DNA of 64,000 bases from Mytilisepta virgata (lineage: Eukaryota > Mollusca > Bivalvia > Mytilida > Mytilidae): positions 46,020,150 to 46,084,149 of the forward strand of contig CM051514.1 in the NCBI GenBank assembly GCA_028015205.1. Reading direction: 5' to 3'. A program made the position numbers and the translations under genes. Below the pieces are notes generated by a model. That model saw only the letters and a list, made by a program, of their open reading frames with translations. It was not told the origin of the DNA and did not search any database. This document shows, piece after piece, positions 1 through 64,000 of the stretch (positions are counted from its first letter, which is position 1; the number at the start of each line of letters is the position of its first letter).

Positions 1-762
1 ATATTGAAGGGCTACAAATATGAACGTTCGTTTAATTCTGTAACAATTGCTCTTCCTCCCAATGACTTGAAGACTTAAAATTTATACTGTCCTTTCACAA
101 ATATTGACAATTCCTATTGAATTCTGATAGAGGTTGAGTACCCCACCACTGATCAAGGTCCAAGGTCTTTAGTAAGTTAGACTATCCTGACTCTCTGTTG
201 TATTTGTTGTATTTTAGGCTCTTTTATGTTATTGTTTTTTTTTTTTTGCACCAGTAAGTGATGCATTGTGTTCAGAATGTATGAGTTTATTGCAGGATTC
301 CTCCTGAACCCGATCTTGACTTTATACTAGACAAAGAAATTCTAATAGTATGTCCCCAATCAGGACGCGTTACATGACAAATATATTGGAATCGCATTGC
401 AACTTATTAAGGATAGATGTCTATTCTGTGAACAGCCAAGGTAATAACCCATTTGCACCTTTCACTATTTTCGTACAAAGCGGGCACACGTCCAATCTTC
501 TTTGACTGTTTCTTCGATCTGGAGTATATTTTTATTAACATTTAAAAACTTTTAATACTCATCTTTTTTTTCTTTCATTTAGGCTGAATCGACATAATAT
601 TCTTGACAGAAAAACATCAACAACATAAACTGATCCAGCTGATAACCAAACCTAAATACACGGGTTGTAACTAAAATTGTCGTTTGTACAATTTTTTTAA
701 TGCAGCTGATTCAGACATTAATAACTTTGAGTAATTAAATTTGCCCAGTTTATCTATCTAAA
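1..762 (+). promoter_or_regulatory. 5' flank and probable 5'-UTR exon of the first sulfotransferase
   Basis: No open reading frame of note. A pyrimidine tract ending in ATTTAG at 571-582 looks like a 3' splice site, which would start an untranslated stretch at 583, 180 bases before the ATG at 763. The paralogue at 13138 has the same arrangement: a T-rich tract ending in CAG at 12931-12933, about 204 bases before its ATG, with recognisably similar sequence on both sides. I infer that both genes have a non-coding first exon and that the duplication included it. The first exon and promoter were not identified. Confidence 0.4.
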
Positions 763-2208
763 ATGATACTCAAGTCAATGTTATTTTATACTCTTACAAT
801 TTCTGCTGTATTCGTGTTGGCATGTTTTTATTTTCAAACTGAGAGAATTTTAATGACCACAGATTTGAATGAAATAGAACCAAACGTGAAACAAATACTG
901 CATTTTGTGATTCCATTATGTCGAGGAGAGGAGGAGATGTACGAAATCTTCATGAAAAACTTAAATAAAATCAAGAAAAGGGAATGGGATTTTCGTGTCT
1001 TTGTTATATATCATATGGACAACCATCTCTGCCTTTGGCCAGCTTTAATATCCGTTGGATTGAAACATTCCATTATCCAAGGGGAAGCTAATTGTATAAT
1101 CATTCAAAGTGTCTATCAATTACCTCAAGAAGGCTTTGATTACGGAAAATGTCTCCAACTAACCAAGATCTGTTTAAGACAAAAGAAATGTGTGTATGAT
1201 AATAATGACCACAAAAATATTTACTATGAAGCTATGACAGCTAGTCCTAAACATTGGAAACAAATAATGGAATACAATAGTCACACAAAAGTCAATTATG
1301 AGAGCTTATACAATAATTTGAATGGAATGTTACAACTATTGGATAAAAATACTGAATCGAGACATTGTAAATGCATAGATACTTTACATTACAACTTTTC
1401 AAGTAAACTATCAAATAAGTTACACCCTCCTTACAAAATTGCTGAATGGCATTTTGATGATTTTATAAATACAATATACTTCACCCAGGATACACATATG
1501 GACAGTTGGGACACAACATGGTTAAACGTAGAACCGTGGACTATAGATCAATTGAAAAATAGAAATGTTGTCTTACCCAAGCATAAATTGATATATTTTC
1601 CTAATCTTAAATCAGGTAGTACATATTGGAAATATCTGTTGTATTATGTAGAATTTAGAAAGCCACGTCCTAGAGACGGTCATGGACACCTGTTTTTGAG
1701 TCTTAAAGATTACAGTGATCGTGAAGCCTTAGATATGTTGTTTGGAGAAAATTGGACTAAATTTACTATTGTTAGAGAACCGAGAGAGAGAATATTGTCC
1801 GCCTATCTACATAAAGCTGTCAGACAAAAACATGTCCAGAATTCATTTTGTAAAGCAGATGTGAGGTCGTTTTCTGCATTTGTAGACTTAATTAAAACAT
1901 GTAAAAATGTTCACTGGAAGACACAAGTATATTTGCCGAGGATCCTGTATAAAAACATGCTTATAGGAAGAATGGGTCGAAGACATAATATAACATTTTT
2001 TATGGAGACACTTTTAAAGGAAGTTGATGCTTGGGAATCTGTCAAGCAGTGGATGGTTTCTTCGGCTTCTCTAGAATCGACAAAACACCCGACAGACGCT
2101 AAAGATCAGATCAAAACACATTATAACAAAAACTTGGAGAGGAAAATTATAGATATGTACAAATCAGAATATGAAGTCTTTGGATTTGATAAGAGTTTCT
2201 ATACGTAA
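763..2208 (+). CDS. HNK-1-type carbohydrate sulfotransferase, single coding exon (copy 1)
   Basis: 481 aa type II Golgi enzyme predicted to transfer sulfate from PAPS to a glycan (Sulfotransfer_2 family, the group of CHST8-14). A hydrophobic signal anchor lies at residues about 6-24. The 5'-phosphosulfate-binding motif is at about 272-290 (KLIYFPNLKSGSTYWK). The 3'-phosphate-binding motif is at about 333-350 (FTIVREPRERILSAYLHK). A C-terminal YEVFGFD matches the family ending YE-FGY-. The domain fills only the C-terminal half. Residues about 45-220 (containing CRGEEEMYEIFMKNLNK and several Cys) form a lumenal extension I do not recognise, shared with the copy at 13138. The ATG follows AAA and is preceded by a likely 5'-UTR splice acceptor. 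Acceptor sugar unknown. The frame is intact, so probably functional. Confidence 0.85.
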   Translation: MILKSMLFYTLTISAVFVLACFYFQTERILMTTDLNEIEPNVKQILHFVIPLCRGEEEMYEIFMKNLNKIKKREWDFRVFVIYHMDNHLCLWPALISVGLKHSIIQGEANCIIIQSVYQLPQEGFDYGKCLQLTKICLRQKKCVYDNNDHKNIYYEAMTASPKHWKQIMEYNSHTKVNYESLYNNLNGMLQLLDKNTESRHCKCIDTLHYNFSSKLSNKLHPPYKIAEWHFDDFINTIYFTQDTHMDSWDTTWLNVEPWTIDQLKNRNVVLPKHKLIYFPNLKSGSTYWKYLLYYVEFRKPRPRDGHGHLFLSLKDYSDREALDMLFGENWTKFTIVREPRERILSAYLHKAVRQKHVQNSFCKADVRSFSAFVDLIKTCKNVHWKTQVYLPRILYKNMLIGRMGRRHNITFFMETLLKEVDAWESVKQWMVSSASLESTKHPTDAKDQIKTHYNKNLERKIIDMYKSEYEVFGFDKSFYT

Positions 2209-3835
2209 TAATTTCAGGATTGACGGTAATTTTTTTTTTTTAGTCTATGAAGAAATAACCTCAAACAAGTGGTGCACACTAATAACCAGCTTAGCGGGTT
2301 AACTGACAGTTTGCACCATGTGCATCCCATTGAGGTTATTTCGAATAGACTGAAAACAAAATTTCAGTCAATCTTAATAATTATCACGTCTTAAACGTAG
2401 GGATTCCTTTTCATGACGTCATAGTAGAAAAGAAAATGTATTCTATGTTATGAAAGACGAAAATAATTTGACCACTCAAATGACACGTTATATCCAATAT
2501 TTTTAAAGGGGAGGGGTGGGAGGGACTAAAAAGAGCCAATACAGAAAAAGACCATAATTACTAAACTTTTATCTAAAGAAAAAAAAATTGAAGAAATTTG
2601 TGAATTTCAGTTTAAGGGACTATAGGTCCCTAAAAGGGTCCTAATAGTTAAATTGTAGTACAAGTGGGTTGTGATATATTTGTTAAAAGGTTATTTGTTA
2701 CAGATGCAAACTGTAATGCTAAGCATGCTTTTATTTTGCATTTTGAGGATTTAAATAACCAAAAAGGGAAAAGAGGCCAAAAAGTTAGATTACAGTAAAC
2801 GTGGGTTGTGATATATCTCTACAAAGGTTATTTGTTAAAGATGCAAACTGTAATGCAATGGAAACTGAAAATGTTAAGAATGTTTGTTTACAAATAAATG
2901 TGGGGTGCGGGTAAAGCTGTCGTTCCGACAGCCCCTACCTCTAGTTTGTAATTATTATAAGTTTGTAATTATTATTGATAATAAAATCTACAACACATTT
3001 CTTCAAGACGTTTTGGCCATGCGGCCTTTTTCATTGGAATAATTATAACATTTGACAAACAATATTATCACATGACCATATTTTTTCTATTATCTGATTG
3101 GCTGAGAAATGTCTCAAAGAACTTGAGTACTGATGATAGTAACTGAGAGGTATTTAAATTTAGTGCACGTTTATAGGATTAAAATAGACCCTGATCGGTC
3201 AAGCGGAATGTGATAGTGACCGATTTATTCTTAAAATATAAAAAGAAAGTACAGTTCTCCCATTCATGTAATAAAACAATTACTGACTTTGTAATAGGTC
3301 ACTTTTGGGATTATTAAAGGCTCGGTGAATATTACATTCTCTCAGGTTGATAAATCCCGAAAGTCACCTATTTCATAGTCAGTAATTGTATAATGTTGCT
3401 AAAAAACACGACTTTACTGTTCAATTCTATGACGTCATAGAAATATTTATTTTAGTTCAAACTTAGTATTGAGACCGTCCAGTTCCAAATTTTTTTTATT
3501 CTAAAATGTTCCTTTACTTTTCTATAGATTTTTAAATTGTTCGATGAGTGGTTGTGCTGCGTGAAATGTTATCTATTTTACATGTTTGTATTTAAGAAAC
3601 AGGCATTGCTTTGTTTATAAAACATTAAATTCTGTTTTTGTGAACTAATATATCTTTTATATTATTTTCACGTTTAAATTCCATAATTGGTGGGTCGGGA
3701 AAATGTTTTTTTAATTGATTGGATTCGTGTTAGATTTTAAAATTTTTCCGTAAAATACTAAGATGCTCCCTCTGTAGTTGATCCACTTTCTGTATTTGAT
3801 CCTCAATTGATAATGCATTCTATCCACGGTTAAGT
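2209..3835. repeat. Intergenic: partial dispersed repeat and a small foldback
   Basis: No gene. About 2510-2945 is a truncated direct copy of the repeat at 34340-35415: both share the 'AGGTCCCTAAAAGGGTCC' stretch and the end motif GACAGCCCCTACCTCTA. Bases 3276-3389 form an imperfect palindrome with arms beginning ACAATTACTGAC and ending GTCAGTAATTGT, a MITE-like foldback. The remainder is AT-rich with no recognised signal. Confidence 0.6.
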
Positions 3836-5700
3836 AAAAAGGACAAATATACCTAAGGAGCAATTAAAAAAACGCAATCCATTCGACAGACAAACCCGGG
3901 AAGACAAATGAACAACCACAAGCACAACAAATAAACACAGAAAACTAAAAAACAATGAACAACACGAATTTCTCTAAAAACCAGGAGTGAACCTGGGTGC
4001 TCCGGAAGGGTAAGCAGTTCCTGCTCCGTATACGGCACCCGTCGTGAAGTTCAACAAAGTCAATCCGGGGGAAGTCACAAATCGGTGGAGGCACATGAAA
4101 GGTTACGACAGTGGGAACAGGTCCAACATCATCTTAGATATTGGAACACTGTAATGGTCAATTCGTGATGACGACCGTAAAATTTCCTAAGTGATGACAT
4201 CAACTTATCCCTGATAAAAACCCTGGTTAAGAAGCTTTTGTGACAACATTAATCCTCTTTTAAATGAGTTTTAATATCCGTTCTTCTGGTTTTACAATCT
4301 TCTTCCGGCAATGAAAAATATGTTTAAATTTTAAATTTATTAATTCGTTCGGAGTCCGGAGTTACTTCACGTGCCAAACAGGACAGTTTCATGTATTACT
4401 ATAACCCATACAGTGTAAAATCTTGGATGTTGACGATATCGTAAGCGATATTGCGCTAAAAGTGAATGATTATATATTAAGTATTGGAGAAAATATGATA
4501 ATCATGCGGATCGAGTGCATTATGGAACAAGGCTGTGAGGGTGGGTGGGAAAAGAAAATTAAATTTACACCCGTATGCCAAATCAAGACCAGCCAAAACA
4601 AATGCGCAAGTCTTTATACGTAAAGTAAAACAATACCAAAGGGATATTCGAAGGAGGGAGAAATCCAAAAAACTTACAAACTCCGGAGAACAACGAAGAA
4701 AATACCAAAAAATACATGCACTACAATCATGCGAACAACTTGGACTCCGCCAAAAAAACCGGGGGTAGACTCAGGTGCTCCGGAAGAGTAAGCAGTCTCT
4801 GCTTCCTGCAGGACACCCGCCATGCTGTCCATGTCAAATCCGATATGAGGAAGGGATAAAATCAATGGAACAGGTCCATTTTCATTTGGGAAACGATTTT
4901 TCACACCTGTCAACCAAGTCATGATTATGCCCATTAAACTTTAATAAGGATGACTCCAACTTAGGAGCAACATACCCCTGTCTGAGCCGAGCTCTGTCCA
5001 GGAAGTCAATGTATATGCCACAAGCTCTGGAATAACGTACGAGTTGTGAAATATATACTCCATACGATGGCGCTTCTGGAATATGGGACGTTGACGATTG
5101 GAAGGTTATCCCGTTCGTCGTAAAGTTTTGTATTCATCCTTCCTCTGGTGTCAATTTCGAGGTGAAGGTCAAGATAAGATGCAGACTTGGCTGTGTTTGT
5201 GTTATCCTTAATTTTAAGCTCATTGGGATAGATGAGATGTAAGAAATTCCCAAAACGTGAATTGTTGAGTGATAAAACATCATCTATGTAGCGGAAGCTG
5301 AAATTAAAGGTACGGGCTAACTTCTTCTGTTTTTTCCTTAAGAAGCCCGTCAAAAATTCTGCTTCATATGAGTAAGGAAACAAGTCGACCAGGAGTGATA
5401 CACAATAAGAAGCCATAGGAATGCCAGTTTTCTGTTGGAAAACACGTCCACCACATTGAACAAATATGTTTTCGATCAAAATTCAATCATCAGGACAACC
5501 TCGTCCTCTGTATACCCCTTGTAAGATACTTGTAAGTATTTTTTAAACAAAGTATGATTTATCTCTACCAATGACAAGGTATGTGTATCTGCATGAGAGC
5601 ATCGACTAGATCTTTCAACCTCTCCTTCAGCTGCGAATGAGGAAAGGTGGCACAGAGGGCAGAGAAATCGAATGCCTCTACGCTATAAATATTAGTTACT
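3836..5700 (-). mobile_element. Penelope-like retroelement relic, minus strand
   Basis: Reverse transcriptase fragments and 3' tail of a retroelement reading right to left. The best block is 5479-5006, with GIPMASYCVSLLVDLF (from GIPMGTNCAPLLADLF), the catalytic box FRYIDDVLSLNN, and the downstream KSASYLDL. Further 5' (about 5690-5560) a piece FDFSALCATFPHSQLKERL is separated by stops, so the frame is broken. The 3' tail at 3836-4160 is the reverse complement of 56000-56310, which follows a second RT copy. A diverged second tail lies at 4625-4940. The sequence style matches Penelope-like elements (Neptune/Naiad type) as I know them; another non-LTR class cannot be excluded. Non-functional. 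Confidence 0.6.
5006..5479 (-). pseudogene. Reverse transcriptase core fragment (Penelope-like)
   Basis: 157-codon open segment holding RT palm motifs: the GIPM box, the YIDD active site with both aspartates kept, and the YLDL motif followed by TKLYDERDNLPIVN. The canonical NFPFL--NIP--PAYGVYISQL region after this is degraded. It lacks a complete N-terminal finger domain and any nuclease domain, so it is a broken copy. Its paralogue at 55063-55947 keeps more of the protein but has lost the second catalytic Asp. Confidence 0.6.
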
Positions 5701-7145
5701 AACGAGAAGGAACCCGCGATTCTCGCGGGAGAGGTAAGGGAGTCGATATTTGATAGGTAAAAAAAGTGGGTAAAAGCTGAAGTATGTTAACGATACTGAT
5801 GCTGCAGAGTAAAGAAAAAATGTTAAGAGGGTGATTGCGAACAAAAACCTCTATCATTGGTAGCACAGTTTCAATTTTATGGGACAATCTCGGCGGGTGT
5901 CTTTAAGGAGGAGAAGACTCATACGTTGCTGGTGCAGCTTATTTTTATGGATGCGTGTTCACTTATATCCTCGTACACCAGATATTGATATTTACTGGAT
6001 GCAATCCAATGCACTATTTATGAGTATCGTCAATTTCAGCTAGTGTACCGTTAATTGCAGCCTGTTGCCATTTACGGTACACCTAAATATGTATACTATT
6101 GCAATAGGTACCAGACAAGAGCAATATATATCTGCTGTAAGGGGATGCACAGTGGTATTAATCTTAATGTGTTTTTCTTTAACAATTTTGTATTGTCATT
6201 ATGTCTTTGTTTGTTTCATAAGCTTTGTCCTGTCCCTTGGACTTTAGTCTTGTAATACTTCAGGGACAACCCGGGGGACAACCATTCCATTCTGAGTGTT
6301 TATCATGTACACACCACATGAAGACCAGACACACCGTACATGTAGGTGTTCAGGCTGTGATCATTTTTTTTTTATTTAAATGACAAACTGACATACTGTA
6401 AATGTTCATTGTACACAACGGGACCTATTTATTTATTAGTCCAGATAATCATTGCGTCTCAAGGGTATAATTATTTTTGAATTTTTTTTGATCCCTCATC
6501 AATGGAATATACGTCCAAGTAAAAATTTTCCAAGACGGATTCATTATTTGGACTAACCTATTATGTACCATCGGTATTGTGTACACGCCATGTGATTTTT
6601 GGAAACGCTTTGAGTTGTAAATTGCACATTAAAATGCTAAAAGATGTATACTGAATGAATCACGCGTTTCTGTAACGGTGATCAAATAAAATAGGGGCTT
6701 TCATATGTTTAAATCAACAAGGGGTCGGATCAACTTTGGGTCAGAACGACTGGAGAACAGACAGCCTGTCTGAAAATCTAATTTCATTTAACCCTGGGAG
6801 CATCTGTAAGTGATATAGATTAGTCCTGATAAATTCCGTCAATTCTGTAAAAAAAAGTCCATGATTACTTATTTCACTAGATAAAAACGTATAGAGACAT
6901 ATTTTCCTACTGTCATGACTGTGTGTCTCACTTACTTGCGGGACTGAAACCTTGGTAAAAGAAAATATTTAAAAGTACAATTTGTGTATCATTCTTAGTA
7001 TTTGGATTTTTTTTTATTCCTCTTTACAAGGCCTTTCAGTAGTAAATCAACAGATTTTGTGTAGATGTCAGTGTCTTTGCTCCGCCCGCAACGATTGTCG
7101 CGAAAAGCGAGAGATATGCGTACAAAGTATGGCGATGACATAAAC
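5701..7145. other. Intergenic, no recognised feature
   Basis: AT-rich sequence with only short frames in both strands and no motif I recognise. Bases 5720-5900 may still be the decayed 5' part of the retroelement at 3836-5700, but this cannot be shown. Confidence 0.4.
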
Positions 7146-7149
7146 TTTA

Positions 7150-7580
7150 GTTTTATGTTAAGTTTTTTTAATTATGTCATTTTTTTCAATAACTATAAGT
7201 GGTAGTTTAATGATATTTGGTATGTAGGTTAGTTTTGGTAGTACATGACAGTAAGTCTTCCATACATGGCTTTTGACCTTGATTTTAATTTCATGGTCTA
7301 GTGACCACGCTAAGTTTTGGTGATTTGGTAAGTTTCTCAATAACTATAATTGGTCAATAATATTTGGTTATAGGTTGGTCTTGGTTATTAAATGACAGTC
7401 TATCATATGCCTTTTGACCTTGATCTCACTTTTGCGGTCCAGTGACTAAGTTAATTTTTTTCTGATTGGGTCAGTTTTATATGTGGTAGATCAATGATAT
7501 TTGGTATGTAGGTTGGTCTTGGGTAGTACATGGCAGTCTGCCATATGGCTTTTGACCTTGACCTCAATTGCAGGATTTAG
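7150..7580. repeat. Three diverged tandem copies of a ~150-bp repeat
   Basis: The order AATGATATTTGGTATGTAGG, then ACATG-CAGT-T-CCATA, then CTTTTGACCTTGA, then a TAGTGACCA-like block recurs three times with drift and small indels. No coding potential. It resembles common bivalve interspersed tandem DNA; this is a recollection, not a search. Confidence 0.55.
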
Positions 7581-8830
7581 TGACCATATTGAGCATCTCT
7601 GAAATGATTCCATACTATTTTTGGATAGAAATAAGGTATTTTTTACTATAGGGTATTGGCCCAACTACTTACAGGGGGTGTGGGGGTCACTGTCCATTCC
7701 GACAGAACAGTTTTCTAGTTTTATTTTCTTTCAAAATATTCCTTATCGAAAGATGTTTTTTCCTCTTGCGATAAAATATATTTTGGAGATCCTTGTCCCA
7801 TCTGAACCACGAAGAAGGATTATGCAGAAAATTACTAATTACAAAAGAGTGCCTATGTAAATAATCCTGAATTATCCCCTTTACTAAAAGTGTATAGTAC
7901 AAAAATAATTTTACTGCAACGTATGTTTGACTGTTTCTTTCAGTGTATTTTGTTATATTCTGATAGATGCTAGTGTTTGTACTTCGACGATCTTTTTTTT
8001 ATAAATATTTTCTGTGGATCTAATGTGATGAGGTCTTTGTTTTTATTCATTACACCACATGAATTGCAAAAAAAAGTCTTGATTTAAATAATTAACACCA
8101 GTTACGCTGAAAGATTTTTCATTGTTAAGGATGTAATTAAATGACCTATGTTTAAAATAAATAAAAAAATATTGCTAAGAAAACTTCGTATAAATAAGCT
8201 TTTAAAGTACAATTTTAAAATAGCAATGGGGTCGTGAATTTATTTTCATTTGTACAAGCCAGTACGTTATAAACGAACTCTACGGTACCTCTTCTTTTAT
8301 GATGATCCATGCAGAAATTTTAACGTTTCGTTGGCGTTTTGTTGCATACTATTTTTACGTCTGCAAGTTCGTTACAATGAATACTTCCACTCTCATTGTC
8401 ACATATTAACTTTTTTCCCTTCATATGACCATCAATTATCGATATCGACATGATAGGGAAGTTGACAGAAGTAATATAAATCTAATATGAGTTGTATTAT
8501 TTGTTCGATATCGGAATCAAATATAGTCGATATTGACGTGGTAGGAAATATGAAGGGAAGCTTAATTACAGTTACCGTAGTTTCAGTACTAATTCGACTG
8601 TTACAGTTACTGTAGTTTCAGTACTGTTTCGCCGATATCGGTAGGGTAGGGAAACTGACAGAGTAATGTTAATCTAAAGTACATTCATTATTGTATCTAT
8701 TACTAAAAGATGTTGCTAAGGGTTACAGTAGAACGATGTCGACGATATTAAGAACTACTATTTGCAATACAAACAATAATGAATATAATTTTACATTGTT
8801 AACATTGTGTACATAAGTTCCCATTTCGTT
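7581..8830. other. Intergenic, AT-rich, no gene seen
   Basis: No convincing exon or RNA gene. Between 8430 and 8660, phrases such as GATATCG and TTACAGTTACTGTAGTTTCAGTACT recur in short range, suggesting eroded tandem repeats, but no clean unit could be defined. Confidence 0.4.
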
Positions 8831-9000
8831 TTTCAGGAGCAACCATTTGATTTATATGGGGGGGGGGGGGTGGCTAGGATCAAGTATGAAACAAAATGGC
8901 AGGTTCATGATTTTGGCAAATTAAAAAGGCAGGATCACTTTAGATGGGAAAAAAAATGCAGGACCTTTGTCAATCAGGAAATTTTGCAGTGATTTTTATA
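8831..9000 (+). repeat. Dispersed repeat with G-run (copy 1)
   Basis: Starts GGAGCAACCATTTGAT, runs into a 12-base G tract and then a block with GGCAGGATCACTTTAG. Recognisable again at 10738-10985, where the head is direct and the tail inverted, and as a head fragment near 24620-24660. An old interspersed element of unknown class. Confidence 0.5.
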
Positions 9001-9428
9001 GCTAAGGCGAAGTGGGAATAAGCACCCCCTCCCCCCCCCCAAATAAATAAAAAATAATGAATAGAATTTTAAATAACAAAGTAACAGTAAAATTTGTTAT
9101 TGATTGAATATTACTTGACGAGTGTGTTTGTGTTTCGTTTGTTTTGGTTTTTTTATTTGGCAAAATCAAAGTAGCATAGCCGAAATACCCAACTGTCATG
9201 ACTGTGAAAAATTCTAGAAGATAAAAATTCAATCGTAATACTTCATTAACTAAAATAATCGACAAATATAATTCTTCATATCCTAACATTTTGTGCACAA
9301 CAAGCTGTCACACGATGAAAGATATATATACTCCAGAAAATACGTCTTCATTAATCCATGTCGAAATGTCCAAATTTATTCCAATCTACCAGACTCTGAA
9401 AAGTCAAGTGCCAAAAACAATGATCCTA

Positions 9429-9465
<37 letters not shown>

Positions 9466-9870
9466 TTTGCTGAATCAATATCCTAGACTGGTATATTCTT
9501 CATCTTTATTTCAAATGTGTGCTCCAGTTCCAATTCGTCAACGTACTGAATAAATTTAGACCTTTTCAATTTCCTCCCGATTGTTCTGTTTTCAATATGA
9601 TTTTTGATGGTCTACAAACTATACTCTTGTCCTTAGGGATATTTCTTTTGATTAACAGAAAGCGGTGGTTATTTACCTTATTATTGTATTCTTACAAGAT
9701 GTTGCGTAAAAAACCTCATTTCGACGTTACTTCCGGTTTTTACCTTTGCGTTTCAGTTACCACAGTGTTTAAGCGTTGCTTTTTGAATACGTTGCTTTTT
9801 GAATAATAGACAATTTTTAATTTTGGTGTCAGATTAGTTGAATCTAGAGAGAAGTTTTTGAAAATGAACT
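9001..9870. other. Intergenic with long poly-T tract
   Basis: No gene. A run of about 34 T at 9431-9464 is a homopolymer of the kind left by retroposition (an inverted poly-A) or by slippage. Nothing recognisable lies on either side. Confidence 0.4.
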
Positions 9871-10150
9871 GAAACTAAATGACGAAATTACTGTTTTAAA
9901 ACTATTATGGACTCGTGAAGTAGTAAATACCTTTTTTTCACAATGAACTGAAACTATCCCACGGGCATTCTCAATCAGAACAATCATGGACATGTGAACT
10001 GGTAAATATCGTTTCAATAATGTGAGAGGCATATAATATTAGAACAATCATGGACTTATGAAGTGGGAAATATCGTTTTCATAACGAAATGGCAGGCATT
10101 CTTTCCCAAAACAATCATGGACATTTGAAGTGGTAAATATCGCTTTAAAA
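9870..10150. repeat. Four diverged tandem copies of a ~80-bp repeat
   Basis: The phrase (A)ACAATCATGGAC-T-TGAA-TGGTAAATATCG-TT repeats about every 75-85 bases (near 9895, 9975, 10045 and 10110), with clear drift between copies. Non-coding. Confidence 0.6.
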
Positions 10151-10737
10151 AATAATATTTTTTATACGAAAAACCATTTAATTCGCGAATTGAGTTGTAC
10201 ATTAATTTAATGAAACTTTATTCTGATAAAAGCACCACTCTTGTGTTATCTCCATTCTTTTTTTTTTCATGCTCTTTTATGTTTATCTCAACTTGATATT
10301 ACAAAAAATCTTTATGTCCTCTCCGAATATTTCGTTCATATTCGTTATGTAGTTTTATTCCCTATAATATGTGAGAAACATAACTATGTATCTATTACCA
10401 ATAGTTTGGGGCGGTTACTTTTCATAATTAAATGCTAGTTCTTCTGCTATTTGTGCACGGTGTACTATATTAAATTTATTTACAGTTCAAACGTAAAACT
10501 ATACAATGAACATACATGATATTAATATATATTATCTAGACATGTTATAATCATTTACTTTGCCAGGTGTACAGTTATTACTTGATTTGATACAATCATG
10601 ACAATTAGATTACACAACTAAGTATAAATGTGTGTCCATAAGGCGATAACTGCCTTAAGGTATTAATAACACAATGGTAAACATGTTTAATCTACAACAA
10701 TTATCCGTGGTACTTTAATTGGAATGTGTGTTTATAA
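10151..10737. other. Intergenic, nothing recognised
   Basis: AT-rich, short frames only. Confidence 0.4.
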
Positions 10738-10985
10738 GGGAGCAACCATTTGACTTTTATTGGGGGGGGGGCTAGGTTCAAATGTCTGATCCTGCCTATT
10801 GTTTTCTTCGAAATTTTGGTAATGGATTTTGTTGCGGCCTAAATTTTTATTTAAACCAAAAATTTCCTGATCGACACAGTTCATGCATTTTTTTCGCACC
10901 TAAAGTGATCCTGTCTTTTTATTTTGCCCATAATCCATGTCCTGCCTTTTTATTTCAAATTTGATCCTAGCCCCCTCCCCCCTCC
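10738..10985. repeat. Dispersed repeat with G-run, foldback-like copy
   Basis: GAGCAACCATTTGACTTTTA plus a G tract at 10739-10772, followed by an inverted version of the same family (CCTGATCGACA...GATCCTAGCCCCCTCCCCC) ending near 10983. The two ends make a loose inverted repeat of about 245 bp, related to 8831-9000. Confidence 0.5.
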
Positions 10986-12933
10986 ACTGTATGCATTTTC
11001 TGTGGTAACTTATGTATATTTGTACGATTCTAACCTTAGTTACACGGACACTGGTTATAAACATATATGTTTTGGTCATCTTCAATAGTAGCACGTAGCA
11101 ATAACAGATTAGTCAATTTCATCATTGAATACAATAAAGGGAAGCCTATAGGCAAATTATAGGTAGAGATACGTTTGTCAATGTGTCTTCGATTTCTTCG
11201 CAAAATATATAGATATTAAAAATTATTAATTGATTTGTAATTGATTTTATACAGAATTCCAGCAGGTAATAATTAAAAAAAGTGAACTAATGTACAAAAG
11301 AATACTGTAAATTGAGAAAACAATGCAATATTTTCATTCATCTTAGAAATACAACAAAATGAGCACTGATATATAATAAAAACTTTTGCACAAGTATACG
11401 CAATAATTTCTACAGTTGACACACCTATATTTGTAATGTTTATATTCGATAAATTTTCAATTAATGATACTTTAAAAAAAAAATTTCCGTACAAATCTCA
11501 TGTTTGTACCAATTCATTTTATAATTCATAACGTAGTAACGTCAGAATATCAAAACGTCAAATTTACTCACTTTTTGAGTTTATACCATTTTCACAAGTC
11601 AATTTCACAAAAGAACAAGAAGGTTAACGGTGACAGTAGAATAAAAATATTCCGTTAGTTTTTGGTCAAAATCCTTAAATATTAAATTAACAGAAGTGAT
11701 GTTTTTAAAAATTGATCATTTTGCGTTATATGTATGTGTATTGTATATGTAAAATTCCCGCCAAAATGCCAAAAAATAATGACGTTGGCCCCTATTTCTT
11801 ATTTCATATACTTCAGTGAAACTGAATAGTAGCTAATGTTTTACAAATATTTTGCAAATCTTAATATGTTTGAAATGGTATCCACCGAAAGATGTATCTG
11901 TGCAAAGTTAGCATTTCGTCTTCTCCAGAATGATAGTAAACCTGTTTTGTGAAGCAGAAAAATTGAACCAAAAATTGTGCTTTTTTTTGAGATCGAAATA
12001 CAGTCTGAAACATTTTATACGAAACAAAAGTCACGTTTATAATTGTGACGTCAACTGGACTATGGTACTTGTGAGTTACCAAATGAAAAATTATCGGTTA
12101 TGTGATGGACTGATTTTGATTTTGGATGTCCAACCTCCTTCCACCGGGTATGTGCACAAAATCAATAATTTTCCATTTGTTAACGACAACGTGGAATTGT
12201 TGTTGGTATGAAGTTGACTGACGTCCAGTATCCAAAAAAAACACGGTCGACATTACTAAAAACAAAGCTTAAAATAATTTAAATGATACACAGCTGTGCT
12301 TCATTTTTCTATCGAAATTGAGTATTAAAATGAATTAAACACGTTTCATATTCAGTAGTGGGTAACATTTTGTCGGCAACAAATTTCAATACAGTTGTTT
12401 TATTGATAAAATTGATATATATGACTTTAATTTAGGTATTCGCATTTTAAGATTAGTTATACTACAATTTATAGAATATAATAACGTGTTTTATGGAATT
12501 TCTCTGCGTGGTAAGTCTTCCTCAAATTTATAAAATAAAATTCTTTGATACCAATATTGATGCATATTTCATCGATTTACTCATCAGTTGTGCTCAGTCA
12601 TAATGTGTTAAAACTCCAAACTAATAATGTAAAGAGATGAAGAGAAAATTAACAAATGCCATACAAAAAAACTAAGACATTAAATTCGAAGGACTGTAAC
12701 TCCCTTCGGATCAAATCAACGTCGGTTTCTACATGAGTGTTACATGTTATTTATTTGAAATTAGTAAAGTTGTTTTTGGTGGGGTCCATATTGTTCATAT
12801 GTTTTTAGTTTTTTAATTTTAGTGCATGTATTGTTTGGTATTTCTTGACTTTACTTATAATTTTTAAGTGAATGCCAGACATATATTTCGTTTCCATTCG
12901 AACCATTTTAATATTCATTTTTTTTTCTTTCAG
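10986..12933. other. Intergenic between the two long sulfotransferases
   Basis: No gene found. Bases 12427-12462 (TTAGGTATTCGCATTTTAAG...) match one arm of the foldback at 38271-38423, so a MITE fragment is present. The last bases hold the T-rich splice-acceptor-like tract of the next gene. Confidence 0.45.
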
Positions 12934-13137
12934 GGTAGACGGAAATGAATGTGAAATACTGAACAGAAAAAAACATAACGAAAACAGATCAAACTGATTA
13001 CTATAATGAGTATATGAATTGTAACTTAAACAACCGTGTGTTATATTTTATAAATACACCTCAAAATCTGATAAAGTCATATACAGTTCAGTGTTAATTA
13101 AATTTAACACTATATTGATACAGGTCTGTCATCCAAA

Positions 13138-14574
13138 ATGTATAGGAGGTCAAGATTAGTTTTTATACTTCTACTTTTTGCTATATTCGCATTAGCGAAA
13201 TTGTATTTCCAAACTGAAAAAATTTTAGTTTCTACAAATGTCAATAAAAGAGCTCCAAACATAAAGATGGTGCATTTTGTGATTCCATTGTGTCAAGGAG
13301 AGGAGGAGATGTACGAAATCTTCATCAAAAACTTGAATAAAATCAAGAAAAGGGAGTGGGATTTTTGTGTCTTTGTTATATATCAGATGGATAATACTTC
13401 TTGTTTGTGGCCGGCTTTAATAAATATTGGACTGAAACATTCCTTAATCCAAGGAGAAGCTAATTGTATAATTCCTCATAGTGTTTATATAGTACCTCAG
13501 GATGAATTTGATTTTGGAGAATGTAACCGACCAACCAAGATCTGTTCAAGACAAATAACATGCTTTAATGGTAATGATGATATCGACAATATTTACTATG
13601 AGGCTATTACAGCTAGTCCTGCAGATTGGAAAAATATAATAGAATACAAAAACCAAAAAAAAGTCAATTACGAGCTCTTATACAATGCTTTACAGGTAAT
13701 TGTTAAATTGAAATCACTAGCTCATAATACTGAAACCGGATTCTGTAAATGTATAAATTCTTTAACGTACAGAAAGTCCCATAAACCATCAACAGATTCT
13801 CCTTATAAAGCTAAAGACCATTATAATGATTCTAGAAAAATCATATTCGTCGCCCAGAGTTCATATACGGACAGTCTGGAATCAACATGGTTAAATGTAG
13901 AACAATCGAACGTTACTCAATTAAAATATAGAAGTTTTGTCGTATCAAAGTACAAATTGATATATTATCCTAATGGGAAATCTGGCAGTACGTATTGGAA
14001 ATGTCTGATGCATTATGTCGAATTTACAAAACCTTGTCCTAGTCGTTATAATCGTCAGCTTATGAGCCTCTTAAATTACAGTGATAATGAAGCCTTGGAT
14101 ATGTTGTTTGGAGAAACTTGGACTAAATTTACTATTGTTAGAGAACCGAGAGAGAGAATATTGTCCGCCTATCTACATAAGGCTGTCAGACAAAAAAGTG
14201 TACAGAATTCCTTTTGTAAAGCAGATATTAATTCGTTTTCTGAATTTGTAGATTTGATAAAAACATGCAAAAATGTTCACTGGAGGTCACAAACATATTT
14301 GCCGACGAGCCTTTATAAAAATATGGTCATAGGAAGAATGGGTCGAAGATATAATATAACATTTTTTACGGAGAAACTTCTAAAGAAGGTTGGTGCGTGG
14401 GAAACTGTCAAGCAGTGGATGGAATTTTCAACGAATCTACATTCGACGAAACACCCAACTGATGCTAAAGATCATATCGAAAAATATTATAACAGACACT
14501 TGGAGAGAGAAATAATAGCTATGTACAAATCCGATTATGAAGTTTTTGGATTTGATGACAGTTTCTATACGTAA
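13138..14574 (+). CDS. HNK-1-type carbohydrate sulfotransferase, single coding exon (copy 2)
   Basis: 478 aa, predicted type II Golgi sulfotransferase using PAPS. Signal anchor at residues about 6-24. The 5'-phosphosulfate motif is at about 270-288 (KLIYYPNGKSGSTYWK) and the 3'-phosphate motif at about 330-347 (FTIVREPRERILSAYLHK). Family-typical C-terminus YEVFGFD. It shares the unrecognised lumenal region, including GEEEMYEIFIKNLNKIKKRE, with the copy at 763, and the two proteins align end to end. Similarity is uneven: the DNA around both co-substrate motifs is nearly identical while the middle third has diverged strongly. ATG context AAAATGT; a likely 5'-UTR splice acceptor lies at 12933. 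Intact. It may differ from copy 1 in acceptor choice; this is speculation. Confidence 0.85.
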   Translation: MYRRSRLVFILLLFAIFALAKLYFQTEKILVSTNVNKRAPNIKMVHFVIPLCQGEEEMYEIFIKNLNKIKKREWDFCVFVIYQMDNTSCLWPALINIGLKHSLIQGEANCIIPHSVYIVPQDEFDFGECNRPTKICSRQITCFNGNDDIDNIYYEAITASPADWKNIIEYKNQKKVNYELLYNALQVIVKLKSLAHNTETGFCKCINSLTYRKSHKPSTDSPYKAKDHYNDSRKIIFVAQSSYTDSLESTWLNVEQSNVTQLKYRSFVVSKYKLIYYPNGKSGSTYWKCLMHYVEFTKPCPSRYNRQLMSLLNYSDNEALDMLFGETWTKFTIVREPRERILSAYLHKAVRQKSVQNSFCKADINSFSEFVDLIKTCKNVHWRSQTYLPTSLYKNMVIGRMGRRYNITFFTEKLLKKVGAWETVKQWMEFSTNLHSTKHPTDAKDHIEKYYNRHLEREIIAMYKSDYEVFGFDDSFYT

Positions 14575-14754
14575 TTGTTCAACGGGATATATTTAAATAC
14601 ATTTAGAAAATACAGTTTTCATTTACGAAAATGTTCTATACCATGTCGATTTTCTAATAAATATATTTACATGACTGTGTACTGCATAGTAAAAGCCAGA
14701 ATATGAAGTTTTTTTTAATCAAATACAATTTCTATACGTAATTGTTCAACGGGA

Positions 14755-15775
14755 TTTTTATCCCCGCGCAACGAAGCGCGAGGATATTGTTTTGCTGTTC
14801 GGTGTACGTACGTACGTACGTTAGTAATGTCCAGGATAATCTCAGTAACCACTGGATGTTGAAAGATGAAACTTTGGTCATTGATTGCACTGTGTGTGGG
14901 GACTGTGCCAAAGGTTTCGGAATTTGAAGAGCGCCCCTGGGGCCGGGCAACAAGGGAGCGTATGGGTACATTATTCCTTTTCACGCAATTTCTCTTATGT
15001 TATTTGGAATACGGTAAGTTGACCCAGTGCCAATGTAGATTGTGCTAAAGGTTTCGGAATATGAATAGCGCCCCTGGGTGCCGAGCTACACGGGTGGCCT
15101 AAGGGTACATTTTTCCTTTGTCGCTCAACTCCTCTCACGTTATTTGGAATACGAAACTGAAAGTAGGCTCAGTAATTGCCCTGCCAAATGTTTCGAAATT
15201 TGAATAGTAACACATATTGGGATCATCTAGATTTCAAAAATATGTGATTCCAACTTTGGTAATTTTTCTGAAAGTTTCTCAGACTATTATTTTTGGAATT
15301 GTACTTAGCAATTATTGTTTTTTTTGTTTTTTTTTTTATCATATAAGCTTAAGACTTATCAGGTTATTTGGATTTCAAAAAATATGTGATTCCAATTTTC
15401 GTAAATTTCATGAAAGACTCAACGACTACATTATTTGTGATTTTTACTTACATGTAGCATCCATATATATTAAGAATCACTATAGCAACAGCATTAGTCT
15501 GGATTGTATGGATTTCAAAAATAAGAGATTCCAATTTCGATATATTTCCTGAAAGTGTCTAAGACTATTATTTTTGGAATTTTACTTAGCAACTATAGAT
15601 TTTTTTGGATCATATTAGCTTATATTTGGATGTGATTCCAGTTTTAGTAAATTTCCTGAAAGACTACTTTATTTGGGATTTCTGCTTAGCAACTATATAT
15701 ATTTGGAATCACTATAGCAACAGCACTAGTTTGGATTGTGTGGAATTTAAAAAACACAAGAGTAGCGAGGGGATA
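14755..15775. repeat. Composite bivalve-type interspersed repeat with internal ~150-bp tandem copies
   Basis: Opens with TTTTTATCCCCGCGCAACGA and a (GTAC)n stretch at 14805-14820. Two blocks around 14910 and 15050 repeat 'GCCAAAGGTTTCGGAAT' plus GCGCCCCTGGG. From 15225 to 15770 a unit carrying ATGTGATTCCA, CTGAAAG, GACTA-T-TTTTGG and TTAGCAA-TAT recurs about four times. No coding frame survives. Confidence 0.55.
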
Positions 15776-16300
15776 TGCAGCAGGGATGCTTCGACTAGTT
15801 TTTAATACACTTAAAACCTGTATAGAGCCATTATTGAAATTACTAATATGTGCCATTTGTGTCCGCGTTATAACTCATAACTGCGTGTAATTGTGTTGAT
15901 TTACTCGTTTTTACTGGTAAACTCGGTAAGGTTCTCTATGCGTTATCATAACTAATGGTCGGATACCGTCGTACTATTTAACATAAAAATCAGAAATAAA
16001 GCTCTCATAAAGGATTTAGCGGAGTCTACTTGAAAACGGGTCATATTTAACATGTTTATAGTCTTCAAGTCACTGGAGAAAATACAAGTATGGTGAAATT
16101 TACCTAATGGAGTTGAAAACCTACGTTTTACGGAATTGAAAAATTTTCTGATAATTTCAGTATATCTTTATGCCATTGAAGAAGCTCTAGCAGTAGTCTT
16201 GTGTCATTGCTAGATACTAAATTTCTTGCCTAATGACTACAATGCCTGACGAATCTATGGAAAACGAAAAACAAGCCAACAAAGAGATGAAATATTGGAT
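15776..16300. other. Intergenic, nothing recognised
   Basis: Short frames only; no repeat or RNA signal seen. Confidence 0.4.
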
Positions 16301-16302
16301 GA

Positions 16303-16326
16303 TTGAAATGATAGCTGTCTGTAAAC

Positions 16327-16368
<42 letters not shown>

Positions 16369-16389
16369 AAATGATAGCTGTCTGTAAAC

Positions 16390-16443
<54 letters not shown>
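16303..16443 (+). repeat. Duplicated unit with two long poly-T tracts
   Basis: The sequence GAAATGATAGCTGTCTGTAA followed by ACGG and a long T run occurs twice in tandem (starting about 16306 and 16368), with roughly 39 and 52 T. This looks like a local duplication by replication slippage or template switching at the homopolymer. Confidence 0.7.
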
Positions 16444-16444
<1 letters not shown>

Positions 16445-16565
16445 GTTTTATCCTTTTTGCCGATATTGACATTGAATGGGTAATTCTTTTAAGTCATTTT
16501 TTTTCGTACATTTGATATTTTTCATATAATGCTTACTTTACTGTGTACAATATGTGAAGGGCCTT

Positions 16566-16690
16566 AGTGTAAAGAGGACAAATATACCTAAGGAGCAATC
16601 CAAAAAACGCAATCCATTAGACAAAACACGGAAAGACAAACGGACAACCACAATTACAAGCAATGTAATTTATATTAGATAGAGGGCTGT
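16566..16690 (+). mobile_element. Truncated 3' tail of the Penelope-like family
   Basis: Begins AAGAGGACAAATATACCTAA and continues with ACGCAATCCATTAGACA and GACAACCACAA: the same terminal sequence seen at 3836, 26876, about 36345 and, inverted, 56230-56310. Only the last ~100 bp of the element is present, as expected for 5'-truncated retrotransposition. Confidence 0.6.
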
Positions 16691-16699
16691 ACAAATCTG

Positions 16700-17080
16700 G
16701 TATATAAACAAACAAAGTCTTACCTCTTACAATATAAAACATATAAATTCACATAAAATGACACACCAAATATACATTTAAAAGCCACTCTTATACGAAG
16801 TCTGAGAGACTATTGTTAAACATTAATATTACATTTCGCCTTCTAACTAAAACCTCGTGTCAGATTTTGGCTGTAAAATAATAAATCTTTTCGATACCAA
16901 AGAAACAAAAACAAACATTTTTGTAATCAGACAAATAACTAAATATTATTATCAACAAAACAACCATAATTAGAAGAGCATTACGTAGATCTGCATATAT
17001 TTGACAGTTTAATAGTACATGTGTTTCATCCTCGATATTATCCTGTCTACCACTCTCAATTTTCAGAGGAGCCACACCAC
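16700..17080 (-). pseudogene. LINE 3'-end coding remnant
   Basis: On the minus strand, near 17050-16960, the reading IEDETHVLLNCQIYADLR resembles the Cys/His-rich C-terminal tail that follows the RT in several non-LTR retrotransposons (DE-H-L--C--Y---R). Stops follow. No RT domain is attached. Confidence 0.45.
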
Positions 17081-17569
17081 ATCACAATTTTGTAAACGCA
17101 CATCACTATTTAAAAAGTCCATCGCTTCATAATTTACTATTATCATTTGTATTTATATCATTATATCGGCCGATATCGAATTGCGCCACAAATGATTTGC
17201 GTCAATACTACTTTGCCACTTATTTTTTCAAACCATAGGTATCATTTGCCCCAACAAAATAGACATTCATTTGCAACGTTGCTATACATTTATACAATTA
17301 TTGTTTTATAGGTTTATTTAAAAGAAACTAATTTAATGACTTCCCTCCTCTTTTATCCGGGCTTGGGAACGGCAATTTTAACACTGGCAGTGTAATTTAT
17401 TATACGATACCAAAATTAAAAAGCTGAACGACGGTCTATTTAGAGTTAAAATCCAGTTAAACTCAAGTATATGTACTGTTAAACTAGTGGCTGGTATTTA
17501 TAACTCAAAATGCAAACATACTGCTTTCTGCTACATTTCTCCACGTAAAAGTTTTTGGTATTTTTCCAT

Positions 17570-18544
17570 TGCTAAGTTTTCCTTTACAGAATCATGTCTA
17601 CTTCTGGCAGCTTCTGAACTGGTACTTCTGATTTTTATGTAGGAATCTTTGTAAGAGTGTCTAGAAACACAAACATAGATGAGTGTGATGAGTAGAATTG
17701 TTCGTTATTGTGGAAATGGAATGCTTCTGGTCCATTATTTGTTCGTCTAACGTTAGACGGAATTTCAGCCCACACTAATGGTGGAAACATTGCATTATCA
17801 TCTACTTTTGTTCACAAAAAATAATCGGCAAAGACCTGAACTTGGCACATCAGGAACTAAATCCTCGGAAAAAACTGTCACCTACATCCCGGATTAAGAA
17901 AAGCTAATCCAAAAAATGGTCTAACCATTTACTATTGTCAGTCACCTTTTCTTGGTCTTTTGCTAGACCTAGAGCCTGTACTTTTCTCCACCATGCCTGA
18001 CCGAGATGGAATATACAAGATTTAATAACAAATAGATGGTAATAAATGAATAGATAAATTGTTTAAATACACAAATCAAGAATGAATCTCTTGCAGCTGT
18101 CATCGAGTAATGAAAGCATTTTCCAGTCACAGGCTTCTGATTTCGATGGTAACAAACAAAAGACCAGTGAAATGTAATCACCATCATTCCTAAAGCTATG
18201 TATCGTAAACATATATTTTTGCTTGAAATACTTATTACAACATGTGTATGTTCCATCAGCAACTGTACATAGAAATTTCAAATTAGCCTCACATCCAAAT
18301 AAAATTATCCCACTTTCAAAATCATTACATGGCACAAAGTCTCATCCTTATTTGTGACAACGCCAATATCATCAAGAATACTATGGAATTCGGCTTGATT
18401 TTTGGGTTGTGCCGGATGAAGTTTCCTTCTTTCCCTGTTCATAGATTGACGTACGTATTTTAAGTCAATCTTTTCCAAATTTTCTTTATCTATTTTGAAA
18501 AGTTTAGAGATGGTCTTTGAAGGTCGTTCTGATATCATATCCAC
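17570..18544 (-). pseudogene. Mutator-like (MULE) transposase relic
   Basis: Minus-strand fragments align with a MULE transposase in order. An N-terminal piece (18544-18310) carries RRKLHPAQPKNQAEFH. A catalytic-core piece (18335-18063) carries DGTYTCCNKYFKQ, MFTIHSF, and the strand ISLVFCLLPSKSE. Near 17745-17650 a C-terminal piece reads RTNNGPEAFHFHNNEQF. Known MULE proteins have DGTF--CP-YF-QL-TIHG...VPLVF-LLP-K followed later by RTNN--E-FH. Frameshifts and stops separate the pieces, so it is dead. The upstream end runs into the 64-bp tandem array. Confidence 0.65.
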
Positions 18545-19013
18545 TGCTTTCCTTTACAAGCTGTTCAGAGTTGATGGTCTTTGAAGGTCGTTCTGATATC
18601 ATATCCACTGCTTTCCTTTACAAGCTGTTCAGAGTTGATGGTCTTTGAAGGTCGTTCTGATATCATATCCACTGCTTTCCTTTACAAGCTGTTCAGAGTT
18701 GATGGTCTTTGAAGGTCGTTCTGATATCATATCCACTGCTTTCCTTTACAAGCTGTTCAGAGTTGATGGTCTTTGAAGGTCGTTCTGATATCATATCCAC
18801 TGCTTTCCTTTACAAGCTGTTCAGAGTTGATGGTCTTTGAAGGTCGTTCTGATATCATATCCACTGCTTTCCTTTACAAGCTGTTCAGAGTTGATGGTCT
18901 TTGAAGGTCGTTCTGATATCATATCCATGCTTTCCTTTACAAGCTGTTCAGAGTTGATGGTCTTTGAAGGTCGTTCTGATATCATATCCACTGCTTTCCT
19001 TTACAAGCTGTTC
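18504..19013. repeat. 64-bp tandem repeat, about eight copies
   Basis: Unit of exactly 64 bp (anchors GAGTTGATGG at 18568, 18632 and 18696, and so on), nearly identical between copies; one copy near 18926 lacks a base. The first unit overlaps the 5' coding end of the MULE relic, so the array probably arose by recent amplification of transposase 5' sequence. A + strand frame through it is a by-product of the repetition. Confidence 0.85.
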
Positions 19014-19835
19014 TCAAAATCTGTCGTTCTACAATTATTTTTGCACATTTGTCTCATGTGTATGGTCCAATTCACCACTTATAATTATATTGTAAATACC
19101 CTAGCAGAACAAGATTTTACGGTGCGTCTGCATCTAATTTCTCCATTCTTCTTAATGAAGGCTTGACGGAATGTTTGGTTTTTTTACTATAATGGCAGGT
19201 TTACACCTATCAGATTTAATTTTCTTGTATGGAATTTCAGACATCTTTACTTGTTGAAATATCGGCAAAAGAAACTTTCTTCTTACTGAACAATATATTC
19301 GCTTGTGAGTATTCTTATATTTGAAAAGTATTCACTGGGATAGATATAAATTTTACTCTAAGGTTAATTGTAATACAGGTATATAGGTAAATTATGTGCA
19401 GGTAATTTACTTGTTGTTAATCTGATAAGGTAAATATATGGCGCAGTTGAATTTCATTTATTGGCGCAATTAAATCTAGGAAAAATATAGACAATGGCGC
19501 AATTGAATCGTTTTGAATATGCTAATTGAGCAAATTGATTTCGGCCATTTTCACCACTGTTGTTTGAAACTATCAAAACAATAGTTTTTAATGTGCTTAA
19601 TTACGCCTTTACTCAAAGATAACTATTATTCACACCAAGACTGTCAAATTTACCATACAAAGATGATATATTTTGTGTATATTTACCACGCCAATATAGC
19701 TCTGTGTTTTACACTATTACACATGAACATTCTTTTGTATCCCAGATTGATGTACCATAATCTATACATGTGTAATTTACCATACAAGTTAATCGAAACG
19801 TTATGTTAAAGTTGGGTATTGAAATCCACCATTTT
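19014..19835. other. Intergenic, nothing firm
   Basis: AT-rich. Short repeats of GGCGCA-TTGAAT occur at about 19440-19510. No gene. Confidence 0.35.
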
Positions 19836-19837
19836 TA

Positions 19838-20302
19838 TGAAGGGCTGTTCGGGTCATAATTCATTTTGTTACACGTACGCTAGAGGTACGCGTAACAGGT
19901 CGTTCACGTACCCTAGAGGTACACGTAACACTTTGTTCACGTACCCTAGAGGTATACGTAACACTTTGTTCACGTAACCTAGAGGTACACGTAACCTAGA
20001 GGTACACGTAACACTTTGTTCATGTACTCTAGAGGTATATGTAACACTTTGTTCACGTTCCTAGAGGTGCGCGTAACAGTTTCTTCACGTACCCTAGATG
20101 TACACATAACTGTTTGTTCACGTATGCGGAATAACCTTTATACCCTATGCACAATGAACTCGTCTGCTGGAGAATATGCATACGTGAACCTCTAGGAACG
20201 TGAACAAAGTGTTACGTGTACCTCTAGGTTACGTGAACGACTTGTTACGCGTACCTCTAGCGTACGTGTAACAAAATGAATTATGACCCGAACGCCCCTT
20301 CA
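19838..20302. mobile_element. 465-bp foldback MITE with tandem repeats in its arm
   Basis: Terminal inverted repeats: left TGAAGGGCTGTTCGGGTCAT, right the inverse with slight drift, ending ...CGAACGCCCCTTCA. A TA dinucleotide at 19836-19837 and 20303-20304 may be the target duplication. Inside the left arm a ~33-bp unit containing CGTACCCTAGAGGTACACGT is repeated about seven times, with one short unit. The right arm has about three copies, inverted. No coding capacity. Confidence 0.75.
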
Positions 20303-20309
20303 TACATTT

Positions 20310-20710
20310 GCCCTATATTTAGCAATACGTAATCCAAGTGATCTGCTAGCTGATTTAGCCACAGCCTTAACCATATCATCGTTCCTCAAAAATTCTGTTA
20401 AAAGTCAGCCTAAATAATTATATTGAGAAACTGTCGAAATCTCACGACCACGAAATAAAATACAAAATTTGTTCTATCCACAGAAGTTGTTGTAAAATGC
20501 ACAATTTTAGATTCATCTAAGTTCACTGTAAACTTATTTGAAATACATCAACTATCTAACACAATTTTGTTTTTGTAAATCACTTTCTTTATCAGTTAAA
20601 AATACAACGTCATCTGCATAAAGCAAAATACAAATGTTTTCACCACCAATATCTATACTAACATTTAGAGTTTTGATTGCATCAACTAGGTCAAAATTGT
20701 ATTTTTAACC
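20310..20710 (-). pseudogene. LINE reverse transcriptase remnant
   Basis: Minus-strand reading from about 20705 gives FDLVDAIKTLNVSIDIGG followed directly by a catalytic box ILLYADDVVFLTDKE, then a stop-interrupted continuation and near the 5' end of the window piece KSASRSLGLRI. The order and the YADD box are typical of non-LTR reverse transcriptases. Several stops; fragment only. Confidence 0.65.
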
Positions 20711-20784
20711 CATATCGTATCAATAAGAATCACCTGATTTCAATGTACAAGTGGCGTCATAATAAGAATTAAGAGAATATGATA

Positions 20785-21795
20785 TGGGTTTTTTCATATC
20801 ATACCCCATATCAACCCATCGACCAATATCAAGCAAGATCCCGGGATGATATTAGTGTCTTGGGGTTGATATGGGTATAATATGAAAAAAATGTCCCGGA
20901 TGTTCCATACAATGACCTCGGTAATTTTTGGCAAACTTCGGAAATGCGGTATACTTTTATTTTCATAGAGGCCACATGCAAACGACGAAATTGCTTTAAT
21001 CTTGGAGAAGACATTTCTACGTAATTTCTGTTTTAAACGTGTGGCTTAATTTATTTTCAATAATACGAAATACAATTTTCTGTCATTATCTATTATTTTC
21101 TTCCATTACACATCTATTCCATTTTTTTTACACTTTTGGCGTTAACAATGATCAGAACCACGCATTAATGGACACTTTTCCATTAACGAATGTTCAGTGT
21201 GTAGACGGAATCTGCCTTGATGATCATATTACAATATCTTATGAAGAATTTTAATCTTGGGGATGACAATGACTAGGCAAAAAATCACCAATGACTTCTC
21301 AGACATTTACTAACTTGTAGTGTATCAAGGAGACACTAGAAATATAGATTCTCCTTCAGGTACGAGTGAGTTATGGAATTTCTCCACCCGAGATAGTTAA
21401 ATTTTCGATTTTCGACACGAAAGCCTTTAGCGAGCGTGTTAAGGTATCCGGAAAATAATAGATCATGAACGAAAAGTGTATCTCTTTTTGACCGTGAATG
21501 GCTGAACCAAAAAATTTAAAGCTGGAATTTTGTATATATATTTTTCTCAAGTTGAAACACACTTTGTTGCTTATATGCAGAGTCTGTAAAAATAAGTTAG
21601 TCATATTGGCATTTCCGAAGTTTGCCGATAATTACCGAGGTCATTTCAATTGCGTTGTATGGAACATCCGGGACTTTTGAATAATCACGTGGTCATTTAT
21701 GGTCCGCATACCTTAAAATCTAACATTTAACAATTGAGGGTGAAGAAATTCCATAACTCACGAGTAAATAGAAGGAGAATCTGTTTCTCCTATGA
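20785..21795. repeat. Nested inverted repeats (MITE-like cluster)
   Basis: Three inverted pairs: a palindrome at about 20790-20890 built on CATATCA-ACCC-ATATCAACCC; a block at 20897-20947 (starting GGATGTTCCATACAATGACC) inverted at 21609-21673; and a block at 21347-21390 (GATTCTCCTTCAGGTACGAG) inverted at 21737-21782. The second and third pairs overlap, so two foldback elements may be interleaved. No gene inside. Confidence 0.6.
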
Positions 21796-21799
21796 TTTT

Positions 21800-22815
21800 C
21801 GACAAAAACCTCAAGAAAATGTCGTTGCTATTTAGTTTGTTTACATAGACGTCATTTCGGATCTTCTCTAGTTTATCGTTCCAATAACTGTAAAAAAAAG
21901 GGGCGGTAATTCCCACGTAGAAATTTATTCACGGGAAGTGGTTAAAGATATGTATTTTTATCCCACCGATTTAATACGTCAAGAATAGGAGAAATTATGA
22001 TAAAAGTGCTGGTTTTAATTTACACGTATTCAGTACTCAATTTCTAGACGGGGACCTGCTTCGAGAACTGTCGCGTCGAGCATATATAAATATTAGATTT
22101 AACGTTTTGCACCAATTTGCACTAGGACAGAAAAGTTTATTGGTAGAATCCGTAATCTTATCCAATACAACTTACCTTTGTGGTACGTTAATGGTTACCA
22201 GCATCATATAAATAAGTATGGTGGCATTGAAGAATATATCTAACATAAATATGTTCCTAAAGGCAATATAACAAAGCCCAGAAGGACCATACAAGATTCG
22301 AAATACGAGATTCGAGATTCAATATCTAAAGTTAACCAATGTTCTATTTATAGCTATCTCTAAAGGTGAAAAGAGGACAAACTAACCTAAGGAGAAAACC
22401 AACAAACCCAACCCCGCAGCTACCATGAAATGGTTTTCACAATGGCCATGGGAGCTCTAGTAACAATGGAATTGATATAGGATTCAAAATTGGTTGCAAG
22501 TCGTAACTGTGCAATATCTTCAGCATAGCGAAACATGGATTTGTTTCAAAGGAAGATACGTAGAGGTCAGACAAGAGACATTTCGAGTTGAGTGAGGTAC
22601 TCACCGCCAGTTAAAGCTCTGACCCAGCCAAACACAATCTTCATTGCCATTTCTCACAATGTAATATACACATGTACATATATACCGAATATCATTATAA
22701 TATCTGCAACACCAAAATATAGATCAAAACATAAAGCGATATATTTTCGAACAATCTCCTACCCAAAAAGGATTCTGGGAATAAAAAAATCTAATTTTAC
22801 ATAATATTAGATGTA
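21800..22815. other. Intergenic, no gene
   Basis: AT-rich. A short stretch near 22370-22400 (AGAGGACAAACTAACCTAAGG) echoes the Penelope-like 3' terminus but is too short to be sure. Confidence 0.35.
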
Positions 22816-22819
22816 TTCT

Positions 22820-24007
22820 CTACATTTGCCTTTGCTTCAGTTTAGTCAAAATAACTTGCTCTCTTTGTGTCATTTTCTCACATTCAGTGCTGTAAAATAT
22901 AAAATTTGAGTTCCATTTTGATGATGAAACCAAATATTCTGTTACATTTATAGCATCATTTTCGCAATAATTGCGAACCTCTTTTAATATCTTTTTGAAA
23001 TGAGTTACTTCCTCAAAAAACTCGTTTCCTTCTTTCTGAATTCGAAGTAAAAGTTTTGATTTGAAATACTCATACAACATGTAATCAGCCTTGTTGTAGC
23101 TTTGAAGTCGATGCCTAAAGTCATCTGTAATGCTGACTTTTGCTTTTGACATTAAGACATTTTTATCTTTATAAATTATATCCTTCAAGTCCCAGCATAA
23201 GTATCTTTTAAGTAAAACTAATGATTCGTCGAAATACTCAAGTACCATAACCAAGAGAAAATCCTTGTCTAATCGCCTCAGATGCTGTTGAATTTTATCT
23301 TCTGCATAGCAGTCTTCCAAAAGTATTCCAAAATCTCTCGACATTCTATTGTGAATATATTTTTGACGGATTTCAGGTACTATGTTCGGACTCTTTAGGA
23401 ATCTATACAACACTTCTTCTGCTGATAAAGACTGGTTAAGTCTATGCTTTAGTAGACCAGTGAAATCGTAATATTGCGTAGCTGAAATGAAATGTTCCTC
23501 GGGGTCACGTACTATTCCGATATAAACTGTATCTGATGGCATGACCCTTGAAAAAGCTTTTTTATCATAAACGGCGTGGTTACACAAAATGTTGTACGAT
23601 TGGTTCAGTTGTAAAGGAATAATATCATCTAGTTTAAATGGCCTATCAATAGGCGCTAAATAATTCATTGCTGGACTCTTTGGTATGGCGACATTTAAAT
23701 TATAAGAAACTGCAAATCTCAAGAATATATTTTGTAAAGTAGTTCCACCAGCTTTATGGACCTTCAAGAAAGCAATGTTTTTTTGCTTTATTACACATTC
23801 CAAACCAGACGATGCTCCATATTCATGCATATGTAACAAGATTGCTGTGGAGTTATTTTTCCTGATTGAATTTGTTTTCCCAACGAATATTTTCGCAATA
23901 GTAAAAGTACCTTTTACTCTATTATTTAATTTGTACGTCATATAAATGCTGAATATTGCCATGGTAAACATCGGGAAATAGAACAACTTTCTGTCAAAAA
24001 AAAACAA
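22820..24007 (-). CDS. Galactose-3-O-sulfotransferase-like, single exon
   Basis: 395 aa type II Golgi enzyme of the Gal-3-O-sulfotransferase family (GAL3ST1-4; vertebrate members about 400-490 aa), predicted to transfer sulfate from PAPS to the 3-OH of galactose. Short cytosolic tail and signal anchor at residues about 9-25. The 5'-phosphosulfate loop is at about 79-92 (AFLKVHKAGGTTLQNIFLRF). The 3'-phosphate site is at about 161-177 (VYIGIVRDPEEHFISA). A family-like LCWDLKDIIY lies near residue 272. Oriented opposite to the three HNK-1-type genes. Intact frame; the ATG chosen gives a normal short tail. Acceptor (glycolipid or glycoprotein) not predictable. Confidence 0.85.
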   Translation of the reverse strand: MFFFDRKLFYFPMFTMAIFSIYMTYKLNNRVKGTFTIAKIFVGKTNSIRKNNSTAILLHMHEYGASSGLECVIKQKNIAFLKVHKAGGTTLQNIFLRFAVSYNLNVAIPKSPAMNYLAPIDRPFKLDDIIPLQLNQSYNILCNHAVYDKKAFSRVMPSDTVYIGIVRDPEEHFISATQYYDFTGLLKHRLNQSLSAEEVLYRFLKSPNIVPEIRQKYIHNRMSRDFGILLEDCYAEDKIQQHLRRLDKDFLLVMVLEYFDESLVLLKRYLCWDLKDIIYKDKNVLMSKAKVSITDDFRHRLQSYNKADYMLYEYFKSKLLLRIQKEGNEFFEEVTHFKKILKEVRNYCENDAINVTEYLVSSSKWNSNFIFYSTECEKMTQREQVILTKLKQRQM

Positions 24008-25385
24008 CCGTTGTGTAAATATTAGCAGAATTCTTTTTTGTTCGTGTATTTTTATGCCAAAATCAATACAAGTTCATATGGAAAGAAAGTAAAAGGACGA
24101 TTCAGAGACCGTAGCTCCAGGGAGTAACTAGAATAAAACGCATGTGTTGTAATGCCATTAGACATCATACGAAATTCCCTATACCGACATCTACACCAAC
24201 TTCTACACCGAGACTTATTTAGTTAGGGGTCATCTCAAAATACAAGATAATGTAAATTCCAGTGGCCCTTTTGAAGACAATGTGCCTCTTTGTTAAAATG
24301 TTTTAAAATTTGTTGAAAAGTGAAAAATATCGGAGATTTTATATCTTATCTAATTTTGATTTATTGATCGATTGATTTTAGGAGGGAGCAAACCCAGGGG
24401 GCGGAAACTCCAAAAACTTTTCCGTACAAATGCTCGTACTATTTTTTGTGGTCCAAATATTGGCGAATATTCAGGGTTTTTTTTATAGGGGAGGCATTTT
24501 TTTAACAGGATTTTTTTTCCGGGTGTGTCTAGAATTTTTGGTATATTTTAGGGGTGAAATTTATTTTCTCTGACAAGCCTACGTACGGAACATTTTGGAG
24601 AGTACCATCCCCCCCTTGGGGGAGCAACCATTTGAATTTTGGCGTGAGGGATCGGCTTGAATCAAGTACATACTAATTGGTAAACTTTCCAGATTTTTTT
24701 TTCATTTTTGGTATTACTCTATTTATGAATTCGAAATTTATAGTCTGTACAGAATTAGAAGATGTATCTAGGTTTCGGACCTGAATTTATAATACATATA
24801 ATCCATGCTTGAAATAATAATATTTGTCGAAAACCCGTCCGTCATTTTTGGCAGTGATACTGCTTTTTCAATTTTAGTTTCATTGCCGAAGAAGGCATTT
24901 CTATAACACTACATTATGGAATTATGCACAGGCATTATAAAAAGACGTAGGTTACAAATTCTTTCCTAGCTATTTAAAGTTTAATAAAGTGCTAATACAA
25001 ATCTACAAAGATATAGTGGTAAGCAGTGGACTATAAGAAAGGTGAAAAGGGAGATTCAGACGTGGACCCAGGATGTCTTCGTGTAATGTATTTTTTTTAT
25101 CTTGTATTCAGATAGATTTTTAAATTGTTTTTAAAAAACTGTGTTGTCATATAAGCATGATTACAAGCTTGTGACAAATAAAAAATTAAAAAAAAACAAA
25201 TAGCAGCACAATACAATAATACACAAACTGAAATACAAGCAAAATTAATAAGAGTCCCCTCTCTCATTAAATAGAACAATTATGGTTTCTTCCTTATATG
25301 AACGAGGAAGGAACTTTTACAATTCCAGGATTTGAAAATTTACAGATCTGTATTGGTATATTCATCAAAGATTGATTGATTGATT
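24008..25385. other. Intergenic with a possible transposon end
   Basis: No gene. Bases 24159-24195 (TTAGACATCATACGAAAT...) are inverted at 26179-26217, see the separate entry. GGGAGCAACCATTTGAATTT near 24620 is a fragment of the G-run repeat at 8831. Confidence 0.4.
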
Positions 25386-26217
25386 TTATTGATTTAGTGT
25401 ATTGCGCCTAATCAGCACAGGTTAGCTATATAGGCGACGGACGTTTAATGAACATGCGGACACCCGGCTTTGTACTTAACAGACAGGCTGGTTTTGAGCG
25501 TGGTGGCTCACATGATAACAGTCTAGAAGAAGACATGCAACATTTTTTGTGGAGATTATCTTTCCTACAAGCCGATTAGACTTTGCTTTTAATCCAAAAT
25601 ACCGCGTGTTTCGAAGAGAAGCAGCAAATACAAGTGTTTGGTTTGACAGGCCCTGGATCGAACACACGGACCCAACCTCCCCTCCCCCAAGCTCGAGACG
25701 ATCACATGGACTCAAGTCCTTTTCCCTTACCTTTAAAATATCTATAATCAGTTAAAGTCTGGGTCCGACATTGTTGAAAATCTTCATCCTTAGCCCTAGT
25801 TCTTAGCGTTTTTATTCAAATTTGTGGAATATTCTCTCTTCAGCGAGAAAGCTACCTGGATTAACTTGATGTTGTGTCTATACCTTCAACTCCGTTACCT
25901 GGGACATTAATTAGGTACATAACAAGGACATTGCAAGGTGGATCATTCCCTCGCAGCTGCAAATTACAACATTTCCTTAAGAACTGGACCTTTGAAAATT
26001 GATAGGAATCTTTCCAAACTATTAAAATGCTAAAATAACGTCTTTATTTCTTCGTTTTTGCTTTGATCATATAAATTGTTTATGTTTAGGAAAAACAATT
26101 TCGTACTGAAATGTTAAAAATAGACTCAATCGAAAAGTTACCCTGTAGGTAAAGGTATTTTGAGTTCACCGTGTATTTGTAGAAGTCGGTATAGTAATCG
26201 ATTTCGTATGATGTCTA
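24159..26217. mobile_element. Possible ~2-kb inverted-repeat-bounded element
   Basis: Left 24159-24195 and right 26179-26217 are inverse copies with small gaps (TAGACATCATACGAAAT and TATACCGAC-TCTACA). They could be the terminal inverted repeats of a decayed DNA transposon or two independent MITE fragments. No transposase is visible between them, and an old SINE copy lies inside. Confidence 0.35.
25385..25725 (-). mobile_element. tRNA-derived SINE, old minus-strand copy
   Basis: The reverse complement matches the SINE at 41536-41885: a B-box-like GTTCGATCC, then CAAACCAAA, ATTTGCTGCTTCTC and ACACGCGGTAT in the same order. It is diverged and flanked by an unrelated GATTGATTTTATTGA block, so it is an old copy. 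Confidence 0.6.
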
Positions 26218-26465
26218 TTAAAAAGGTTATTTTTTTTATCAATTATTATGTTTCCTTTTTATTCTATTTTTTTAGGATATTTAAATGAAACGATAAAAAA
26301 GAATATGTCAATGAAACAACGTCCCATAAAATTGTATTAAGCAGGTAAAACACCTTGATGACTTGATCTGTGTGTTACGTTTATATCCATCGAAGGTCAA
26401 AATTCGTAATAAACAAAAGTTGTTTTTTTTTCTAACCGAAATATTCAGCTAATAAATTCTTTGTT

Positions 26466-26830
26466 TGTGTGTGTGTGTGTGTGTGTGTGCATGCGTAACT
26501 AAACAGCTTAGATTCGGAAGCTTAATAAGATATTTACCTGATTTTTGACACCTGAACCATACCTAAACCTTTATTCCTAACATAGGTGTTTTGCGTCCTA
26601 TATAAAACCCAAATAAAAATGTTGAAATAAGCTTATTTCTTTTCTTTCATGATTTAACTCTAGGGAGTTCTACATTTAGAAATATTCTTTAAAATATATA
26701 ATCACGATAGTTATTTTACTTATAGTTTTTCTTATTTTATTTTTATTTTATTTTATTTTTTTTTTTTTTTTACTTTTTTTTTTACTTTTTTATTTTTTAT
26801 TTATTTATTTTTTTTTGTTGTTGTTGTTGC
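26466..26830. repeat. (GT)n microsatellite and T-rich low-complexity tract
   Basis: About 12 GT dinucleotides at 26466-26489, then a TTTTA/T-rich low-complexity stretch at 26735-26830 ending in (GTT)n. No other content. Confidence 0.8.
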
Positions 26831-26875
26831 TTATGTGCATATATTAACCTTAGTGTTTTGTGAAAGTTTAATGAA

Positions 26876-27100
26876 GAGGACAAATATACCTAAGGAGCAA
26901 ATTAAAAAAAACGCATCCATTGGACAGACAAACCCAGAAGACAAATGAACAACCACAAGCACAACAAATAAAAACTGAAAACAAAAAAAAAACAATGAAC
27001 AACACGAATTCCTATAAAATCAGGAATGAACTCGGGTGCCCCGGAAGGGTAAGAAATTCCTGCTCAGTATACGGCACCAGTTGTGAAGTTCAACAAAGTT
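26876..27100 (+). mobile_element. Truncated Penelope-like 3' tail
   Basis: Runs from GAGGACAAATATACCTAAGG through ACAGACAAACCCAGAAGACA to GGCACCAGTTGTGAAGTTCA, collinear with 3842-4055. Contains no RT sequence. The same 3' terminus is found at five places in the window, which marks it as the conserved end of a retrotransposing family. Confidence 0.7.
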
Positions 27101-28600
27101 TAACATAATGTTTAGTGTGGTTAATTTTAGTTGTTTTTTTATTATTATTTATCGCCACACATGTACTTATCTGAGATTTTGTGCTTGTTTTGTGGTAAAT
27201 ATTTTTACTTACCTTTGAAGATTCCCCATAACTTTTAATTTTCATGATTTACACTGATTTATTTAAACCTTTCAAGTTCAAATAACAATTTTCAATTCTC
27301 TTTTGATTTACTCAATAATATATTAGAGCTTGTTCAAGTCAGACTATTTTATCACGCTGCTGTGTTTGTTTGTAAGGCAGTAAGATTAAAAGTCATGATG
27401 TTGCTTTTGACTTGTGTATTATTGTTTCATTCTATTTTCCGGTCATACTTTATTTTGAACATAAGGAGTGAATCCATCTGTGACATTCTAAAAGCCGTTT
27501 TGTCCTTTTTCTACAAAAGATGTTGTCTAATTATGCACATTTTGAACCTTTGGAATTAAGTGCAGAACAACTGGTATTGCATGATGGTTATTTTCGCCAC
27601 TCTGCAGGTATTTTATTTTGATACGGACAATGAAATTTATATTCAAATTAATTTTTTTTTTTAATTTATGGAGTCTGTCTTTAGATTGGTTTTGGTTTTC
27701 ATTTTTGTTTTATCGTCTTAATATATCAATATGTTTACAACGTTTTAGTCACTGTGTTCGCTTACCATATTTTTCAACGTTGAGCACAGTTGCTGAAAAA
27801 AATATGCATTATTCATTCTTGTAATATAGGGTTATTGCACGAATATTGGGAAATATTGTCCCGATTAGAATGTAATATTTGCACGAGCTTGCGATTGTGA
27901 TATAATATTTTACGAGGGACAATATTTACCAATTTCGTGCAATAACCCTTTTATTGTATGGCAAAACCACCCAGATCCCGGAAATAACCCGAAAAGCTGT
28001 CAAAGACATTGTCTTTACTATTCAATGTTGCTCTCCGTGCAATATCGGCGATTATTATACCTTACAGTATAATTAAATAAATCTATTGGCTAATAAATGA
28101 TCAGATGACATAGAATAATTCAGATATTTTATTATAATCGGTGGTGCCAGGGAATAACCTCGACAAAATTCATTTGTCCGATGAATAACACTATTATTCC
28201 CCGCAGGTGAATAACCCTTACAATCGATGTTACACAAAAATATTTGTTCGGTATAATAAAACAGTTACGGCTCTATGAGGAAGGATCGAGATATCCAAAA
28301 TGGTCAACCCTGTTGAAGGATTATTTCCCCGAGGGCTTTATAATTGTATAATATTGCACGCTAACTTCATTTTGTGAACATGTGTTTACGTTCTACAGGG
28401 AACATTACGTTGCTATACAATAAACTGTATTATTCTACTATATATATTAATTCATAGCAATGTACGTATTTCATTGGTTGAGACTCTCCCACGTGATATT
28501 GAACAAAACATCGTGTTTCCCGCTCAGATTCGTATTACCATCATATCCCATTTATTTGAAATACACTATGGATAGTGGAATAAATCATTAATTTTCTTCG
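27100..28600. repeat. Intergenic with one foldback element
   Basis: Bases 27824-27957 make an imperfect palindrome: GGGTTATTGCACGAA at one end, TTCGTGCAATAACCC at the other. Around 28090-28260 several GGAATAACC / GGTGAATAACCC phrases hint at related eroded copies. No gene. Confidence 0.55.
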
Positions 28601-28719
28601 CATTAGTGAAAAATGAAGATTTGTTCACCCTCGAAAAGTCATGTTTCCAGAGGGTTTCACTAATAGCCATGGGGAAACATGACTTTTTGAGGTTGAACAA
28701 TCTTCATATTTCACTAATG
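28601..28719. mobile_element. 119-bp foldback MITE
   Basis: Arms 28601-28648 and 28673-28719 are inverse (CATTAGTGAAAAATGAAGAT and its complement; GTCATGTTTCC and GGAAACATGAC) around a 24-base loop. Non-coding. Confidence 0.75.
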
Positions 28720-30435
28720 GTAGGGAAATAAATGTATAATATTTCCTACCTTTCCAGTATGACGTTGATGTATTAAATGCATATATCACCAAGGTTATAA
28801 TTATTTAATGCTTATTGTTCATGACGAATTGTGTTCAACTTAAAGATTGATTAGTTTCATATTAAATACGTTTTCGTATGGTTATTTTATTTTGAAAGGA
28901 ATTTAATGACATATCTTGGCGTTGTTATATATCTTTAATAAAATGTTTATTACTTTATTTGTTTACATTGTTTCATAATGATTGAACAATTATACACATC
29001 TCTTATATCCTTAAACCTTAGGTTCCTTAAACATCACGATTTGATGGCCAATACGAAGTCCTTCTGGAATTGAAATCTCACCAGACTTGACACTTCACTG
29101 GCAATGTTACGGGTACCGTTAACGGAGCAGGACATGCTTACACTCCCAGTATTAAATGGGAGTTCACATTGCTAGTGCTTTAGTTTCATTAAACCTTTTT
29201 TTTTTCTTTTAGTTTTTCATGTATCCTTGAGGCGTTTGTTTGTTGTGTTCTATTCTCCTAACTTTTTCTTTTCCTTCGAATTTGTGGAATTTTCCCATTG
29301 ATTTGTCGCTTCGATATTCTTTTGGCGATAGTTATAGTGGTCAACGCCTGCCAAACTTTCATTGTGTACAACTTAAATGTCACCACGGTTCTGTTATTTA
29401 AGGAGGCTCGCGGGTTTAAATTTTCGCGCCCATTGCGCAATTTTCTGAGCATAGTAACGGTATCTAGGTAAATCACGTGTTTTTGTCTAAAGTTATATTA
29501 AAATGAAATATAAATTTATTGTGATATATATCTTAAATTGGAATTTAAAATTTCGTTGGAATGGGTGAATTTAACAACAAATAAATAACAGAGGGATAAT
29601 TTTGTAAAAGATGCATTGCTTGCACATCTAGCAAAAACTAAAATCAAAATGAATAGAATCCAAATCGACTCGCACCACTGCCAAGTTGACCTCCTCCTTC
29701 TTGCCTCCCATTTCAACAAAGCTGCACCCAATTTAAAGACAATAAGCTCCACTTAGCAACACCGGGGACTGGTCAATGAATGCTTAAAAAATGTAGATTG
29801 CAATTACAAACTCGCCTATTATAGATTTTGTGAGGAACTTCCTAATACCTTTTGGGGACGTCATAAAAATAGCTCTGGACACAGAATCCGAAAAGTGATT
29901 AAGGAACTTCCAACTTGTGGAATAAATCAATAATATTTTTTAATGATAGTTTTTAAAACTGGGACATTTCCTTTTTTCAAAATTACTTTATTTTCATATT
30001 AGACGTACCAAAACGGCTGTACCAGATGTGTACAGAGACATTTTTGTTAATCCCTAGTCATTTTTAAAATTTTTTTTTCAATATTACAAAATATCTCATA
30101 AACTATTGCAGTTAGAGCAAAACTGACAAGGTAAAAATGTATATGAGGTAAAGATCTACCTGCCATGAAATTTTCAGACCAATTGGTCAACCTATTTTCG
30201 GGCTATCACCCCTGAATTTTTATTTTAAGGACATTTTGCAGTTTAAGGTTATAAATTTGAATATTATTATAGATAAAGACAAACTGTAAACAGCAAAAAT
30301 GTTCAGCAAAGTAAGATCAATTGACCCCTTATAGGAGTTTTTGCCCTTGAAAGATTATTTACATGTAAACAGTAATTATCAGTAAAAATAATGGTTTGAC
30401 ATATTGTCACAGATGTTTAGAGCTTAACTTTAAAT
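28720..30435. other. Intergenic, no gene recognised
   Basis: Short frames only. The minus-strand frames at 29258-29752 have no recognisable motif or homologous neighbour and are probably chance. Confidence 0.4.
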
Positions 30436-30439
30436 AAAT

Positions 30440-30790
30440 TAAATGGTAGCTGTACAAGTTAAAATGGAGGGTCAAGGGTCAAGATCATTGAAAAAGTCCA
30501 GAGCAACCGATGAAAAAGTCCCTAGCAACCATATATATTTAGATTCAGGACCCTATGATATAGCCATAGAAGTCAATATGGAGGCTCAAAGATCAAGGTC
30601 ATTGAAAAAAATCCATAGCAACCGATGGAAAAGTCCCTAGCGACCAGATATATTTGGGTTCAGGGCCCTATAATATATCTGTTCAAGTCAAAATGGAAGG
30701 TCAATGCCATTGAAAAGTCCATAGCAACCGATGAAAAAGACCATAGCATTCATATTTTATTTGGGTTCAGGATTCTATATTTTAGCTGTA
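30440..30790. repeat. Three tandem copies of a ~120-bp repeat
   Basis: Each copy has CAAGTTAAAATGGAGG-TCA, then a CATTGAAAAAGTCCA block, AGCAACCGATGAAAAAGTCC and TATATTT-G-TTCAGG-CCCTA. Copies start near 30453, 30567 and 30682 and drift moderately. A plus frame through them is incidental. Confidence 0.65.
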
Positions 30791-31119
30791 CAAGTTAATA
30801 TTAAGGCGAAAAATGCGACGGTATACATTAAATAGCAAAAATCATCATTGATGCAAGATCTACACAAAAAATAACAAGTGAGAGATTCAGGCTCTTAGGA
30901 GCCTTTTGTTCGTTATCACTTTAAAATGTTTTTCCAATATATAAGACGTATATTATAATATATGTAAGGAGAAAGGCTGTTACATATTTATATTAATACA
31001 TAAGTAACCACTATAAGTAATGCTTTTTTGAGTGAAATGTAAAGTGACTAAATCGCCAAGAAAGTAAAGTTTTTATACAGCATACAATATGTTGCTACAT
31101 ATGTATTTATATTATTTAT

Positions 31120-31947
31120 ATGAACATGAGGAAAATCTATCTTAGCCTGGGCTTACTTTTGTTTTTTTCTTTGTCAATTTTGATCATGAGTAAATTTAAC
31201 AAACCAGTTTCAAACAAATTTTCGAATATATCATCAGCAGATTTGGTAAAAATTAAATGGAATACCAAAACGTTCCGTTTGCCTTCATCTCCTGTTATCG
31301 TTTCAAAATATAAATTAATCTTCTTCTTTCATCCAAAAGCGGCATGTTCTTATTGGAGATATCTGCTACAGTATATTCAAGGACACGAACTAAATGTATC
31401 AAAAAAGATACATAACGTGCCATTCGAAGGTTTTGATTTATTGACTCATTTACCAAATTATACTGATGATGAGGTACTTAAAATGTTAAATGATAAAACG
31501 TGGACAAAAGCTACATTTGTGAGAGAACCGCGGGAAAGGATATTGTCCGCTTACCTGAATAAAGTTGTTAACACAAAATTTGCGTGGAATAGATGTCAAC
31601 AGAAAGCTAAATCTTTTGACGATTTTTTGGAATTAATACAAAAATGTCCAGACCCTCACTGGGAATCACAGGTGCGTCTTCCTCGATATATGTATGATAC
31701 CATGATGATTGGAAAAATGGATGATATAACGGGTTTTACCGAAAGGCTTTTACGAAAAATTGGTGCATGGAGTTACAGCATTAAAAAATGGATAAAAACT
31801 GATAAATTCATTATGAGCACGAGATATCACGCAACTAACTCAAAAAATAAATTAATAAGATTCTATAATAAAGATAGACAGGACAAAATATTTAATATAT
31901 ATTCTGAAGACTATGAAGTATTCAAATTTGACAGATCATATTTTTGA
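31120..31947 (+). CDS. Short HNK-1-type carbohydrate sulfotransferase
   Basis: 275 aa, predicted type II Golgi PAPS-dependent glycan sulfotransferase. Signal anchor at residues about 5-24. The 5'-phosphosulfate motif is at about 64-80 (KLIFFFHPKAACSYWR) and the 3'-phosphate motif at about 130-147 (ATFVREPRERILSAYLNK). Later motifs PHWESQVRLPRYMYD and the terminal YEVFKFD parallel the two long copies. It lacks the ~200-residue lumenal extension of those paralogues, so the catalytic domain follows the stalk almost directly, as in ordinary CHST proteins. Either this is the ancestral architecture or the extension was lost. Intact single exon; start chosen at the first ATG before the anchor. Confidence 0.82.
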   Translation: MNMRKIYLSLGLLLFFSLSILIMSKFNKPVSNKFSNISSADLVKIKWNTKTFRLPSSPVIVSKYKLIFFFHPKAACSYWRYLLQYIQGHELNVSKKIHNVPFEGFDLLTHLPNYTDDEVLKMLNDKTWTKATFVREPRERILSAYLNKVVNTKFAWNRCQQKAKSFDDFLELIQKCPDPHWESQVRLPRYMYDTMMIGKMDDITGFTERLLRKIGAWSYSIKKWIKTDKFIMSTRYHATNSKNKLIRFYNKDRQDKIFNIYSEDYEVFKFDRSYF

Positions 31948-32059
31948 ACCTAATCTAGTGCCAGGAAACATGCAACCATTTGATTTTTTAAACAAGAAAT
32001 ATATTTGAAAGAATGTAGGCTCAAAGTAAAAGAGAGGCTCGACATTTTTGTAAAACAAA

Positions 32060-32600
32060 GGCAGCGGTGAATTTCACACAAAAATGTAGCTGCTTTCGTG
32101 TCATTTGTATTAATGTCGCTTAAGCGTGTTACTTGGAAAGTCTATCAACGTCACAAAAATTATGTAAATCTGCACGTCCTTTTATTTCATGTTTGTATAC
32201 ATTTGCAAACAGATTGTTACAGGCTTTTCAGAACTATACAGTTATTCTTTCCAAGAATAAATGAAACATATGTAGATGACGAGCATCACTTCTTATTTTA
32301 TTGCGCCCAAAATGTTTTGCTTTTTTAAAAGACCAAATTCCATCATTTCATGACATGAATTTTTCAGATAAATTACTTTTTATTCTCAGTCCCGCTCCCA
32401 AGCTTGTTTGTCATATTGGAGCCTTGATTAAACAGTCTTTAGAACGGTGGGCATTGGACCTCTGTCAGACAAGTTCATGACATCGTATGTAGAAATTATA
32501 CTGTGTTAAGCTTTTCTGTACGAGTTGTATTGTGTTTTATTTGTTACATTGCTGGACCCTTATGGGTGTAATTTTGCAATAAAGTTAATTATAATAATTG
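32060..32600 (+). pseudogene. LINE 3'-end remnant with A-rich tail
   Basis: The reading INETYVDDEHHFLFYC near 32262-32315 is the DE-HFLF-C motif seen after the RT in non-LTR elements. Downstream, in other frames, lie decayed coding traces, then GCAATAAAGTTAATTATAATA at 32576-32597, which looks like a polyadenylation signal and simple-repeat LINE tail. Fragment only. Confidence 0.5.
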
Positions 32601-32864
32601 TATTAATGTAAATTTTTTTTCATACAAATATCAGACAAAACACACCGAAAAAAATAGGACAGTGGCTTAAGTCCACATGACCAAAATCCAATGACAATAC
32701 ATATTCTTGGGGCAAACAAATACAAAAATGACACATACAAAACTATTTAAAATACAAAGCAAATTAAACAGACTTTGAACAAGAAACCAAGAAAACTAAA
32801 GCATTTACCAAGTACTTTGAGATCCCACAAAAAGCCGGAAGTAACATATGCTAAGTGTACATCA

Positions 32865-33070
32865 TGGATGGATGCATGAATTATTGTTTAACGTCTAGAC
32901 TAAGTGTTAATTATTAAATGCCTATCAGGACGAGAACATGTTGATATGATATAAATGTACTAGACCGCCACGATGAGCCGGATTTTTAACGTGCTTGGTC
33001 ACGAGGTAACAGTCCATAGGAAGACATATCACCTCACCCGGATACATTATACTGACTCCGAGCCGTGTAA
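32865..33070 (-). mobile_element. tRNA-derived SINE, 3' part, minus strand
   Basis: On the minus strand the order ACTCGGAG, GTATAATGT, GGTGATATGTCTTCCT, CACGTTAAAAATCCG, ACATGTTCTCGTCCTGAT, GACGTTAAACAATAATTCAT matches 41690-41885. The tRNA-like head is missing: a normal 5'-truncated copy. Confidence 0.75.
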
Positions 33071-34335
33071 TTTTTTTGAGAGGTTGGATGTTTTGTGTTT
33101 TTGTATGTTATTGTTGACCTTTACTGGGAACGCTTTCTTTGGATATTCGTATAAAGCCTAGTACGAAAGGATCATTACTAAACATGAAGAAAGGCATTTT
33201 AATTGTATAATCGATTGTAGATTATACACATCTAAAATCGTTTAATTAAATTCTCTTAATCATATTATTAACCTATTGTTTACATCTGCCGTATGAATTA
33301 ATCGATATTTCTGTTTCATACTTATATCTGTATACCAATACTGGACCATTTCATAATACCATGAAGGTGAGTCGAATTATCTCTACTACAATGTATATTA
33401 TGTCAGAATTTTCATAGTTCTGTGTACTATTATCTGATACTTTTTAGCAGAGATTTTAATTACATAGACCCTTTTTGCTAAAAGTCCTTGCAAGATACGA
33501 CTATTTCAAAGTAGTATCTCAAGTTGAATCATTAATAGATAAGGCACCAGTCCAGTATCAGGCAAGAAAAAAAACTGAATCTTTTTTATTTCACGAGAGT
33601 TAAGGAAAAACAAAATGTGTGGTTTATTGTTTATGAGAATTTAAACTAAGAATTACTAGCACAAAAATACAAAAACAAATTGAAAAATTTAAAGATTTTT
33701 AAGCCATATCTCTGTCTCTCGATTTCTTGCAAGAAAGAAAATACATCAAGCTCACGAACCACGTGACTATAAGTTAAATTTATAATTTCTGGTTCCAATT
33801 TCTGCTCTGTAACAAAAAAAAACATATATCATACGAGTTCCGTGTCAGTACTACAACGATACAAAAACGTTTTAAATATCTGATCAAGGAGAGATTTCTA
33901 GGACAATCTCAAGTCTCGGGTTGAATTGTATTTACTTTTCGAATCTGTGGTAAGATTTTTGATTAAATGGGCACAACCTGTTCTTGATACAAACATCCAT
34001 CGTAGAACAAAGAAACCGATAAGCGTGATTGTTTGCGCATGCGTCGATCCTGGGGTAAATTTTATTTTATTTTGTTGCGTGTGCTTATGTGTGCTTGTAC
34101 CCGACAACAGAAAAAAAATGTAGATGTTGGAGAGCCTTATTATAGTAATTAGAGTTATATATAGTTATCGTAAACATCTTAACCATGGAGTTGGAAGCGT
34201 GTTGGATCGAAGTTTATTTTTTTTTAAGTTTTCCTTGACCATATTTAAAAAGTGGGAAGGTTGGAGTATTTATGCGCCTGTCCCAGTCAAGAAAGTATAG
34301 TCATGAATGTCTTTGTTCAGGTTACCTTTTTTAGT
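33070..34335. other. Intergenic, nothing recognised
   Basis: AT-rich with no coherent exon, tRNA or repeat that I can identify. Confidence 0.35.
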
Positions 34336-34339
34336 TTAT

Positions 34340-35415
34340 TATACCCGCACTTTCGAATGAAAGTTCGTGTATATTGTCGTTGCGGTCGGCCGACCGTCCG
34401 TCTGTCCGTCTGTTCGTCGTACCGTCCGTCCGTCCGTCACACTTTCTTGTGACGCAAACTCCTCTTTCACTTTTGAATTTTTACCATTTTTTTGTGCCAT
34501 ATTGTTGTTTCTAACTAGAAGGTTTTGGAATTCCAAATTTTTAAAAGGGGCCCTGGGAGGGAACAAAAAGGGCCAAATTATACAAAGAGCATTGTGACGT
34601 GAACTCCTCTTTCACTTGAATTTAAACCATTTTTATTGTTGCCATATTGTTGCTTACCAACTTTAGATGAGCAATAAGGTTTTGGAATTCCAAATTTTTT
34701 AAAAGGGGGATGGGAGGGACCAAAAAGGGCCGAAACAGAAAAAAAACATAATTACTAAAATAACTGTGTCATATTTTTGCTTGCTAACTGCAGATGCGCA
34801 AAAGGTTTTGGAATTCCAAATTTCTAAAAGGGGGCGGCTGGGAGGGACCACAAAGGGCCAAAATAGACAAAGAGCCATGTGACACGAACTCCTATTTCAT
34901 TTTTTAATTTAAATTATTTTAATTGTTGCCATATTGTTGCTTACCAACTGTTGATGAGCAATAAGGTTTTGGAATTCCAACTTTTTTTAAAGAGCGTGGG
35001 AGGGACCAAAAAGGGCCGAAACAGGAAAAGACCATAAGTATTAAAATTTGGTCTAAAGAAAAAAAAATGAACAAATTTGTGAATTTCAGTTAAAGGGGCT
35101 ATAGGTCCCTAAAAGGGTCCAAATAGTTAAATTATAGCAAAAGTCGGTTGTGATATATTTGTGAAAAGGTTATTTTTTACAGATGCAAACTGTGATACTA
35201 AGCATGCTTTTATTTTGCATTTTGAATATTTAAAGGGCCAAAAGGGGAAAAGAGGCCAAAAAGTTAGATTAAAGTAAAAGTGTTTTGTGATATATCAAAG
35301 GTTATTTGTTACAGATGCAAACTGTAATGCAATGGAAACTGAAAATGTTAAGAACGTTTGTTTACAAATAAATGTGAGGTGCGGGTATAGCTGTCGTTTC
35401 GACAGCCCCTACCTC
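34340..35415 (+). repeat. Dispersed ~1.1-kb repeat with CCGTCCGTCC head
   Basis: Head TTATACCCGCACTTTCGAAT, a (CCGTCCGTCTGT)n tract at 34390-34437, then three internal blocks with 'GGTTTTGGAATTCCAA' plus GGGAGGGA-CA-AAAGGGCC (near 34520, 34677 and 34805, and again 34965), and end GACAGCCCCTACCTCTA. A 5'-truncated direct copy lies at 2510-2945. The consistent 3' end suggests a non-autonomous transposable element. Class unknown. Confidence 0.6.
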
Positions 35416-35648
35416 TACTTTATTGATACTCTGACATAATAGTGTACTGCTGGACAACAACTATCAATGAATTATTCTGGGGAAATTCAGGCATGTCAGG
35501 GTTTGAGGTAAGGTATGATTTTCCATAATTTATTACCACTCTAGATATTTGTTTGGTTATATATTTGTGATTTTGTGCTTTCCTTTTATAACTTCACTCC
35601 ATATCCAATTTCTCTCACATAATAATTGTAATTGCTATTTTTTTGCAG

Positions 35649-38600
35649 TTTCTATACTTTAAATACCTGCAACGTTATTTGGTATTTTTGATGTTAGTTG
35701 GGATGGTTACAGTATTAACTGTATGGTGGTCAAATAAGAAAACAAGGTAACTTGACTAAAAATCTAATGATCAAAATTATATTTCTCTTTAGTCCTGCAT
35801 GAAGCAAGGTATTGGTTATCCAATAAATTGACATTTGAAGGCATGCCTTTTACCTTGTTGTTCATTTCTTTGGATAGTCTGAGATCCTCTGATGGTCATT
35901 TGCACAACTTACTGGGGCCAGGGGAAAAAATACTGCTTAACGGTGCTGAAAGATAATGACTAAACGAGATTCAGAGATCAATGAACATTCCGTCATTTTG
36001 ACAGCTACATGTCTATTTTGAGTGCAACTGATTAGTTTTAATTTACTAGAACTATTGTTGAACGAAATGTGGTGATAGGGGGTTGTGCAAATAAGGCATA
36101 CATTCGCTGCAATGGGTTTTCCTTCATTTCACTTTAAATTTAATTTTTATTCCCAATTGGACTTACTACCATTGATAAAATGGCCCTTATACTTATACTA
36201 ATAGGTATAAATACATGTGTAGACACGTAATCAATAAATAGAACATATTCAATTTCTCTAATTTTTCAGAAGCAGTGAGAGAAATTCTGGATATCTCTAT
36301 AATGTGAAATATAAGGTAATAGAAAAATAACTTCAATATAGTTAAGGAGGAAACAAAAAAAAACTCAATCCCTCAGACAGACAAACCCGGGAAGACAAAA
36401 GAACAACCACAAGCACAACAAATAAACACTAAACACTACAAACAATGAACAACACGAACTAAATACAGTATGATAAATTATACTGTTATGAGTATCTTAT
36501 TATTTCCTTTTGTAAAATGACCTTTGTCAATTGTCTCTTTTATTGCTATTCTTTATGCTCGATATCAGGTCGGACAAAAACCCATACACTACAGTTACAC
36601 CAAGACGACCATAGAACTGAAGCTATTTTCACTCCAAAAAAATCGTAAGTTTTATTTTTTAGTGATTGTTCTCTTTTTAATTATAAATGGATTCCTTCAT
36701 ACCATTTTTATAGTAATATATCTGTTGAACTTGGCACCAGATAAAAATATCAATCAACGATAAAAATAAGGGACAAACATAGCTCTTGTACGCATACTTT
36801 GATTCTATACTGTCCAGTAAATATGTAAAGTCAAGAAATACCAAAGGGATATTCGAAGGAGAGAAAAATCTTAACAACTGACAATCTCCGGAGAACAACA
36901 AAGACAAGACCAAAACAATACATGCACTACAATTAAAAACTAAAAACATATGAACAACATGGACCCCACCAAAAAACCGGGGGTAGACTCAGGTGCTATA
37001 TGAAATATATTTCATCAGAATAAATAGTATTATTTGCATAAACTGAATTAAAAAAGGCAAACTTTCACACTGGAAAAACTGGTTATCAGATTGGTGGCCT
37101 TCGACAAAAAAACAGTGATGAGGCAAAATCGGGTTTACTCTCCATAATTTGTTTAATTGCAGATATATTCTTTACTGTTGCAGTTTACACAGAAAAGCAA
37201 CAACAAAACCAATGGTAGTGTTGAAACCAGGATTGTCACCCCACCTTTCATCAAAATTCCAACGTTGCGATTGTATCTATATTCTGCTTTTATTGAAAGT
37301 AAAAGTCATCCGAATAAAAAGATCATTATTAATTCTTGGACTAGTAAAAATATACAAAATATCAAATTATCCTGTTGTATTTGGTTGTCTGACAATAGCA
37401 TACGTGAGGTTCTAGCTAATCGTCGGGCACCATATATAACCATTACTAATATATTATCAATGCAATATATATGTCCCAATACTGTTCATACGTCACTGAT
37501 AAAAGGCGTTTCACTGATCCCACGAAATGGCACTTGTATTTACAACAGCAGTTTGTATGTTAAACCAGTATTGTTGCCACAGAATAACATTGACGGTATA
37601 GCTGTTTGTGGAAAGTTCGTATATGGCCAGGTGAATCCGCAAAAACTTATAGAATGGTTCGAGTTTTTGCAATTGGTTGGAGTTAACAGAATTCAGATTT
37701 ATCCATACAAATTAAATGCACAGGCAACAAAAGTTATAAACTATTACAGTTCAATCGGCTTGGTGGGAGCCATCGCAGGCTTTGAGGCTCCAGAAAAAGG
37801 TAGGTACATATCCAATAGTACGTACACACTGAAGTACAAATGAAAATGAAATAAAACTTCATCAAATCAGTTTCCAGTATCTTGATGCCCTTATTAATAT
37901 TCAAAATGGAACTTTCATAAAATCAGGATATGTTGGAAGTAGTATCCCACTCATCAAGACTAGTAACTGGTGTTCTTACGATTGTTTTTGTTTTACACTT
38001 TTTACCACACTTATCGGTCTGGGGTCGCCATGTGAGTAACTTTAAAAGAAGATTTTTTAATAAAACTAGATGGAGGCAGTTGGAAGCGACAGAAATAACT
38101 TTGAATGTACAAGGTGAAAAATGAAATGGGAGTTTAGATTATAAGCTTAAATTAGGTTACAAGCGTAAATAAAAACTTCAAAATTCGACCCCTCAAGTTT
38201 TGAAAATCAAAATTCTAAAGTATTATTGCGCATTAACATAGTGTATGACAATAGTATATAGAATTATAGTATAACTAATCTTGAAATGAGAATACCTAAC
38301 AATCTACAACTAGTTACCGAACAACACATTTATTCACGAGTGCGCGTAACGCACGAGTGAATTATTAGTGTTTTTCGGTCAAGAGTTGTAGATCTTTGGT
38401 ATTCGAATTTCAAGATTAGTTATTCTGTTTATTACATTGAAATGTTCCATGTATTCAGAAATTTTAACGAGAAAATACAAGTGGTAATGTTTTTATATGA
38501 TTACGCGTTGACCATTGTATAGCAACGTCGTTGGCGACGGCTATTGTTACGTTACTTCCTAGAGTGAAATATGACTTTCGATTTCACTGGTTGCACTCCA

Positions 38601-41600
38601 CAAATTAATAGTACCATTTTCTATGTGAAGTGAGCTAACAAATGTCATGGTCTTGTGCCATCTTCAGAGTAAATAATACCCATATACATATATATATATA
38701 TATATATATTCTGAAAGGCCATTATGTTAGCATTGTTTCAATCATGATAAAATAAATAAAAAATATCCATGGAAACCTAGTTGGCATAGCAACATTTCAA
38801 AAATTTTCATAAAAAAAGCTTTAAAACTGTTATATTTTTTCAGTCAATATTACAATTTTGAGGTTAAGACGTTTATTATTTATCTATCATGTAGTCAAAC
38901 TTTACCAACTCTAATAATTAATAAAATTCTGGGGGTGCATTTCTCTGAAACTAAGATAATTAGTGGAGTGTAAACACTGGGTGAATTATCGAATTTGATT
39001 TCACTCGGAAATCCCGGTATTTCACCACACTCAATGTAATAAATAGTCTATAAAAAATAAAAAAGTTAGAAATAAAAGAAAAGTTTAGGTCACAAGCTTA
39101 AATTCACAATTTTCGAAATGCCACCCGGATGGGCCCCAAGTTTTTGAAAATTTAAATGCTAAAACCTTATTGTACGGCTATATACAAGGTGTACCAATAC
39201 TATATGGAAGCAAAATGCATACTGTGCAAAAAAGTGGAGCTTAAGTCATAACTTCAAAATTCGACCCCTATGGGCCTCAAGTTTTGAAAATCAAAATTTT
39301 ACAACATATAGTGTATGACAATCGTATATTGAAATAAAATGCATAAAGTGCATTATATAGTGAAAAATAAAAGAGAAGTTTAGGTCACAAGCTTAAATTC
39401 ACAATTTTCGAAATGCGACCCTGGTTGGACCCAGTTTATGAAAATCAAAATTCTAAATATTTTTGCACACCTACATACAGTGTGTGCCAACATTTTATGG
39501 AAATAAAATGCATAAAGTGAAAAAATTAAAGATTGAAGAGTTTAAGTCACAAGCTTTGTAAATCAAAATTATAAATTTTATTGCGCTCCTACAAATATTG
39601 TTTGACAATATAGTATATAGAAATAAAATACATAAAATGACATTGGAGTATATTTCACAAGCTTGAATTCACTATTTTCGAAATTCGACCCCTGTTTTAA
39701 AAATCAAAATTCTAAACCCTTATTGCGAATTTACATACAGTATGTAACAAAACTGTTTAGGAATTGAATGCTTCAATTTTGTAGTTTTATCGGAATGTAA
39801 AAGTCTTGACCGAAGCACCTTTTGTATGAAGCACGGTCAAGGCTTAAAACTGTTAAAATGATGCATTCAATTCTTATAATTAAATTATAAATTTGACAAG
39901 TATGAAATATGACTTAGATATTTAAATACTCTCCGTATTGTCTTGGAATATTACTCCGCTGCATTGTAGCATGGAAGAACGTGCTAAATAAGATTTTGAC
40001 TTTTAATGGGTTATAAAACATAACTTTTCAGAATTGATTGATATTCGCCAATAAAAATATGGATTTCATGAAACAAACAAGTAATGTTATTATATAGAAA
40101 TAAAATACATGAAATTAAAAAGAAACGAGGATTTTAGGTCAAAAGAACGTGTTATGGAGGTGTGGACGGACGGACGGACAGACGAACGAACGGGGAAGAC
40201 AGGGCCCATAACACTATACCCGAAGCAATAAAATAAACAATAATTGCAATGTGGTGTATAGATTATGATTGGTCGACAACGTGACGTATGGGATCTATTA
40301 TTTTCGGATAAATGACGTTCAGCGTATGAATATGTGACACAGTAAAAGAGTTCAAACGCTCATTTCTTTCTTATTTTGCCGAAAAGTGTAATTATTATGG
40401 AATTATAAGCAATAAGAGTTGTTTTCTGCAATGTATCGATGTATAAACTTGACCAGGTCCCTCACAAACTTAACACAAAGTCCTTCTTTGTTCAGTTTAT
40501 GAGTGAACTGGTCTCCTTTATACACCGATAATAAAAAATAAGTTGAGTCAGTCACTACTTGCACTAAAAACCTTCTCTTCCACTTACCGTTAATGTAAAT
40601 TCATAAATTAATTGAGGAGTTTTAAAATTCAACATTGTAAAGATACTAAGTCTCACATAATAATTTTTACTTGTAATATCATATTCAAACTTGCACATGA
40701 ATTGCATTAATTAATATTCGCATCCTATTGTCGATTGTTGATTATAAGTGGAAAAAAACAAATTCCTAATTTAGAGTAATTACAATGTATAAAGAATCCG
40801 AGTGCATCACATGCACATATATCTAAATACTCTGTTCATTGTAGACAAATATCCAAGAGAGGTTGGAGAAAAAAATCCCCAGGTTTGGGCAGACCAACAA
40901 GTAATGATAATGGATTGTATGACAAGTCTCTCTGTTTACAAATATGTATTTATTATTGATACCGATGAATTCATGATACCAACCTACCCAGAACTTAAAG
41001 GGTCTTGGAAACGTTTTTTCGTAAGTATTATATTTACCTTTAAGTTTAAAACAATACATCTAGCAGAATAGCTTCTTTGTAGGTCTCTTTACAAAATGTA
41101 AAATACAAATACGAAATGTAAATGAAAAATCAATTGCCCTAATATCTGCAATAATGAATTATGAATAATTTCCAAAATCTGCTGGTTTTTATATGATCTC
41201 ATTTTTGGATATGATTTAGTATTCCGCGGGAGAAAATACTGATAAAATGGGGAACAATGAGAGAATCTACATTCTCTGGCGGTGTAATGTTACATGTACT
41301 TTCTGTCCGTATACGTCATCAGTTGTGTCGTTGTGGCGGTAAAACCAGAAATCAATGGAAGTATCATACATTTGTAAATGTACTCATTTTATTATGTCCA
41401 ATTACTATAAATTTACAAGAACAAAAAAAAAGAAAGCTAGCTGCTTCTCACAAAAATAAGGGTTAGAGTTACAATGTAGGGTTCATTCCAATGTAGTATT
41501 TAACGTTTTGTTTATTTATTGTCTTTATTTATTGACGGCCTCGGTGGTCTCGTGGTAGCGTGCTCGCCCCGAGTGCGGAAGGTCGCGGGTTCGATCCCAT

Positions 41601-44600
41601 TCCGGGTCAAACCAAAGACATTAAAATTGGTATTTGCTGCTTCTCCGCCAAGCACGCGGCATCTAGGAGTAAGAGCAAAGACTGGTCGGCTCGGAGTCAG
41701 TATAATGTGTCCGAGTGAGGTGATATGTCTTCCTGCGGACAGTTACCTCGTGAGCTACCACATTAAAAATCCGACTTAGCGTGTCGGTCTAGTACAAAGC
41801 AGGGATCATATTCATTATCATATCAACATGTTCTCGTCCTGATATGCACCTGGTTGCCACTGGACGTTAAACAACAATTCATCCATCCATCCATCTTTAT
41901 TTATTTATTTATGAATGTTTTTTATTTATTTTTTTAAATTTAATATAGGATTACACAAGCTGACTATGCTTTATCCAATAAATATGTTGAAGTTATTTAT
42001 TTATTGTAAAAAGTAATTCAGATATCAAATGTTTTAATCAAATCTGAAATACAATGTATATATCTTTGAATGGTTTGGTTTTTTGTAAATAGGATGAGAA
42101 GTTCCAGAAGAAAATTGCTGGTATGATTTTTCAGACCGTATACCATATAACATCTAATAGAACAGAAAGTGAAAGCCAGCTTTTTATTGGACGATACATG
42201 AACTCTACAGTACCACTTTTTGATCGACAGAAATATGTATTTATGCCAACCCGTGTTGTTCCTGAATCATTAACTATACATCACTTTAGAGCAAAGGCCG
42301 GATATATTGGGTAATAGCTGGATTTATTACACTTTTAACGTTATGTCGCCAGTAGTATGTATGCGGTTCTAAATTAGTATTTGAGGTGGAGGAGCTGTGG
42401 AGGAGCCGGAAGTGACGTCACCGGAACCGGAAATGACGTCACAGGAAGTGACGTAACCGGAACCGGAAGTCACGTGACCGGAACCGAAAGTACCGGAAGT
42501 GGTTTGCGCGCATGCGCAACCGGAAGTAGTGGTTTTTCCCGCCATTTGTTGACGGAAGTGACGCAAGTCACGTGCTAGGACCCGGATGTGTCGTCCGCGC
42601 ATGTGTGACCGGAACCGGAAGTACCCGGAAGTGGTTTGCGCAACCGGAAGTAGGGTGTTTTTTCCGCCATTTGTTGACGGAAGTGACGTAAGTCACGTGG
42701 TAGGACCCGGAATTGTGGTCTGCGCATGTTCGGGCGGAACCGGAAGTGGTTGGTGCAACCGGAAGTAGTGGGTTTTCTCCATTGACGGAAGTGACTTACC
42801 CGGAAGTTCCATGCTTGACCAGATTGAATTATCTCCCTTTTCCCGCACTTCTCGGTCGTCTCTGGCTCTTTCGTCGGTCTCTAGGGTCTGATACTCTCAC
42901 TGTTATGTCGAAGTCCGAGAGTATACGAAGTACACTATTGGATTATCTCCCCTTATCCCGCTCTTTTCAGTATTTTCTGTGAGGACCAGATTTGTTTACG
43001 GAAGTGACGTAAGTCACGGACCCGGATGTTGATGCTTGACCAGATTGAATTATCTCCCTTTTCCCGCTCTTCTCGGTCGTCTTTGGATCTTTGATTGAAT
43101 TATCTCCCCTTATCCCGCTCTTTTCATCTGTGAGTGATGTTTTCTGTGAGGACTAGGATTGGATTATGTCCCCTTACCTCAAGTTGATGCTTGTCACCGC
43201 TCAATGGAGGGGTGTCCTTAGCAACGGCGGTCTATTTCATTGCTCTATGCTTCGCTTCTCTTCGCTTGCTCTTCGCTGCTCCATGCTGCTCATCGCTAAT
43301 AATGACTATATTCACCTGCTGATTTAAGATTCTTGGGGTTACTTGTCGGTGTTTTCGCTGCTGCTTCCGCTCCTGCTGCTTGTTGGTGTTCGTCATTGCT
43401 GCTCTTATCTTGTTCATCGCTGTTTTTCTCGTGCTCTTTGCTGCTCATCGCTGTTTTTCTCTTGTTCTTTGTTGCTTATCACTGTTTTTCTCTTGCTCTT
43501 TACTGCTCATCACTGTTTTTCTCTTGTTCTTTACGGCTCATCACTGTTTTTCTCTTGCTCGTTACTACTTATCGCTGTTTTTCTCTTGGTTTTTGTAGCT
43601 CGTCGCTGTTTTCTCTTGGTTTTTGTAGCTCGTCGCTGTTTTTCTCGTGCTCTTTGCTGCTCGTCGCTGTTTTTCTCTTGTTCTTTGTTGCTCATCACTG
43701 TTTTTCTCTTGCTCTTTACTGATCATCACTGTTTTTCTCTTGTTCTTTACTGCTCATCGCTGTTTTTTCTCTCGCTCTTTGTTGATCATCACTGTTTTTC
43801 TCGTACTCTTTGCTGCTCATCGCTGTTTTTCTCTTGCTCTTTACTGCTCATCACTGTTTTTCTCTTGCTCTTTACTGCTCATCACTGTTTTTCTCTTGTT
43901 CTTTACTGGTCGTCACTGTTTTTCTCGTGCTGTTTACTGCTCATCGCTGTTTTTCTCTCGCTCTTTGTTGATCATCACTGTTTTCTCGTACTCTTTGCTG
44001 CTCATCGCTGTTTTTCTCTTGCTCGTTACTGCTTATCGCTGTTTTTCTCTTGGTTTTTGTAGCTCGTCGCTGTTTTTCTCGTGCTCTTTGCTGCTCGTCG
44101 CTGTTTTTCTCTTGTTCTTTGCTGCTCGTCGCTGTTTTTCTCTTGTTCTTTGCTGCTCATCGCTGTTTTTCTCTTGTTCTTTGTTGCTCATCACTGTTTT
44201 TCTCTTGTTCTTTACTGTTCGTCGCTGTTTTTCTCTCGTTCTTTACTGCTCATCGCTGGTTTTCTCTCGCTCTTTGTTGATCATCACTGTTTTTCTCGTA
44301 CTCTTTGCTGCTCATCACTGTTTTTCTCGTACTCTTTGCTGCTCATCGCTGTTTTTCTCTTGCTCGTTACTGCTTATCGCTGTTTTTCTCTTGGTTTTTG
44401 TAGCTCATCGCTGTTTTTCTCTTGTTCTTTGCTGCTCATCGCTGTTTTTCTCTTGTTCTTTACTGCTCATCACTGTTTTTCTCTTGTTCTTTACTGCTCG
44501 TCGCTGTTTTTCTCTCGTTCTTTACTGCTCATCGCTGTTTTTCTCTTGCTCTTTACTGCTTATGGCTGTTTTTCTCTCGCTCTTTGTTGATCATCACTGT

Positions 44601-47600
44601 TTTTCTCGTACTCTTTGCTGCTCATCGCTGTTTTTCTCTTGTTTTTTGTTGCTCATCACTGTTTTTCTCTTGTTCTTTACTGCTCATCACTGTTTTTCTC
44701 TTCTTCTTTACGTCTCATCGCTGTTTTTCTCTTGCTCGTTACTGCTTATCGCTGTTTTTCTCTTGGTTTTTGTAGCTCATCGCTGTTTTTCTCGTGCTCT
44801 TTGCTGCTCGTCGCTGGTTTTTCTCTTGTTCTTTGTTGCTCATCACTGTTTTTCTCTTGCTCTTTACTGCTCGTCGCTGTTTTTTCTCTTGTTCTTTGTT
44901 GCTCATCACTGTTTTTCTCTTGCTCTTTACTGCTCATCGCTGTTTTTCCCTTGGTTTTTGTAGCTCATCGCTGTTTTCCACGTGCTCTTTGCTGCTCATC
45001 GCTGTTTTTCTCGTGCTCTTTGCTGCTCATCGCTGTTTTTCTCTTGGTTTTTGTAGCTCGTCGCTATTTTTCTCGTGCTGTTTACTGCTCGTCGCTGTTT
45101 TTTCTCTTGCTCTTTGTTGCTCATCACTGTTTTTCTCTTGCTCTTTACTGCTCATCACTGTTTTTCTCTTGTTCTTTACTGCTTATTGCTGTTTTTCTCT
45201 TGGTTTTTGTAGCTCATCGCTGTTTGTCTCTTGCTCTTTACTGCTTATCGCTGTTTTTCTCTCGCTCTTTGTTGCTCATCGCTGGTTTTCTCTTGGTTTT
45301 TGTTGCTCGTCACTGTTTTTCTCGTGCTGTTTACTGCTCGTCGCTGTTTTTTCTCTTGTTCTTTGTTGCTCATCACTGTTTTTCTCTTGCTCTTTACTGC
45401 TCATCACTGTTTTTCTATTGTTCTTTACTGCTTATCGCTGTTTTTCTCTTGGTTTTTGTAGCTCATCGCTGTTTGTCTCTTGCTCTTTACTGCTTATCGC
45501 TGTTTTTCTCTCGCTCTTTGTTGCTCATCGCTGTTTTTCTCTTGGTTTTTGTTGCTCATCACTGTTTTTCTCGTGCTCTTTACTGCTCATCACTGTTTTT
45601 CTCTTGTTCTTTGTTGCTCATCACTGTTTTTCTCTTGCTCTTTACTGCTCATCGCTGATTTTCTCTTGCTCTATGCTTCTCATCGCTGTTTTTCTCTTGT
45701 TCTTTGTTGCTCATCACTGTTTTTCTCTTGCTCTTTACTGCTCATCACTGTTTTTCTCTTGCTCTTTACTGCTCATCAATGTTTTTCTCTTGTTCTTTAC
45801 TGGTCATCGCTGTTTTTCTCTCGTTCTTTACTGCTCATCGCTGTTTTTCTCTTGCTCTTTACTGCTTATGGCTGTTTTTCTCTCGCTCTTTGTTGCTCAT
45901 CACTGTTTTTCTCTTGTCCTTTGTTGTTCATCGCTACTCCTTACCTTACTCGCGTGCTTATTTCGTTTTTTGGGGCTACTTGTCTCTGTTTTCGCTGCCA
46001 CTACTGCTCTTGCTGCTTTTTGCTGTTCGTTATCGCTGCTCTTCTCTTGCTCATCGCTGTTTTTTCTTTTGCTCATCGCTGATCCTTTCTTGTTCTTTGC
46101 TGCTCATCCCTACTCAGGGCCTTACTCGCGTGCTCATTTCGCTCCTGCTGCTTGTTGCTGTTCGTCATCGCTGCTCTTCTCTTGCTCATCACTGCTCTTC
46201 TCGTGCTCATCGCTGCTCTTCTCTTGCTCTTTGCTGTTCATCGCTACTCATGATCTTACTCGCGTGCTCATTTCAGTTTTTGGTGCTATTTGTCACTTTT
46301 AATCGCTGCTGCTGCTACTGCTGAAGGAATGTAGTTTACTGCTGATGATCGGAAGGCCACTCGGTACTCATGTTGTCGGTTTGATTGGTAGATCAAGACT
46401 GATCGATGTGATTGTATACTGGGATATTTATCGACGACAAACACAAATGAAACAGTTCCATATTTTATTTTACAAAATCTACATCAGTCAATGTTTTGAG
46501 TTCTGGTTCTTTCTCTTCAAACAAAGGTATGATCTTCTTCAGTTCTTTCCATTCGAAGGTGTCCAAGCCGATTCCTCTCTTTGTTGGACGATAGGTCCAG
46601 TCTCCCCGGGGTATAAAGTGCTTTCTTATCCAAATAGTGGGGTATGGGGATTTGACGGTGACGAATACATTGTCCCCAATGTGATATCTCCAGTCGACTA
46701 GTTCTTTATCCTGTACTCTACCGATCAAATCGTCCACCACTTCTGTGGTACTGCACAACATTTTCCATTGTATCAAAGATAAGCTCACTCCGGTCTTGGT
46801 GGGCACCGTTTCACTTTCCCAAAATCTCAAATCTACTCTTTTACTGCCATTCCATTCTGTCAGCTCTGCATACGTTCCTCCACCAAGTAGTACTTTCAAA
46901 GGAATATCGGAAGCTGTCATGGCGTCTTGGACGATATCGCTCTTGGTCTGGTCTTTGGTTTTCTTTTCTTTACGAGACATGTCGGCTGACTGATTCCTCT
47001 TCTTGCTGGTCTATTTATATATATATATTTGTGAAGATGGACTGGATTGGTTCTTATATTATGAAACGTGAAACAGGATTGGCTATCTTTAAGACATCTT
47101 GATTGGTTAACTTCTTCCGCTCCGATTGGTCGAAAATCTGTCATTTTCATTGGTCAATTCCAACCTTTTCGATAGATCAACACGATGGTACACTGTCCAA
47201 ATATGCGCCGCCCAATCCGGAAACTGCTCACAATAGGTACGAGTAAACACCGACAATACGACCAGTCTTCCTTGGTTCACCACACCGTCTTCGAACATGG
47301 CAGTGACGATTCTCTCGTATACTTGGAAGGGGTCCATCGTACGAATGACTTCTCTGACTATCTTCACTTCCTTTTATACATTTATGACATGAGACTACTC
47401 TGCATTGACAAACTTGTAACTGTCTACGTATATACATGTATATATAGTGTTGCCAGAAGATCCCGATACCGGGGTTTTGTATCTGAGGCACTGGCAGTCC
47501 ACCCGGACAGAGGAAAATACCGACAATCGTGTTCAGGATGAACGAGATCACATCCGCCACCTTTCCTGATATGGTTCGCCACACATTCAACCTACAAAAT

Positions 47601-50600
47601 ACGACCTTCAAGATCAACGTGTCGTTTGGATTTATACTGAGAAACGCAGAGATCGGAGAACTAAGATACTTCCATTCCAGGACGGGGACGAATGTTCTCT
47701 GTCTCGATGATGTTAGATGGACATCAAAGATGGCTGCACCCATTCTCTTGGTTTTTGCTGCTCATCGCTGTTTTTTTCTTGCTCTGCTAATGATGACCTT
47801 ACCTCATTTCAGTTTTGGAGCAACTTGTCGCTGTTTTCGCCGCTGTTGCTAGTGGTGGTCGATTGTTGTTAGTCAAAGATTGGATCTGTGCGAGAGCACC
47901 CTTAGATCCGGGTTATTTAAAAGTCCACTCTGCATTTATCCAGGCTTGTGACTGGCTATCATAAGATAGGCTGCATTAATCCTGCTCAATTTTTTAAGGG
48001 CACTCTGCATTTGTCCAGGCTTGTGACTGGCTGTATATATGTATAAACATATATAGGCTGCATTACCCTCCTTCCCTTTTTTTGTTATATTTTTTTCTGT
48101 TTTTCTTTGTAATATGTTCCAATTCCTCCGTCACATAGAGTCATTGCTGTCTTCAGCTGGAGGTGGGTCGTAGTCGTTCAATACACGGTTAAGCAGATAT
48201 TTTCGTTTTTCTACGGCCTAATCCCATGATTCTTTTGATTCGTAGTCTTCCTATTCTCTCCAGCGTTTAGCCGTTTTTCTTGATCTCTCTATGTACGGGG
48301 TCTTTATTTATGTCTTGATGCCAGGACACCAGTCCGAGGTAATGCTTTCGTATTTCGTCTCTGTATGAGTCAAACATGTCTCTATATGCTGCCAAGCGTG
48401 CCTTGTCTTCTTCCATTCCGGCTTCCACTACGTTTACTGTCTGTAAGTATTCCGATTGATGTACTTGAAATATTATGTTCAAAACGACTTCCCATAGGGA
48501 CTGTTCGCAAAGCTCTTCGGAGTCTTTGTTGGATCCATGGTCACTACTTTGTTCCGATTCATCGTTATCGGCTTCTGTGGTGGTGTCTGAAGCTGAATCA
48601 CTATAGTCTGTTGAATCCTCTTCAATACCATGTGCATTCTTTTTGTGTCGCACTAGGTTAAAGTTTTGCTTGGATTGGTATCCACAGGTATACATTTAAG
48701 ACGTCTTTATTTCCTGGTAGTCGATAGCAGAATGAGTTCCGGTCGTCCTGCAAGTGCTTATATTAGATACAGGTTCCTCAGCGGCTTGTTGATTCATACA
48801 CAAGCGTTTGGCAAAGTATTCGTTTCGACATTGTTGCAGTTCAGATTTCACTTTTCTGATGAGGTCTCTTTTAAGTCTTTTCCACTCGTTGTCAATCCTT
48901 CTACATCCCTTGCAGATATTCATGTTTTTGTAGAAGTCCGCAAAGCTCTTGTTCGTTTGACACTTTTTACATTTCTTGTTTGGATCCACTTTGTTGGGTC
49001 CTCCACTTGTGTTATCCAGCCGTTTGGTTCTCTTCACTTTGGTTAGAAGTAATTTCCTTTTCCTTTGTGGTTTTGCTTTGGTGTTAGAAAGATCCACAGG
49101 TATTAAATATCTAGCAGGAACCACTAAATCAACGAGAGGCGTTTTCGATCCCATTGATACGTGTGTGTTGTTTGACGGTCTTAAACAAAACCTCTGATTA
49201 TATTTTCGTTAAAAGCTTTTCATTGGTGTCATGGTGACGAAGATTATCCCACACAGTTCGCTGTTCGTTGTTGCTATTGCTGCTGAGGAGGTGAAGGTGG
49301 GATTCTCACTGTTTCGTTATAAGTCACCTCTTAGTCTCGTTGATGTTACGATGGATACAAAAGATGGCTGCGTTCATGTAACGCGGACCTGAAAGAGAAC
49401 ACCCTTATGAAACAGAAATTTTAGAGTCTTTCCGGACGGGAACGAATGTTCTCGGTCTCGTTGATGCTACGACGGACATCAAAGATGGCTGCCCCCAAGT
49501 AACGCGGACCTGAAAGGGAACACCCTAATGAAACGAAAATTTCAGAGTCTTTCCGGGCGGGAACGAACGTTTACGGATTTCAGTCCTAACCCTAACTCCA
49601 GTCCTAACCCCAACTCTAATCCTAACCCTAACCCTAACCCTAACTCTAACCCTAACCTTAGTCCTGCTTCTAACCCTTATCGTAGGTCTGTCTCGTACTC
49701 CTACTCTAACAACTGATACTTCACGTTGTTGGATCACCTAAGCAAGCGTGACTGTTTGCCTCGTGTTTGTCACGCTTGCACCAGTGAACCACCGGTGTGG
49801 GGTATCAGTTGTTAGAGTAGGAGTACGAGACAGACCTACGATAAGGGTTAGAAGCAGGACTAAGGTTAGGGTTAGAGTTAGGGTTAGGGTTAGGGTTAGG
49901 ATTAGAGTTGGGGTTAGGACTGGAGTTAGGGTTAGGACTGAAATCCGTAAACGTTCGTTCCCGCCCGGAAAGACTCTGAAATTTTCGTTTCATTAGGGTG
50001 TTCCCTTTCAGGTCCGCGTTACTTGGGGGCAGCCATCTTTGATGTCCGTCGTAGCATCAACGAGACCGAGAACATTCGTTCCCGTCCGGAAAGACTCTAA
50101 AATTTCTGTTTCATAAGGGTGTTCTCTTTCAGGTCCGCGTTACATGAACGCAGCCATCTTTTGTATCCATCGTAACATCAACGAGACTAAGAGGTGACTT
50201 ATAACGAAACAGTGAGAATCCCACCTTCACCTCCTCAGCAGCAATAGCAACAACGAACAGCGAACTGTGTGGGATAATCTTCGTCACCATGACACCAATG
50301 AAAAGCTTTTAACGAAAATATAATCAGAGGTTTTGTTTAAGACCGTCAAACAACACACACGTATCAATGGGATCGAAAACGCCTCTCGTTGATTTAGTGG
50401 TTCCTGCTAGATATTTAATACCTGTGGATCTTTCTAACACCAAAGCAAAACCACAAAGGAAAAGGAAATTACTTCTAACCAAAGTGAAGAGAACCAAACG
50501 GCTGGATAACACAAGTGGAGGACCCAACAAAGTGGATCCAAACAAGAAATGTAAAAAGTGTCAAACGAACAAGAGCTTTGCGGACTTCTACAAAAACATG

Positions 50601-53600
50601 AATATCTGCAAGGGATGTAGAAGGATTGACAACGAGTGGAAAAGACTTAAAAGAGACCTCATCAGAAAAGTGAAATCTGAACTGCAACAATGTCGAAACG
50701 AATACTTTGCCAAACGCTTGTGTATGAATCAACAAGCCGCTGAGGAACCTGTATCTAATATAAGCACTTGCAGGACGACCGGAACTCATTCTGCTATCGA
50801 CTACCAGGAAATAAAGACGTCTTAAATGTATACCTGTGGATACCAATCCAAGCAAAACTTTAACCTAGTGCGACACAAAAAGAATGCACATGGTATTGAA
50901 GAGGATTCAACAGACTATAGTGATTCAGCTTCAGACACCACCACAGAAGCCGATAACGATGAATCGGAACAAAGTAGTGACCATGGATCCAACGAAGACT
51001 CCGAAGAGCTTTGCGAACAGTCCCTATGGGAAGTCGTTTTGAACATAATATTTCAAGTACATCAATCGGAATACTTACAGACAGTAAACGTAGTGGAAGC
51101 CGGAATGGAAGAAGACAAGGCACGCTTGGCAGCATATAGAGACATGTTTGACTCATACAGAGACGAAATACGAAAGCATTACCTCGGACTGGTGTCCTGG
51201 CATCAAGACATAAATAAAGACCCCGTACATAGAGAGATCAAGAAAAACGGCTAAACGCTGGAGAGAATAGGAAGACTACGAATCAAAAGAATCATGGGAT
51301 TAGGCCGTAGAAAAACGAAAATATCTGCTTAACCGTGTATTGAACGACTACGACCCACCTCCAGCTGAAGACAGCAATGACTCTATGTGACGGAGGAATT
51401 GGAACATATTACAAAGAAAAACAGAAAAAAATATAACAAAAAAAGGGAAGGAGGGTAATGCAGCCTATATATGTTTATACATATATATAGCCAGTCACAA
51501 GCCTGGACAAATGCAGAGTGCCCTTAAAAAATTGAGCAGGATTAATGCAGCCTATCTTATGATAGCCAGTCACAAGCCTGGATAAATGCAGAGTGGACTT
51601 TTAAATAACCCGGATCTAAGGGTGCTCTCGCACAGATCCAATCTTTGACTAACAACAATCGACCACCACTAGCAACAGCGGCGAAAACAGCGACAAGTTG
51701 CCCCAAAACTGAAATGAGGTAAGGTCATCATTAGCAGAGCAAGAGAAAAACAGCGATGAGCCGTAAAGAACAAGAGAAAAACAGTGATGAGCAGTAAAGA
51801 GCAAGAGAAAAACAGTGATAAGCAACAAAGAACAAGAGAAAAACAGCGATGAGCAGCAAAGAGCACGAGAAAAACAGCGATGAACAAGATAAGAGCAGCA
51901 ATGACGAACACCAACAAGCAGCAGGAGCGGAAGCAGCAGCGAAAACACCGACAAGTAACCCCAAGAATCTTAAATCAGCAGGTGAATATAGTCATTATTA
52001 GCGATGAGCAGCATGGAGCAGCGAAGAGCAAGCGAAGAGAAGCGAAGCATAGAGCAATGAAATAGACCGCCGTTGCTAAGGACACCCCTCCATTGAGCGG
52101 TGACAAGCATCAACTTGAGGTAAGGGGACATAATCCAATCCTAGTCCTCACAGAAAACATCACTCACAGATGAAAAGAGCGGGATAAGGGGAGATAATTC
52201 AATCAAAGATCCAAAGACGACCGAGAAGAGCGGGAAAAGGGAGATAATTCAATCTGGTCAAGCATCAACATCCGGGTCCGTGACTTACGTCACTTCCGTA
52301 AACAAATCTGGTCCTCACAGAAAATACTGAAAAGAGCGGGATAAGGGGAGATAATCCAATAGTGTACTTCGTATACTCTCGGACTTCGACATAACAGTGA
52401 GAGTATCAGACCCTAGAGACCGACGAAAGAGCCAGAGACGACCGAGAAGTGCGGGAAAAGGGAGATAATTCAATCTGGTCAAGCATGGAACTTCCGGGTA
52501 AGTCACTTCCGTCAATGGAGAAAACCCACTACTTCCGGTTGCACCAACCACTTCCGGTTCCGCCCGAACATGCGCAGACCACAAATCCGGGTCCTACCAC
52601 GTGACTTACGTCACTTCCGTCAACAAATGGCGGAAAAAACACCCTACTTCCGGTTGCGCAAACCACTTCCGGGTACTTCCGGTTCCGGTCACACATGCGC
52701 GGACGACACATCCGGGTCCTAGCACGTGACTTGCGTCACTTCCGTCAACAAATGGCGGGAAAAACCACTACTTCCGGTTGCGCATGCGCGCAAACCACTT
52801 CCGGTACTTTCGGTTCCGGTCACGTGACTTCCGGTTCCGGTTACGTCACTTCCTGTGACGTCATTTCCGGTTCCGGTGACGTCACTTCCGGCTCCTCCAC
52901 AGCTCCTCCACCTCAAATACTAATTTAGAACCGCATACATACTACTGTCGCCATGTGATAAAATAATATTTTAGTGCCTCGAATATAAGATTAAACGAAT
53001 CTTTTACATGGTATTTAATTTTTAAAGCATTGTCTGCATATACTTAGTAGGATATATAGACCTTATTTGTAATAAATTTGATAATAGTTTGATAATATGC
53101 ATAAAATATATAAAGAAAAGCCCAAACATACATGTACTAATAAATATATCTGAATTTGGCTTTAAGGATGCTTGCTGGTCATGTTTTGGTCTTTTTGTCA
53201 GATTTTCGGAATCCTCCGGTTTTATCCATTTTTTAAACATTAAATTTTTTGCCCATGAACCCCCACTTTTTCTTTTATAATTCAATCATATATACCTTAA
53301 AATGGTATTTGACAAAATTTTATGAAATCCTTTTTATTTTTTCATACATTTTTGAGAGACTGGAGTTGTCAGTGCAAAGACAATAATCCATCCTTATACA
53401 ATGACAGTAAAAAAAAACGGTTTCCCTTTGTGTCCTGTCCCACCCGTATTTGAATTGTGTTTGTTAAATTGTTGAACTGGTTATCTTCCCGAAGAAACAT
53501 GAGATTTTTTCCAGTGTACGTTAAGCAAAAAACAATAAATCAATCAATGTATTGGAGTTGATAAGCAAAATTGTCCATATTGTTCTTTATTTTCAGGTCA

Positions 53601-53834
53601 CCTGTGAGGCCGTCGGAAGCCACTATACATCATTTTCGTCATTGTAGAGCTGAGTGGTTACAACCTGCCAACACAATTCAACGAAAACCTCTTCCTAAAA
53701 TTTGTTATCAGACAGGAGTAGTTTGTTATGACTTTTGTTCCTATAAATCTATTGAACTTGAGCGAGTTATTTCGTATATACAAGAACCTGCTGTAAAAAT
53801 TCAAAATAAATTAAATAATTATGTCTTTCTTTAA
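35649..53834 (+). CDS. Family-92 glycosyltransferase (GT92/DUF23), multi-exon, intron-disrupted
   Basis: Predicted type II Golgi glycosyltransferase of the GT92 family (galactosyltransferase-like in animals). Proposed exons: 35649-35746 (transmembrane YLVFLMLVGMVTVLTVWW), 36270-36315, 36569-36644, 37163-37799, 40845-41020, 42093-42310 and 53597-53834. Junctions from 37799 onward agree in phase (1, 0, 2), with GT donors and AG acceptors. Family signs: EWFEFLQLVGVNRIQIYPY, ADQQVMIMDC, the acidic DTDEF metal/nucleotide-sugar motif in exon 5, and IHHFRHCRAEW near the C-terminus. The last intron holds the 10.6-kb palindromic element, without which it would be about 690 bp. Exons 1-3 agree with each other, but exon 3 ends in phase 1 while exon 4 needs phase 0, so a small exon or different boundary is missing. 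Confidence 0.7.
36345..37010 (+). mobile_element. Penelope-like 3'-tail fragments in a GT92 intron
   Basis: 36345-36455 repeats the conserved tail (CAGACAAACCCGGGAAGACA). 36833-37000 matches the second tail type at 4625-4780 (CAAAGGGATATTCGAAGGAG through CCGGGGGTAGACTCAGGTGC). Both are short, 5'-truncated and non-coding; proposed exon 3 (36569-36644) lies between them. Confidence 0.6.
38105..40150. repeat. Diverged ~150-200-bp tandem repeats in the GT92 intron
   Basis: Phrases GGTCACAAGCTTAAATTCAC, TTTTCGAAATGCGACC, GAAAATCAAAATTCTAAA and ATAAAATGCATAAAGTG recur at about 38127, 39090, 39245, 39375, 39540, 39655 and 40085, interrupted by other DNA. Contains a (TA)n run at 38690-38710 and a foldback at about 39763-39873 (arms TGAATGCTTCAATTTT and its inverse). 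Confidence 0.6.
38271..38423. mobile_element. 153-bp foldback MITE
   Basis: Left arm ATAACTAATCTTGAAATGAG... and right arm ...CGAATTTCAAGATTAGTTAT pair over about 55 bases. The loop has a second short palindrome around CGAGTGCGCGTAACGCACGA. A fragment of the same arm is found at 12427-12462. Confidence 0.7.
41536..41885 (+). mobile_element. tRNA-derived SINE, full-length-looking
   Basis: Head with RNA polymerase III promoter: A-box-like GTGGTAGCGTGCTCG near 41551 and B-box GGTTCGATCCC at about 41588-41598. A conserved body follows with TTTGCTGCTTCTCCGCC, then ACATGTTCTCGTCCTGATAT and a (ATCC)n / TTTATTTA tail. Related copies: 25385-25725 and 32865-33070 (minus). It resembles the widespread molluscan tRNA-SINEs (RUDI-like), by recollection only. 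Confidence 0.8.
42345..42350. repeat. Left target-site duplication GTCGCC
   Basis: The six bases GTCGCC directly precede the first base of the palindromic element (AGTAGTATG at 42351) and recur directly after its last base at 52947-52952. The flanks beyond differ (TTAACGTTAT on the left, ATGTGATAAA on the right). The empty site would read TTAT-GTCGCC-ATGT. Confidence 0.9.
42385..43030 (+). promoter_or_regulatory. Left-tip promoter-motif island
   Basis: GC-rich stretch packed with animal promoter motifs: more than a dozen ETS cores (CCGGAAGT), CRE sites TGACGTCA (twice) with several TGACGTAA/TGACGCAA variants, E-boxes TCACGTG (three), an NRF-1 palindrome GCGCATGCGC at about 42508, and YY1-like CGCCATTTG (two). 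A ~150-bp higher unit, from GGAAGTGACG to GACCCGGA, is repeated about three times. Mirror copy at 52267-52912. Probably an enhancer/promoter; function is inferred from motifs only. Confidence 0.7.
43320..46330. repeat. 31-bp pyrimidine-rich minisatellite
   Basis: About 80 units of 31 bp, built from CTCATCGCTGTTTTTCTC followed by a TTG-TCTTT-CTG-like segment, from about 43390 to 45940. Before and after lie related GCTGCT-rich blocks (43330-43400; 45950-46320) with TTGGGGCTACTTGTC. Variant units form higher-order repeats: the type with TCTCGTACTCTTTGCTG recurs near 43800, 43990, 44300 and 44610. All plus-strand frames are open because the pyrimidine strand almost lacks stop triplets, and the predicted Leu/Phe/Cys repeats are not taken as a gene. 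Short versions occur at 47745-47790 and, inverted, 51735-51960. Confidence 0.85.
46465..46980 (-). CDS. Tandem PC4-domain protein of the palindromic element
   Basis: 171 aa. Two copies of a PC4/p15 single-strand-DNA-binding fold are suggested. Domain 1 (about residues 30-88) has YAELTEWNGSKRVDLRFWE, then KTGVSLSLIQWKML. Domain 2 (about 95-155) has VFVTVKSPYPTIWIRKHFI, then KRGIGLDTFEWKEL. PC4 proteins show the same order: a basic beta-sheet, 'D-R-Y', then a 'KGISL---QW--L' helix start. The N-terminus is Lys-rich (MSRKEKKTKDQTK). A PC4 protein would bind melted DNA in transcription or replication. TATATATATAAATAG at about 47012-47027 lies some 30-45 bases upstream of the ATG. Present only in the longer left arm. 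The domain assignment is by eye. Confidence 0.6.
   Translation of the reverse strand: MSRKEKKTKDQTKSDIVQDAMTASDIPLKVLLGGGTYAELTEWNGSKRVDLRFWESETVPTKTGVSLSLIQWKMLCSTTEVVDDLIGRVQDKELVDWRYHIGDNVFVTVKSPYPTIWIRKHFIPRGDWTYRPTKRGIGLDTFEWKELKKIIPLFEEKEPELKTLTDVDFVK
47010..47155 (-). promoter_or_regulatory. TATA box and five CCAAT boxes upstream of the PC4-like gene
   Basis: Reading on the minus strand toward the gene at 46980: CCAAT at 47153-47149, 47129-47125, 47106-47102, 47082-47078 and 47050-47046, spaced 23-32 bases, then TATATATATAAATAG at 47027-47012. The outer CCAAT boxes overlap the 3' end of the next ORF (47107). This is an NF-Y-type compact promoter layout common in viral and cell-cycle genes. 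Confidence 0.6.
47107..47337 (-). CDS. Small ORF with BH1-like motif (possible Bcl-2 relative)
   Basis: 76 codons from the ATG at 47337 (an in-frame GTG lies 30 bases upstream). Residues about 14-30 contain MFEDGVVNQGRLVVLSVF, which resembles the BH1 signature of Bcl-2 family proteins (F-DG-VNWGR-V---F). DWAAHIW follows. It is far shorter than a normal Bcl-2 fold (about 150-200 aa), lacks a visible BH2 and a C-terminal anchor, and may be a fragment or an exon. TATAAAAGG at 47378-47370 sits about 35 bases upstream of the ATG, so it looks transcribed as its own unit, head-to-head with the plus-strand ORF at 47538. The family call is tentative. Confidence 0.4.
   Translation of the reverse strand: MDPFQVYERIVTAMFEDGVVNQGRLVVLSVFTRTYCEQFPDWAAHIWTVYHRVDLSKRLELTNENDRFSTNRSGRS
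47370..47450. promoter_or_regulatory. Bidirectional TATA promoter region
   Basis: A minus-oriented TATAAAAGG at 47378-47370 faces the BH1-like ORF. A plus-oriented TATATATAG near 47438-47447 precedes the plus-strand ORF (ATG 47538) by about 90 bases. Both lie within 200 bases between the divergent starts. Confidence 0.45.
47538..47745 (+). pseudogene. 5' fragment of a virus-like/mobile-element ORF
   Basis: From ATG 47538 the frame reads MNEITSATFPDMVRHTF, then FKINVSFGFILRN and GELRYFHSRTGTNV, before running into the GCTGCACCCAT...minisatellite junction and ending at 47852 as nonsense repeat peptide. The N-terminal segment looks like real protein, and I recall similar 'N-SFGFILRN---GE-RYFH' starts from ORFs in large mobile elements of invertebrates, but cannot verify this. 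The gene is cut off after about 60 residues. The last part overlaps the repeated module found again at 49334-49575. Confidence 0.4.
47760..48266. other. Left-arm spacer with 100-bp imperfect duplication
   Basis: Holds a minisatellite stub (47745-47870) and two copies of a block with CACTCTGCATTT-TCCAGGCTTGTGACTGGCT (47921 and 48000), each followed by a TATA-rich stretch and AGGCTGCATTA. Minus-strand sequence at 48160-48250 encodes, out of frame with the upstream ORF, a run ending NDYDPPPAEDSNDSM, interrupted by two TAG triplets; probably the lost C-terminus of the neighbouring zinc-finger-like ORF. Mirror at 51255-51761. Confidence 0.5.
48267..48695 (-). CDS. C2H2-finger-like acidic protein (left arm copy)
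   Basis: 142 aa. The start has half a classical zinc finger: one Cys at residue 4, then 12 residues, His, 4 residues, His (YQSKQNFNLVRHKKNAHG); the first Cys of the pair is missing, with Met-1 in its place. Residues about 25-60 are Asp/Glu/Ser-rich, then a helical part with MEEDKARLAAYRDMFDSYRD. It abuts the 152-aa ORF in the same frame with only TAA between (TAA-ATG), so both may be one ancestral gene. One residue differs from the right-arm copy (Lys for Glu, base 48527). Function unknown; a DNA-binding or regulatory role is only suggested. Confidence 0.5.
   Translation of the reverse strand: MYTCGYQSKQNFNLVRHKKNAHGIEEDSTDYSDSASDTTTEADNDESEQSSDHGSNKDSEELCEQSLWEVVLNIIFQVHQSEYLQTVNVVEAGMEEDKARLAAYRDMFDSYRDEIRKHYLGLVSWHQDINKDPVHREIKKNG
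48696..49154 (-). CDS. Basic Zn-ribbon-like protein (left arm copy)
   Basis: 152 aa. Highly basic N-terminus (KAKPQRKRKLLLTKVKRTKR, possible nuclear signal). A C-x2-C ... C-x2-C block lies at about 62-87 (CKKCQTNKSFADFYKN, then CKGCRR). This spacing resembles small zinc ribbons such as those of endonuclease VII-like or Stc1-like modules, without a recognisable catalytic part. A basic helix follows (WKRLKRDLIRKVKSEL). A TATA-like AATATAAT lies about 50 bases upstream of the ATG. The stop codon TAA is followed immediately by the ATG of the next frame. Not recognised further. Confidence 0.5.
   Translation of the reverse strand: MGSKTPLVDLVVPARYLIPVDLSNTKAKPQRKRKLLLTKVKRTKRLDNTSGGPNKVDPNKKCKKCQTNKSFADFYKNMNICKGCRRIDNEWKRLKRDLIRKVKSELQQCRNEYFAKRLCMNQQAAEEPVSNISTCRTTGTHSAIDYQEIKTS
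49334..49575. repeat. 121-bp direct repeat, two copies (left arm)
   Basis: Copies 49334-49454 and 49455-49575, each with GTCTCGTTGATG, AAAGATGGCTGC (YY1-like), TAACGCGGACCTGAAAG and TTTCCGG-CGGGAACGAA. A third, partial copy lies at 47674-47738, at the point where the truncated plus-strand ORF ends. Mirror copies at 49946-50187. Confidence 0.75.
49580..49680. repeat. Telomere-like repeats, left of palindrome centre
   Basis: Degenerate CCCTAA hexamers (four nearly perfect consecutive units around 49620-49645, others with CCAACT or CCAGT changes). TTAGGG is the telomere unit of bivalves and most animals. The G-rich strand points away from the palindrome centre in both arms; the mirror is 49841-49941. 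Confidence 0.85.
49720..49801. other. 82-bp palindrome centre with internal hairpin
   Basis: The only unpaired part of the centre. It contains GCAAGCGTGAC at 49742-49752 and its inverse GTCACGCTTGC at 49769-49779 with a 16-base loop; weaker pairing continues outward (GGATCACC with GGTTCACTGG). Arms begin immediately outside (AACTGATAC at 49711-49719; GTATCAGTT at 49802-49810). The structure resembles a terminal hairpin copied into a head-to-head junction. Confidence 0.7.
49841..49941. repeat. Telomere-like repeats, right of palindrome centre
   Basis: Mirror of 49580-49680: TTAGGG units with the same substitutions (GGATTAG, GAGTTGGGGTTAGGAC). The identical pattern of degeneracy shows that the repeats decayed before the palindrome formed, or that the arms are homogenised. 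Confidence 0.85.
49946..50187. repeat. 121-bp direct repeat, two copies (right arm)
   Basis: Inverse of 49334-49575. Upstream of the right-arm zinc-ribbon ORF, so it may belong to that promoter: it carries GCAGCCATCTTTGATG (YY1-like) twice. Confidence 0.7.
50367..50825 (+). CDS. Basic Zn-ribbon-like protein (right arm copy)
   Basis: 152 aa, identical in protein sequence to the copy at 48696-49154. Same TATA-like AATATAAT about 50 bases upstream (near 50316). Stop TAA at 50823-50825 is followed without gap by the ATG of the next in-frame ORF. Preservation of an identical frame in both arms means either recent duplication or continuing homogenisation. Confidence 0.5.
   Translation: MGSKTPLVDLVVPARYLIPVDLSNTKAKPQRKRKLLLTKVKRTKRLDNTSGGPNKVDPNKKCKKCQTNKSFADFYKNMNICKGCRRIDNEWKRLKRDLIRKVKSELQQCRNEYFAKRLCMNQQAAEEPVSNISTCRTTGTHSAIDYQEIKTS
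50826..51254 (+). CDS. C2H2-finger-like acidic protein (right arm copy)
   Basis: 142 aa, differing from the left-arm copy by one residue (Glu at the position encoded by 50993-50995). Ends GREIKKNG-like in frame. Just before the stop, the +1 frame continues as KRWRE, TAG, EDYESKESWD, TAG, then AVEKRKYLLNRVLNDY to a stop near 51390. That suggests an older, longer C-terminus lost by a frameshift in the AAGAAAAAC run and two nonsense changes. Both arms share these lesions. Confidence 0.5.
   Translation: MYTCGYQSKQNFNLVRHKKNAHGIEEDSTDYSDSASDTTTEADNDESEQSSDHGSNEDSEELCEQSLWEVVLNIIFQVHQSEYLQTVNVVEAGMEEDKARLAAYRDMFDSYRDEIRKHYLGLVSWHQDINKDPVHREIKKNG
51255..51965. other. Right-arm spacer with minisatellite stub
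   Basis: Mirror of 47760-48266 followed directly by a mirror of 43320-43540. Only about six 31-bp units remain (51735-51890). The join lies at about 51760, inside a unit (GATGAG then CCG), which is where the 4.2-kb left-only segment would fit. Confidence 0.65.
52267..52912 (-). promoter_or_regulatory. Right-tip promoter-motif island
   Basis: Inverse of 42385-43030 with very few changes: ACTTCCGG, TGACGTCA, TCACGTGA, GCGCATGCGC and AAATGGCGG motifs. Ends about 34 bases from the element's right end. Confidence 0.7.
52947..52952. repeat. Right target-site duplication GTCGCC
   Basis: Second copy of the six bases flanking the palindromic element; directly follows ACTACT at 52941-52946 and continues into ordinary GT92 intron sequence. 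Confidence 0.9.
52953..53596 (+). other. Remainder of the last GT92 intron
   Basis: AT-rich with no gene. Ends with a T-rich tract and TTTTCAG at 53590-53596, the acceptor of the final GT92 exon. Confidence 0.5.
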
Positions 53835-53882
53835 TCAATAAGATAAACGCATTTCAATATATAGTTTACATGTATTAATTAA

Positions 53883-54044
53883 GAAATAATTCATGGGGGT
53901 TATAGAGTTGAAGTCATTTACACATGGGCTGGGCCTTTATATTCGGATCTTTTATACCGATCGTATGCAAGGTATAAAATACGAATATAAAGGCCCAGCC
54001 CATGTGTAAATGACTTCAACTCCATAACCCCCATGAATTATTTC
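53883..54044. mobile_element. 162-bp near-perfect palindromic MITE
   Basis: Begins GAAATAATTCATGGGGG and ends in its inverse; arms of about 65 bases carry GACTTCAACTC-ATAAC and CATGGGCTGGGCCTTTATAT. Lies 50 bases after the GT92 stop codon, so it could fold in the 3' UTR. Confidence 0.8.
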
Positions 54045-54171
54045 TATTCTAATAGGACACATACTCATTTTGCTCATTTGAGTTGTCCTATATGTAACTA
54101 ACATTGTTTTGGTCGTTCCATTTCTCTTATGTTGCATTCTGTCCTTTTAAGAGCATATTTTGAATAAAACT

Positions 54172-54640
54172 TTTTAGCTCGCCTGGCAAAAGGCCATGTG
54201 AGCTTTAGTCATCATTTGGCGTCCGTCGTCAGTCTGTCGTCCGTTAACTTTTCCCATTTTAATCTTCTCTGAAACCACTGGCACAAATGAAATTAAATTT
54301 GGCTGGAAGCATCTATGTAAGGTCCTTAATAAAGTTTCCTCATTTCGTCCCGATCGGACAACAAACATGGGCAATTGTTGATTTTGATTGGCTGAGTTTT
54401 CAAAAATCTTCTCCTCTGAAACTGCTAGGCCAAATGGAACAAAACTTGACAGGTCCTTTATAAAGTTTCCTCATTTCGTCCCAATCGGACTACAAATACG
54501 GCTGCCATGTGCATAAAAGCCTCTATACGCATGTGCTAGAAGTGGATATATCGGTTAATATATCGTGTGACGATATATAGGACGTCACATTAGAATTTTC
54601 CATTTACCCGTACGGTGCTTTGAAATCATAATTCATGTGT
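54172..54640 (+). repeat. Dispersed repeat with GCTCGCCTGGCAAAAGGCCA head
   Basis: Starts TTAGCTCGCCTGGCAAAAGG, with CGTCCGTCGTCAGTCTGTC and two copies of an ACAAAGTTTCCTCATTTCGTCCC-like block at 54331 and 54459. The same style of bivalve repeat as 34340 and 56540, but a different family. Confidence 0.5.
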
Positions 54641-54644
54641 ACTG

Positions 54645-56310
54645 TTATGTGGATGACTTTTTCGCCAGAGTTCTTTTATAAATTGTAGCGTTTATGACAA
54701 ATATGTAGTTGTCCCAGCTGACAAAGACCCCAATAACATCGTTTTTGTCTGCAAGAACTATTATTTTGAGTGTCTTAGAAACTAACTGGGAATAGATAAC
54801 ACTGCCGGTAACCCAACTTATGCACCGACCACACTCACTAAGCGGGAAGTCCTTGATAACCACAAGACCGTTCTCCATTCCTTTGGCATTTCTACAAAGA
54901 GTGAAGAAATGGACCTTCCTGCTCTTTATTGGATTCCTAAACTACATAAGAATCCGTTTAAACAAAGGTACATTGCTGGGTCAGCTAATTGCTCTACAAA
55001 ACCTCTTTCAAAGATTTTAACATTCATATTGACATGTATTAAAGAGGGCTTACAGAATTACTGTGAAACATCATATTCCACCAGTGGCGTCAATCAGATG
55101 TGGATTCTTAAACTCCAAAAATTTACTTCAATATCTAAAATCAAAATCTTTGGCTACATACAACAGCATAAAAACATTCGACTTCTCTACACTCTACACT
55201 ACCATACCACATTCTCAATTAAAAGATCGTTTAAAGCAACTAGTTCATCAATGTTTTTTCAAGAAACATAGGACATGCAGGTATAAATTTCTTGTTCTAG
55301 GTAGAAAAAAGGCTTATTTCGTGAAGAACCACTCTGATTCTGACAAAAAGTATTCTGAAAATGAAATTACAAACATATTCGTTGAATTTGGCGGCCTTAT
55401 TTTTCAACAAACAATCGGCATTCCAATGGGAACCAACTGTGCTCCTCTCCTCCCCGATCTATTTCTGTACTCATATGAAGCGGACTTCATTCAAGGGTTA
55501 CTACGTGAAAACAAAAAGAAACTAGCCCAATCCTTTAATTTCACTTTTCGTTATATAGATGCTGTGTTGTCGTTAAATAACGACAAATTCCAAGACTTTC
55601 TACATCTTATCTACCCCAGTGAGCTTGAAATTAAGGATACTACAAATACACCAAAGTCCGCTTCATAATTGGATTTGTTTCTTGAAATAGACTATGAGGG
55701 ACATTTGAAGACAAAACTTTATGACAAACGTGATGACTTCAACTTTCCTATTGTTACTTTTCCCTTCTTGAGTAGCAATATACCAGCATCGCCTGCATAT
55801 GGCGTCTATGTTTCTCAGCTTATCCAATTTTCAAGGGCATGCGTGAGTTACCCTGACTTTCGACAAAGAGGATTACTGCTGTTACAAAAGCTTCTTAACC
55901 AGGCTTTTATCAGGGATAAGTTGATGTCATCACTTAGGAAATTTTAGGGTCGTCATCAAGAATTGATTGACCATTACAGTGTTCCAATATCTAAGATGAT
56001 GTTGGGCCTGTTCCCATAGTCGTAACCTTTCATGTGCCTCCACCGATTTGTGACTTCCCCAGCATTGACTTTGTTGAACTTCACGACGGGTGCCGTATAC
56101 GGAGCAGGAACTGCTTACCCTTCCGGAGCACCTGGGTTCACTCCTGTTTTTTATAGGAGTTCGTGTTGTTCATTGTGTTTTTTTTTTTTTTTGTTTTCTG
56201 TGTTTATTTGTTGTGCTTGTGGTTGTTCATTTGTCTTCCCGCGTTAGTCTGTCCAATGGATTACGTTTTTTTGATTGCTAATTAGGTATATTTGTCCTTT
56301 TTATAGAAGT
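54645..56310 (+). mobile_element. Penelope-like retroelement relic, plus strand
   Basis: More complete than the copy at 3836. Traces run in order: VVVPADKDPNNIVFV (54710), LYWIPKLHKNPFKQRYIAG (54920), FDFSTLYTTIPHSQLKDR (55180), IGIPMGTNCAPLLPDLF (55420), FRYIDAVLSLNN (55550), KTKLYDKRDDFNFPIV and PAYGVYVSQLIQ (55700-55830), then the 3' tail 56000-56310 shared with 3836-4160. Frame breaks near 55090, a stop at 55666 and an altered catalytic motif make it inactive. No GIY-YIG nuclease is visible. Confidence 0.65.
55063..55947 (+). pseudogene. Penelope-like reverse transcriptase, inactive
   Basis: Two in-frame segments split by TAA at 55666-55668. RT boxes are present, but the catalytic YIDD has become YIDA (55556-55567), which removes one of the essential aspartates. 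The 5' part continues in another frame (54909-55110). The overall protein matches the fragment at 5006-5479. Confidence 0.65.
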
Positions 56311-56539
56311 CCATACATTTTATTTGTCATGTTTATTGTAAGTAAATATTTAATCAGATAAAATGAAGATGCATTCAGGAGTATTGTATACTGTCAGTAC
56401 GGGTGTGGATAGTGGTTTTTATATGAAACAATTACCTTAAACTTTCAATGTCTGCCATGACGTACATTTGTAATTCTGCTTTTACAAAGAAACTCAATCT
56501 TAATCGTCTCAACCGCCTGTCCTCGGAACTGTTTTATTA

Positions 56540-57410
56540 GTCCTCTGCTGGCAACGCCGAAGGGGCTATAGGTTTGCACTCCGGTCGTCCTTCAGTCCGT
56601 CCGTCAGTCACACTACAGATCGGATAATTATTGTGAGAGTTATTGCTCTTGGAGATAGAAATTATTGTCAAAATTCCGTACTCTTTTTGCAAACCCTTTT
56701 ACCAAGTGATCTTATTTTGGTATGTGAGCTTAAAATAATGAGTTGCAGATCAAGTTTGAATTTCATGCTGATCAGCAAATTATTGTGGGAGTTACTGCCC
56801 TTCGAAATATGAATTATTTGCAAAATAATAGTTTTCCGGACTTTTTTAGGAAACTCTTTTCCCAAATTATCTTATTTTTCGTATGTGAGCTAATAATGAT
56901 GAGCTACAGATCAAGTTTGAGTTTCATGCTGATCAGCCAATTACTCTGAGAGTTATTGAACTTGAAAATAGGAATTATTTGCAAAATAATAGTTTTCCTA
57001 CTTTTTTAGCAAACCCTTTTACCAAATGGTCTTATTTTTCGTATGTGAGCTTATAATGATGAGCTACAGATCAAGTTTGACGTTCATGCTGATCGGAGAA
57101 TCATTGTGAGAGTTATTACCCTTGGAGATAGGAATTATTGTCAAAATATTAAATATTAGTTTTCCGGACTTTTTCGCAAACTCTTTTACCAGCTCATCTT
57201 ATTTTTGGTATGTGAGCTTATAATGATGAGCTACAGATCAATTTTGAGTTTCACAGTAATCATATTATTATTGTCAAAATAATAGTTTTCTGGACTTTTT
57301 TTAAAATCCTTTTACCAAGTAATCTTATGTTTCTTATGTGAGTTTATAATTATGAGCTACAGATCAAATTTCAGTTTCAGGCGGATAGGGTAATTATTGT
57401 GTACCTCTAG
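56540..57410 (+). repeat. ~160-bp tandem repeats, about five copies
   Basis: Head with GGGGCTATAGGTTTGCACTC and CAGTCCGTCCGTCAGTC (56560-56612), then units with GATGAGCTACAGATCAAGTT, CATGCTGATC, TGTGAGAGTTATT, GGAATTATT-GCAAAATAATAGTTTTCC and TTACCAA-T-ATCTTATTTTT, starting near 56740, 56900, 57060 and 57225, drifting toward the 3' end. Confidence 0.65.
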
Positions 57411-57515
57411 AAACATAGTTTTAGGATTTCTTTGAATCACTATGTCGGTACGTCTGATTCTCACAGCTCAAGCTGGTATGGGATATTGTATTGTTCAGCA
57501 AAACTATAAGAATGC

Positions 57516-57737
57516 TTGTTTTTACTAATGCCCAAAATGTCCCGCCGGTCCACTTCCATTGGACCGGTCAGTCCAGGCGATAATTCAGTCACTGTAAATC
57601 TGACATCTGAAGACAAACTCAGGAGAAAATATCTCAACCGGACACTGCTTTTGTCTTTATTTTGTTGTTGTTTATTGACGTTTCTTTGTATTAATTCCCT
57701 TTATTCTATCAACAAAGTTGGCGTTTCTTCGTATTAA
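57516..57737 (+). CDS. Possible first exon of a type II membrane protein
   Basis: An ATG at 57537 (AAAATGTCC) opens a frame with a Ser/Arg-rich tail of about 40 residues and a transmembrane stretch TLLLSLFCCCLLTFLCINSL, ending at a stop at 57737. That is the layout of a Golgi type II enzyme anchor exon. No good GT donor or downstream partner was found, so it may be chance or a dead exon. Not recognised. Confidence 0.25.
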   Translation: MFLLMPKMSRRSTSIGPVSPGDNSVTVNLTSEDKLRRKYLNRTLLLSLFCCCLLTFLCINSLYSINKVGVSSY

Positions 57738-58029
57738 TCTTGTTTTAGGTCAGATGCATTTGCCCTGGTTGTTGCACTAAACGAAACTTCATGAATAAAA
57801 TTACCTATTTAATTTTAAGGTAGGATAAATTTATCTTTAGGATTTATAAATTTTTCTTCGTGTTCTTCGCCATCTGTCAGGATTTCAAGATTTTATTGAA
57901 AAGTACCGGTACAACATAATCATATGCAAACAAACAATAAACATTTATACTTTATGTACACGTGTAAGAAAACACGGGGAATAGAGAACAAGCACAATTA
58001 ATGAAAATTAATTATGGCGTGTCAAACGT

Positions 58030-58420
58030 GCAATATTCACAAAAAAAAAACAAAATATATGTTCATAAAATTAAATAATTGTTCGTAAAAACGAATATAT
58101 GTTCATAAAAACAAAATATATATTCAATAAATCAAAATAACTGGTTCATAAAATAAAATATATATGCATAAAACATAAATATATGTTTATAAATGAATAT
58201 TTGTTCATAAAAAAATTCATATATGTTTATAAAAACAAATAATTGTTCATAACAATTAAATATGTATTCATGAAAACAAAATATGTATGCATAAAATCAC
58301 AATATTGATTCATAAAATCATAATATTGATTCATAAAATTCAGTAATTGTTCATAAAAATATATGTTCATACAAATAAATAATTGTTCATAAAAGTTAAA
58401 TATATGTTCTTAAAAATTGA
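58030..58420. repeat. AT-rich tandem repeat (TTCATAAAA family)
   Basis: About 15 irregular units of 20-28 bases each centred on TGTTCATAAAA or TGATTCATAAAATCA, alternating with AAATATATG. No coding capacity. Confidence 0.8.
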
Positions 58421-59750
58421 CGACCGGGCTAAGTCTTTAATTGAATGTTTATTCCTTCATCTTGAAGCAAAATATCGAGTGTAGTCGGTGGGTACATAAA
58501 ACTCGAAAACTAAGGAACTTTTCTGGTCTCGGCCGCTCTACTGTTACGCTCTGTGTCGATTTTGTTACACCATAGAGCAATTCGACTATATGGTCAATGA
58601 TGCTCGGGATTAAACAACTAAGAAATTAAAAATTTGTACTAATTGACGATCATATACAACAAGAAAAACCAAATGATGGCCAAAATAATTCATCGTAGAA
58701 GTTATCTGTAATTACAGAATAAAAAAGTAGGCATACAAATATGTGAATGCATGCAGCAGACCAACAGTACTGCTATGTTGAAAGGTCTATAACCGGTTTC
58801 TCCGACACACTTTCTCTGTTCAAGGCTAAATTTCCCGGTCGTAAATCGTATTCACAAAGCGCCCTTGCCGCGGATATTGTCAAAAAAATCTTACAATGCA
58901 CACGATGCTCGCGCTGATGTTGAAATGCTACAAGACCTCATTGAAACATGAATTCCTTTTTTTTCTTTGATCTTTTACGGAATATATCCAAGAAAGCAAG
59001 CATCAGCTAGAACATGTGCAATAAAAACCAAAGTCATGATATAATGCATAAACCCATCAGATGTAATTTAAACTGAAAACAGACCGTGCAATATCCGATA
59101 ACCTAAATGTGATAATGCATAGCTAAGCTCCGCCTCTAACAGTGAATGACACCCTAAACATGAAAATTTTATTTATACATACTTTTATTCAGAACAAATT
59201 ATGACAATTTATGTATAAAATACCTTACAATTTCCAATGTAGTTCAGTTATGTTTCAAATTAAACACATTTTTTTTCAAATCCGTCCGAAGAAAAACAAT
59301 TTGGCTTTTTTTCAAAAGATCAGATCTCTTCAATATCCAAAAGTATGCGAAGTCAAAACTTTCAAAAATGCGATAAAATCTCCCCTGTAAGTTTCGCGTA
59401 ACAAAACTGAAATAAACTATTGCGTACTACATTTTCCGACCCTGTCGAGGTCCACGAGCGCTCCATGGTTGACGCAGTTATTTATAATCATCCGACTGGT
59501 CAGAGCATAATTATGTGGGCAGACACATTTGTCAATTCCCGTTACAAATCATTTATAGCACCGGCTTCCTCGCTTTTCTCACGCTTCGCGATCGAAAGTT
59601 TATTTGTCTAACTCGGAAACTCGTGCTTTAAATATAACTTAGAGAAGTCGATGTGAGCAAAGAAAACCTTCTGCAATATAGTTTGACGCAACTTTGTAGA
59701 GGACTAATTGAGACATTTTTCAGACAGTAAAATACTTCTAACTTCATATA
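58421..59750. other. Upstream region of the DIRS/Ngaro-type element
   Basis: No gene. Part of it may be the left terminal repeat and promoter of the retroelement whose Gag starts near 59856, but the right terminus is outside the window, so no repeat pair can be shown. Confidence 0.3.
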
Positions 59751-59855
59751 ATGGAATTATTCGTGAAAAGGTTATGCCAACTCAGGTTTTTCAGTTCAGC
59801 ACGACAACGTCAAACAGAACAGTCGATTATTTTGGTTACTTTAATTTTTCCGGCA

Positions 59856-60614
59856 ATGGCTGACCAGGATTCTGATTCTCAAGAGCAGGATGTCTCCCTT
59901 AAAGATGTCATGAAAGCAGTCAAGGCTCAAGGTGACTTAAATGCTAAATTAAGTAAAGACATTGCTAATTTAAGACAAGAAGTTCATGGGGCTTCCGTTT
60001 CTGTCGCATCTCAAGTTAAAAAGTTAAAAACTGAATCCCAATACAAATGGAAGTATGAGGGGAATAAAGTACAGCTTATGCTTAATTCCGAGTTATTGGA
60101 AGACCTGACACAATCTATCTGGGCTATTGACAACACTAAGATTGATTATGCTCGTGAAACCATAACCGAGGTAATTGAAAAGATCCAGAAGCGCAATAAA
60201 CATATTAAAATTGCAGACGGCAGCGAAGGGGGATGGGAAACTGTAAGACAATATGAGAGTAACCCAGTCGCCAGCGACTCTGACGATGAAAATAAGATCA
60301 ATAAAGCAGAGAACAGAGCTTTACGCAAACGCAATGCCAAGGGTAAAAAGCCTGCTGTCAAGGCGAACAATGCTAGTCAAAATACTTCTCAATTTGTTGC
60401 TACTTTTCCAGTTAAGAATCAGCCCTTTCGTGAGCCTCCAACATGGTACAGCGGACCTGCACTGTACCAAGGACAACCCATGCCTAGCACGAGCGGATAT
60501 CAACGACGAAATCCACAACAAGGAGCCTGTTATGGATGCGGAGCTTTTGGACACTGGAGGAATCAATGTCCGTTCAACCCTAGAACAGCACCAGCCATAT
60601 CAAAACCAAAATAA
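59856..60614 (+). CDS. Gag-like protein with CCHC zinc knuckle
   Basis: The frame is open from 59751, but the ATG at 59856 (GGCAATGGC) gives a more natural start (MADQDSDSQEQDV), 252 aa. Coiled-coil-prone N-terminal half (DVMKAVKAQGDLNAKLSKDI), a basic region (ALRKRNAKGKKPAVK) and a C-terminal CCHC knuckle (CYGCGAFGHWRNQC). Binds element RNA and builds the particle, by analogy. The 3' end overlaps the RT frame, which is +1 relative to Gag, so RT expression needs frameshifting, reinitiation or splicing. Confidence 0.7.
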   Translation: MADQDSDSQEQDVSLKDVMKAVKAQGDLNAKLSKDIANLRQEVHGASVSVASQVKKLKTESQYKWKYEGNKVQLMLNSELLEDLTQSIWAIDNTKIDYARETITEVIEKIQKRNKHIKIADGSEGGWETVRQYESNPVASDSDDENKINKAENRALRKRNAKGKKPAVKANNASQNTSQFVATFPVKNQPFREPPTWYSGPALYQGQPMPSTSGYQRRNPQQGACYGCGAFGHWRNQCPFNPRTAPAISKPK

Positions 60615-62661
60615 GACCGAATTCGTAAAAGATAAGTATAGTTTAATTTTGGCAGATATTAATACAAATTTTGAACATGATAATGAATCCGATAATCTTA
60701 CTCATGATTATTATGAATATGAACAGGGCCAGGCTAACATTATAGTCAAAGACAGATTAAAAAACCATTATTCTTTTTGGAAAAGTATTGGATGTTATGA
60801 TTATATATTGGAAACCATTTTTAATGGATACAAAATTCCCTTTTACAGTACCCCGCCATCTGTTTGTTTACCCAACAATCGATCAGCAATCATCCATAGC
60901 GAGTTTGTCACCGAAGCTATTCATGATCTTTTGATTAGGGGATTAATTGTAGAATGTGATAATCAACCGTACGTTGTTAATCCGCTTACTGTTTCTGCAT
61001 CTGACAATAGAAAGAAACGTTTGATATTAGACCTTAGACACGTTAATAAACATCTTTGGAAAACTAGTGTTAAATTCGAGGATATTCGAATAGCCATGGA
61101 ATTTATTACAAACAATTCTTTTTGTTTTCAGTTTGATATTGTATCAGCTTATCATCATATTAACATTTTTATTCCACATACAGAATTTCTAGGTTTCTCA
61201 TGGAAGTGCGGTAATACAGTTAAGTGGTACAAATTTTTGGTACTTCCATTTGGCTTAAGCTCTGCTTGTTACATATTCACTAAGATTACTAGACCACTTA
61301 TAAAAAAGTGGCGTAGCGAAGGCAAACAGGTGTTAATGTACTTAGATGACGGCTTAGGTACTCATACGGATGAGGCAATTTGCAGATCTATGTCCGAGCA
61401 AGTTAAGCTAGATTTAATTATGAGTGGCTTTGTTCCGAAAAATGAGAAGTCAAAGTGGTCTCCGGTTAAACATGTGACTTTTTTGGGTTACGCTATTGAC
61501 ACTGACAAAAGTATTATTAAAATACCAGATGACAGACTTAAAAAAGTTCTTACAACTATTTTTGACATTGAATTTTATCTTACAAAATTTGGTAAAGTGC
61601 ATTGTAGATTAGTTGCTTCTTTGGTGGGACAAATCATATCTATGGCCTATGTCATTGGCAATGTAGCCTATATCATGACAAAATATTTGAGTATTAATAT
61701 TTTAGAAAAAGCTTCATGGAACAATTGTATCGAGTTGACCGAAAATAGTGTGAATCAAATTAATTTTTGGAAAGACAATCTAACTCAAGTAAATTGTAAA
61801 AAATTTACTTCAGATTTATCTATTCAATCTATTGTGTATAGCGATGCAAGTGATACTGGGTACGGTGGTTACATTGTAGAGACTCCCTTTGATATTGCAC
61901 ATGGTATGTGGACAGAATGTGAATCACACAAGAGCTCTACATGGAGAGAACTTATCGCCGTCAAAAATATTTTATTATCTATTATCAGTAAATTAAAGGA
62001 TAAACGCATTACATGGTTTACAGACAATCAGAATATAGTAACAATCGTATCTAAAGGTAGCATGAAACTTGAATTACAGGATATAGCATTGTGTATTTTT
62101 GAAAATTGTGTGCAAAATAATATTTCTATTGATCTAGAATGGGTCCCTAGAACTGACAACGATAAAGCCGACTACATTAGTCGTATCATTGATTATGATG
62201 ATTGGGGTGTTGTGTATGAACTATTTATGTATCTGGATTCCTTGTGGGGACCCCATGAGATAGACTGGTTTGCTAATGACGACAATAACAAGCTAACGGT
62301 ATTTTATTCCCGTTACTGGACGGTCAACTCGATGGGCATTGACGCCTTTACAATGAACTGGCATGGTATTAATGGGTGGTTTGTACCACCTGTTTGTCTA
62401 GTAGCAAGAGTGTTACGCTATATGAAGCAATGTATGGCACATGGGACAATTATTTTGCCCCTATGGAAATCGGCAAATTTTTGGCCAGTTTTGTCTCCTG
62501 CTGGTGAAGGGTTTATTAAGGAGTTGAAGGCTTGTGTGGATTTACCGACTAACAAAGAATTTTATACTCTTGGTAAAGGTAATAAATCGGTATTTGGAAA
62601 TATTGATTTACCCTTCAGGATGTTGGCTTTGAGAATGGATTTTGGTACTAACACATACTAA
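60500..62661 (+). CDS. Reverse transcriptase-RNase H of the YR element
   Basis: The frame is open from 60253, but the first part is a shadow of Gag; real coding probably starts around 60500-60620. RT: GRLK-like KDRLKNHYSFWKSIG, KKRLILDLRHVNKHL, FQFDIVSAYHHI, LPFGLSSACYIFTK and the catalytic LMYLDDGLGTH. RNase H: IVYSDASDTGYGGYIVE, WRELIAVKNIL, WFTDNQNIV and DNDKADYISR carry the expected acidic residues. After it comes the DIRS-type tail (EIDWFANDDNNKL, DAFTMNW, PLWKSANFWPVL). No frameshift within; looks intact. Confidence 0.85.
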
Positions 62662-62978
62662 TTTCTATAAATATTTTTTGAAGGTGACAGTTTATTTTTT
62701 CTCATTTTCTTAAATTCAAATATCAGTGGTAGCGAGGGTAACATCCCATTTAATGGGATTTGTATGTAGATGTATGACCAGCTAGGTATTGGTGGTGGGT
62801 TATTTACATGTATCATAGTATGTAGCTTTGATCTAGTTAGTAGTAGTGGTTGTATTACGCGATGAACGGTGCATTAGTAATAATTTTTGAATGAACTTTG
62901 TGTTTAACTTATGATTATGTTTGTATTTTCTATTATATTGTAATAATATGATTTTCATTTTTACATATGTTTTTTCAG

Positions 62979-63974
62979 GCTTTCCAGAATGATTTATCGG
63001 AATTGCCTGCTTTACTTGTGGAAAAAATCTCGTTACTACCTGGATTGTTATTGGAATGTAAATCTACCAACACAGTTCAAAATTATTATTATGGTTTTTT
63101 AAGATGGTAAAAATGGGCATTATCGAATGGAATTTCTGGTGAATTTATTTTACCCGCTAAACCGATTCATGTTGCTTTATATTTAGCCTGCTTAGTTCAG
63201 CAAAGTGTTTCACCCAGTCCTATCAATCAAGCGTTTTATAGTATCAGATGGGCACATTATATTACTAGCTTGAGTTCTCCAACAGATTCTAGTTTAGTGA
63301 AAAATATTCTGGAAGGTGCTAAGAGGCGTTTATCAATTCCAATTAAGAAGAAAGAGCCAATAACACCAGAGTTGCTTTCGAATATGTATGATAAAATTTT
63401 TTGTCTTAAAAATTTGTATACTCAACGTACAATTTGTGCCTGTTTATTAAGTTATTCGGGATTTCTACGAGTGTCCGAATTGTTAAATCTTCAGTCATGT
63501 GATATCGTATTTTTTCACAGTCATATGTCCGTTTTTATACAGAAAAGCAAAACTGATATCTATAGAGATGGTGATAGAATAGTTATCGCTAGGACCGGAA
63601 ATAAACTGTGTCCCGTAAAAAATTTAGAAATGTATTTGGAATGGAGTAGCAATCCTTCGGATAGTGATGTTTACTTGTTTCGTAATCTGACCAAGCTAGA
63701 AGATCATTATATATTTCGCAAAGATAACAAGCCGCTTTCGTATACAAGGATGAGAGAATTGTTTATAGAAGCCTTTTCGCCGTTTGTTCAAAACATTAAA
63801 TCTTTCGGTTTACACAGTTTACGCGCTGGTGGAGCCACCGCAGCATATAACTTTGGAATTTCAGATAGACTTTTTAAAAGACACGGGAGGTGGAAGTCAG
63901 AGACTGCAAAAGACGGTTACGTGAAGGACTCTTTCTCTGAAATAATACAAGTTTCACTAAATTTGGGTCTATAA
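62979..63974 (+). pseudogene. Tyrosine recombinase with N-terminal nonsense codon
   Basis: The catalytic domain is complete: the first Arg in SGFLRVSELLNL, H-x2-R in LHSLRAGGATAA, His in RHGRWKSE and nucleophile Tyr in DGYVKDSF. It would integrate the circular cDNA. The N-terminal core-binding part is readable from about 62979 (after a splice-like TTTTTTCAG), through SELPALLVEKISLLPG and NYYYGFLRW, then a TAA at 63108-63110 and on with KWALSNG in the same frame. The nonsense codon removes the normal N-terminus; translation could restart only at 63270, giving 234 aa. Confidence 0.75.
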
Positions 63975-64000
63975 ATTATTTTGCTGTTTAATAAATTATA

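What the first reader, a model, noticed from the sequence alone, without database searches (positions are those of the whole stretch)
42345..52952. Recently inserted 10.6-kb palindromic element with a perfect 6-bp target duplication
Seen: GTCGCC on both sides, inverse ends AGTAGTATG/CATACTACT, and two arms that pair over about 3.1 kb with only isolated differences. Known: Polinton/Maverick and retroviral-type integrases give 5-6-bp duplications, and Polintons start with AG and carry long inverted repeats. Inferred: a defective virus-like DNA element, possibly of an undescribed kind because almost its whole length is inverted repeat and it carries its own unusual small genes.
Basis: partly seen in the sequence, partly recalled or inferred. 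Interest (0 to 1): 0.88.

Follow-up and report, generated by a model that had tools for sequence, protein, structure and literature searches.

The report
Folded-back relic of an integrating virus
A 10.6-kb stretch of this animal-like genome looks like a broken virus of the Maverick/adintovirus kind that was copied back on itself into a mirror-image molecule and then inserted with a clean 6-base target duplication.

Summary
A 10,596-bp element (42351-52946) is flanked by GTCGCC/GTCGCC, starts AGTAGTATG and ends CATACTACT; about 60% of it is two mutually paired arms. Clean arm positions differ at 4 of 3,120, but at 11 of 33 beside the centre. The left half is 4.2 kb longer than the right; the border lies in 31-bp repeats.

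The ends, (AGT)2//(ACT)2 with a 6-bp duplication, are the commonest Maverick end type in a vertebrate survey (PMC8097293). The left half encodes a double PC4-domain protein (Pfam 7.6e-14). The best viral structure match of its model is 'MOSUB' of a lancelet adintovirus (E 7.7e-07). Beside it is a weak Bcl-2 match. No polymerase, integrase or major capsid gene was found in the frames scanned.

Best reading: a defective Maverick/adintovirus derivative. A displaced strand folded back at an imperfect inverted repeat and was copied into a palindrome with the same end twice; a Maverick-type integrase then inserted it. The copying, helper and integrase steps are inferred. No second copy could be sought: the genome search did not complete (12 requests). 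A new variant of a known kind.

The parts
42345..42350 (.). left copy of the 6-bp target duplication GTCGCC
52947..52952 (.). right copy of the 6-bp target duplication GTCGCC
42351..52946 (.). whole element, 10,596 bp, ends AGTAGTATG / CATACTACT
42351..43560 (+). left outer arm; its first 480 bp are dense in CCGGAAGT (10), TGACGT (6) and CACGTG (3)
51737..52946 (-). right outer arm, mirror of the left outer arm
43414..45935 (.). 31-bp tandem array, about 81 units; its first part is shared with the right half, the rest is not
46465..46980 (-). 171-aa open frame, two PC4 stretches, structural match to adintovirus MOSUB
   Evidence: Pfam 7.6e-14; model; viral structure library E 7.7e-07
47107..47337 (-). 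76-aa open frame with a weak match to Bcl-2 (BH1 part)
   Evidence: Pfam E 0.0013, below its cut-off; 0.00065 for the frame 47110-47373
47743..49752 (+). left inner arm
49769..51778 (-). right inner arm, mirror of the left inner arm; overlaps the outer arm in 31-bp repeats at the deletion border
48696..49154 (-). 152-aa frame with a CxxC...CxxC pattern; mirrored at 50367-50825 (+)
   Evidence: no relative found
48267..48695 (-). 142-aa frame in the same phase after a stop, with a weak C2H2-like start; mirrored at 50826-51254 (+)
49585..49657 (+). degenerate telomere-like CCTAAC repeats, 12 units; mirrored at 49864-49936
49720..49801 (.). imperfect central hairpin: 16-nt loop (49753-49768), perfect 11-bp stem, then 22 positions with 11 imperfect pairs

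Best explanation
It is an integrated, defective derivative of a Maverick/adintovirus-type virus. During protein-primed replication a displaced strand carrying one genome end and its accessory region (7.4 kb) lacked its other end, folded back on a pre-existing imperfect inverted repeat, and was copied into a palindrome with the same (AGT)2 end at both tips. Such a molecule keeps the end signals for priming and integration but lacks polymerase, integrase and capsid genes. A helper Maverick's enzymes would replicate it and insert it with a 6-bp duplication. One half later differed by 4.2 kb, most simply by loss between 31-bp repeats. SHOWN: ends, duplication, palindrome, imperfect centre, PC4-type gene, no core gene in the frames scanned. 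INFERRED: fold-back copying, helper dependence, integrase origin, loss rather than gain of the 4.2 kb.
For: Ends and 6-bp duplication equal the commonest vertebrate Maverick type. PC4-type protein with best viral structure match MOSUB of an adintovirus. Weak Bcl-2 match beside it; a preprint says some adintoviruses carry zinc-finger genes and most mammal-associated ones appear to carry anti-apoptotic homologues and/or candidate oncogenes (PMC11071296, passages). Mismatches concentrated at the centre, 11 of 33 against 4 of 3,120, as copying from a primed hairpin predicts. True ends lie at the outside only; no 16-mer of the element recurs in the flanks. The symmetric ancestor, 2 x 7,410 bp = 14.8 kb, falls in the reported size range of intact vertebrate Mavericks (12.7-24.6 kb).
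Against: No PolB, integrase, ATPase, protease or major capsid match. No second copy, parent or helper was seen. The arms (3.2 kb) are longer than the reported vertebrate Maverick inverted repeats (46-1,447 bp) and the element is shorter than the smallest intact one (12.7 kb). The Bcl-2 match is below Pfam's cut-off. The MOSUB match is structural only, at 19% identity, and no PDB match of the same model reaches E 0.001. The same stops in both arms mean that the interrupted gene was already broken when the arms became alike, or that conversion has since evened them out.
Confidence: 0.6

Rival explanations
1. A hairpin-ended replicon: the unit is a 7.4-kb linear DNA with one Maverick-type end and one closed, imperfectly paired hairpin; the palindrome is its normal replicative dimer, as in turn-around replication of parvoviruses or poxviruses (recalled).
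For: The centre is an imperfect hairpin with equal-length sides, 5 of its 11 non-Watson-Crick pairs being G.T (P 0.02, weak). Telomere-like repeats lie just outside it.
Against: No replication gene of those virus groups was found in the frames scanned. One example cannot show that the turning point is fixed.
Confidence: 0.13
2. Palindrome made in the chromosome after insertion, by inverted duplication of part of a Maverick or by a second insertion in opposite orientation.
For: Fold-back inverted duplications occur in chromosomes at short inverted sequences (PMC3907307, passages).
Against: Both true ends are at the outside within one perfect duplication; mirror symmetry stops at the ends (71 of 200 flank positions).
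Confidence: 0.1
3. A foldback-type cut-and-paste transposon with tandem repeats in its arms (FB or TU type).
For: Long arms containing tandem repeats.
Against: 6-bp duplication and (AGT)2 ends rather than the 8-9-bp duplications recalled for those elements; the PC4 gene with an adintovirus-like model; no transposase match.
Confidence: 0.07
4. Assembly fold-back: part of the right half is a false mirror of the left.
For: Near-identical arms are a common artefact signature (general knowledge).
Against: Different host flanks with a matching 6-bp duplication, a 4.2-kb difference between the halves, scattered arm differences and an imperfect centre.
Confidence: 0.06

Closest known systems
Mavericks/Polintons of vertebrates (PMC8097293; section 7 and found passages read)
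   Same: (AGT)2//(ACT)2 ends, 6-bp target duplication, inverted terminal repeats, accessory genes near the ends.
   Different: No PolB, integrase, ATPase, protease or capsid gene found in the frames scanned; arms of 3.2 kb and a palindromic layout; 10.6 kb instead of 12.7-24.6 kb.
Adintoviruses (PMC11071296, passages; the founding paper was not held)
   Same: A protein whose model best matches adintovirus MOSUB; a weak Bcl-2-like frame and zinc-finger-like frames.
   Different: Lacks the PolB, hexon and integrase by which that preprint defines the group.
Symmetric recombinant (SYREC) and other palindromic defective genomes of adenoviruses (recalled; searches did not list such a paper)
   Same: A protein-primed genome end duplicated at both tips of a palindrome that lacks core genes.
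   Different: Here integrated in a chromosome with a target duplication, and one half is 4.2 kb shorter.
Fold-back inverted duplications of human chromosomes (PMC3907307, passages read)
   Same: Short inverted sequence and an unpaired spacer at the turning point.
   Different: Chromosomal, with spacers mostly of kilobases, and without mobile-element ends.

Membership tests
Maverick/Polinton | 5'-(AGT)2//(ACT)2-3' or related repeated end motif | tested here: met
   AGTAGT...ACTACT against PMC8097293
Maverick/Polinton | 6-bp target site duplication | tested here: met
   GTCGCC on both sides
Maverick/Polinton | terminal inverted repeats (46-1,447 bp in intact vertebrate elements) | tested here: met
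   present, but the arms total 3.2 kb, beyond the reported range
Maverick/Polinton | protein-primed PolB and retroviral-like integrase genes | tested here: not met
   no match among 18 sequences (17 distinct frames) scanned with Pfam; short frames and the frames of the 31-bp array were not scanned
Maverick/Polinton | capsid, ATPase and protease genes | tested here: not met
   no such match in the same 18 sequences, except a chance-level herpesvirus small-capsid match (E 2.8)
Adintovirus | PolB with OTU-like domain, hexon and rve integrase (definition in PMC11071296) | tested here: not met
   definition from passages
Adintovirus | MOSUB-type PC4/MoSub1-like protein (not a defining gene; the name is known here only from library entries) | tested here: met
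   Foldseek E 7.7e-07, TM 0.67, 19% identity to MOSUB of lancelet adintovirus
Adintovirus | anti-apoptotic (Bcl-2-like) accessory gene (common, not defining) | tested here: inconclusive
   Pfam Bcl-2 E 0.0013 / 0.00065, below its cut-off; best PDB match BAX E 0.23
Fold-back palindrome of a protein-primed genome | same genome end at both tips | tested here: met
Fold-back palindrome of a protein-primed genome | imperfect inverted repeat confined to the turning point | tested here: met
   11 of 33 positions differ beside the centre against 4 of 3,120 elsewhere
Fold-back palindrome of a protein-primed genome | parent genome with the same end but unique sequence beyond the turning point | not tested
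   genome search unanswered 12 times
Foldback-type transposon (FB, TU) | 8-9-bp target duplication (recalled) | tested here: not met
   6 bp
Hairpin-ended linear replicon | covalently closed hairpin end in a free DNA form | not testable with these tools
   needs DNA of the organism

The most novel reading that the evidence does not exclude
The palindrome is not an accident but a working genome form: a satellite of adintoviruses, built of one virus end, an ssDNA-binding-type PC4 protein and a Bcl-2-like protein around a hairpin turn, that spreads as a self-complementary DNA using a helper's polymerase and integrase.
Probability: 0.15. Interest if true: 0.85.

Novelty: new variant of a known kind. 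Interest (0 to 1): 0.62.

Why it matters
If the reading is right, this is a chromosomal fossil of a snap-back (palindromic) genome of a Maverick/adintovirus. It would be sequence evidence that these elements are copied outside the chromosome through displaced single strands, as adenoviruses are, and that their integrase accepts any molecule with two proper ends. It would also mean that helper-dependent defective genomes of these viruses arise and enter chromosomes. The test is simple: the same 40 terminal bases with 6-bp flanks, in this and related genomes.

Tried and rejected
Searches that led nowhere. IMG/VR with the 152-aa, PC4 (alone and as alignment A1), 142-aa and Bcl-2-like proteins, with the 19 bases at 42351-42369 and with a 31-bp-array pattern: no relative. 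An outer-arm motif hit one contig, L001. Its frames look like a bacterial prophage (by eye, no family search) and its best match to the window is 20 bases: chance. GTDB contigs with A1: none. Phage records with the PC4 protein: none. Rfam over 41500-53500 and tRNAs over the window: none. Protein collection: 152-aa frame, 7 candidates, none scored; 121-aa frame at 47487-47849 (+), 2 candidates, none scored. The 142-aa model was poor (pLDDT 56.6) and was not searched.

Rejected: that nearly all of the element is inverted repeat (60%), and 'recent' as a dated claim.

Full report
What is there. The window holds a 10,596-bp element at 42351-52946, flanked by the direct 6-bp repeat GTCGCC (42345-42350 and 52947-52952). 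It begins AGTAGTATG and ends CATACTACT. Two arms face each other in two blocks: 42343-43560 with 51737-52954, and 47743-49752 with 49769-51778. Clipped to the element they cover 60% of it. The left half is 7,410 bp and the right half 3,186 bp. The surplus of the left half, about 43561-47742, consists of most of a 31-bp tandem array (43414-45935, about 81 units) and a gene island. Its borders lie in 31-bp-type repeats on both sides (sequences), so loss by recombination between repeats is the simplest account, though gain is not excluded. GC is 43.8% against 33.4% in the rest of the window. No 16-mer of the element recurs elsewhere in the window.

The centre. Away from the centre the arms differ at 1 of 1,190 (outer) and 3 of 1,930 (inner) clean positions. 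I left 20 + 47 positions beside the deletion borders out of these counts; they hold 6 more differences. In the 33 positions beside the central 16 nt, 11 differ; random placement of those 15 mismatches would give this with P = 3e-20. Seen as one strand, the centre is a 16-nt loop, a perfect 11-bp stem, 22 positions with 11 imperfect pairs (5 G.T, 6 others), then perfectly paired arms. It is the only perfect 11-bp stem with a loop of 3-30 nt in the element; the same count gives 4 in the rest of the window. Fold-back copying predicts this: the priming hairpin keeps its old imperfections, and what is copied after it is a perfect mirror. In human inverted duplications, short inverted sequences and a spacer at the turn were likewise taken as signs of fold-back (PMC3907307, passages). 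An imperfect closed hairpin end would look the same.

The ends. A survey of vertebrate Mavericks reports conserved 6-bp end motifs, the commonest being 5'-(AGT)2//(ACT)2-3', with 6-bp target duplications, and explains the repeats by the 'jumping-back' of protein-primed replication (PMC8097293, section 7 and passages). The present ends match letter for letter. Homology of the arms to a known Maverick was not tested: no collection of eukaryotic DNA was available that answered.

How it most likely works. Protein-primed genomes are copied from both ends by strand displacement (established for adenoviruses; expected for Mavericks). A displaced strand that lacks its other end can fold back at an inverted repeat, prime itself and be copied to the same end. 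The product is a palindrome with two good ends: fit for priming and for the integrase, but without core genes, hence dependent on a helper. Adenovirus 12 is recalled to form such symmetric recombinants; two literature searches did not list that work. A fully symmetric ancestor would be about 14.8 kb (2 x 7,410), within the size range of intact vertebrate Mavericks. The first 480 bp hold 10 CCGGAAGT, 6 TGACGT and 3 CACGTG, against 2, 29 and 6 in the rest of the window outside 42301-53000. They are partly copies of one another (125-bp repeat) and may mark a strong promoter or enhancer at each end; that these are ETS, CRE and E-box sites is recalled.

Rivals. A hairpin-ended replicon, a chromosomal rearrangement after insertion, a foldback-type transposon and an assembly fold-back are weighed in their sections. 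The artefact reading is made unlikely by unlike flanks inside one perfect duplication, the 4.2-kb difference of the halves and the imperfect centre. The post-insertion reading is made unlikely by both true ends lying at the outside.

Limits. There is one copy only; the genome search that would test for more was asked 12 times and never answered. I saw no report of a palindromic Maverick in the listings, which show the top 20 of 324, 15 of 48 and 15 of 146 papers; most subscription papers are not held. Verdict: observation confirmed, interpretation partly supported, a new (palindromic, defective) variant of a known kind.

Noticed in passing
59751-63971 (+): Frames with a zinc knuckle, reverse transcriptase plus RNase H, a weak Dam-methylase match and a tyrosine recombinase: the make-up of a DIRS-type retroelement (label recalled).
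   Followed up: partly
763-2208, 13138-14574, 22820-24007 (-), 31120-31947: Four sulfotransferase genes in one window; the first two are 78.6% identical over 1,447 aligned columns.
   Followed up: no
18509-19013: 64-bp tandem repeat, 7.9 copies at 99%.
   Followed up: no
47675-47742 and 49429-49497: A 68-bp piece at the border of the gene island recurs in the 121-bp repeats near the centre (85% and 93% in two parts).
   Followed up: no
49585-49657 and 49864-49936: Degenerate telomere-like CCTAAC repeats lie close to the centre of the palindrome in both arms; no explanation.
   Followed up: no
42093-42311 (+): Open frame with AG and GT at its borders (by eye), a possible host exon about 30 bp before the insertion; no Pfam family above cut-off.
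   Followed up: partly
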